A DNA stretch of 39,845 bases from a bacterium (GCA_021373255.1 JAJFTD010000082.1:1-39845); one strand, 5' to 3'. Numbered from the stretch's first letter, positions 1-39,845 are shown. Numbers and translations are program-made. The notes: generated from the letters alone by a model not told the origin.

Positions 1-53
1 TGGGTTTCGTGAGGTTCCCAACCCCAAAGGCACTTCGCCAGCCTCAGCTTCAT
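1..53 (-). CDS. Possible partial gene running off the left edge
   Basis: An ATG at 53-51 lies one base after the TAA of the upstream HTH gene (TAAGATG) and opens a frame that stays open for the remaining 17 codons to the window edge. It begins MKLRLAKCLWGWEPHET. The tight spacing is what one expects of the next gene in an operon. If the HTH protein is terminase-small-subunit-like, the next gene could be a terminase large subunit or another phage-packaging-like protein, but the visible residues cannot prove that. There is no strong Shine-Dalgarno sequence, so translational coupling would be needed. The product is unknown. Confidence 0.35.
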   Translation of the reverse strand, partial: MKLRLAKCLWGWEPHET

Positions 54-54
54 C

Positions 55-432
55 TTAGGAGTGCTCACTGCCGCCCACCTCCGATGCTTTCCTGATGATC
101 TCTGCCAGCGCTTCGCCGGGGTCTGTGGGCTCAGCATCAAACGCCCCACTGACCTTGAGTATGTCCAAAAGCACCTTGGCATCCGATTTACCAGACCCGC
201 CCGACTCGCCCGTCACCTGGCACAACGCCGCAGCCGCATTAAGAGCCGCCTGCCGCGCTAACCTGCCCAGCCCCGCTTTCTGCTCCCGCTCGCGATCCCT
301 CAGCGCCTCCGAGAAAACCGGATCGTTTATCCACTGCCTCAGCGTAGAAAGCCGAATTCCCAGCATCTCCGCAACAACCGAGTCCGGGTGGTTCATCAAC
401 AGCTCAATAGCAGTCCGTCTCCTGGCTCTCAC
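55..432 (-). CDS. Small HTH protein, phage terminase small subunit-like
   Basis: The product is a basic protein of about 125 residues. An N-terminal helix-turn-helix-like segment (roughly residues 8-40, with VVAEMLGIRLSTLRQW reading like a recognition helix) is followed by an Arg/Glu-rich helix (EALRDREREQKAG) and an acidic C-terminus. This resembles small terminase subunits or HTH_29-type DNA-binding proteins, which recognise DNA and hand it to a partner. The start is uncertain. GTG at 441 sits directly against GGAGGAGG (443-450), whereas GTG at 432 has about 10 bases of spacing and is preferred. The leader holds a terminator-like hairpin and a second small hairpin. Nothing else phage-like is visible, so it may be a domesticated or accessory gene. 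Assignment is by motif impression only. Confidence 0.6.
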   Translation of the reverse strand: MRARRRTAIELLMNHPDSVVAEMLGIRLSTLRQWINDPVFSEALRDREREQKAGLGRLARQAALNAAAALCQVTGESGGSGKSDAKVLLDILKVSGAFDAEPTDPGEALAEIIRKASEVGGSEHS

Positions 433-460
433 TCTTCCCACACCTCCTCCAAACGTATGT

Positions 461-475
461 TTGCCATTGTGGCAA
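461..475 (-). promoter_or_regulatory. Small leader hairpin before the HTH gene
   Basis: A perfect 6-bp inverted repeat, TTGCCA / TGGCAA, with a 3-base loop lies about 10 bases upstream of the GGAGGAGG ribosome binding site of the HTH gene. It sits just after the T-run of the terminator-like hairpin at 476-499 as read on the minus strand. A role in mRNA stability or translation is inference. Confidence 0.45.
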
Positions 476-499
476 TAAAAAAGCCGGGGTATCCCCAGC
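476..499 (-). terminator. Rho-independent terminator or attenuator
   Basis: Read on the minus strand, GCTGGGG-ATA-CCCCGGC is followed at once by TTTTTTATT, a classic intrinsic terminator. It lies only about 27 bases upstream of the ribosome binding site of the HTH gene. It either ends transcription arriving from the ribokinase side or works as an attenuator in the HTH leader. Confidence 0.65.
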
Positions 500-576
500 T
501 TGGTTTATTTAAGTTATGCGTTAATGCGTTTTGCGTTGCGCGTTGGCTTGTACCCGTTCACGTTGTGCGTCCGACG

Positions 577-602
577 GTTTCGGGAAGAGGGCTTCCCGAA
601 AC
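577..602. repeat. Hairpin repeat, copy 1
   Basis: Perfect 10-bp arms GTTTCGGGAA / TTCCCGAAAC enclose a GAGGGC loop and are followed by AACTT. The same element, with a compensatory A-to-C / T-to-G change in the stem, is present in inverse orientation at 39562-39587. The paired change keeps the stem intact. Confidence 0.7.
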
Positions 603-621
603 AACTTGGGCTATCTCTTCG

Positions 622-660
622 CCTTTTCCCAACCATCAAACCATCAGACTATCCAGCCAT
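622..660. repeat. ACCATCA microrepeats, copy 1
   Basis: Imperfect tandem heptads of the CCATCAA/CCATCAG type. The first 25 bases (622-646) match 22040-22064 at 24 of 25 positions, including the preceding CCTTTTCCCAAC. Confidence 0.55.
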
Positions 661-1066
661 CAACCCTCCGAAAAATATTTCCCTCCCATAATTATAAGAC
701 AACAACTACCCACTTTTGTGACCCGTATTGGGGGTATATTTCAGTGAAATGTTGTTCACGAGTAGTTAACAGGGTGACTGGCCCTCACTCCCCGTTTTCT
801 GGTAGTGGCATTGTATGGCGTGATGACTCTTCTTCCTGCGAAGACGAGTGCTGGGTGTAAGCTCCCACCCAGCTAACATCACGTTATGGACGCCCAGCAC
901 CAGTTTTCTCCGCCGCGGCCGAAGGCCAAGGCGTCCCCAAGTGAAACAAAAGAAGAGGAGGAAGAATTTAAAATAGTTTCTTTCTTTGTTTTAGAGAGAA
1001 TTTTATATATATTATTCCGACCGCTGGTGGTCGTTGGCTTTGTCATTTTTGGACACTGGCAACCGT

Positions 1067-1162
1067 CAGAAATGGTCACTTGGTCAGTCACACATGGTCG
1101 TTTGGTCACTTGCTCAGTGACCACTAATGGTTGTTTGGTAATTTGGTCAGTGACCATTTCTG
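1067..1162. repeat. TGGTCA palindrome cluster
   Basis: A 14-bp perfect inverted repeat (CAGAAATGGTCACT at 1067-1080 and its complement at 1149-1162) encloses several degenerate copies of TTGGTCA and CAGTGACC. These include an inner pair GGTCACTT / CAGTGACC. The whole could fold into a cruciform or long RNA hairpin. It resembles a short palindromic repeat element rather than a gene. Confidence 0.7.
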
Positions 1163-1218
1163 GCCGGTCGCAAAGCGATTATATTTAGCGGGTGTTGTTC
1201 ACTGATAGTCAACAAGAG

Positions 1219-2133
1219 CTAGCGCCTGTCCAACATCCTGTCAACATCTTCCCTCACCGGAAGGCCGGTCTGAGCGCCGGGGGTGAGCGTACTTAACCCC
1301 GCTGCTGTGCCTGCGAACTTTACTGCTTCGCTCAATGGCTTGCCCTCAGCGAGCGATACACCAAGCGCGCCGGAGAAACAGTCACCGGCTCCAACAGTGT
1401 CCACAGCCTCTACCTTCAAAGCAGGCACCTCGAATGATTCTTCACTGGTAAACACCGCCGCCCCGCGGCTGCCGCGTGTGACCACGATGGTCTTTGGCCC
1501 CATTTCGAGCACCTTCTGTGCCGCTTCTTCCACCGATCCAGATCCAGGCACCAGGGCGAGAAGTTCACCCTCGTTGGGGGTTAAAACATCCACGCAGGCG
1601 AGCAGTTCAGATGGCAGCCCGCTCTTTGGCATCGGTGCTGGGTTCAATAACACAGTGCAGCCGCACTCCTTCGCCCGCCGTGCTGCCTGGAGAACTGTTG
1701 GCATGGGGATTTCCAGTTGGATCAGTGCCAACTTCGCCTCATCAAAAGCCTCACTGGCGTCGATTACATCTTCAGAACTGAGCTGACCATTTGCCCCCGG
1801 AGCAACGCCAATGATATTCTCACCCTGCTCGTCGACAAAGATCAACGCCACACCAGATGTGCACCCGGACTTTGTGATAAGGAAGCTGGTATCGATTCCT
1901 TCATTGGCCAACCGTTGCCTGCTCTCCCCACCGAACGAATCATCTCCTACTGCAGCTACGAATGTGACAGCTCCGCCAAGCCGTACTGCCGCCACAGCCT
2001 GATTAGCGCCTTTACCACCAGGCGTGCTGAAAAACGACCCATTAGCCACGGTTTCACCTTTCTGCGGCAGGTGTGTCACGTTTAACACCATATCAGTATT
2101 TGTCGATCCGATCACAAGGATTCTAGGCAACAA
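1219..2133 (-). CDS. rbsK: Ribokinase (PfkB family)
   Basis: This is a cytoplasmic sugar kinase that would phosphorylate D-ribose to ribose 5-phosphate with ATP. The N-terminus ILVIGSTNTDMV carries the family's NxD substrate motif, the GGKGANQA signature 1 follows at about residues 40-50, and the C-terminal DTVGAGDCFSGAL signature 2 carries the catalytic base (Asp about 251) and anion hole. The length of about 304 residues is normal for the family. A GTG at 2142 abuts GGAGG, so TTG at 2133 with 8-base spacing is the better start. No ribose transporter or repressor lies next to it; the flanks are repeat DNA. A related PfkB sugar kinase remains possible, but the signatures fit ribokinase best. 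Confidence 0.9.
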   Translation of the reverse strand: MLPRILVIGSTNTDMVLNVTHLPQKGETVANGSFFSTPGGKGANQAVAAVRLGGAVTFVAAVGDDSFGGESRQRLANEGIDTSFLITKSGCTSGVALIFVDEQGENIIGVAPGANGQLSSEDVIDASEAFDEAKLALIQLEIPMPTVLQAARRAKECGCTVLLNPAPMPKSGLPSELLACVDVLTPNEGELLALVPGSGSVEEAAQKVLEMGPKTIVVTRGSRGAAVFTSEESFEVPALKVEAVDTVGAGDCFSGALGVSLAEGKPLSEAVKFAGTAAGLSTLTPGAQTGLPVREDVDRMLDRR

Positions 2134-2247
2134 TTGATGCACCTCCGAAGATGATACATAGAGCTTAATCCTTAGAAATTGAAATTCCTGCGGAGCTTGC
2201 TTTTAATCAGGAAAGGTGCCGGGTGTTGATCAATAGTCGTTCTCTCG

Positions 2248-2520
2248 GTGGCGATTTCCGAATCATAGCTGCCGTAAATTAGCGAGCGAACTGAGGTTGC
2301 TTCGGACTGCGGAGCGGAGCTGCCGAAGCCGGCCTCGCAGAGGCCGAAAAGACCACATTTCGCGTAATTCGAACGGTTTGGTATATCACAATTACGTTGT
2401 CTCGCCGCCTTCGGCGTCGGCTCTCGCAGTTCTTTCAGAACCGCTGTCGCCCAAGGGGCAGCTTCGCGGTCCGAAGCAACTATGCCCATCGGCTAACTTT
2501 CGACAACATTGATTCGAAAA
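2248..2520. repeat. MITE-like inverted-repeat element, copy 1
   Basis: A non-coding element with imperfect terminal inverted repeats of about 35 bp. The left end reads GGCGATTTCCGAATCATAG. The right end, in reverse complement, reads GATTTTCGAATCAATG. Inner arms GTTGCTTCGGAC (from 2297) and GTCCGAAGCAAC (to 2480) pair again, and GGCCTCGCAGAGGCC forms a central hairpin. A second copy starts at 39618. Copy 1 carries about 30 extra bases near 2425-2455. It has no transposase, so it would be non-autonomous or a structured intergenic repeat. Confidence 0.75.
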
Positions 2521-2524
2521 TCCT

Positions 2525-2540
2525 CACCCAGAAGTGGGTG
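2525..2540 (-). terminator. Weak terminator hairpin after the PEP-synthase-like gene
   Basis: CACCCA-GAAG-TGGGTG forms a 6-bp stem about 40 bases past the stop of the minus-strand gene. On the minus strand it is followed by AGGATTTTCG, so the U-tract is poor. Confidence 0.35.
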
Positions 2541-2579
2541 GTCCATTCTACCGCTAACCGCCAGACCAAACCCCAACCC

Positions 2580-5237
2580 CTAACCTCCATCCTCTGCAAA
2601 GTAGCACACCGCCTGCCTAATCTGCGGGTCCGCAACCACCACCGCGCGCGCTCCGTCGGTCACGGCGGGGATGTCGATGACGTGCACTAATCGAGCGAAC
2701 TCCCCAGCATCCGGCAGCAAATCCGTGAGCGAATTCGGGGCTGATGCGAAGAAATCATCGTTGAATGCGGTCTCGGGGTCATCGGGGTAGACGGGTAGGT
2801 AGATGATCTGAGCTTCTACCAGATCTTGGAAGAAGTGCGTTCCGTAGGAGACTTCAGGCACGTGTCCCGCCTCCTCGCGTGCCAGTTCCACCAGCACGGA
2901 CGCGTTGTCGATGTCGGAGTAACCCACATTCACACCCAGGTCGATGTTGCTCGAGCCCCATCTTCCCGGCCCCATCATAATGACGCCGCCCTGCTCAACA
3001 TTGGGATGCGAGTTGATCCGCCCAACCAGCCTCCCCAGGAGCTTCTTCGTGTCAACGGACTCTATTGCGTCATACCACTTCGGGTCTATGTAGACGATGT
3101 AGCGGACCCCGCTCACCACCCCGCCGCTGATCATCCTGCTCGCGCGAAACAGCGTGCGTTTGGCTGGTATATCCTCCGGCACCGATACTGGCCCCGCAGA
3201 ACCCGGCAGCCAGAGCGGCCTGCACTGGAGCAGATTCACCCGCACGCGGCCTGAGCTGTCCACCGATGCCGTAAACTCCGTATCTATCGGATGCCCATAA
3301 GCACGCTCCAACCGCGCCAGCATTGCCGCTATAATCTTCACGAACTCTGTGCGGCGGATTAAGTTGTTGAATGTCAGCACCAGGTTCTGGGGTGATCCGC
3401 TGATACGGCTGGAGATGGGGTCCTGCAGGTGCCCATCTTCCTCAATTGACACCAGCATTTGCAGGTTCGGATAATCCCGTTTAGCCAGGATTTCAACACT
3501 GGGGCGCGTCACCAACGCATTGCCTGCAAGGTCAAGCACATCCACCTGCCTTTGCGAATATTTTGTTATCTTCCTGCCGACCTCGGGCCTGAGCTGCGGG
3601 TGGCTGATAGCGATCATCCGCGGATAGTCCCCGCCGACACGGTCCACCGCGCGTGTACCCAGCCCGAATACCATTCTAATCATGCCATGGCTGGGGTCGA
3701 TGCGGTCGTTCCACGCGTAGAGATTGCGTGAGAATGCCACCCCCGCGACGCTGGGGAAGAAGTAATTATCATAAGGCATCCCTGACACTCGCTGCACCAA
3801 TATGGCCATCTGCTCATCGCTCTCGCCCAACCCGCGCTTGCGCCGGTAGGAGAGGGCGTCGGGGTTCAGCGCACTGGCGTAGACCAGTTTCACCGCCTTG
3901 CAGAACGCCTCCAGCCGATTATCAGGGTCGCCCTGATTTGCACAGAACTCGCTGCGATACTTACCCGCGAATGCATGGCCGAAGCTGTCCTCCAGCAGGC
4001 TCGATGACCTCACAATAATCGGAGCCTGGCCGAAGTAATCCAGCATATTCCTGAATTGCTCCATAATCGCAGGCGGAAACTTGCCCATGAGGAACCGCCG
4101 CTCCACCTCGTCAAACTCTTCACGGGAGAACTGCGAGTCCTTGGTGAGTTGGAGACGCATGCGGAACAGGTCGTTGTTTACAAGAAAAGTAAAGAACACG
4201 TCCGAGCCGATATAAAATGAGTCATGAGGCTCAAGGAGGTTTGAGAAGTCCGGGGGGCTGGAGGTCCGGTAGTCCGACGGGTCTGTTGTGTCGGTGGTTT
4301 GCAGGATTCTTCTTGCTAGTATCATTCCTGCTGCTTTGCCGCCGATGCGGCCGGAGCCTACCAGGCGCTCACGTATGTTGAACAGGTCATCCAGCGTGAG
4401 ATACTTGTCCGCCAATTTGCTGAACTCCGGGTGGCTGCCGATCAGCATCCGGCACAATTCCTGCTTCAATGCGGTGAACTCCGGGTCCGTGTCCATAGTA
4501 ACGGGTCCAACGATCCTGTAATGGCTCAACTTTCGGTAAACGCTGTCCCACGGAGCGATGGAGCCTGATGTGCCCCTCAACGGGTTTCGGCGTGCGGATG
4601 ATGTCACGGCTGCCGCGTCGCCGCTTCCGAACACGGGCTGCCACTTGCCGCTGGTGATAGCGTGGGGCAGGAACATCTGCGGGGAATAGCGGTCCCAGAC
4701 CTTTAGCGGGTGAATGTAAACCACATCGTTCACCTGGTAGATATCCATTAGTATCTGCGTGGTATCACGAATCCTGGCCACAGCGCCATGGGCATGCTGG
4801 CCGCGTGTGAGTGCGAAATAGGTCACGGTATCCAGCTCGAACAGATATGGGCAGGTGACCTGGAAGAAGTTTGCCAGTAATTCGTCGGTTGCCCACTCGA
4901 CCGCCAACGCGGAGAGATTATCCAGCACATAGAACACTTCCCGCCCATGCTGTTCAATGATGAGATGCACTTCGCGGCTGAAATAGTCGAACCCCGGGCT
5001 GGGGTCCACCTCTACTACTTCAATGCCCTGCCAAGGCTCAAGTACAGGCGGATGCGGGGCAAACCTTAGATACACGACCCGCCGCCCATCTTTCAGTGCC
5101 CGCTCCACGAACGGCTTCACAAAGTATGTGTAGTCTTCCAGATCGTCCACCTGAAAGACAACATTATCGCCCAGCCGAAGCCCCTGGATCACATCATCCA
5201 GCGCCCCAATCCCGCTGCTAACTGCTGATAGTTCCAT
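2580..5237 (-). CDS. PEP synthase N-domain (ATP-grasp) protein with RecA-like N-terminus
   Basis: The product is about 885 residues. Residues 1-200 read like a KaiC/RecA-type ATPase domain (SGIGALDDVIQGLRLGDNVV, later VFYVLDNLSALA), but where a Walker A GxxxxGKT is expected there is only DDLEDYTYF, so nucleotide binding there is doubtful. From about residue 290 the protein matches the nucleotide-binding domain of pyruvate phosphate dikinase/PEP synthase: IGGKAAGMILARR, then IIVRSSSLLEDSFGHAFAGKY and MAILVQRVSG. The swivelling phospho-His domain and the PEP/pyruvate barrel are missing, so it is not a full PEP synthase. The role is unknown; it could transfer phosphate from ATP to a partner. The start is ATG at 5237, seven bases after AGAGG. 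It is transcribed alone. Confidence 0.8.
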   Translation of the reverse strand: MELSAVSSGIGALDDVIQGLRLGDNVVFQVDDLEDYTYFVKPFVERALKDGRRVVYLRFAPHPPVLEPWQGIEVVEVDPSPGFDYFSREVHLIIEQHGREVFYVLDNLSALAVEWATDELLANFFQVTCPYLFELDTVTYFALTRGQHAHGAVARIRDTTQILMDIYQVNDVVYIHPLKVWDRYSPQMFLPHAITSGKWQPVFGSGDAAAVTSSARRNPLRGTSGSIAPWDSVYRKLSHYRIVGPVTMDTDPEFTALKQELCRMLIGSHPEFSKLADKYLTLDDLFNIRERLVGSGRIGGKAAGMILARRILQTTDTTDPSDYRTSSPPDFSNLLEPHDSFYIGSDVFFTFLVNNDLFRMRLQLTKDSQFSREEFDEVERRFLMGKFPPAIMEQFRNMLDYFGQAPIIVRSSSLLEDSFGHAFAGKYRSEFCANQGDPDNRLEAFCKAVKLVYASALNPDALSYRRKRGLGESDEQMAILVQRVSGMPYDNYFFPSVAGVAFSRNLYAWNDRIDPSHGMIRMVFGLGTRAVDRVGGDYPRMIAISHPQLRPEVGRKITKYSQRQVDVLDLAGNALVTRPSVEILAKRDYPNLQMLVSIEEDGHLQDPISSRISGSPQNLVLTFNNLIRRTEFVKIIAAMLARLERAYGHPIDTEFTASVDSSGRVRVNLLQCRPLWLPGSAGPVSVPEDIPAKRTLFRASRMISGGVVSGVRYIVYIDPKWYDAIESVDTKKLLGRLVGRINSHPNVEQGGVIMMGPGRWGSSNIDLGVNVGYSDIDNASVLVELAREEAGHVPEVSYGTHFFQDLVEAQIIYLPVYPDDPETAFNDDFFASAPNSLTDLLPDAGEFARLVHVIDIPAVTDGARAVVVADPQIRQAVCYFAEDGG

Positions 5238-5267
5238 ACTCAAGCCTCTAGGTGGCTAATATTTTAA

Positions 5268-5281
5268 TCGCGACAGCGCGA
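5268..5281. promoter_or_regulatory. Palindrome in the divergent intergenic region
   Basis: TCGCG-ACAG-CGCGA is a perfect inverted repeat about 30 bases upstream of the PEP-synthase-like gene, in a 345-bp divergent spacer (5238-5582). It could be an operator; no regulator can be named. Confidence 0.35.
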
Positions 5282-5422
5282 AATCTAGAAAACACGAAAA
5301 GGAACAAAGAAATGGTATGGATTTCGCTGGACACACCCAGCCAACTCTCCATTCTCAATTCTTAATTCTCAACTTCCTTCGCTTTTAGTCTAGCATGATC
5401 CGGTGGATAATGTGCAGATCCC

Positions 5423-5451
5423 TTGACAATATAGCCAACAGGCGATATATT
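5423..5451 (+). promoter_or_regulatory. Sigma-70 promoter of the secreted GH2 gene
   Basis: A perfect TTGACA (5423-5428), a 17-bp spacer and TATATT (5446-5451) precede the gene by about 130 bases. The spacer starts ATATAGCC and contains a near-palindrome ATATAGCC-AACA-GGCGATAT. The promoter at 19124 matches it at 13 of 17 spacer positions. Confidence 0.75.
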
Positions 5452-5495
5452 TACAATAATGTGCATACTGTTGCCGAATAGTGAGCCAGCCCCGC

Positions 5496-5528
5496 GTGGC
5501 GATTTCCGAAAAAGACTTTCAATCATAG
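5496..5528. repeat. Possible end fragment of the inverted-repeat element
   Basis: GTGGCGATTTCCGAA (5496-5510) is identical to the left end of the element at 2248-2262, and ATCATAG follows at 5522 after an 11-base interruption. It lies in the leader of the GH2 gene. It may be a relic end or chance. Confidence 0.35.
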
Positions 5529-5582
5529 TCAACCCATAACCAGAACCCGGCACCTGTCACCTATATTTAGAGGAGTCCATTA

Positions 5583-8500
5583 ATGAAATATGTAATTGCC
5601 TTAATATTTGCGCTTGCAGTGACCGTGCAGGGTGATGTGTTTGCAGGGACAAAGCTGGTTCCTATCGACCTTGCGCCATACTGCACGCATTCATTCTCGG
5701 ATGATAAGCGTGGGGATAAAGCAGGCGGCTGGACTGATCAGGGTTCCGCAAATGATCTATCAATCTTCCCAGTAGGCCCGCAGACCTTCAACGGCATTCC
5801 GTTCAATATCGTAGACCCGGTCAAGAACAACGGCAAGAGCTGCATTATCCTCAACATGGACGGCTATGCCCCCAAGAGTGTTAATGGGATTCATATCGGG
5901 ATGGCTGATGTTAAGCGTATCCACTTCCTGCACACATCGGCTTATAATCCAAATGTTGGTGACAGCGGAAAGTATGTGATCAACTATCGCTATAGCGGGG
6001 ACGAGTATAAGCGGCGGCGTGCGCAGGTAAATATGGGCTACGCGCCTGAGAGCAGCCTTACTCACCCCCTCGATGTGCCTCTTATAAGCCCGGTCAATAT
6101 AGCGGACTGGTGGTATTCCACCGAGGCGCCTCTTCGACAGGCAAAAGTCGCGTGGTCCGGTTATAATGGCAACGGTCAGGTAAGCGTTCTCGATTTCACG
6201 TGGGATAACCCTGATCCTACGGCTTATATTGAAAGCGTAGATTTCTGTTCATCCAACACAAATACGGTTGTTCCTATATTGATTGCGGTAACGCTGGAAG
6301 TGAATGATAGCCCGTTCCTGCCATCTGACGCACAGAAGACGAAGTATTACGAAGCATCCAAGCTCGCTGAAGACTCGAAAACTGCTCTCAACGATTATGC
6401 CGAGTCTGTTAGGAAGCAGGCTGAAATTGTCCTTACTGAGAGTCTCAAGTCATCACTCAACTCTCTGGCAGACGAGGTAGCAGCCTCTGCGGGTAAACAG
6501 TTCGATAAGCAGTTCAAGAATATTGATAGCCAGCTATCCTCTCTCCGCAATAGGGCTGAGACTAGCAAAAAAATCGACTTTGCCCCTGTCCTGGCCTCCG
6601 CACAGGCTGCAAAGAAGTCAGTGAGCGATTATCTCAAGTCGAAAGACGCCGAGAACAGCCGCCTCTACGTCAATGAGGCCAAGAGCAACAAATTAGATGC
6701 CCTCAGGGTCATTGCGCAGACCAAGCAGACCCTCAAGGGAAAAACCGGCTATTGGGCCAGGACGTCAGCCATCTACCTAGACGCCGCCCAGACCTATGCC
6801 AATACACCCGGCAAGACATCATATAAAGGATATCTGAACAGCAAGAACGCGCTTTCCTGGGCTGAATTGGCGAAGAAGCGAGCTGAATCAGCATTGCGTT
6901 CCGATACAGTGGTGAGTGCTGGTCCTGCGAGTGTCGCTCCCGTTGCTGCTCAAAGCCTTCCGGCGGATGCGGTCAGGGCTAAGGTGTGCTTGAACGGGCG
7001 CTGGAGCATATCCAAGAATGGGGCAGGGGACAAGTATCCCGCCGACGGCTGGCAGGACATCCGCGTGCCTCACACTACCTGGACTAATGGGAACGACTGG
7101 GGCAGTGAGTTCACAGACGTCTCGCGCTACAACGGCATTAAGTGGAATAAGGACCAGCACTTCGCGTGGTATAACACAACTTTCGAAGTACCCATTACGA
7201 AGAACAGGCAGCGAGTGGAGCTTGAGTTTAAGAAGATTTGGCACTACGCTGAGGTCTTCGTGAACGGCAAGTACTGCGGCAATCACCTCGGTGGATGGAG
7301 CCGTTTCTTCATCGACATCACCTCAGCGGTCAAGCCTGGCGCGCAGAACACGCTGGCTGTTTATGTAGAGGATGACAAGCTCACCGCTCGCGGTGATGGC
7401 ACCAACTTCCTCGGTGGCAACTGCAACGCCTCGAAACAGGAGGGCGGTATATATGACGACGTGTTTATGCACATCCTACCGTCCGTCGCCATATCAGACC
7501 CGTTTGTGCAGACTTCCTACCGAAACAAGCAGATTCATGTATCGTGGCAATTGAAATCCGCTGCGAAAGCGCCTGGCGAATACACGGTCAGCGCCACAAT
7601 CGTGGGTGATAACAAGTTCTCCATGAATTTGGGCGAGAAAGCCGTTAAAAATGTATCCGGTGAAGTTGCGTTCACACGCAAGTGGCAGAATCCAGTGCTC
7701 TGGGGGCCGTCTCAGCCGTGGGGTAATCCTGGGGCGATGTACAGGGCAATTATCAAGGTGAAAGACGCCCATGGGAAGCTGGTGGACTGTGTGGAGGTTC
7801 CGTTTGGCTTCCGCGAGTTCTACGCGCAGGGAGAGAAGCTCTACCTGAACGGCAAGGAGATATTCCTGCAGGGTGACCATATTGACGTGGTTACCAATGG
7901 AGGCTTCACGTTCAGAAACCCCGAGTTTGCCGTTCATTATATGAATGTAGCGCGCGGCGCCAATATCGACATCGTACGCACGCATTGCCTGGAAAGCCCG
8001 GATTGGTGGTGGGATATTGCCGATCAACTCGGGATGATGTTCGAGATGCATAACCATACCCTCAACGGTTATCTGACCGCTGTTCCTGACAGGAACTGGG
8101 ACGATCCTGTCCTGAAGAAGTATGTATCCCGTGACTTTGCCGAGTCCACCAGAGAGTACAGGAACCACCCATCCATCGTAATGTGGGCCGCCACTAATGA
8201 GATATTGAGCGATAAGCAGGTAGGATGGCAAGACATGCTGAACTTTTGGCATGGGATGGACAAGCTAATCAAGGGGCTTGATCCCACCCGGCTTATCCAT
8301 CACCAAGGCAGCCAGGGGCTGACGGGCTATAAACATTTCCCGTTCGATGTAGCGTGCGTGCACTATGGTCAGGATGGCGATGCGAAGATGCATTCCAACC
8401 TGTATCCGGGTGTGCCCACTGTTTTCGGGGAGTTCATGGACCTTGATATCATGCGCAAGGCCTTTGCCGCAACCGACCAGGCGTCTCTTGATGAAGCCCT

Positions 8501-9050
8501 GGCGAGCACAAAGCAGTATCTTGATGAGAAGATAGGCGTCTGTCGTGCCAACGGCATCGCCGGAGTTCTTCCATATCAGGTTATCCAGTGGGTAGCTTTG
8601 CAGGCACTTGAAAACCGCAACCGGCCGGAGGGTTTCTATAAGATACAATGGCCGAGTGAGTCTGGTGTAGGTGTCAAAACTGATATCGCTGATGGGGGCA
8701 TGTTCAACTGGCACAGGAACGATGTGCCGCTGGTTTATAAGAACTCGCTCTACTACTCATTCCGAGATATCTATGGTAAAAGAGATCCGCTGAAGCAAGT
8801 ATGGCCGATACAGGTAATAGTCGAAGGAGCGCAGCCTGGACAGATTGTCTATGCCCGAAGTGCTATACTATCGAGCATCGCGCAGGGTGTAAAGGCTGAT
8901 TCAGCCGGCAAGGCTTTATTCTTATTCGAAGATGCAGGCAGTTATACGTTCACAGCCGGAAATCAGTCTATAACAGCCGAATTTGTGCCTGCGCCATACA
9001 AAGAGCTAGGCGGATTCTCACATATACCGATAATAAAATTGGGCCAATAA
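5583..9050 (+). CDS. Secreted glycoside hydrolase family 2 protein with N-terminal beta domain and coiled coil
   Basis: The product has 1155 residues. A signal peptide (1-22, ending VFA) is followed by a beta-sandwich domain to about residue 240 (DLAPYCTHSFSDD, GGWTDQG, NGIPFNIVDP), of a kind often fused to glycosidases. A Lys/Ala/Glu-rich helical region spans about 250-450. GH2 domains follow: a sugar-binding jelly roll (about 470-640), an Ig-like domain and a TIM barrel. Catalytic residues are readable: Glu873 in AATNE (acid/base) and Glu950 in VFGEF (nucleophile). The family includes beta-galactosidases, beta-mannosidases and beta-glucuronidases, and the substrate cannot be settled here. 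It would act outside the cytoplasm. AGAGGAG precedes the ATG, and a strong promoter lies at 5423. The long helical insert is unusual for GH2. Confidence 0.9.
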   Translation: MKYVIALIFALAVTVQGDVFAGTKLVPIDLAPYCTHSFSDDKRGDKAGGWTDQGSANDLSIFPVGPQTFNGIPFNIVDPVKNNGKSCIILNMDGYAPKSVNGIHIGMADVKRIHFLHTSAYNPNVGDSGKYVINYRYSGDEYKRRRAQVNMGYAPESSLTHPLDVPLISPVNIADWWYSTEAPLRQAKVAWSGYNGNGQVSVLDFTWDNPDPTAYIESVDFCSSNTNTVVPILIAVTLEVNDSPFLPSDAQKTKYYEASKLAEDSKTALNDYAESVRKQAEIVLTESLKSSLNSLADEVAASAGKQFDKQFKNIDSQLSSLRNRAETSKKIDFAPVLASAQAAKKSVSDYLKSKDAENSRLYVNEAKSNKLDALRVIAQTKQTLKGKTGYWARTSAIYLDAAQTYANTPGKTSYKGYLNSKNALSWAELAKKRAESALRSDTVVSAGPASVAPVAAQSLPADAVRAKVCLNGRWSISKNGAGDKYPADGWQDIRVPHTTWTNGNDWGSEFTDVSRYNGIKWNKDQHFAWYNTTFEVPITKNRQRVELEFKKIWHYAEVFVNGKYCGNHLGGWSRFFIDITSAVKPGAQNTLAVYVEDDKLTARGDGTNFLGGNCNASKQEGGIYDDVFMHILPSVAISDPFVQTSYRNKQIHVSWQLKSAAKAPGEYTVSATIVGDNKFSMNLGEKAVKNVSGEVAFTRKWQNPVLWGPSQPWGNPGAMYRAIIKVKDAHGKLVDCVEVPFGFREFYAQGEKLYLNGKEIFLQGDHIDVVTNGGFTFRNPEFAVHYMNVARGANIDIVRTHCLESPDWWWDIADQLGMMFEMHNHTLNGYLTAVPDRNWDDPVLKKYVSRDFAESTREYRNHPSIVMWAATNEILSDKQVGWQDMLNFWHGMDKLIKGLDPTRLIHHQGSQGLTGYKHFPFDVACVHYGQDGDAKMHSNLYPGVPTVFGEFMDLDIMRKAFAATDQASLDEALASTKQYLDEKIGVCRANGIAGVLPYQVIQWVALQALENRNRPEGFYKIQWPSESGVGVKTDIADGGMFNWHRNDVPLVYKNSLYYSFRDIYGKRDPLKQVWPIQVIVEGAQPGQIVYARSAILSSIAQGVKADSAGKALFLFEDAGSYTFTAGNQSITAEFVPAPYKELGGFSHIPIIKLGQ

Positions 9051-9113
9051 AGGCCCCAAGACTGTGCATCAACCTGCGAAGATGACTTTTTGCCAGAAAA
9101 GCTAAAACCATAG

Positions 9114-9142
9114 TTGACAATGCATTCTTTGGCGGGTATACT
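9114..9142 (+). promoter_or_regulatory. Sigma-70 promoter of the ArsR-type regulator
   Basis: TTGACA (9114-9119), a 17-bp spacer and TATACT (9137-9142) lie 33 bases upstream of the ATG, whose ribosome binding site is GGAG with 5-base spacing. The spacer lacks the TATAGC motif of the other carbohydrate promoters. A GC-rich hairpin without a T-run overlaps the GH2 stop codon at about 9043-9058. Confidence 0.75.
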
Positions 9143-9174
9143 GATAGCAAGAAGGGTATGGTAACGGAGAAGCT

Positions 9175-10164
9175 ATGAAGAGACATGTTCTCGAAGTTCG
9201 TGGTCCTGACAGTGTAGAGTTGTTCAAAGCACTCGCCTCAGAAATGCGAGTGAAGATGCTCCAGTTGTTGGGGAAGCACAACCTGAATATCAACGAGTTG
9301 GCGCAGGCTCTGGAAATATCGCAGCCGACCGTTACTAAGCACGCCCAGATACTTGAACAGATGGGGCTCATCAATTGCGAATACATGCCGGGCGCGCAGG
9401 GTATGCAGAAAAGGTGCAGCCTCAACTTTGAGCGGTTCATCATAAACTTTGAGACTGTGACGACACCGGAGTGGAACGTCTTAGAGACTGAAATGCCGGT
9501 CGGCCTGTTTACAACCGTGCACGCATCGCCGACATGCGGCCTCTCCAGCCCGGAGCAGTTGATCGGCATCGTGGACGATTCGCAGGCGTTCTATCACCCA
9601 CTGCGGGCATCAGCGCACCACCTGTGGCTAGCCGATGGCTTTGTGGAGTATGTGTTCCCCTGCGGGATTCCGACTACCTCAAAAATCCACAAGCTGGAGA
9701 TATTGGTGGAAATGTGCTCGGAAGCTCCTGACTACAACAACGACTACCCATCGGATATTACACTTTGGATCAATAACGTCGAGGTTGGAACGTGGACATC
9801 TCCCGGTGACTTCGGGGGCAAGCGAGGAGCGCTCAGTCCCGAATGGTGGTGGGACACTTGGACGCAGTATGGTATGTCCAAGCTCTGGACTATTGATGAA
9901 GACGGCTCCTACATCGATGGAGCCCCGATATCTTATATGAACCTGCAAAAGGTCAATGTCAAGCCTTTCGAGCCTATTACCGTGCGGTTCGGCGTCAAGC
10001 CGGATGCTCAGCACAGAGGCGGACTCAACTTGTTTGGCCGAGGATGCGGCAACTACGATCAAGATATCGTAATGCGGCTGCACTATTCTGTCAGAACAGA
10101 GCTGAAACGATCTGAAAACATAGTTGATGCTGTGTCTCAGGTCGAAGAACCCGTGGCTGAATAA
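9175..10164 (+). CDS. ArsR-family winged-helix regulator with C-terminal sensor domain
   Basis: The product has 329 residues. Residues 10-90 form an ArsR-type winged helix (VELFKALASEMRVKMLQLL, INELAQALEISQPTVTKHAQIL as recognition helix region, then the wing). About 220 further residues form a beta-rich domain with motifs such as YPSDITLWINNVEVGTW, GDFGGKRGALSPEWWWDTWTQYG and MNLQKVNVKPFEPITVRFG. No metal-binding Cys pair of classical ArsR repressors is seen. The long C-terminal domain is typical of ArsR-like regulators found near carbohydrate genes, and by inference binds a sugar or polyol ligand. It has its own promoter and is followed on the same strand by the prepilin-like gene and beta-mannosidase, so it probably controls this block. 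Confidence 0.85.
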   Translation: MKRHVLEVRGPDSVELFKALASEMRVKMLQLLGKHNLNINELAQALEISQPTVTKHAQILEQMGLINCEYMPGAQGMQKRCSLNFERFIINFETVTTPEWNVLETEMPVGLFTTVHASPTCGLSSPEQLIGIVDDSQAFYHPLRASAHHLWLADGFVEYVFPCGIPTTSKIHKLEILVEMCSEAPDYNNDYPSDITLWINNVEVGTWTSPGDFGGKRGALSPEWWWDTWTQYGMSKLWTIDEDGSYIDGAPISYMNLQKVNVKPFEPITVRFGVKPDAQHRGGLNLFGRGCGNYDQDIVMRLHYSVRTELKRSENIVDAVSQVEEPVAE

Positions 10165-10224
10165 GCCACCGGACGCACAACTCTGAAAAAGAATACAAAT
10201 GCCTGATGGTATTTGCAGAATAAT

Positions 10225-10263
10225 CGCTGATGAGCTTTTCTGCAGTTCGTAAGCTCATCAGCG
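10225..10263 (+). terminator. Strong 13-bp hairpin after the regulator gene
   Basis: CGCTGATGAGCTT / AAGCTCATCAGCG, a perfect 13-bp stem with a 13-base loop, lies 61 bases past the regulator stop. There is no T-run after it, so it may be a pause or processing/stability hairpin rather than a full terminator. Confidence 0.5.
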
Positions 10264-10270
10264 AATGGTG

Positions 10271-10292
10271 AAATGGCAGTAGTATGCCATTT
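10271..10292 (+). promoter_or_regulatory. Leader hairpin before the prepilin-like gene
   Basis: AAATGGCA-GTAGTA-TGCCATTT is a perfect 8-bp stem ending two bases before the GAGGAGG ribosome binding site (10295-10301) of the gene at 10310. It could influence translation or protect the mRNA. Confidence 0.55.
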
Positions 10293-10309
10293 TCGAGGAG
10301 GTACAGGAG

Positions 10310-11068
10310 ATGAGAAAGTCAGGATTTACACTGATTGAGCTGCTGGTAGTAATAGCAATCATTGCCATTTTGGCGGCTATTCTCTTTCCAGTCTTCATTG
10401 GTGCAAAGGCTAAGGCACAGCAAACCCAGTGTTTGTCGAATTTGAAGCAGCTTAGCACGGCGTTCTTTACCTATGCTCAAAACTACGATGGTAAGATGCC
10501 GGTTGAAATGTCTCCCATGTTCAATGGCACGACAGCGCAGTTGCAGAGCAAGGCGACATTCTGGAATGTGATGCTGATGCCTTATGCGAAGAGCAAGAGT
10601 ATCTTTTGCTGTCCATCTGATGCTTTGAAATCGCAGAATGGCAGAACCGTCCGCAAATCGTTTTTCACCTCATACCGCCCCAACGGTTTACTTATCGACC
10701 CGCGTGGTGACTTCCAGCACGATAGTGTGTCCTGGGCGCTCCCCGGCTCCGGCCCCGCAACTGGAGTCCGCGTCGATACGGTAACAATGCCAAGCAAGAT
10801 GATACTCGCATTCGAGTTTGTTATGGAAATGGATAACGCGAGTACCCCTCTGCTCGCCCTGCCTTATGCATGGACATGGGAGTGGGGTCATTGGGGAAGC
10901 GAATGCCAGAAGACAGATAAGGGTGAGTTCACCTGGGCGAATATGTGGGCACGCCACAACGGCGGCTCCAACTGGCTGATGGCTGATGGCCACGCCAAGT
11001 GGCTCAAACCAAGCCGTATCCGGCTCCCAGGCTACAACAACGATGCCGACGCGTATTGGAAACTGTAG
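10310..11068 (+). CDS. Prepilin-like protein with N-terminal cleavage/methylation motif (DUF1559-like)
   Basis: The product has 252 residues. It starts with a short basic leader and a type IV prepilin/pseudopilin signal: cleavage is expected between Gly5 and Phe6, Glu10 is at position +5, and a hydrophobic helix (LLVVIAIIAILAAILFPVF) follows. The globular domain contains CLSNLKQLSTAFFTYAQNYDG and ends with the H-X9-DG motif (His216, Asp226-Gly227). Such proteins are present in many copies in Armatimonadota, Planctomycetota and relatives and are thought to be surface or pseudopilus-like proteins; their function is not established. It stands between the regulator and the beta-mannosidase, suggesting expression with the carbohydrate genes. 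The start is supported by GAGGAGG. Confidence 0.88.
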   Translation: MRKSGFTLIELLVVIAIIAILAAILFPVFIGAKAKAQQTQCLSNLKQLSTAFFTYAQNYDGKMPVEMSPMFNGTTAQLQSKATFWNVMLMPYAKSKSIFCCPSDALKSQNGRTVRKSFFTSYRPNGLLIDPRGDFQHDSVSWALPGSGPATGVRVDTVTMPSKMILAFEFVMEMDNASTPLLALPYAWTWEWGHWGSECQKTDKGEFTWANMWARHNGGSNWLMADGHAKWLKPSRIRLPGYNNDADAYWKL

Positions 11069-11143
11069 GTTGCCCGGCATCCCGATAAACCGCAAAAACA
11101 TACCATCTACACCATTGATATTATCTATCTTGCGAGGGGAATA

Positions 11144-13777
11144 TTGCTGACGTCTTTATGTCTAAATGGTAACTGGAAGCTGCGTGGCTTTGACGGACAG
11201 CACGGTTTAGCGACAGATTACTGCACCGAAACCGTTGACGAGCGCACATTTATTGACGCGGAGGTGCCCGGTGAGATCCATTTGGATCTTGAGCGGGCTG
11301 GTATCCTGCCGGATCGTAATGTGGGGCTAAACGCGCAGTCGGCGAGATGGGTCGAGGAGCAGGAGTGGGTCTACAGAACACTCTTCACCGCTCCGGCTGA
11401 GGCCGTGGCAGCGCATTCGTGGCTGGTCTTCGACGGGCTCGACCTCAACGCAGTTGTGTATCTGAATGGTGAGGAGATCGGCAGCCATGCCAACGCGTTC
11501 ACGCCCTGCAGGCTGGACGTTACAGGTAAACTGCGCGAGGGTGTGAATTCACTCGCCGTTTATGTTGAGAGTGGGTTATACTCTGTGTCGGAGAAATCCG
11601 GGGTCGGGTATTGCAACTGGCCTGACCACGTCCTGCACAAACGCACTTGGCTTAGAAAGCCGCAGTACTCGTTCTCATGGGATTGGAACCCTCGTTTTAT
11701 CAACGTCGGCATCTCGAAATCCGTCAGGCTGGATTGGACAGACTCAGCCCGCATAGATGCTGTCACCGTATTTCCCGAGCTATCGGAAGATTATCAAAGC
11801 GCGAAGATCAACACCAGGGTATTTATCGACAACACCCACCCGGAGCCGCTTCGGGCTGTCGTGCGTATGCGCGTGGCAGAGGTGGGCATTGTAGTGGAAC
11901 GAGAGATAGATCTTCCTTCAGGGTTATCACGCCAGGATATGATGGTTGAGGTAACAAATCCCAAGCTGTGGTGGCCCAGGCCGCATGGTGATCAGCCGTT
12001 GTATACGGTAGAGTGCGAGGTAGTGGTAGACGGCGAGCCGGTTGATCGAGTGGAGAGACGCACGGGCATCCGCAGCATCCGAATCAATCAGGACCCGCAT
12101 CCAGAGTGCGGCGAGTATTTCACGCTTGAAGTCAACGGCCGCAAGATATTTGCAAAGGGTGGCAACTGGATCCCACCGGATATGGTCTACTCCAAGACGA
12201 ATGCCGCTGATTATAGAGCGTTGGTCCAGATTGCCAAAGACGCCAACTTCAACGCCCTCAGGATTTGGGGCGGCGGGCTTTATGCCAATCATGCGATGCT
12301 GGATGCTTGTGATGAGATGGGCATTCTTGTCTGGCACGATTTCATGTTCGCGTGCTCGAAGTATCCGGCTGATGACCCGGAGTTTCTGGATAACGTGCGT
12401 GAGGAAGTGACCTTTGCCGTTCGGGACCTCTCGCCGCACCCGAGTTTGATGGTCTGGTGTGGAAACAATGAGCAGGAATGGGCCACATGGGATTGGGGCT
12501 TTGATCAGGTGAAAGCACATCCTGATTATGCCCTTTATCACATGGAAATTCCTCGGATAATGAAACAGGAGGATCCTTCGCGCCCCTATTGGCCGAGTTC
12601 TCCATACTCTACCGAGCACCGCGATCCCACGGACCCCACCACCGGTGATCAGCACCCCTGGGGAGTGCCTATCGAAGGTAAAGGGCCGGATATATGGGCC
12701 TATCGCAGCGATGTCAGCAGGTTTCCTAATGAGGGTGGAGTGCCGGGTGTTTCGTCCCCGGCTACGTTGGCTGAGTTTATCCCCGAGGATCAGAGGCATC
12801 TCTTCTCGCCGGTGTGGGAGTTCCATGACAACGCCTGCAATTACCGCGACAGTGAGAAGTGCCCTTACCAGGTTATCTATAAGTTAGTCGAGTATTGGCT
12901 CGGCTGCCAGCCTGATGAATTGAGTTTCGATGACTACGCTTTCTACAGTGCCGTTATTCAATCCGAAGGTCTGCAGGAGTACATAAACAATTTCCGCCGG
13001 AGAATGTTCAGCACATCTTCCGCTATCTTCTGGATGTTCAATGATTCATGGCCAGTAAACCACGGTTGGTCGATAGTGGATTATTATCTCAGGCGAAAAC
13101 TGGCGTATTTCCCGGTCCGCCGTGCGTTCTCCGACATACAGGTCGTGCTCGTGACCGAAGGCGATAAGGTGCTGGTATATGGGATTAATGACACCTCTGA
13201 GCCATGGCAGGGTATGACCAGGTTCGGCTTGTTCCGCCTTGCCGGAGGGCTTCCCGTTGATACCGTTGCCGAGGTGACTCTGGAGCCGAATTCGTCCGCA
13301 GTGATTGGCGAGATGCCGTTATCAAAGTGGCAATCACTGGGTGCGGGGAGCACTGGCGCTTTTGCACTTTTGCAGAACGGCCGCGTGATTGCGCAGAATC
13401 GTCTTTTAATCGCTAAATTCAAAGACCTTGAGTGGGCGGATCCCTGCATTTCAATAGAACGGCGCGGTGAGCGGCTTGCTTTCCTGTCGAAGACATTCGT
13501 ATGGGGTGTCTGCCTCGATCGCAGCGGCGAACAACCGCTCCCCGATGACATGTTCGACCTGCTGCCGGGCATAGACTATGAGATCGACTGGCCCTCAACT
13601 CGCCCAATTCCGGTTATCGAGCGCTGCGCATCTGCGCCGGGGCAGGCTGGAATCAATGTACGTGAGCTGGACGCGGCAATGAAGGTCGAGGCAGCACGGG
13701 CGGCCTCTGGTGTCCACGCCGCTTCCGAAGACCGCGTAATTAATCTGCATCGTCTTGACCAGGAGAGTGCGGTTTAA
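11144..13777 (+). CDS. Cytoplasmic GH2 beta-mannosidase-like enzyme
   Basis: The product has 877 residues and no signal peptide, so it should act in the cytoplasm on imported oligosaccharides. It opens with the GH2 beta-mannosidase pattern LNGNWKLRG and contains EVPGEIHLDLERAGIL, the sugar-binding domain, KLWWPRPHGDQPLY and WGGGLYANHAMLDACDEMGI in the TIM barrel. Catalytic residues are Glu443 in WCGNNE (acid/base) and, by position, Glu530 in FPNEGG (nucleophile). Family members remove beta-mannose from the non-reducing end of mannan or N-glycan fragments. TTG at 11144 follows GAGGGG with a 4-base gap. The stop overlaps the next ATG (TAATG), so the two proteins are translationally coupled. Confidence 0.9.
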   Translation: MLTSLCLNGNWKLRGFDGQHGLATDYCTETVDERTFIDAEVPGEIHLDLERAGILPDRNVGLNAQSARWVEEQEWVYRTLFTAPAEAVAAHSWLVFDGLDLNAVVYLNGEEIGSHANAFTPCRLDVTGKLREGVNSLAVYVESGLYSVSEKSGVGYCNWPDHVLHKRTWLRKPQYSFSWDWNPRFINVGISKSVRLDWTDSARIDAVTVFPELSEDYQSAKINTRVFIDNTHPEPLRAVVRMRVAEVGIVVEREIDLPSGLSRQDMMVEVTNPKLWWPRPHGDQPLYTVECEVVVDGEPVDRVERRTGIRSIRINQDPHPECGEYFTLEVNGRKIFAKGGNWIPPDMVYSKTNAADYRALVQIAKDANFNALRIWGGGLYANHAMLDACDEMGILVWHDFMFACSKYPADDPEFLDNVREEVTFAVRDLSPHPSLMVWCGNNEQEWATWDWGFDQVKAHPDYALYHMEIPRIMKQEDPSRPYWPSSPYSTEHRDPTDPTTGDQHPWGVPIEGKGPDIWAYRSDVSRFPNEGGVPGVSSPATLAEFIPEDQRHLFSPVWEFHDNACNYRDSEKCPYQVIYKLVEYWLGCQPDELSFDDYAFYSAVIQSEGLQEYINNFRRRMFSTSSAIFWMFNDSWPVNHGWSIVDYYLRRKLAYFPVRRAFSDIQVVLVTEGDKVLVYGINDTSEPWQGMTRFGLFRLAGGLPVDTVAEVTLEPNSSAVIGEMPLSKWQSLGAGSTGAFALLQNGRVIAQNRLLIAKFKDLEWADPCISIERRGERLAFLSKTFVWGVCLDRSGEQPLPDDMFDLLPGIDYEIDWPSTRPIPVIERCASAPGQAGINVRELDAAMKVEAARAASGVHAASEDRVINLHRLDQESAV

Positions 13778-15813
13778 TGCTGGAGCTAAGTTATTCAGCT
13801 TACCACGATAAGGTCCTTGGCTGCTGGCAGGGAAAATGCATAGGCGGCAGCTTTGGCGCACCTGTCGAAGGGGCTAAAAGCACCAACGATCTCAAGTTCT
13901 ATGCCAGCCTGGACAAAGCTCAGATCGCAAACGATGACCTGGACATACAACTGGTTTGGGTCCATGCATTCAAGGAGCATGGGTTGGATCTGACCTCCCA
14001 CGACTTGATGCAGGAATGGATGAGCCACGTTCTATTTCCGTGGAATGAATACGGTTATGCGATGAAAAACTTCCGCACCGGCATTCGTCCGCCGCTCTCA
14101 GGGGCGTTTAACAACTCCTACTTTGGCGAGAGTATGGGCTGCCCCATCCGGTCAGAGATATGGGGTTTGGTTGCACCTGGAGACCCGGAGCTTGCTGCTT
14201 CTTATGCGGAAAAAGACGCAGTTCTAGACCATTACGGCAACTCTGTCTATGCTGAAAAGCTGCTGGCTGCCATAGAGTCGATGGCATTCATCGAGTCCGA
14301 TCCCAAGCGTCTCCTGGAAACCGGACTATCTTTCATACCCGCAAACTCGCGCCTGGCCCAGTGTATCAGGTTCGTGATTGAATGCCATGAGCAATCCATG
14401 CCAATGTTGGAGACACGGACTCACATGATCAATCGGTTCGGGCACCCCGATGCGACATCGGCCGTCCAAAACCTGGGTATTATTGCCATCGGCCTGCTCT
14501 ACGGCGAGGGTGACTTTGAGCGTTCGATGGTCAGTGCCGTGAATTGTGGCTACGATTCCGACTGCACAGGCGCAACCGTGGGAGCGATTATGGGCGTGAT
14601 TTTGGGTTCGCATGCGCTGCCCGAGAAGTGGGTTACTCCTATCGGTGACGACATCATAAGTCTGCTCAAGATCGAGGAACTGCTGGAAGAGAGCACGATA
14701 CAGGGTTTGACTAATGAAACCTGTCGCTTCGGCGTCGCCTTGTCCCAGCGATCGGACAGCGCGTGCATAATCCATGAGGTTCCTGCTGACGTTACAGAAA
14801 AGGCTGCTGCTATTGCCGGGCGCGCGGTTGATGATGTTAGTGTGCAGATAGAATATCCCGGCAGCCCATCGGTATCTTTCAGTGAACCGGCAAAAGTATT
14901 CATCAAAGTAGTTAACAATAGGGAAAGAACTATTGATACTCGGCTGCACCTTACCGGGCCATCTCATCTCGATATCAGCATCGACCATGCAGAGGTTACG
15001 CTTCCGCCAAAGGAATCAGCCGGTGTCGAGGTTTTGGTAGTCGTTAAAGATGGAGTGACGGATCTTCCAATCGCGAACAAGATTCGCGTGACGTGTTCCT
15101 ATGAAGACAAGAATTGCAATGAGGAGTTTGGTTTGGCCGGGGCGAGTGAATGGCAGGTAATCGGGCCTTTCTGGGACACATTCCCTGTGGACATGGTCAA
15201 ACCTTGCAGCATTTATCCACACGAAGACCCCAGCCTGCCTCCGGTTGAGCTCATGTTCATGAACCACGCTGGCTTTGATCGGGAATACCTACCCGAGCCG
15301 GGCTTCAGTGAGATAAGATGTGACGATGCAACGGTTGAGAGAGTCACGGTAGATGCGCCGGAAGATAAAGTCCCTCTTGATGATATTTTTACAATGGCAG
15401 GTCCGCAGGTCGTGTATATGATCCGCAAGATTCGTCTTGAGCAGCCCCGCAGGGTGTGGGTGCTCACCAGCGGTACGGACGGCGTCAAACTGTGGATCAA
15501 CGGCAAAGAGCTGATCAATTGCCACGAGCACGTCTGCGAGAACCCATCCTATCACTTTGCCGAAGCCGAATTAAATGCAGGCGTGAACACAATCGCCGCA
15601 AAGGTGATCAGATGCGGGTCGAGTTTTAGGTTCAGTCTTGCGATAAAGGAAAACGACGGCAAACATTGGCATCAACAGCAGCACTTCATTGATTATTCGA
15701 ACGTCAAAGTATGTGTGAAACGTAATCTGAACCGTGTTTCCTCCAATAAAGTGCCGCACGTTAACAATAGTTCTCGCGCGGATGTGCTGGCGAGCAGTTC
15801 GACCCAGAGGTAG
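13777..15813 (+). CDS. ADP-ribosylglycohydrolase-fold protein with C-terminal beta domains
   Basis: The product has 678 residues and no signal peptide. Residues 1-320 show the ADP-ribosylglycohydrolase (ARH/DraG) fold: GCWQGKCIGGSFGAPVEG, the acidic metal motif NDDLD (Asn52-Asp56, where classical ARH enzymes have TDDT) and YDSDCTGATVGAIMG (Asp260, Asp262, Thr264), which corresponds to the second metal-binding motif. About 350 residues of beta-rich sequence follow, including an Ig-like segment and a segment opening WQVIGPFWDTFP and ending GVNTIAAKVIR, as in non-catalytic jelly-roll modules of glycosidases. Coupling to a beta-mannosidase (TAATG overlap) argues for a glycan or N/O-glycoside substrate rather than ADP-ribosylated protein. 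That is inference; the reaction is unknown. Confidence 0.85.
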   Translation: MLELSYSAYHDKVLGCWQGKCIGGSFGAPVEGAKSTNDLKFYASLDKAQIANDDLDIQLVWVHAFKEHGLDLTSHDLMQEWMSHVLFPWNEYGYAMKNFRTGIRPPLSGAFNNSYFGESMGCPIRSEIWGLVAPGDPELAASYAEKDAVLDHYGNSVYAEKLLAAIESMAFIESDPKRLLETGLSFIPANSRLAQCIRFVIECHEQSMPMLETRTHMINRFGHPDATSAVQNLGIIAIGLLYGEGDFERSMVSAVNCGYDSDCTGATVGAIMGVILGSHALPEKWVTPIGDDIISLLKIEELLEESTIQGLTNETCRFGVALSQRSDSACIIHEVPADVTEKAAAIAGRAVDDVSVQIEYPGSPSVSFSEPAKVFIKVVNNRERTIDTRLHLTGPSHLDISIDHAEVTLPPKESAGVEVLVVVKDGVTDLPIANKIRVTCSYEDKNCNEEFGLAGASEWQVIGPFWDTFPVDMVKPCSIYPHEDPSLPPVELMFMNHAGFDREYLPEPGFSEIRCDDATVERVTVDAPEDKVPLDDIFTMAGPQVVYMIRKIRLEQPRRVWVLTSGTDGVKLWINGKELINCHEHVCENPSYHFAEAELNAGVNTIAAKVIRCGSSFRFSLAIKENDGKHWHQQQHFIDYSNVKVCVKRNLNRVSSNKVPHVNNSSRADVLASSSTQR

Positions 15814-15819
15814 TTTGTA

Positions 15820-18800
15820 ATGAGCATTTTGCGAGTAAGCAGTCTGACGATAATAGCAGCACTTCTGCTGATTGTCATGTGTCTGCCGCTGGTTAAGGCA
15901 TCAGCGTTTAGCGACAATTTTGATCGTCCAGACACTCCCGCTAATAACGCCAACCTTAAAGGAGTCTGGGCTGCCTCGGATGTCGGCCTGGACTGGATTG
16001 AGACAGCGTCCGGTAACAGCTCCACGGAAGCGGGTGCGCTTACAGCTCCGGATATACATCTGAATGGCGGCCGAGTCGAGTTTGATCGCATGGGTTGGGG
16101 GCCGAATGGATATTGCTACCTCAAACACACCCTCAACCGAACAGGTTCGCTGCAAGCCGATCTCTATCCACCTATGGTGGTCGGCGGAAGCAACATAGAG
16201 CTTTATGCCTACAACCAGGCGGGCGGCTTCGCTCTGGTCAGGTTATATCGTGGCTCCAACGGCACAGTGAATGCAGGTGTCGCACTATCGCAGACTGGCG
16301 CGTGGAACGACTGGATCGTCTACGGCCAAGATTTAGGCAACCTCCAGGTAGCCACATGCAAGATCAGCACCGATGGCACTTCCAGTGTTACCAGCAGAAT
16401 AGAATCAAACGGCTCGCTGGTCTGGAGCAAGACCATGAGCGGCATGTTTCCGGCGTTTTATAGTGCGACCCTCGGCACAGCCTGGGAATCCTGGTCTAAC
16501 ACAGAATCGCTTTACGCTGACAACTTCATTGCCGAGCTCATCCCCGACCCATATCAATCAACCAGTCCAATCTGGGCAAAAAGTGTCGCCGACTACACTA
16601 TGGTGAGGCTTACTGATGCCACTGTCTCCGCTCGGTTCTACGGAGATGGCGCCGTGCCGATCGGCTTTGCTGTTCAGGGGACGGACCACTGTGGCGGCAT
16701 CAGGGTTGTGTCGGATACACCCGTGAATCCGGGCGATAAGGTTATCATCGAAGGCACGGCGGATACGGCCAGTGGTGAGCGGATCATAAATGCGAATTAT
16801 GTGGGAGTCACTCTCACTGGTGGAGCCGCTCCAACGCCGGTCTTCGCCGCTAACAAAGCGACCGGGGGAGGCGACTTCGGCCGGCAGGCAGCAGTCGCTG
16901 ACGATGCCACCACGACTCCACCGAACCCAAGCAGCGGCCTGAGCAGCATCGGTATGCTCATGAAACTGAGCGGTAATGTTACAGCAGCATCCAACACCGG
17001 CAGCTATGCCGGATGGTTTTATATTGATGACGGGAGCGGTCTCAAAGACGGCTCCGGCAACACAGGCATAATGTGCAGGCCTCCTGCGAAAGCTGATGGT
17101 AACCCTGCATCTCTGCCGTCAGTCGGGGACTATGTTGCGGTTACCGGGGTAATGGGTGTGCGGCAGGTCAACGGCATCAACACCCGCTACCTCTGGAGCT
17201 GCGGTGATATCAATGTCATACGCTCGATAGGCAAACCCATGATCACAGATCAGGCTGGAGCGGAATGCCCGGCGCTTGCAGACGGCAGCACCGATACCGG
17301 CATCACGGTTTCGGCAGGGACCTACACAATCCGCCGTTATACTTCGGACGAAATAGTATCCCTGGACTTCTACATCACCGCCCAGGCAGCCGGGAGCATC
17401 ACGGTAACTTGCGGCGACGTAATGCCTCTCACCTTGAGCTATGCGGCCGGTTCTCAATGGTACAAACTGCGAATCCCCTACAGCACGGCCCAGCACATCA
17501 CAGTAACCTGGAGTGCGTCTGGAGCTACTTGGAATGAGCTGCAGGTGTCTCGCCGGTCGATGCTTCCCACCCGCATAACCGCAGGGACGAAGTCCGCATC
17601 TGTGTCCTTATCAGGGGTGGGGACCACGGCATCTTGCGATATACCAGCAGCGTTCAATTGCAACTGGTTCGAGCACGGGGTGGTCGATGGTATAGCCGCC
17701 TCCGGTACCAGAGATGAGATGATTCAGAGGTTCCACGAGTTCGGCGCTAAGTCGATCAGATTCCCTGGCGGCGGCAGCACGTATGGTTATCCACTCACTC
17801 GCGAGACGATACCCGCTTGGCAGACCGCCATTTCCGTCTCAACTAACTATGGGATCGGCGCTGCTTACGGGCTTTGGAACACGCCGGTTACTTATGCGAG
17901 CCCTGATGAATACTTCCGGTTCTGCAAGGACGCCGGGATCACTGCGTGGTTTGAGCTTAACCCCGGATATTGGTACGATGCCGGCAGCGGTGTGGTCCGC
18001 AAAGTGATCAGCATGGACCTCAATGACGATGGCTACACCGGCAACTATGTTACCCAGGCATCCAACTCCGCGGCATGGCTGGCCAGGTTGGCCAAGACCA
18101 TAGGCGTAGATGTGGTCTGGGAAATCGGTAACGAGGACTACTGTTACTACACTCCCGCCACATATGCCCTGCTCTGCAAGGCGCTGATAAATGGTGTGCG
18201 CGCTATTAACTCGTCTGCAAAGATTGCGGTATGCGGCGACAGCTACAGTTGGTCGGATTACAGTTGGCACACCCAGCTCATACCGGCGCTATCCAGCCAG
18301 AACGTGACAAACGTCGGATACTCCAGCGAGCACTTTTATATGCAAGGTGTGGGTGTCATAGTAAACGGGCAGTGGACTCCATTGCCATGGGACACCCCGC
18401 AGAACATTGGCGACTCTATGACGCGTGCATGGTCGCCGATGCGCAACAATTACATAAGCCGGACCAATGACTTCAATAATAACGGCCTTGGCTCAACGAG
18501 GCTGGCTGTTACGGAGTACAATGTGTGCGCCGGCAGCATGGCCCCAGAACTCGAGCACTCCGCAGGCAGAGCCCTGGGCGAAGCGGAGGTTGTATGTGCG
18601 ATGCAGAAAGATGGAGCATCGATCTTCTTCCACGATCTGGTGAGAGACGATCCTAATGCGACGTTCTTTGCTCGCCTTGATTACTATCCCAGCAACCCGG
18701 CTGGTAAGCGCCTTTTCTGGTACCCTGAAGGTGCGGCTGTGGGCGTCGTCAATCCGCACGGAGAAGGCAAGATAATCTACAACAGTGGTGGAATATGCGT

Positions 18801-19065
18801 AAGCAACCACGTTGGGTTTGTCTATATAACGATAGTTAACCGTGCATCCAGCTTTAATGATGTATCCGTTACCTTAAATGGCGCATCCATAGACCACACC
18901 AGGATGATGGACATAAGGTCATTCAGGGCCTCATCGCCGGACGCTTGTTTCTTTGACTACTATACCGACGATCAACAAGCGTCCGCACCAGCATCAGGCC
19001 AGCAAGTGACCATAGAATCGGCTCCTTACAGCGTGGTAGGGGTCAAGGTTTATCTGACGCAATAG
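15820..19065 (+). CDS. Secreted clan GH-A glycosidase, arabinofuranosidase-like, modular
   Basis: The product has 1081 residues. A signal peptide (about 1-28) leads to a beta-sandwich module beginning FSDNFDRPDTP (about 30-245), then an OB-like module (about 246-470) containing YIDDGSGLKDGSG and YVAVTGVMGVRQVNG, a short beta domain, and a TIM barrel from about 600. The barrel has SIRFPGGGSTYG, EIGNEDY with Glu772 as acid/base, and AVTEYNV with Glu899 as nucleophile, the pattern of GH51, GH39 and GH79 enzymes; GH51 alpha-L-arabinofuranosidase is the closest in style. It starts 7 bases after the ARH-fold gene and is likely in the same operon. Both N-terminal modules recur in the next gene, indicating module shuffling. 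Family assignment below clan level is uncertain. Confidence 0.82.
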   Translation: MSILRVSSLTIIAALLLIVMCLPLVKASAFSDNFDRPDTPANNANLKGVWAASDVGLDWIETASGNSSTEAGALTAPDIHLNGGRVEFDRMGWGPNGYCYLKHTLNRTGSLQADLYPPMVVGGSNIELYAYNQAGGFALVRLYRGSNGTVNAGVALSQTGAWNDWIVYGQDLGNLQVATCKISTDGTSSVTSRIESNGSLVWSKTMSGMFPAFYSATLGTAWESWSNTESLYADNFIAELIPDPYQSTSPIWAKSVADYTMVRLTDATVSARFYGDGAVPIGFAVQGTDHCGGIRVVSDTPVNPGDKVIIEGTADTASGERIINANYVGVTLTGGAAPTPVFAANKATGGGDFGRQAAVADDATTTPPNPSSGLSSIGMLMKLSGNVTAASNTGSYAGWFYIDDGSGLKDGSGNTGIMCRPPAKADGNPASLPSVGDYVAVTGVMGVRQVNGINTRYLWSCGDINVIRSIGKPMITDQAGAECPALADGSTDTGITVSAGTYTIRRYTSDEIVSLDFYITAQAAGSITVTCGDVMPLTLSYAAGSQWYKLRIPYSTAQHITVTWSASGATWNELQVSRRSMLPTRITAGTKSASVSLSGVGTTASCDIPAAFNCNWFEHGVVDGIAASGTRDEMIQRFHEFGAKSIRFPGGGSTYGYPLTRETIPAWQTAISVSTNYGIGAAYGLWNTPVTYASPDEYFRFCKDAGITAWFELNPGYWYDAGSGVVRKVISMDLNDDGYTGNYVTQASNSAAWLARLAKTIGVDVVWEIGNEDYCYYTPATYALLCKALINGVRAINSSAKIAVCGDSYSWSDYSWHTQLIPALSSQNVTNVGYSSEHFYMQGVGVIVNGQWTPLPWDTPQNIGDSMTRAWSPMRNNYISRTNDFNNNGLGSTRLAVTEYNVCAGSMAPELEHSAGRALGEAEVVCAMQKDGASIFFHDLVRDDPNATFFARLDYYPSNPAGKRLFWYPEGAAVGVVNPHGEGKIIYNSGGICVSNHVGFVYITIVNRASSFNDVSVTLNGASIDHTRMMDIRSFRASSPDACFFDYYTDDQQASAPASGQQVTIESAPYSVVGVKVYLTQ

Positions 19066-19123
19066 CAGTAGCCACCAATTATGCACTGACCAAACAATAT
19101 AATGGCTTTCTGGTAATTGGCAC

Positions 19124-19152
19124 TTGACAGTATAGCTAACTGACGATATATT
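19124..19152 (+). promoter_or_regulatory. Sigma-70 promoter of the triple-module protein
   Basis: TTGACA (19124-19129), a 17-bp spacer opening GTATAGCTAAC, and TATATT (19147-19152). It is nearly the same as the promoter at 5423. The mRNA leader would be about 140 bases. Confidence 0.75.
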
Positions 19153-19252
19153 GAGCATGTAGGGTATGGTTTCTAACCACTCATAATTATGAAGACTTGG
19201 CAGAGCATCCAGTAAGGCAATTAGCAATGCCGAGCAGCAATACAAATCGTTA

Positions 19253-19275
19253 CGCACGCGGATGCTGTGCGTGCG
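19253..19275 (+). promoter_or_regulatory. Leader hairpin before the triple-module protein
   Basis: CGCACGC / GCGTGCG form a 7-bp stem with a 9-base loop. It lies about 15 bases upstream of the GGGAGG ribosome binding site of the gene at 19301. Confidence 0.45.
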
Positions 19276-19300
19276 ATACTCAGTGAAAGGGAGGCTTTGA

Positions 19301-21976
19301 ATGGAGAGGTTAATTAGGGTTCTTGTTGTAACTGGCCTGGTTGCTGTATGCGCGCTAGTAATCGTGCAGGCAGCCGCTTTGGCCGCTGTGTTCACTGAAG
19401 ATTTCAACCGAGCCGACTCCTCAACCATCGGTAATGGATGGACGGTCACATCGTCCGGTAACAGCGCCGGAGGTACCGCGCCGGTTGCCAAGATTTCAGG
19501 TGGTCGGCTGTTGATGGATCGCGCAGGGTGGGGTTCTAGCGCCTACTGCGATGTGATGCATACCATTGATGCGACTAACTCAGTGGAAGCCGACCTCTAC
19601 GCCCCGGGAATCTCCGGTGGCGGTGCAGGCGTGCAGCTTTCTGCTATTGCGCCAAATAACGGATATGCGCTGTTTAGGCTCTACACCAATGATGATGGTC
19701 GCACTATGTTAGGGGTCAATGTTATCCCCGGCGGTGGCTGGGACGAGTGGGATTTTTATAATGAATTCCTTGGCTATCTTTCCGGCCCTGTCAGATGCAA
19801 GATCGAAACAGACGGTTCTGCTAATGTGACCTTCACTATTATTTATAACGGACAGGTTATCTGGTCTCGTGCCATTGCAGCCTCGGTGCCTCAGTTCACT
19901 AAGGTTGACCTCGGCGCAGCGTGGGAGTCTTGGGCGAACGGTGAGATGATGATTGTGGATAACGTGAATCTTTCCGTAACACCAACAGCCCCCGTGATCA
20001 CATTCAGCGATGACTTCGATCGCGCAGACACTGCTGTTAAAACAGACAACAGCAAGGGTGTATACTTCACTTCCGATATCGGTAACGGTTGGCAGGAGAG
20101 AGACAGCGGAAACAGCGATAGCGAAGCTATTGCCCTGCAAGCCCCGGATGCTCACATGGTCGGCAACCGCGTTGAGTTCAGGAGAAACGGTTGGGGCCCG
20201 AATGGATCATCTGAGATCCTGCATACCTTCAACGCATCCAACACGGTCTCCGCGCGCCTTTCCGCTCCCAATGATTCAAGCATCAACCTGTGGGCGTATG
20301 ATCCAAGCGGTGCTTTCATAATGCTGATGATCAATCGTACATCCAATACCAGCGTCGGTATGCTTGTTAACAACAACGCGACTCCCGGCTGGGATGGTGT
20401 TTGGGACATCAACGGTGATTCCGGTGTTAACCTGGGTAATATCGGCGATGCCACTTATACCATTTCTACCGACAATAACGGCCTCTGCACAATCAAGGTC
20501 GAGGTAAATGGTAGAGTGAGGTGGAGTGGTTCGATAACTACAAACCACACTTCGTTTACTTCGGCAGAGATTTCTGCTGATTGGCGGTCATGGGGAGCCG
20601 GTGGCATTCTTTATGCTGACAACCTCAACTTTACTCCCACTCCTACAGCCGTGTTCAGCGATGATTTCAACAGGGCAAATACGCCTGTGACTACCACCAA
20701 CCCCAAGGATACCTGGTTTACATCAGATATCTTGAATGGTTGGCAGGAGAAGAACGGTGGAAACAGCGACAGCGAAGCAATCGCCCTGCGAGCTCCGGAT
20801 GCGCACCTGGTCGATGGCCAGGTTGAATTCAATCGCGTTGGATGGGGCCCGAATGCATATAGTGATATCACTCAAGTGTTCAGCAGCCCGGTTACAATGG
20901 CACAGATAGACATGTCCATTCCTCCCACAGCCGCCAGTGGCGTCTCGTTGAAACTTGACTGCTCCAATACGGGTTTTGTAATGGTCAGGCTCTGGAGAGA
21001 CACCAATGGAATTGCGATAGCAGTTGCCGCCCTGCCTACACCTGGGTGGAATGACTGGAATATAATAGGCAATCTCGGCAACGTGTCAGATCCGCAAACC
21101 ATAAAGATCAGCACCGATGGCACCAACGGGGTTACCGTGAGTGCTGAGCAGAATGGTATTATTCAGTGGGTCGGTTATGTTGCCGGTGTTTACCCTCAGT
21201 TCACGGCGGCAACAATTGAGGGATCGTGGATGGAGTGGGGAGACAGTGGGCTTGTCTATGCTGACAACCTGAGTGCTGTTTCGATGTTCCCGACAATCCA
21301 GGTGATCAACAACCTCGACGATGCCAGGAAAGCTGAAATTGGCAGTGCGGTTTCCATCAATGATATGATAGTCAGCTCAAGGTATCTCGATGACTCCAGC
21401 CATACATTCTGCTTCGCAGCGGAGAAAGAAAATCGCTCTGCTGCAATCAGGGTTATATCTAATACACCAGTGAACCTTGGTGATCGTGTGGCTATTGCCG
21501 GAAATACGGCGCTGGTGGATGGCGAGTTTGTCATCAATGCCAGCACAGTATCTGGAACTCCCAGCGGCATAACAATTAATCCTGTTGCTATGAACAACAA
21601 GAGCACAGGCGGTGGCGCTTATGGCAACCAGGATGCTGTCTACGATGACGCCGATGCAGGCGTTCTGAGCACCGGCGCTAACACTATCGGCCTGTATACG
21701 ACTATCTACGGAAAAGTCACCCAGGCAGTGGACGATTTCCCGAAATACTCCACCACTTACTTCTACGTGGACGATGGATCGGGCCTCAAGGACGGTTCCG
21801 GTTACACCGGCATCAAATGCTACGCGCCTACGGATTGGGGTTACTACTGGATTCCTGCGAATAACGACTATGTTAAAGTCACGGGAGTCATGGGAGTGCG
21901 CCAGATCAACGGTAAAAATATCCGCTTCTTCTGGACCTATTCCTGGGACTATATCTCCACACCGCCTGCGTCTTAA
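19301..21976 (+). CDS. Secreted protein of three repeated beta-sandwich modules plus OB-like module
   Basis: The product has 891 residues. A signal peptide (about 1-29) is followed by three modules of about 210 residues, each starting FxxDFxRA and ending in a (Y/V)(A/V)DN motif: about 31-230, 234-447 and 450-660. The modules contain GNGW, GWGxxxY and WESW/MEW motifs and resemble concanavalin-like lectin domains. The last 225 residues are an OB-like module (YVDDGSGLKDGSG, YVKVTGVMGVRQING) shared with the upstream glycosidase. No catalytic domain is seen, so a glycan-binding or scaffolding role outside the cell is the best guess. Modules 2 and 3 are still similar in DNA, a sign of recent duplication. 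The ribosome binding site is GGGAGG with 6-base spacing; a terminator follows. Confidence 0.82.
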   Translation: MERLIRVLVVTGLVAVCALVIVQAAALAAVFTEDFNRADSSTIGNGWTVTSSGNSAGGTAPVAKISGGRLLMDRAGWGSSAYCDVMHTIDATNSVEADLYAPGISGGGAGVQLSAIAPNNGYALFRLYTNDDGRTMLGVNVIPGGGWDEWDFYNEFLGYLSGPVRCKIETDGSANVTFTIIYNGQVIWSRAIAASVPQFTKVDLGAAWESWANGEMMIVDNVNLSVTPTAPVITFSDDFDRADTAVKTDNSKGVYFTSDIGNGWQERDSGNSDSEAIALQAPDAHMVGNRVEFRRNGWGPNGSSEILHTFNASNTVSARLSAPNDSSINLWAYDPSGAFIMLMINRTSNTSVGMLVNNNATPGWDGVWDINGDSGVNLGNIGDATYTISTDNNGLCTIKVEVNGRVRWSGSITTNHTSFTSAEISADWRSWGAGGILYADNLNFTPTPTAVFSDDFNRANTPVTTTNPKDTWFTSDILNGWQEKNGGNSDSEAIALRAPDAHLVDGQVEFNRVGWGPNAYSDITQVFSSPVTMAQIDMSIPPTAASGVSLKLDCSNTGFVMVRLWRDTNGIAIAVAALPTPGWNDWNIIGNLGNVSDPQTIKISTDGTNGVTVSAEQNGIIQWVGYVAGVYPQFTAATIEGSWMEWGDSGLVYADNLSAVSMFPTIQVINNLDDARKAEIGSAVSINDMIVSSRYLDDSSHTFCFAAEKENRSAAIRVISNTPVNLGDRVAIAGNTALVDGEFVINASTVSGTPSGITINPVAMNNKSTGGGAYGNQDAVYDDADAGVLSTGANTIGLYTTIYGKVTQAVDDFPKYSTTYFYVDDGSGLKDGSGYTGIKCYAPTDWGYYWIPANNDYVKVTGVMGVRQINGKNIRFFWTYSWDYISTPPAS
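20001..20880 (+). repeat. Intragenic module duplication
   Basis: The DNA of 20001-20215 (start of module 2) and 20648-20865 (start of module 3) is clearly alignable. Near-identical stretches include GGTTGGCAGGAGA and AACAGCGA(T/C)AGCGAAGC, and differences fall mostly at third codon positions. Module 1 (from 19390) is more diverged. Confidence 0.7.
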
Positions 21977-22004
21977 TTAAGTGGACAGGTGATATGATCT
22001 CGTA

Positions 22005-22045
22005 AAAAGGACTCGGCCGCTCAATTAAGAGCGCCGAGTCCTTTT
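22005..22045. terminator. Bidirectional terminator between convergent operons
   Basis: AAAAGGACTCGGC(C)GCTC pairs with GAGCGCCGAGTCCTTTT around an AATTAA loop. With A and T runs on both sides, it serves both the triple-module gene (plus) and the alpha-galactosidase operon (minus). Confidence 0.88.
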
Positions 22046-22080
22046 CCCAACTATCAAACCATCAAGCCATCCCACCATCA
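22040..22080. repeat. ACCATCA microrepeats, copy 2
   Basis: Imperfect CCATCAA/CCATCCC/CCATCAG heptads run up to the stop codon of the alpha-galactosidase gene. The first 25 bases match 622-646 at 24 positions. Confidence 0.55.
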
Positions 22081-24117
22081 GACCTTCTTATATACAAACA
22101 CTGCCGAACCAGGCTTCTCGTTGATCACAATAGGGAAGCCCTTTTCCATAAGGTCTGTGCCGGAATACTGCTTTACCTGGTCGCTATCGAATGACCTTAT
22201 CTCATATATTCCATCAGGCTCTAGTGCTTGGAGCTTCGCTGCGTCCAATTTAGAGAACGGGCTTTGCTGCCTGCGAAATGCAAGGATCAGCCCCTCGTTC
22301 AGGTCGGGTCTATCGAACTGCCACAACGCCCACACGTCGTCGTTCTGGCTGTAAGAGAGCAGCGGATAGAAGTCACCGTAAAAGTACTTCGATATCTCCT
22401 TTTGCTCGCGCACCATCTTCCGCAGCCATTCAGCAGGCTGGCCGATACTAGGCCCATATCCCTTAGTGGTGTCGTTCAACACGATACCGGGCCCGAACGC
22501 GCTTCGGAATGTGTAAGTATCGACCCTGTCACAGCTTCCCGTGCTGAGCGGAACCCACGGCGCGAGGCCTTCGGTCTGGTTTTGCATGCCTGTGGGATTG
22601 AATCCTGGGAAACACTGATAATCGCTTCGCCACAGCGGAATGCTGCGCGAGTTGGTTTCCAAATCGATCCTCCGGCCGCCGCTGGAGCAGTTGTCTATGA
22701 GCAGGCCGGGGTTGCGCGATCGCAGGCCGTCCCAGAACGCATACAGGCCTTCTATGTGCCGGATTTCGCTGATGCCTACCCGGTCGGATGCGTCTGCTGC
22801 CGCCCAGAATGGGGCGATGCCCATATTGAAGTCCTGCCTGTAGACGGTTATCCCTCCCTCGCTGATCAGGGAAGATATCAAGTCGATAAGATATTCTCTT
22901 GCCTCTGGAATTCCAAGATTGAAGAGGTAGTTGCCACAAATGGGGCCCTGCAGCCACTCCGGGTGCTCGCGAGTGAATCCAGTGCCCAAACACACCCTCT
23001 CAGGCTCCAACCACAGCACAAAGCCAAGCCCCAGTTTCTTCAGTGTGTCACCCACAGGCTTGAGCCCGTTGGGGTAAGTGGTCTTGTTCGGCCACCAGTT
23101 CCCCACCTGGCCTCCCCAGTTGCTGTTGAAGACACTGGCATCTTCATTGAACTCTGCATCCCCATGCCAACCCGCGTCGATCCAGAACGCATCGATAGGT
23201 ATGTCATTCTCATGCCACCAGCGCGCGACTTCAATCTGCTTGCTGTCTCTTACCTCTCCCCACACAGCTTCACAGACCGGCGCCATTGCGGGAGCGCCGT
23301 TAACTGTCGGGCGATAGTGAGCCATGATCAACTGCCGCCACATATTGTGCGCGCGAGTCCGGTCGCCCTCCCAGAACAACAGCAGCATTCTAGGGGCGCG
23401 AATCTCCTCTCCCGGATGCAGCTTCAAGTGAGTTTTCTTCATCCCCGCGCGAACCTGCATCTCACCATTGGTGTAGCCTTCGCGGATGAGTGAGAGCGCC
23501 CAATCACCTGTCCATCCAATGGCTCCGATAACGCCTGATTTCGACAACTGGAGATTGAAGAACGGTAGTGATCCGCCATTTATGCCATCGGATGAGCGCC
23601 CATCCGCGGAGTGGATGATTTTATTCACGGGGGACCTGAATCGGTATTCCTGAGGTTCAAAATCAATGTTGCTATATTCACTTCCTCGTGCGTAATGAAC
23701 TACCCAGTCATCCGTAGAGTCATTTGGCAATACAGTATCTAGTGCCTGAATGTCAGAGATGATCGAGCTGTCTTTTTCAGCGTTGTTCTTGAAATGCCCG
23801 ACCCATTCCACCGCAGGAAAGTCTTTGTACAACTTGATTTCACAGCGGCACTCCAGCCCCGAATCCGGGTCAGTGAATGTCACCGTGTAGCGTGTGGATG
23901 TGTCATCAGATCCTGTGGACTGCCACTCCGACTTCCACTTGCTCAATAACGACTTGGAATCGTCCCCACCCAGTGAGAACGATACGGGAAAACGACTCTG
24001 TTGGCCCTCGACAGGCTTGAATGTCGACTCGAACCACGTCTGAACTCTTGAGAATTCTTCCTTCGTAGGTGCAATTGCCAACGTACTACCCTCCAACTGC
24101 TTATCTGATATTGCCAC
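22078..24117 (-). CDS. Alpha-galactosidase, GH36 (clan GH-D)
   Basis: The product has 679 residues and no signal peptide, so it is predicted to be cytoplasmic. It would hydrolyse terminal alpha-galactosides such as melibiose, raffinose or galactomannan side chains. A beta-sandwich N-terminal domain leads into the TIM barrel with IDAFWIDAGWHGD, LGLGFVLWLEPERV and YRQDFNMG, where Asp429 is the nucleophile. The acid/base is Asp499 in LWRSDYQ, just after the GH36 CSSGGRR signature. The length fits the 700-residue GH36 group. It is the last gene of the operon, 18 bases after the permease stop, and is followed by a strong terminator. Transporter linkage says its substrate comes through the ABC importer. 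A weak ribosome binding site suggests coupling. Confidence 0.92.
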   Translation of the reverse strand: MAISDKQLEGSTLAIAPTKEEFSRVQTWFESTFKPVEGQQSRFPVSFSLGGDDSKSLLSKWKSEWQSTGSDDTSTRYTVTFTDPDSGLECRCEIKLYKDFPAVEWVGHFKNNAEKDSSIISDIQALDTVLPNDSTDDWVVHYARGSEYSNIDFEPQEYRFRSPVNKIIHSADGRSSDGINGGSLPFFNLQLSKSGVIGAIGWTGDWALSLIREGYTNGEMQVRAGMKKTHLKLHPGEEIRAPRMLLLFWEGDRTRAHNMWRQLIMAHYRPTVNGAPAMAPVCEAVWGEVRDSKQIEVARWWHENDIPIDAFWIDAGWHGDAEFNEDASVFNSNWGGQVGNWWPNKTTYPNGLKPVGDTLKKLGLGFVLWLEPERVCLGTGFTREHPEWLQGPICGNYLFNLGIPEAREYLIDLISSLISEGGITVYRQDFNMGIAPFWAAADASDRVGISEIRHIEGLYAFWDGLRSRNPGLLIDNCSSGGRRIDLETNSRSIPLWRSDYQCFPGFNPTGMQNQTEGLAPWVPLSTGSCDRVDTYTFRSAFGPGIVLNDTTKGYGPSIGQPAEWLRKMVREQKEISKYFYGDFYPLLSYSQNDDVWALWQFDRPDLNEGLILAFRRQQSPFSKLDAAKLQALEPDGIYEIRSFDSDQVKQYSGTDLMEKGFPIVINEKPGSAVFVYKKV

Positions 24118-24135
24118 AGATTGGCTTCGTCATCG

Positions 24136-24990
24136 CTAACCCTTCACCGCGCCCAGTTGAATACCCTTCACTAAGAATTTCTGACTTATCACAAAAAGTA
24201 TTACGAGCGGGATGATGTTCATTACGCTGGCGGCCATGATCAAATTTGTCTGCCGGCCATATATCGTGTCGAAGAACAACATGCCTATCGGCAGTGTCCG
24301 CAAATGCTGGCTTTTGATCATAATCAGAGGCCACGTAAACGAGCCGTAGTTGCCGAGGAATGTGAAGATGGCAAGGGTAACAACACCTGGGCGCGACATC
24401 GGCAGTATGATGTCCCAAAATATCCGCCATGAGTTAGCGCCATCAATTGAAGCAGCTTCATCAAGAGCCGGTGGGATAGTCATCATAAATTGCCGGAGCA
24501 GGAATGTTCCGAATGCGGAAAATGACGCGGGGACGATAAGGCCCAGGTATGAGTCCATCAGGTGCAGCTTAACCATGAGAGTGTAGTTTGGGATCATAGT
24601 GACCACACCGGGGATCATAAGAGTTGCCAGATACAGCTTGAAGAATCCGTCACGCCCGCTCCAATCAACGCGTGAGAATGCGTATGCCGCCATTGCGCTT
24701 GTGATGCAAGTAAGTATAGTCACCCAACCCGCGATGAACACAGAGTTGAAATAATACCTGGCGAACGGGATCTGCTGGAAAACTTTAATATAGTTCTCAG
24801 GATGCCACACACTCGGGAACGGGTTGAGCTGTTCCACCTCTGTGAGAGCCTTGAAGCTCGCCAGCACCATCCATAGGAATGGCGTGAGCGTCGTGAGAGC
24901 TATGAGCGCCAGAATCACGTGGCTCATTCCGAACCGGCCCGTTCGGACCCACCACGTGCGGAACCCGCGCCTTGTATTTGTTGTGCCCAT
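24136..24990 (-). CDS. Carbohydrate ABC transporter permease, MalG-type
   Basis: This is a six-span inner-membrane permease of 284 residues in the CUT1 family. The N-terminus is cytoplasmic (RRGFRTWWVRTGR), the first span is near residues 22-42, and the EAA loop EAASIDGANSWRIFWDIILP begins at Glu178 and contacts the ATPase. It pairs with the MalF-type permease upstream, with which it overlaps by one base (TAATG), and has a strong AAGGAGGTG ribosome binding site 8 bases before its ATG. No ATPase gene is present in the operon, so a shared MsmK/UgpC-like ATPase elsewhere is expected. Confidence 0.93.
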   Translation of the reverse strand: MGTTNTRRGFRTWWVRTGRFGMSHVILALIALTTLTPFLWMVLASFKALTEVEQLNPFPSVWHPENYIKVFQQIPFARYYFNSVFIAGWVTILTCITSAMAAYAFSRVDWSGRDGFFKLYLATLMIPGVVTMIPNYTLMVKLHLMDSYLGLIVPASFSAFGTFLLRQFMMTIPPALDEAASIDGANSWRIFWDIILPMSRPGVVTLAIFTFLGNYGSFTWPLIMIKSQHLRTLPIGMLFFDTIYGRQTNLIMAASVMNIIPLVILFVISQKFLVKGIQLGAVKG

Positions 24991-25982
24991 TAGTAATTCA
25001 CCTCCTTGTTAGAAAGTCGCCAGTTGATCAGGGTGACTATAAAGATGATAATGAACAAAACCCACGAGACCGCTGATGCATAACCGACCTGAAACTCCTC
25101 GAAGGCTTTCGTGTATATGTAATAGCTCATAGTCATGGTCGTGCCGGCCGGTCCGCCGCCCGTCATTACTCTGGCCTGTTCGAACCCGCCCTGGAGTCCG
25201 CCGATGAAGCTCATGACCACTATGAAGAACGTCGTCGGAGCGAGATAGGGCCACGTGACATTCTTGAACACAGCCCACTTCCCGGCTCCATCGAGCTGTG
25301 CTGCCTCGACAAGCTCCTGCGGCAGATTTGTAAGTGCCGCGAGGTAAAGGAGCATATTATTACCGCCCACTGCAATCCAAATGCCCATAATGATGATCGC
25401 ATCTCTAGCGCCAAGCCCCCACTGTGCAGGCAGGAAGCCGACCTTCTCAACATCCAACCCGAGCAGGTTCCTCGTTGCCAGCAGCCACTGGGGCGGGGTG
25501 ACGCTTGTTCCGAAGAGCGCGTGTAAAATGCCGTTAATGTGGAACGTCTGAAGGGTCCAGTTGATAACCGCGTTGATCGGGCCGAAGTCCGGGTTATAAA
25601 GCGCCTTCCAAAGGATCATCAGCGCAATTCCACTGGTGATGCTGGGTAGATAGAACAGCGTGCGATAGATCGTTATGCCGCGCAGGTTCTGGCTCAATAA
25701 CAGAGCAAGCACAAGCGACCCGGCTATCGCCAGAGGGAGACCGAGCATCAAATAGATCGTGTTTACGAAATACAGCCAAAACGACTGATCGTGCCACAGG
25801 TCCACGAAATTGCGCAGAAATGTCCACTGAAACGGCACTGTATGCTGGATGTTCCAGTTGGACAAGCTCATTACCAGCGAAAACGCCACCGGCCCTGCTG
25901 TGAAAACAAGGAACCCGAGCAAGTTGGGGAGAAGAAAACCTGCTGCTATAACTACATTGCGTTGGCGTCTAGTCGTCTTCAT
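24990..25982 (-). CDS. Carbohydrate ABC transporter permease, MalF-type
   Basis: The product is a 330-residue inner-membrane permease of the CUT1 family. Hydrophobic spans begin at about residue 10 (VVIAAGFLLPNLLGFLVFTAG), and the EAA loop EAAQLDGAGKWAVFKNVTWP starts at Glu226. An expanded periplasmic segment (about 125-195) is present. The start codon overlaps the stop of the solute-binding protein gene by four bases (ATGA), and its own stop overlaps the next gene by one. It forms the translocation pore together with the MalG-type protein for import of an oligosaccharide, probably an alpha-galactoside given the downstream GH36 enzyme. Confidence 0.93.
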   Translation of the reverse strand: MKTTRRQRNVVIAAGFLLPNLLGFLVFTAGPVAFSLVMSLSNWNIQHTVPFQWTFLRNFVDLWHDQSFWLYFVNTIYLMLGLPLAIAGSLVLALLLSQNLRGITIYRTLFYLPSITSGIALMILWKALYNPDFGPINAVINWTLQTFHINGILHALFGTSVTPPQWLLATRNLLGLDVEKVGFLPAQWGLGARDAIIIMGIWIAVGGNNMLLYLAALTNLPQELVEAAQLDGAGKWAVFKNVTWPYLAPTTFFIVVMSFIGGLQGGFEQARVMTGGGPAGTTMTMSYYIYTKAFEEFQVGYASAVSWVLFIIIFIVTLINWRLSNKEVNY

Positions 25983-27340
25983 TTAGCTTTTGTCCCCATC
26001 AATCTATCGTACTCGGCTCGCAGGTTTGGATCACGGTCCAGGTTCTTTTGTATCTCTGCGTTTACTTCTCTGGCTGCGGCTTTCATAGCTTGGGTAGCCG
26101 GTTTCTGGTTGTTCCTCACCAAGTCAAGCTGCTTTTCGACAATCCGCCCCGCCGTCTGCGCATTGATAAACGGGCTAACCTCTTCAGTCATCGCATAATC
26201 ATTCGTGTCACGCCACACGGCATTGAAATCTTCATTGGGGTAATCCGGGTCGTGCATGTATTTATCTGTATAGCAATACGCTTTCATCGGTGACACGCAG
26301 TCAGCCTGATGATTAACAAGCTCATTGTAATCATGGCTTGCCAGATACTTCAGGAACGCCAGCGCGGCTTTGCGGCGCGGGCTGTTTTTGTTGATAATAG
26401 TGACTCGTGAGCTGCCCCAGTAGATTTTATGAGGGCCATAAGGGCACTCTATCGCGCCCAGCTTGAGCTCCTTAATGTCTCTGAGGCTGCAAAGCCAATA
26501 ACGTCCGCCCAGCGCCATCGCTCCCTTGCCGCCCATGAACAGGGTCATAGTGCCGGACCCCCAGCCCCCCTGTGTGGCCATTGCGGCTTCATCGTTAGGG
26601 GTGGGCATGACGTGGTATTTATACATCAGGTCGTGGAAGAACTGCACTCCTGCGATAGCCTCCGGGCTGTCGATAACGCACTTCGTGCCGTCGGGTGTGT
26701 ACGTTCTGCCGCCCCACTGCCAGATGAACTGTGTCACCATCCAAGAATCGCACAAGAACCCGTATTGCTTCACCCGCCCGTGCTCATCACGGATTGTCAG
26801 GCGCTGAAGAATGGGCAAGAATTCTTTCCATGTGCGGACATTCTTAGGGTAGGGGACTTTATACTTATCGAAGAGGTCTTTATTGAACCAAATAGCGGGT
26901 GTGCCTACGTTTGAGGGGACACCATACACGCGTCCTTTGTAGACCACGCTTGATAGGGCGAGCTTCCATGCATCTTTCTTTACATCTATGCCTGCATTTT
27001 TCAGCTCATCAGTCACGTCCCATGCGATTCCCGCTTTAACGTATGTAGCCAGCTTGTAAGACCCATAAGAGTCGAATAAATCCGGCCCAACTCCGGCAAT
27101 GGACTGAACGATAACCTTCTCCATCCCTCCGCCGGTATTTGTATCAACGGGGTCCAGGCGCACATTATACTGTGGGTTCAGCCGGTTGAACAGTCCCAGT
27201 TGTTCGCGCCTTGTGGGGTTGTCGTCACTGAGCCAGGTCAGGTTTGTTTTGCTGAGGTCATCGGGCTTCGGCTGGAGCATCCAGGCCACACCAGATAGTA
27301 GTATCCATACAATGAGAACGGTGATGACAGCGGTCTTCAT
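25979..27340 (-). CDS. Extracellular solute-binding protein of sugar ABC transporter
   Basis: The product is a family 1 (CUT1) sugar-binding protein of about 453 residues. It has an N-terminal hydrophobic segment (TAVITVLIVWILLSGVAWML) without an obvious lipobox Cys, so it may be anchored by an uncleaved helix or cleaved without lipidation. Typical blocks include VGPDLFDSYGSYKLATYVKAG, YGVPSNVGTPAIWFNKDLFDKY and ALAFLKYLASHDYNELVN. The start at ATG 27340 has AAGGA 8 bases upstream; an ATG at 27349 and a more distal in-frame start near 27418 are less likely. It delivers the sugar to the two permeases that follow with 4-base and 1-base overlaps. Confidence 0.9.
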   Translation of the reverse strand: MKTAVITVLIVWILLSGVAWMLQPKPDDLSKTNLTWLSDDNPTRREQLGLFNRLNPQYNVRLDPVDTNTGGGMEKVIVQSIAGVGPDLFDSYGSYKLATYVKAGIAWDVTDELKNAGIDVKKDAWKLALSSVVYKGRVYGVPSNVGTPAIWFNKDLFDKYKVPYPKNVRTWKEFLPILQRLTIRDEHGRVKQYGFLCDSWMVTQFIWQWGGRTYTPDGTKCVIDSPEAIAGVQFFHDLMYKYHVMPTPNDEAAMATQGGWGSGTMTLFMGGKGAMALGGRYWLCSLRDIKELKLGAIECPYGPHKIYWGSSRVTIINKNSPRRKAALAFLKYLASHDYNELVNHQADCVSPMKAYCYTDKYMHDPDYPNEDFNAVWRDTNDYAMTEEVSPFINAQTAGRIVEKQLDLVRNNQKPATQAMKAAAREVNAEIQKNLDRDPNLRAEYDRLMGTKAK

Positions 27341-27451
27341 CAGTCGCATCCTTCGCGTTTTTGTAGTGATGGATGCAGGACGTAGCCCTGCGGAGGAAGC
27401 AAGCCCCCGACACGGCATCGAGGGCTTACTGAAAATTACCTATAAACTAGA

Positions 27452-28204
27452 TCAACGTCTGCGCCGCAGGAAAGCGAGCGGAAGAACGCTTGCCAATGCC
27501 AGCAGTGACGAAGGCTCAGGGACAGCGGCGGTTGTCGCGGCGAAATTGTCAGCGTAAATATTCCCACCGGCTTCCCAGCCTGCCCAATTACCCTTGATTG
27601 CGGCTTCATTGATCGACTGAAGAGCAAACGCATAAGATCTGCTCCAGAGCACGCTGTCACCGGAGAGTACATCTACGGTTACCTGACTGCCGGTTGTAGA
27701 AATCTTATATGTGGAGACACCCGTTGTATCCACATAATCACCATAAGTGATCCAATCATGCCAACCGCCATCGTTTGATAATGAAACAGAGACTGATTTG
27801 CCGCTACCACTCTGGAATGATCTTACCATAACATAAGCTCCACCAGCGCCGATGGCAGATAAGTCAGCATTCGGGTTGCCTTTTTCGGCCAATGTCCAAG
27901 ACATATCTAGCTGTATAGAGGTCACTGCATCCAGAGCGTGTTCGACGGCGATATCCCCATCAGACCCCCATCCTGCGCGGCTTAATACCAACTGTCCGCC
28001 TGTAATGCCAGCTATCGGAGGAGTATTATTACCACCCCCGTTTCCATTAGCGCCTACAGTCCAGCCATTACCAACTGTGCTTGAATCAGCACGATTGAAA
28101 TCATCCGAGAAGTTTGCCGCAAAGCCAGGGGTTTGTGCCACAATGATTGCAGCCGAGGCCGCCACGATGGCGGTCATTTTGAGAGCACGAGTAATCATTT
28201 TCAT
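27452..28204 (-). CDS. PEP-CTERM surface protein of one beta-sandwich module
   Basis: The product has about 250 residues. A signal peptide (ending GFAA) is followed by a single module starting FSDDFNRADSSTVGNGW, the same type found three times in the protein at 19301 and once in the glycosidase at 15820. The C-terminus VPEPSSLLALASVLPLAFLRRRR is a PEP-CTERM sorting signal: the PEP motif, a hydrophobic span and an Arg cluster. Exosortase would process it at the envelope; no exosortase gene is in the window. It is the first gene of the ABC/GH36 operon and by inference could hold glycan fragments at the surface. The start at ATG 28204 is eight bases after AGGAGG. Confidence 0.88.
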   Translation of the reverse strand: MKMITRALKMTAIVAASAAIIVAQTPGFAANFSDDFNRADSSTVGNGWTVGANGNGGGNNTPPIAGITGGQLVLSRAGWGSDGDIAVEHALDAVTSIQLDMSWTLAEKGNPNADLSAIGAGGAYVMVRSFQSGSGKSVSVSLSNDGGWHDWITYGDYVDTTGVSTYKISTTGSQVTVDVLSGDSVLWSRSYAFALQSINEAAIKGNWAGWEAGGNIYADNFAATTAAVPEPSSLLALASVLPLAFLRRRR

Positions 28205-28223
28205 CCACTTATCCTCCTCTACA

Positions 28224-28240
28224 GCGGCATGAAATGCCGC
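28224..28240 (-). promoter_or_regulatory. Leader hairpin before the PEP-CTERM gene
   Basis: GCGGCAT-TTC-ATGCCGC on the minus strand is a perfect 7-bp stem ending five bases before the AGGAGG of the PEP-CTERM gene, similar in position to the hairpin before the prepilin-like gene. Confidence 0.55.
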
Positions 28241-28386
28241 CTTTCCTTTCATAGTGAGGCTGACAGCGTCGACGCAGTCGATGCGAGAAGTCTCACCAAT
28301 AGTCCTTAAAGTGTGATATGTGTTAGCCGCAGCGCTCTACTTGCCGTGTAAGCGGCTCACCGCCAGCTCACATACCCAACAACCTA

Positions 28387-28415
28387 AGTATATATCCAAA
28401 AAGCTATATTGTCTA
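28387..28415 (-). promoter_or_regulatory. Sigma-70 promoter of the PEP-CTERM/ABC/GH36 operon
   Basis: On the minus strand TAGACA (28415-28410), a 17-bp spacer opening ATATAGC, and TATACT (28392-28387). The leader is about 175 bases. It shares TATAGC immediately after the -35 box with the promoters at 5423 and 19124. In the rest of the 28205-28612 spacer I see no gene. Confidence 0.65.
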
Positions 28416-28612
28416 GTGGCAGACTCAACATTTCTCCGATTCTAGCAATTATGTGGTGCTGTGCCTATGTCTCACGAGAAGATGCAGTATTTCTTTGAGC
28501 CGTTTTATTAGTAATATCCTTCCCGCTTCAGGATAGTATAGCAAGAAGCATATATACTTAGTTGAAGTGTGTTAGGTAGAATAGAGAAGTGGAAATGCAA
28601 GTGGTTGAGTAT

Positions 28613-28648
28613 AAAAAAACAGGCTGCAGCTAATGTGCCGCAGCCTGT
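28613..28648 (-). terminator. Rho-independent terminator of the CBM9-like gene
   Basis: On the minus strand ACAGGCTGC pairs with GCAGCCTGT around a 12-base loop and is followed by seven T residues, 27 bases past the stop codon. Confidence 0.88.
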
Positions 28649-28674
28649 GATTGCACGTTTTTAGTATGGATTCA

Positions 28675-30000
28675 TTACTTAGTCAACATCACCGGCACAA
28701 AGCGCCGAGGGTCGATCTTGCCTGCAAGGCCGCCGCCCCATTCGGTCTGAGTAACTTTCGTGCCGTCACTGTCGTTCACCAAGATTGAGAGCGCAAACAT
28801 ATTATCCTTCATCGGCTTGATGGCACTCAAAGGTATCGCCATTTCATAGATGCTCTTGTTGCCATTTCTACTAAATGCCACAGGATACTTCGTATCTGCT
28901 TCAACAACCTTGGCATTGGCAAAGGTCTTCAGCATCACAGACCCGCCTTCCGCGCCGATCACCGTAAACTCAACATCATCAGCCCTATACTCACCGCTTG
29001 GGGCGCTCGCGCCGTCGACCAGCGGGTCAAAAGCCAATACTATACTATCCGACGGAGGGTTTGCGTTCACGCGGCTCTTTGAGTCCGGGCTGAGGAAATG
29101 CGTTGGATCATTAACTTCAACATTGACGTAGAAGTTCGTATCATCATAAGCGAACCTCGCCCTGCCGATGACGTCCCACTTCGAGCCGTCTACCAGCCGT
29201 GCTATCGCAACAGCGCTCGCGCCGGTCCAATCGTCAGTCTTGCCATCTATACTGATCTTGCCGGAGGGCTTTTTCGCGTTCACAGGCACGTCCACAGCCA
29301 CCCAGTCTTTGGTCTTTCCAAGATCGATGTATACTGCATAATGCCCAGGCGCGGGGTTGCCGTCGGGGGATACGCTGAACATAAACGCCTCAAGCCCGTT
29401 GGGTTCCACTGTAATCTCAGTGCTCGCAGGCGATACCCTGATCCCACCGGAGGTGGTAAGGTCGATAGAGCTCTTGTAGACCTGATCGCTGTGGTTGATC
29501 ACACTCATACCCACACGCGAGGGCTCATCGGATGCGCCCAATATTAGCCTGGAAGGCAGCATAGTCAGCTCCAGAATCGGTGACACATACAGGTTCCGGC
29601 TCTGAGTTACCGACTGTGACTTTCCATCAGCCGTGTATTGCACAGTTCCAACCAAAGTCAGCACCTGCGCCCCTGCTCCATCCGGGAACGTCACAGTATA
29701 GCTTCCTACACCGTTTGCGCCGGCGGCTACAGTCGCCGGTGCTTCTACAGCGGTTTTCATGTCGAGTTTGATGTCGGTGCTCGATTTACACGATACGTCG
29801 ACCTTATCGATTGTGACATCACCCTTCGTCTGGTTGGCAAACGTCAGGAGGAGCGTGTAGGGTTTGCCGGTGATGTAATTGAAGATCGGCCCCTCGGTCG
29901 AAACTTCCATCGACAGGCTGCACTGATCCGAACCTAATGCTAACACCGGCATCGCCACAAGCGCTACTGCCAGAATTGCTGCTGCAACAAACTTCGTCAA
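28675..30000 (-). CDS. Secreted protein with CBM9-like (DOMON-type) C-terminal domain
   Basis: The product has about 441 residues. A signal peptide (AAAILAVALVAMPVLALG) leads to two Ig-like beta domains: about 25-145 (PYTLLLTFANQTKGDVTI) and about 146-245 (GMSVINHSDQVYKSSIDL). The C-terminal domain (about 250-441) has the carbohydrate-binding family 9-like layout: ISIDGKTDDWTGA, then ARFAYDDTNFYVNVEVND, then YEMAIPLSAI. Family members bind sugar chain ends, but such domains also occur in proteins of unknown role. A GTG at 30009 is against GGAGG, so TTG at 30000 with 8-base spacing is preferred. It is a single-gene unit with its own promoter and terminator. Confidence 0.8.
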   Translation of the reverse strand: MTKFVAAAILAVALVAMPVLALGSDQCSLSMEVSTEGPIFNYITGKPYTLLLTFANQTKGDVTIDKVDVSCKSSTDIKLDMKTAVEAPATVAAGANGVGSYTVTFPDGAGAQVLTLVGTVQYTADGKSQSVTQSRNLYVSPILELTMLPSRLILGASDEPSRVGMSVINHSDQVYKSSIDLTTSGGIRVSPASTEITVEPNGLEAFMFSVSPDGNPAPGHYAVYIDLGKTKDWVAVDVPVNAKKPSGKISIDGKTDDWTGASAVAIARLVDGSKWDVIGRARFAYDDTNFYVNVEVNDPTHFLSPDSKSRVNANPPSDSIVLAFDPLVDGASAPSGEYRADDVEFTVIGAEGGSVMLKTFANAKVVEADTKYPVAFSRNGNKSIYEMAIPLSAIKPMKDNMFALSILVNDSDGTKVTQTEWGGGLAGKIDPRRFVPVMLTK

Positions 30001-30038
30001 CTGCTGCACCTCCAGAAATCAGTTAAGATTGTGGCACC

Positions 30039-30067
30039 ATTGTATCACGGAACCTCATCAGTGTCAT
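30039..30067 (-). promoter_or_regulatory. Promoter of the CBM9-like gene
   Basis: On the minus strand ATGACA (30067-30062), a 17-bp spacer and TACAAT (30044-30039), about 35 bases upstream of the start codon. Confidence 0.55.
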
Positions 30068-30162
30068 CATCGTGAGATCAAACCCACCGATCAAATATGC
30101 GCCTGCTGGGTAAATACGCTGCAAGAATAACTTATTTACTTTCGGACGATGAGTTATCGTAA

Positions 30163-30175
30163 AGACATATTGTCT
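30163..30175. promoter_or_regulatory. AGACA-TAT-TGTCT palindrome
   Basis: A perfect inverted repeat with a 3-base centre, 21 bases upstream of the ATG (30196) of the CvpA-CAP gene. It may be an operator. The string ATATTGTCTA also occurs at 28406 and 32259. Confidence 0.4.
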
Positions 30176-30207
30176 ATTCTCCGAAAATCCCTAGGATGGG
30201 GCAGCAG

Positions 30208-31158
30208 TTGAATTGGGTTGACGCAGTTATTATATTGATTTTCATAGTCTACGGCATCGTGGGATGGCGCAGAGGGTTTATTGCAGGCATAATCGACCTC
30301 ATAGGTATTGCAATTGCTCTTATAGTTGCGCTATTATCCTATAGATACATCGCGCCGGTGTTCGACGGGTCACCGGGCCAGAGCAGTCTTGCGAACGTGT
30401 TTGCATTTGTTTTGGTCTTTTTCATTGTCGAGATTGTCTTCTCGATACTTGCAAGCTATGCTTACAGGCGACTGCCCCGCGCGGTGCATGCATCCACTGC
30501 AAACAGAATGCTGGGGTTGATCATAGGCTTGGGTAAAGGATATGTCCTGGCGGCGGTTCTCGCCCTCATATCAGTTAATCTGCCGATCGGTGCTCTGCAC
30601 GAGGCGGTCACGAAGTCCGCACTTGGCAGCTATATGCTAAGCGCTGGCTCGACCATCGACCGTACCGTCTCTTCCGTCATCCCCGGTGACATCAAGCGCG
30701 ACTTCACCCTGATTACCATCAAGCCTGAAAGCGGTAAAACCCTCAAGATTCCCCCGCAAAAGACCGGCCTCAAAGTAGACCCAGCCGCTGAAGAAGCTAT
30801 GCTCAAGCTGATAAACAAAGAGAGAACCTCTCGCGGCATTCGTCCGCTGGCTATGGACCCCAAACTGCGGAAAATCGCCCGTGAGCACTCGCGAGATATG
30901 TTCGTTCGTGGTTACTTCGCCCACATCACTCCCGATGGCGAAAGCCCCTTCGACCGCATGCGAAAAGCGCACATCGACTATACTATTGCTGGTGAAAACC
31001 TCGCAATGGCCCCAACCCTGGACATTGCCCACAAGGGCCTGCTGCAGAGCCCCGGCCACCGCAGAAACATCCTTGATCCGGCGTTCGGCAGAGTGGGTAT
31101 AGGTGTCTATACCAGCAAGACCGGCGATATGATGTTCACCCAGGACTTCGCGAACTGA
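30208..31158 (+). CDS. CvpA-family membrane protein fused to a CAP/SCP domain
   Basis: The product has about 316 residues. The first 150 residues form a four-span membrane domain of the CvpA type (NWVDAVIILIFIVYGIVGW, RRGFIAGIIDLIG), and residues from about 195 form a CAP/SCP-PR1 domain (LINKERTSRGIRPL, REHSRDMFVRGYFAHITPDG, GENLA, LLQSPGHRRNILDPAFGRVGIGV). CvpA proteins affect the cell envelope and colicin V export; bacterial CAP domains (YkwD type) are exported and of poorly known function. TTG at 30208 gives the typical MNWVD start of CvpA and follows AGGATGGGG; ATG at 30196 would add four residues. The CAP domain should lie outside the membrane. Confidence 0.87.
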   Translation: MNWVDAVIILIFIVYGIVGWRRGFIAGIIDLIGIAIALIVALLSYRYIAPVFDGSPGQSSLANVFAFVLVFFIVEIVFSILASYAYRRLPRAVHASTANRMLGLIIGLGKGYVLAAVLALISVNLPIGALHEAVTKSALGSYMLSAGSTIDRTVSSVIPGDIKRDFTLITIKPESGKTLKIPPQKTGLKVDPAAEEAMLKLINKERTSRGIRPLAMDPKLRKIAREHSRDMFVRGYFAHITPDGESPFDRMRKAHIDYTIAGENLAMAPTLDIAHKGLLQSPGHRRNILDPAFGRVGIGVYTSKTGDMMFTQDFAN

Positions 31159-31243
31159 CTCAATCATTGCAGGAAAGTACATAATGCACAGCGAATAACA
31201 CAGCATTCGCCGCTTGCTTGTTGCGGCATTCCAGGAGGCAGTT

Positions 31244-32092
31244 ATGCAATATCGCTGTATTGCTCCAGTGCTGGTCGCGGCACTGCTGCTTATCGTATGT
31301 GGATGCAGTAATATCATCTCACGCAGCACGCGCAGAACGGCTGCCAGGAACAACGTTATTGTTATAGTGCGTCCGGCATCCACCGCGCAGAATTTCATGT
31401 CCATGTCTCAGGAAGACCGTAACGAATTGCTTAGAGAAACGCAAAAGGTCTTGCAGCGGCGGTTGGTTTCGATGCCGGGTGTGATTGAACCAAGCGTAGA
31501 ACTGACAGATAATGGTGAGTTTGAGCTTGCAATTCCTGACACCCAACCCACAAGCACCGTTATCAACAGAATACTCTCAAGCGGCAACCTTGAGTTTTAT
31601 TACCTCAAGGATGTACAGGGGCCCAACAATCCCTACGGTAAGTGGCGCATTGATGCCCCTTTGAGCAAAGCAGACGCCTACATCTTTACTGGGCCTAATG
31701 GAAAAACCATTAATAGCTTGAAGCAGCCTGCGGAAGTGTTGAGCAAGGTCGTAGTGACCAGCACCAACTCGCCCGTCCTCACAGGCAACCATATAATGCC
31801 TAACGCCAAAGCTAACATCAATAATGCAAATCATATTGTTGTGAATATCGCATTCAACAACAAAGGAACCAAGACGTTTCGTGAGTTTACTCGCTTGCAC
31901 GTGAATGATTATTTGGCAGTGTTCTTCAATGGCAAACTGCTTACCGCCCCAAAGATAAATGAGCCGATCCCAAGCGGGCAAGCCGAGATATCCGGGTTTA
32001 CGAGCCTGTCAGAAGCCAAGGAGACTGCCGATTATCTAAACTCCGGCCCATTACCAGTGCCGCTGCAGGTGGTCTCAATAAAGCACTTGTAG
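31244..32092 (+). CDS. Lipoprotein resembling the SecD periplasmic head
   Basis: The product has 282 residues. A lipoprotein signal (VLVAALLLIVCGC, lipid Cys probably Cys21) is followed by a region like the periplasmic P1 head of SecD: a helical and beta portion with VLQRRLVSMPGVIEPSVEL, SGNLEFYYLKD, then GTKTFREFTRLHVNDYLAVFFNGKLLTAPKINEPIPSGQAEISGF and a final LNSGPLPVPLQVVS, a strong SecD landmark. The RND membrane helices of SecD are missing, so it cannot be the full translocase subunit. It may be a soluble chaperone-like relative for secreted proteins. The start at ATG 31244 follows AGGAGG by five bases. Confidence 0.82.
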   Translation: MQYRCIAPVLVAALLLIVCGCSNIISRSTRRTAARNNVIVIVRPASTAQNFMSMSQEDRNELLRETQKVLQRRLVSMPGVIEPSVELTDNGEFELAIPDTQPTSTVINRILSSGNLEFYYLKDVQGPNNPYGKWRIDAPLSKADAYIFTGPNGKTINSLKQPAEVLSKVVVTSTNSPVLTGNHIMPNAKANINNANHIVVNIAFNNKGTKTFREFTRLHVNDYLAVFFNGKLLTAPKINEPIPSGQAEISGFTSLSEAKETADYLNSGPLPVPLQVVSIKHL

Positions 32093-32133
32093 TGATAGCC
32101 TGTGATGTGTGATGGTCATTATGCAGACATTGT

Positions 32134-32232
32134 GTGATGGTCCAGGGTCTGCGACCCCGCGTGATGGTCTGGGGTCTGCGACCCCAGACCCACCTCTTGC
32201 GGATCTGTGATCCGCTCCCCGGTTACCGGGGA
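32134..32232. repeat. Direct repeats and three adjacent hairpins
   Basis: Two 27-bp tandem units (32134-32160, 32161-32187) start GTGATGGTC and contain GGGTCTGCGACCCC. They run into three perfect stem-loops set end to end: GGTCTGGGG / CCCCAGACC (32166-32190), GCGGATC / GATCCGC (32199-32215) and TCCCCGG / CCGGGGA (32216-32232). This fills most of the gap between the SecD-like gene and the protease gene. It may be a terminator cluster or an intergenic repeat. Confidence 0.7.
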
Positions 32233-32332
32233 ACTATCATCTCGACCAAGCCAGAAGATATTGTCTAGTATGCAACATCTCCTGTGGAGAATATTATCAA
32301 GCATACACTCTGCTGAAGGAGTATAACCAGAT

Positions 32333-34117
32333 ATGCGTTCCCTCAGGTTTTACCGAATGCGCATGACTTATTACCTGATGTATGTAGTTGCTGTCTGTGT
32401 TGTATTTATTGGCGCTGGTTCGATTGTTTATGCGAAGAATATGACGTATGATAACGATGTTCAACTATCTAGCATCATACGCGGATTACCCGATGCCAAC
32501 ATTGGCATCCCCGAAACGTTGCCTTCGAAACAGGCAATATTCCTGTTTATCACCACAGGAGCCTCTTACACGAAAGTAGCTTTGTTATCGTCATCACTCA
32601 GCCAGGATGAGTTGACTAAAGCCCTTCTCTCTGCTACCCAAGGTGCGGGATTATCGGCTGGGATTGTTGAGAAAGGAACCACCCATTACCTTTATTACCA
32701 GACTGCAGTGTTGACTCTGAAACAACCCCAATATGGCTCTACTTCTATATCAAATACCATTCCCGTGGGGAAGATAATCGCCAGAATCAAATCAAAAGGG
32801 CTGCAGTCTTATGCTCTACTGCGAGTTCCTGACTACCTTCCGCCGCCGAACATCAACTATCAAATGCACAATTGGCCAAGGAGCACTTGGTTCAATGTAT
32901 CTGCTGCACCGGAAACATTCAGCGTGACGACACGAGCTACTCTGTCCTGGTCTTTGACAATGTTTATCTTCTACATACGCTTTGTGTTGCCCGGTATTGG
33001 TATTGCTGCGCTAATTGTTGGGGTTATTCTTGGTCTTCGCCGCAGGTTGCCTGAAGCGAAGCGGATAGCTTATTTCGATTGGTTTGCACTTGCAATCCCA
33101 CTCATTATAGGCGTCGGTGGGTTGGCACAGACAGTTATTTTTTCACGATCAATATACATGCGTATGATTGAAGATATGTGGTTTGCCGATCCATTCGGGA
33201 GAATTGCATTATGGTCAATATGGATCTGTCCTTTAGCTTTTGCATTTATAGTGCCTTTATGCGGTCTGCTAATGCGGTCGCGGGTGTTCCGAGGAATGGA
33301 TAATGAACCGGATGTAGTAGACCTGGCAAAGTTAATTGTGCGTATCAAGAGAACAGCTTTAATAATATGTATCTTGCAGGTTGCCTATATCTGCTACCTA
33401 TTTATTGCAAGGCCGGTTGAGTTTTCCCTTAGGTCATGGCCAGCCTGCATAGGTATTTTATCTCCACTATTCATAGTTTTGGAGACCAGGTCTTACTGGC
33501 GACCAAGCCGTCCCGATCCTGACCTGACTGATCGCGCCAGGACGTTAGCCCGACGATTGGGAAATGTTATAGTAGAAGGGGTCAGAGTCTCAACAGGCGC
33601 ATACGCGAAGAGGTATACAAACGGGATTGCCCTTATTAAGAAACACATCATTATAATTACTCAGAATGCAGTTGAAAACCTTACTACTCCACAAATGGAT
33701 TATCTACTGGCTCATGAGTTAGCTCACCTTTATGATGAGCTGATATACTTGAATGTGCTTTCTAAAACTTATTGGCTCTCTCTTGCCTGTGCGTGCGTGC
33801 AGTTTGTGACTATCGTTTTTGGTGATAATGCGCATTCTATGTTTTTCATATGGACCATTGGTTTGGTGCCGATTACTGCATTTATGATAACAATTGGGAT
33901 TACTGAGATCAGACGAAGATTGGAATATGAAGCTGATATTAGAGCACTTCAGGTTGTCGGTGATCTGCAAGTATGTATATCAGCCCTAGAGATTATTTCT
34001 GGCTACACAGCCGAACAGCGGGATAATGAAATAGAAATGGATGAACATCCGAAAACGAATAAGCGTATAAATGCCTTGAAAGCGGCTGCTGCCGAAATGG
34101 GAATACCTGTAGCATGA
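32333..34117 (+). CDS. M48-family membrane zinc metalloprotease
   Basis: The product has 594 residues. An N-terminal span (about 14-35) and an extracytoplasmic region to about 200 are followed by several membrane spans. The zinc site is HELAH at 461-465 and EYEAD at 531-535 (Glu531 as third ligand, Asp535), flanked by two further hydrophobic spans, the arrangement of M48 (HtpX/Ste24-like) proteases. Such enzymes cleave misfolded membrane proteins or, in eukaryotes, CaaX-type prenylated peptides. The N-terminal 300 residues do not match a family I recognise. Its stop overlaps the ATG of the methyltransferase-like gene (ATGA), so the two are translated together. Codon use is more A/T-rich than in the neighbours, a hint of different origin. 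Confidence 0.85.
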   Translation: MRSLRFYRMRMTYYLMYVVAVCVVFIGAGSIVYAKNMTYDNDVQLSSIIRGLPDANIGIPETLPSKQAIFLFITTGASYTKVALLSSSLSQDELTKALLSATQGAGLSAGIVEKGTTHYLYYQTAVLTLKQPQYGSTSISNTIPVGKIIARIKSKGLQSYALLRVPDYLPPPNINYQMHNWPRSTWFNVSAAPETFSVTTRATLSWSLTMFIFYIRFVLPGIGIAALIVGVILGLRRRLPEAKRIAYFDWFALAIPLIIGVGGLAQTVIFSRSIYMRMIEDMWFADPFGRIALWSIWICPLAFAFIVPLCGLLMRSRVFRGMDNEPDVVDLAKLIVRIKRTALIICILQVAYICYLFIARPVEFSLRSWPACIGILSPLFIVLETRSYWRPSRPDPDLTDRARTLARRLGNVIVEGVRVSTGAYAKRYTNGIALIKKHIIIITQNAVENLTTPQMDYLLAHELAHLYDELIYLNVLSKTYWLSLACACVQFVTIVFGDNAHSMFFIWTIGLVPITAFMITIGITEIRRRLEYEADIRALQVVGDLQVCISALEIISGYTAEQRDNEIEMDEHPKTNKRINALKAAAAEMGIPVA

Positions 34118-34596
34118 GCGCACCCCTAAAACAAAAGCTAATCTCCCCGGTCCTGATGTGGTCTATCATCATAACAGGCATATTCCTGTTCATGTGGTTG
34201 CTGCCGCATGTATGGCTCTTTCGCAGGAATATCTTTACCAGCCTGCTCCTGATTCCTGCTGCTTTGAACTGGCTTTACTTCTTCTTCGGAGCCGTGAGGG
34301 TTCACCGGCGGGCGCCGCAGAGCGCGGCGGCGATTAACCATGTGGTTACCACCGGCGTATATGCGATGGTCAGGCACCCTATCTACTCAGCCGATATCCT
34401 GCTTGCATGGGGGGTGTTCTTCTTTCTGCCAACCCTCAGTATACTGTGCAGCGCGGCGTGGCTTACTGTGGTGATGGTCGCGTGGATGAATCTGGAGGAG
34501 CACGCGTTGGAAGAGAAGTTTGGCGATGAATATACGTGCTACAAGAACCGAACGCCGATGTTCATACCCAACTATCGCGCCCGCACCCAACCCTGA
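34114..34596 (+). CDS. Isoprenylcysteine carboxyl methyltransferase-like membrane protein
   Basis: The product has 160 residues and four or five membrane spans. The C-terminal half carries the ICMT/PEMT family signature: TTGVYAMVRHPIYSADILL, where RHPxY binds the S-adenosylmethionine cofactor, and EEHALEEKFGDEYTCYKNRTPMFIP. The eukaryotic homologue Ste14 methylates the prenylated cysteine left after CaaX proteolysis; bacterial members have various or unknown substrates, including phospholipids and isoprenoid lipids. It overlaps the M48 protease gene by four bases, which pairs the two activities that act in succession on CaaX proteins in eukaryotes. The end is 12 bases from the convergent isomerase gene. 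Confidence 0.85.
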   Translation: MSAPLKQKLISPVLMWSIIITGIFLFMWLLPHVWLFRRNIFTSLLLIPAALNWLYFFFGAVRVHRRAPQSAAAINHVVTTGVYAMVRHPIYSADILLAWGVFFFLPTLSILCSAAWLTVVMVAWMNLEEHALEEKFGDEYTCYKNRTPMFIPNYRARTQP

Positions 34597-34608
34597 TAAG
34601 CATCCATA

Positions 34609-35430
34609 TTAATCCGGCCTGTTCTCCAGCCTGGTGCCTTTAGCGACCTCTCCAGCCTCTGTGTTTTCCCAGAGATACTTGATCTTATCGCGGCTCATGA
34701 CCAGGTAGTCGTCATCATCGCCGAACACTTCCACGGTTATCGTCCCATCGTAGCCCACATTTTTAAGCAGACGGACAACGCTCAGCCAGTTGATGTTGCC
34801 TACTCCCAGCGGCAGGTGCAGGTCGTCCTGGCCGCCACGATTGTCCGAGACGTGCACGTGGCCCAGCCGGTCGCCGAAGTGGGCGAGGAGTTCCTCGGCG
34901 TGGTTGTGCGTGGCGCCAAGGTTGGCATGGCCGACATCCAGCAGCAGTTGCGCATCCGGCACGGACTCGAGTATGGGCTTTATCTGCGATACCCTGCTGA
35001 AGTGGGGCATGTTCTCCAGCATAATAGATATGCCCATCTCTTTGCCCGCATCTACCAGACTGGCTAGTGATTCGATGTTATGAGTGATGATCCAATCTTC
35101 GTTGTGCAGAGGTACCTTGACGTAAGGGTGCAGGTTCATCTTTGTCGCACCTAGATCCCTAAAGACCTTCAGACACCTTTCCAATTCTTGCAGCGCGAGG
35201 TTTCTGAAGTCAGGGTATGCCGACGCCACAGGCAAATACCACGCCGTATGGCCCACTATTCCCATTTTATGCTGTTCCAGAGTGCGGGCGATCTTGTTGA
35301 CATCCACTGTTGCCGAGTATGTTTCCTCAGGCTCGAGTGTGAGGTCTATAAAGTCGAAGCCGTATTCCGCCATCAGTGTGATCTCTTCGATCACATCAAT
35401 CATTGGGTTGTTCATTGCGCCATATTGCAT
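34609..35430 (-). CDS. Sugar phosphate isomerase/epimerase (xylose isomerase-like TIM barrel)
   Basis: The product has about 273 residues of the AP-endonuclease-2/xylose-isomerase-like TIM barrel family. It opens MQYGAMNNPMIDVIEEI and continues FDFIDLTLEP, ISIMLENMP, LLLDVGHANLGA with likely metal ligands, LGHVHVSDN and ITVEVFGDDD. The conserved Glu, Asp and His residues fit a divalent-metal isomerase or epimerase acting on sugars or inositols; the substrate is unknown. A TTG at 35463 would extend it by 11 residues and deepen the overlap with the upstream gene; ATG at 35430 with AGGGCGG before it gives the usual family start. The 35-base overlap with the nucleotidyltransferase gene implies co-transcription. 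Confidence 0.85.
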   Translation of the reverse strand: MQYGAMNNPMIDVIEEITLMAEYGFDFIDLTLEPEETYSATVDVNKIARTLEQHKMGIVGHTAWYLPVASAYPDFRNLALQELERCLKVFRDLGATKMNLHPYVKVPLHNEDWIITHNIESLASLVDAGKEMGISIMLENMPHFSRVSQIKPILESVPDAQLLLDVGHANLGATHNHAEELLAHFGDRLGHVHVSDNRGGQDDLHLPLGVGNINWLSVVRLLKNVGYDGTITVEVFGDDDDYLVMSRDKIKYLWENTEAGEVAKGTRLENRPD

Positions 35431-36196
35431 ATTTATCCGCCCTATAATGTATCCAAGGATCAAGCAGGTGTTCCCGGTCGACTCCCAGCGGCGGGTTTGC
35501 CCAAAAATCTCTGCGCCGCGTAATGAGTTCTTCCCGGATCTCCAACGGCACGCACCCTATGGAGTCAGGGTGCTGCCAGTCAAAGACATCTATCAAACCG
35601 GCCAGGAGCAGCCAATGCTCGTCAAGCATATCCAGAAGCCGGTGCCAATCCAGGTTGCTGCACTGTGCCCTTATAACGCGCATTACGTCGGGCCAGTCGC
35701 ATCGGTGTCGATTGATTACGAAAGTCTTTATCCAGACTATCTCTTCCAACGGGATGAACTTCACATCCACCCCCACAAAGTTACCCTTCGGTGCCCGCTC
35801 CAGCCAATCCGGCGTGATATAATTCGCCAGATTTGCGAACCGCCAGATAACATCGACTATCATATCTCCACGAGCGGAGTGGTAGATCCACTCTTTGTCT
35901 CCCTTAGCTTGCTCCCCTATATCATAAAAGCCGGCGGTTTCCAGAGCACGCGCCGCCTTCGCGACATCATTTTGGACAACGTACACGTCTATGTCATGGG
36001 TGTTGCGCCACCAGTTTGTGTAGTGGTAGATCGCAAATGCGCCGCCAAGCATAAAATCAATGCCTGCGTTCTTCAGGGCTGTTAAGGCCTCGCGATATAT
36101 CTCTCTGTGCTCGTGCTCAAATAGGTCTCTCATCTCGTTAATCTGATACCCTGCTCGAAGCCACAGGAAACCGTGCTCAAATTTACCGGGCAGCAT
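35396..36196 (-). CDS. Nucleotidyltransferase-fold protein
   Basis: The product has 266 residues. GIDFMLGGAFAIYHYTNW, then THDIDVYVV, is the GG-x(n)-DxD signature of minimal nucleotidyltransferases (DUF6036/AbiEii-like), with the acidic metal pair in DIDV. The C-terminal half (residues 140-266) has EEIVWIKTFVINRHRCDWPDVMRVI, seen in stand-alone members. These enzymes transfer NMP groups to a protein, RNA or small molecule; substrates for this subgroup are not known. No HEPN partner is adjacent, so it does not look like a classical toxin-antitoxin pair. The start at ATG 36196 lacks a good ribosome binding site; ATG at 36133 is an alternative. It reads into the sugar isomerase gene. Confidence 0.75.
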   Translation of the reverse strand: MLPGKFEHGFLWLRAGYQINEMRDLFEHEHREIYREALTALKNAGIDFMLGGAFAIYHYTNWWRNTHDIDVYVVQNDVAKAARALETAGFYDIGEQAKGDKEWIYHSARGDMIVDVIWRFANLANYITPDWLERAPKGNFVGVDVKFIPLEEIVWIKTFVINRHRCDWPDVMRVIRAQCSNLDWHRLLDMLDEHWLLLAGLIDVFDWQHPDSIGCVPLEIREELITRRRDFWANPPLGVDREHLLDPWIHYRADKYAIWRNEQPND

Positions 36197-36214
36197 TAGG
36201 AGGAATTAGTTATC

Positions 36215-36245
36215 TATAAATGTAGTAGCAAATATAGCTTGTCAA
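36215..36245 (-). promoter_or_regulatory. Possible promoter toward the nucleotidyltransferase gene
   Basis: On the minus strand TTGACA (36245-36240) is followed by AGCTATATT and an AT-rich stretch with TTTATAGAT. The spacing to a good -10 box is long (19-20 bp). On the plus strand the same bases read ATATAGC just upstream of the GH36-like gene, echoing the other carbohydrate promoters. Confidence 0.3.
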
Positions 36246-36256
36246 GGAGTCTGATA

Positions 36257-39200
36257 ATGAGGGGCCTTTGGATAGTTTCAACAATTCTACTTTTAGCTTG
36301 TGTATGTACGGAGGGGCTTGCTTTGCAGTCAAACGATGCGTATATAAATCGCAGTGATAATACCTGGGTGATCGGTTCAGCTTCGGTCGAAAGGGCTATC
36401 GCACTTAAAGACGGTAAATTTATCCTGCAAAGATATATGAATAAGTCTGCCGGGCTTGAGATGCTGCCTAAGAATGCGACAGATGGGGAGTTTTCAGTCG
36501 CACTGGAAGATGGCGGCGAACGTGTCAGCGGAGATGATGGCGGCTGGAAGCTGATCGGCTCCAAAGAGACAAAGCTCAAGCAGGGTGAGCTTCAACTCGA
36601 TATCACATTGCAAAGAGGATCGCTGCAGGTTACCAAGAGCTATGTTGTTTATCCTCAGTCGAGTGTAATCCGCGAGTGGGTGGCTTATAAGAATGCAGGC
36701 ACCGAACCGCTGAAGATAATTGAGCCAAGTTTTCTCACCCTCACGGCTAAGACCGGCGCTTTGGATTCCTATGACTTGCGATGGATGACCGGCGGCGAAA
36801 ATCAACCGGATTCCTGGCTTTTACAGACTGAAAAGCTCGATAATGCCAAGCCCCGGGTCTTCGACTCCTACACTCCCTTCCTTGAAGGCAAGGGCAACGC
36901 TCCGGGAGACGGTGTCAATGTAAAGATACTCCAAAATGACCGGCAAATTTGGCCTGAAAGCGGATGGGGGTATCTGAAAGACTCAAATGATACGAAGAAG
37001 TATGATGTATCAGTAGATGTCAAAGCTGGCGATAAGCTGGTGTTTCTGGTGAATATGAACCAGAACTTTGGCTGGGACACCACCGCCTTTGACCCGACTC
37101 TTGCTTACGATGACGGCGAGATTCACACCGCATCTAAGGAATTTAGCGGTAAGCAGGGTGAAAATGGCTGGCAGTATCAGTATATTGAGGATGGTAAGTT
37201 TATTGACCTGGCCTATTACCCCAAGCATAAGCAGTGGAGAAAAGCCAAGGATAACGACACAGGCACACCGTTTGTGAGCCCGGACAGCCAGCATCCGGAT
37301 AGTGGTCAGGATGTTGTACGCGTGTGGACTGCTCCAAAAGATGGGCACATCCACATAACCGGCTCTGTCTGCAACACCGGCAACGGGATGGGAGGCGGTT
37401 ATGGTTCGCGAATGGGCTCATCGAGCTATGCGCCGTGGGTCTCGTTATACAGCAATGACTCAAAGAACGGCCTCTTTATCGGCTGGGACTTTTTGGGGCA
37501 CTGGGTGTCTTCATATAAGGCAGATGGGAACGGCACAGTTTCGGTGTCCTATGTAGTCGCGGGTCACAAGCAGGTACTGAAGCCGGGCGAGTCTGTAACT
37601 ACTCCCAAGGCTTTTACCGGCCTATATTCTGATGACCTGGACAACGCAGGCAATGAACTTTTGGACTGGCAATACCGTTATCTTTGGGACTACACCCGCG
37701 ATGGCTGGTTCCCCGCGATTCGTATGCTCGGTTATTGGATGAAGGGCACGGGCTGGGGTAAACCTGGAGTCAGTTGGACAGGCGGCGATCCCGATTGGGA
37801 CAGCACATTCCGCAAGGTCTTTCGTGTAGCCGACCTTATGCGCTATTGCGGAGCTGATGTCTACCACCGTGACTGGGGATGGTGGGATAGAGCAGGAGAT
37901 TGGAACGGTCCCGATTTCCGAACCACCGGTGAATACCTGCACAAGTCGGATATGGGCCAGCTTATTTACGCTTTCCTTTATACCGTGGCGCAGGATGCCA
38001 AGGTCGTCAAGGAACACCCTGATTGGGCCAAGGGCGGATGCCTTGATATGGGAATGCCGGAGGTCGTGGAGTTTATGAAAGGCCAACTCGACAGCTTTGC
38101 CGAGAGATGGGGCAACTTCGAATGGCGAAACGACAGTAGTCCAACTAACCCATATGACGGTGATGACACTCATCTGCTTGCTCAGGACCAGGGCTTTAGA
38201 AAGGTTCTGACAGACTTCCTGGATAAGCACACGCAATGCGCATTTCAAGCTGTAAACGGCGGCGGAAATGGCGCGGGTTATGATTATACGCGTTATGCTT
38301 CGTCCCTTTCGTTCAGCGACGGCGCGGTAGGTGTTCTTCGTAACTACTACGCATCGCTCCTCTTCCCGCCTGACAAAACAAGCGACATTCCTGATCTCTG
38401 GAATCCGGACAAATATGAAAAATCCGCATGGCGCGGTTTGCTCTGCATCAACTTCGATATGACCGGAGATACCTGGGACCCCGCTAAACTCGAGGGAATC
38501 CGTGAATTGATTGATATATACCACTATCTGCACAAGCAGGGAGTGGTCGGCAGGTGGGTGAATGTCTATCGTCCGGTGATTACGGGCGATGAACCGAGTA
38601 TGTATTTCCAGAGGCTGAGCGGAGACCACAAACGCGGTATCATCATCACCAAGCACACCGCACCTGGCCCCGTGACAATCAAGCCTAAGGGCCTGATCTC
38701 TAATGAGACTTATTTTGTTTCATATCAAGAGTCTGATGCAAATGCCGAGCTTACAGGCAAGGAACTGATGGAGCGCGGCTTGTCCTTCGATAAGCTGCCT
38801 GCAGGTGAGCTGATCTACCTTAACATGCCGCTTCATCCGGGGAGCAAGCTGGATAAAGAGCCACCGACCGCTCCGAGCGGAGTCACCAAAAAGTCTGCGG
38901 AAAATATGGGCTATCCGGGAATAGAGATCAAGTGGCAGCCCGCTGCGGACAATAACTGGGTTTCCTATTATGAGATCTTCAGAGATGGTGCCACGATCGA
39001 TAAAGTAGCCAAGGGCACCTACTACTTCGACCACTCCGCAGGTGCGGATATCGCCGCAACCTATGAGGTCCGCACAGTCGACGGCGCGGGAAATACCTCC
39101 GGCAAGGCCATTGCTCTAGGGCAGACCGCAAACCCGAGTTTGGTCTACAATGACATGAACAAAGAGATAACCTACACGGGCAATTGGAACAATGAAAAAG

Positions 39201-39520
39201 ACCTGCTGCCCGCATATAAAGGCACAATTACCTCGTCGAAAGAAAAGGGCGCGGCGCTGGAGCTTACATTCAAAGGCCGCAAAGTGCTCTGGTTTTCCAA
39301 ATATGGCGCAAATTGCGGCAAAGCGGCTGTGAGCATAGATAACGGCCCGGCAGAGATCGTCGACACCTATTCGGCTGACGACATCTGGGGAGTATGCCTA
39401 TACCGCAAAGAACTTCCCAATTCCGGCACCCATAAGCTCAAAATAGAAGTGCTAGGCGAGCACGGAGACCTGGCGAAGGACTCGCTGGTTTATGTGGATG
39501 GGATTAGAATCGAGGAGTAA
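36257..39520 (+). CDS. Secreted GH36-like (clan GH-D) glycosidase with FnIII and C-terminal beta modules
   Basis: The product has about 1087 residues. A signal peptide (ILLLACVCTEGLA) leads to a long N-terminal beta-sandwich, then a TIM barrel from about residue 470 with MRYCGADVYHRDWGWWDR, LDMGMPEVVEFMKGQLD, EWRND (Asp626, candidate nucleophile) and SFSDG (Asp688, candidate acid/base), the layout of alpha-galactosidase-like clan GH-D enzymes. An FnIII domain (about 865-955, PPTAPSGV to RTVDGAGNTSG) and a final beta domain (about 965-1087) follow. The substrate is likely an alpha-galactoside or related glycan outside the cell. The ATG at 36257 follows AAGGAG by seven bases. It is transcribed apart from its neighbours, but complements the cytoplasmic GH36 enzyme. 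Confidence 0.83.
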   Translation: MRGLWIVSTILLLACVCTEGLALQSNDAYINRSDNTWVIGSASVERAIALKDGKFILQRYMNKSAGLEMLPKNATDGEFSVALEDGGERVSGDDGGWKLIGSKETKLKQGELQLDITLQRGSLQVTKSYVVYPQSSVIREWVAYKNAGTEPLKIIEPSFLTLTAKTGALDSYDLRWMTGGENQPDSWLLQTEKLDNAKPRVFDSYTPFLEGKGNAPGDGVNVKILQNDRQIWPESGWGYLKDSNDTKKYDVSVDVKAGDKLVFLVNMNQNFGWDTTAFDPTLAYDDGEIHTASKEFSGKQGENGWQYQYIEDGKFIDLAYYPKHKQWRKAKDNDTGTPFVSPDSQHPDSGQDVVRVWTAPKDGHIHITGSVCNTGNGMGGGYGSRMGSSSYAPWVSLYSNDSKNGLFIGWDFLGHWVSSYKADGNGTVSVSYVVAGHKQVLKPGESVTTPKAFTGLYSDDLDNAGNELLDWQYRYLWDYTRDGWFPAIRMLGYWMKGTGWGKPGVSWTGGDPDWDSTFRKVFRVADLMRYCGADVYHRDWGWWDRAGDWNGPDFRTTGEYLHKSDMGQLIYAFLYTVAQDAKVVKEHPDWAKGGCLDMGMPEVVEFMKGQLDSFAERWGNFEWRNDSSPTNPYDGDDTHLLAQDQGFRKVLTDFLDKHTQCAFQAVNGGGNGAGYDYTRYASSLSFSDGAVGVLRNYYASLLFPPDKTSDIPDLWNPDKYEKSAWRGLLCINFDMTGDTWDPAKLEGIRELIDIYHYLHKQGVVGRWVNVYRPVITGDEPSMYFQRLSGDHKRGIIITKHTAPGPVTIKPKGLISNETYFVSYQESDANAELTGKELMERGLSFDKLPAGELIYLNMPLHPGSKLDKEPPTAPSGVTKKSAENMGYPGIEIKWQPAADNNWVSYYEIFRDGATIDKVAKGTYYFDHSAGADIAATYEVRTVDGAGNTSGKAIALGQTANPSLVYNDMNKEITYTGNWNNEKDLLPAYKGTITSSKEKGAALELTFKGRKVLWFSKYGANCGKAAVSIDNGPAEIVDTYSADDIWGVCLYRKELPNSGTHKLKIEVLGEHGDLAKDSLVYVDGIRIEE

Positions 39521-39561
39521 GTGGCGTTCTGCTAACCAAGAAAAACCGAAGGGTGTAAGTT

Positions 39562-39587
39562 GTTTCGGGACGCCCTCGTCCCGAAAC
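39562..39587. repeat. Hairpin repeat, copy 2 (inverted)
   Basis: GTTTCGGGAC / GTCCCGAAAC with loop GCCCTC, about 40 bases after the glycosidase stop, followed by a small CCGCC / GGCGG hairpin. It is the reverse-complement counterpart of the hairpin at 577-602. It could serve as a terminator, but no T-run follows. Confidence 0.65.
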
Positions 39588-39617
39588 CGCCCCTCAGGCG
39601 GTAGCATCTTGATGGGA

Positions 39618-39845
39618 GGCGATCTCCGAATCATAGTTGTCGAAAGTTAGCGAGAAAACTGAGGTTGCTTCGGACTGCGGAGCGCAGCGAAGCTGCCGAA
39701 GCCGGCCTCGAAGAGGCCGAAAAGACCACGTTTCGCATAATTTACAGGTTTGGTCTATCACTGATACGTTGTTTCGCCGCCTTCGGCGGCGGCTTCGGCA
39801 GCTTCGCGGTCCGAAGCAACTATGCCCGTCGGCTAACTTTCGACA
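39618..39845. repeat. MITE-like inverted-repeat element, copy 2 (cut by window edge)
   Basis: It starts GGCGATCTCCGAATCATAG and follows copy 1 (2248-2520) closely. TGTCGAAAGTTAGC (39638-39651) and its exact complement (39832-39845) form the inner part of the terminal repeats. The arms 39664-39703 and 39791-39820 pair again, with small hairpins GGCCTC-GAA-GAGGCC and GCCGCC-TTC-GGCGGC inside. The outer right end lies beyond the window. Confidence 0.78.

Follow-up and report, generated by a model that had tools for sequence, protein, structure and literature searches.

Does a surface protein serve a sugar importer when its gene merely lies ahead of the importer genes? The question is raised by a run of five minus-strand genes (22078-28418) in a bacterial DNA stretch of 39,845 nucleotides (GCA_021373255.1 JAJFTD010000082.1:1-39845), which we refer to as the window. 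In transcription order, these genes encode a PEP-CTERM protein, a CUT1 sugar-binding protein (SBP), two permeases (PermA and PermB), and a GH36-family enzyme, types that had been predicted for them and that are borne out by Pfam and TIGRFAM family matches. The PEP-CTERM protein (27452-28204) consists of a signal peptide, one module (27530-28117), and a PEP-CTERM tail. The SBP (25979-27340) matches PF01547 (SBP_bac_1, 6.9e-33), PermA (24990-25982) and PermB (24136-24990) match PF00528 (BPD_transp_1) at 2.9e-9 and 1.9e-16, and the enzyme (22078-24117), in which no signal peptide was seen, matches PF02065 (Melibiase, 2.5e-25) and PF16874 (GH36C, 9.3e-9). Because of their ribosome-binding sites and signal sequences, we chose 28204 over 28252 as the start of the PEP-CTERM gene (AGGAGG lies 9 nt upstream, and the signal peptide begins MKMITRALK) and 27340 over 27418 as that of the SBP gene. 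A gap of 111 nt separates these two genes. The remaining junctions agree with those described earlier: a 4-base overlap between SBP and PermA, a 1-base overlap between PermA and PermB, and 18 nt between PermB and the GH36 gene.

An SBP_bac_1 protein accompanied by two BPD_transp_1 permeases identifies a CUT1 importer, and the run recalls RafEFG/MsmEFG-type importers with a cytoplasmic glycosidase, in which an SBP, two permeases, and a GH36 enzyme likewise stand in a short-junction run. It differs from that type in that no ATPase gene was seen within the ABC run, the hydrophobic N-terminal segment of the SBP has no lipobox Cys, and a PEP-CTERM gene leads. The nearest solved relative of the SBP is an arabino-oligosaccharide-binding protein (6rjy, 1.7e-21). 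As for the enzyme, which the original prediction called an alpha-galactosidase, GH36 membership is upheld by the Melibiase fold and by the conservation of both catalytic aspartates (D429 and D499 align with D478 and D548 of AgaB, each protein in its own numbering), whereas alpha-galactosidase is a family-level call only, the nucleophile motif reading RQDFN here and KWDMN in AgaB. The enzyme also weakly matches a beta-L-arabinopyranosidase model.

The leading protein had been described as anchored in a sortase-like manner. Its tail, with a PEP motif, a hydrophobic stretch, and a basic end, scores 20.0 bits against TIGR02595 (cut-off 16) and 16.7 bits against PF07589, under the 20.7 cut-off of that family; the signal-peptide-like N-terminus was judged by eye. 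Anchoring is consistent with the 33 PEP-CTERM genes above cut-off and the two exosortases (PF09721, 204.5 and 177.6 bits) of this genome. Given these counts, the tag is therefore a general sorting signal in this genome, and it gives no specific link to import. To our knowledge, for most PEP-CTERM proteins no function has been described. Some, however, have been placed at the interface of the cell and its exopolysaccharide (EPS), linking the two (PMC1569441, PMC12188702), and one, the exported ZepA, aids zinc uptake (PMC10957091). The protein studied here resembles ZepA, floc PepA, and other PEP-CTERM/exosortase (EpsH) proteins in its signal peptide, its tail, and the exosortases of its genome; compared with ZepA, it has a ConA-like body, a sugar CUT1 importer as neighbor, and no metal link, and its function is predicted from sequence. 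The EPS precedents, together with the 33 PEP-CTERM genes, speak for an unlikely alternative, that of a matrix or adhesion protein. Like the PEP-CTERM proteins of floc-forming bacteria and hormogonia, it would hold the cell to exopolysaccharide or a plant substrate and would not feed the importer directly, and any co-regulation with the importer would reflect only growth on that substrate.

The body of the protein points instead toward glycan use. The module, about 197 aa long, occurs five times in the genome, always inside the window: the PEP-CTERM protein has one copy, the protein encoded at 19301-21976 has three, and that encoded at 15820-19065 has one. Its Trp residues W50, W119, W122, W178, and W181 are conserved. 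Its AlphaFold2 model is all-beta (pLDDT 84.5, pTM 0.87), in keeping with the single beta-sandwich module foreseen for the PEP-CTERM protein, and in structural comparison it comes closest to ConA-like domains, namely those of GH43, GH16, phage Dit CBM2, galactocerebrosidase, and legume lectins (Z 15-17), most of the listed matches being at about 8-16% identity. From this model we assign to the module, with good confidence, a predicted ConA-like jelly-roll fold, common to lectins, carbohydrate-binding modules (CBMs), and GH16/GH43 domains; its likeness to these proteins and to phage tail CBMs is at the level of fold only, and the fold by itself is no proof that the module binds sugar. We found no Pfam family for the module, no detectable sequence relative in the PDB, and, by tblastn, no copy in phages. 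Matches on viral contigs, and most of those in GTDB, were rejected, because most of their similarity lies in the short FSDDFNRAD start. One copy is fused N-terminally to a GH51-like domain, such that the modeled lectin-type beta-sandwich is appended to a carbohydrate-active enzyme, as CBMs are. The module may be described as a candidate new carbohydrate-binding family, clearly present in only three genomes. It does not belong to SusD, whose part the original prediction had it play: SusD has an alpha-helical, TPR-type fold, the module model is all-beta, the importer here is of the ABC type, and no Pfam match to a SusC/TonB receptor was found among the proteins scanned from 1.2-34.1 kb. The likeness of this locus to SusC/SusD of Bacteroidota goes no further than the proposed task, in which a binder at the surface would serve glycan import.

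Evidence beyond gene order that joins the module to the importer comes from a promoter box. The promoter first proposed for the run (28415-28387) scores 10/12 and is unremarkable alone, 11 such sites occurring in the region against 8.4 expected. When 28421-28371 is compared with the region before the three-module gene (19118-19168), 37 of 51 ungapped positions agree; the maximum in 1500 shuffles was 31. A 32-nt pattern (CACTWGACARTATAGCTNNNTGNNNATATAYT) matches the 4.19-Mb genome three times at up to three mismatches, all in the window and each time at the head of a unit. The first copy (5420-5451, plus strand; CCCTTGACA-ATATAGCCAACAGGCGA-TATATT, 3 mismatches) precedes a secreted GH2 gene, the second (19121-19152, plus strand; 0 mismatches) the three-module gene, and the third (28387-28418, minus strand; CACTAGACA-ATATAGCTTTTTGGATA-TATACT) the PEP-CTERM/ABC unit. 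The pattern was built from two of these sites, so the third is an independent match. Its reversed control has no match in the genome, and the three sites score 46.6-50.9 bits, with the next best in the window at 9.6. All three hold a 17-nt spacer between the -35 and -10 hexamers, as well as TATAGC and GATATA-like halves, spaced as TATAGC-N8-GATATA. Since the box is unique to three units that lie on both strands, these very probably form one regulon, and it is very likely that module and importer are regulated together. Through this box, a functional coupling of module and importer is better supported than by gene order alone, and what had been a guess from gene order becomes a testable regulon that ties a PEP-CTERM protein to glycosidase genes, further module genes, and a sugar importer.

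The idea that a single promoter drives all five genes thus holds for the promoter itself, by virtue of the shared box; one transcript is not established, as the 111-nt gap contains a hairpin (27430-27397, minus strand; 14 bp, -24.2 kcal/mol, z -3.2). This hairpin could stop, process, or stabilize transcripts. Were it to end them, the PEP-CTERM gene would be a transcription unit of its own, the ABC and GH36 genes would have a separate promoter, and adjacency would be the sole link between the two. The hairpin and the length of the gap fit this arrangement, but we consider it improbable: the hairpin has no clean T tract, no promoter-like match occurs in the gap, and no second copy of the box lies near 27340. 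Read-through past a processing or stabilizing hairpin is the reading we prefer, with a terminator as the second option. Elsewhere in the genome the gap sequence is not repeated, and the leader RNA (28400-28260) has no unusual structure. At the far end of the run, a strong hairpin (22005-22045; -32.2 kcal/mol, z -7.3) lies between convergent units and probably ends both as a shared terminator.

The three units with their common start signal make up an island of 23 kb (about 5.4-28.4 kb). On the plus strand, the first unit opens with the secreted GH2 enzyme (5583-9050), which is beta-galactosidase/glucuronidase-like by its Pfam GH2 domains and PDB matches (E ~1e-22) and has a signal peptide recognized by eye. 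An ArsR/SmtB-like HTH regulator with an extra C-terminal domain follows (9175-10164; HTH_5 7.1e-9, NF033788 1.1e-13), then a pseudopilin-like protein, a GH2 beta-mannosidase with no signal peptide seen (11144-13777; 5.5e-130 to the solved beta-mannosidase 5n6u), an ADP-ribosylglycohydrolase-fold (ADPRGH) protein (13777-15813; PF03747 2.8e-45), and a secreted protein (15820-19065) composed of a module (15904-16539), an OB-like segment, and a GH51-like catalytic domain (17587-19062). The secreted protein with three module copies (19301-21976, plus strand) ends in an OB-like segment as well. The ArsR-like protein would be a natural candidate for the regulator that binds the box. The promoter region of its own gene (9114-9142) is without the box and has GGGTATG after the -10 in common with two of the three boxes. 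For the GH51-like domain, the model is too poor (pLDDT 49), so its fold matches are a hint only, and we prefer a distant sequence-profile match to GH51 arabinofuranosidases (5e-5); the motifs WEhGNED and TE[FY]N are conserved. One of four aligned members of this GH51-like family matches DUF7402, and two other genomes of the phylum (L033, L034) carry the domain without the module.

Together, the GH36 enzyme and the beta-mannosidase suggest galactomannan-type oligosaccharides as a possible substrate, and the GH51-like domain and the SBP point to arabinose. With enzymes of such mixed types, any substrate is a guess; we keep both. The explanation we hold to be probable, by a modest degree, is that the PEP-CTERM protein, exported and ConA-like, serves a single lineage-specific island for glycan use as its carbohydrate-binding accessory, alongside the shared-box regulon and the importer. 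Gene content, domain repeats, and the unique box are read from the sequence and the module fold is predicted; to these we add, by inference, glycan binding, surface location, substrate, the ArsR-like regulator, and read-through. The common promoter/operator box would switch the three units on together. The PEP-CTERM protein would be exported and probably retained at the outer surface or in the matrix. Near the cell, the secreted enzymes (GH2 at 5583; GH51-like with module at 15820) would cut a plant-type glycan containing galactose, mannose, and/or arabinose, and the secreted module proteins (three modules at 19301; the PEP-CTERM module at 27452) would bind it. Oligosaccharides would then be taken up by the CUT1 importer and finished by the cytoplasmic GH36 enzyme, the GH2 beta-mannosidase, and possibly the ADPRGH-fold protein. 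That glycan-degrading enzymes carry paralogues of the module, or share their regulation with them, argues for a glycan substrate more than for self-made EPS, and hence against the matrix or adhesion role.

Co-occurrence of the module with ABC genes in relatives, a check set beforehand, was absent. No module was found in any other of 291 genomes of the phylum (E 1e-5), and across 84,980 species genomes convincing relatives came from two Verrucomicrobia, with no importer seen at the locus, and no further ones were found in 384 genomes of that class. One Verrucomicrobial gene (L015:7884-8738) encodes a one-module PEP-CTERM protein of the same architecture at about 31% identity. A pseudopilin-like gene comes next and then a homologue of the GH51-like domain of the window (9e-57), with LacI-like regulator, GH127, and GH42-like genes as neighbors. 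Module and tail are alike at the two loci, both of which also carry the GH51-like domain; there is no importer in 16.6 kb of the Verrucomicrobial locus. A profile match between the module and the N-terminus of a Verrucomicrobial GH protein was not significant. Within the genomes compared, conservation of the module-importer pair is refuted.

The importer genes are far more widespread, with SBP matches at E <=1e-50 in 82 of the 291 genomes. Among the 40 SBP loci first fetched (39 from other genomes and one paralogue from the same genome), the SBP-permease order is kept nearly always where contig and match allow, PermB standing ahead of the SBP in two. Neither a module nor a GH36 gene was ever found beside the trio at those 40 loci, and GH36 relatives in the phylum are located away from SBP-permease loci, which makes the gene grouping of the window a local assembly. 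In two genomes of the same genus, the GH36 neighbors are 2-hydroxyacid dehydrogenase and esterase-like genes, which give no pointer to the substrate. The paralogous operon (L069, G000:C182) runs pseudopilin-like, ADPRGH, SBP, PermA, PermB, and no PEP-CTERM gene was seen in it; its ADPRGH paralogue directly precedes the ABC genes, and the window also carries an ADPRGH gene.

As relatives do not keep module and importer adjacent, a SusD-like capture role is no more than a possibility. The original prediction had suggested this role for the PEP-CTERM protein, as a capture subunit at the surface whose function would be coupled to that of the ABC importer. Gene order, the common promoter box, the lectin-like fold, the export tag, and the precedent of ZepA as a PEP-CTERM exoprotein aiding uptake (PMC10957091) fit that role, and so does a second case in the genome. 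At two of its 14 SBP_bac_1 matches, those in the window and on contig C164, the gene immediately upstream, in the same orientation, encodes a PEP-CTERM protein; about 0.07 such cases would be expected, a rough and post hoc figure that assumes 3,800 genes and 60% same-strand neighbors. At the second locus (L152:3871-8727, G000:C164), the PEP-CTERM gene lies 438 nt ahead of a gene for a 799-aa SBP-permease fusion, accompanied by a further permease; its product, however, is unrelated to the module. Moreover, among 71 SBP loci fetched from other genomes, none showed an immediately preceding PEP-CTERM gene (not all contigs are long, and weak tails may escape the motif filter), no outer-membrane receptor was seen, and the best module relatives have no importer. 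We regard the capture role as unlikely. The same low standing applies to its boldest form, in which an exosortase-exported single CBM-like module of a new CBM family would act as a dedicated capture subunit that raises the local oligosaccharide supply to the ABC importer regulated with it; such a strategy would resemble that of SusD but do without SusC/D and rely on PEP-CTERM sorting. Should the accessory we favor indeed bind glycan, it would show how polysaccharide is collected at the cell surface by a PEP-CTERM-bearing bacterium whose locus has no SusC/D. PEP-CTERM genes are, in general, no denser near SBP loci than elsewhere (8 in 1.0 Mb against about 8 per Mb genome-wide), a density that suits a matrix or adhesion protein. 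In two of the SBP loci from other genomes, PEP-CTERM genes follow the permeases closely, one with two CHRD-type proteins (L071) and one (L108) whose PEP-CTERM body does not match the module.

An Rfam scan of the window returned nothing. At about 0.52, its G+C content is near that of other loci of the genome (0.48-0.52), so we see no signal of foreign origin. Genes for DUF1559-like pseudopilins turn up repeatedly in the vicinity of regulators, glycosidases, and ABC genes (10310-11068 in the window; L015, L069, L071, L104, L105). Directly upstream of the island, 28675-30009 encodes a secreted protein with a CBM9-like domain (PF06452, 6.9e-12), followed by a terminator-like hairpin (28648-28619). 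Farther along the window, 36239-39520 encodes a secreted protein of 1093 aa, with no NCBIfam match, that has the look of a TIM-barrel glycosidase with C-terminal beta domains.
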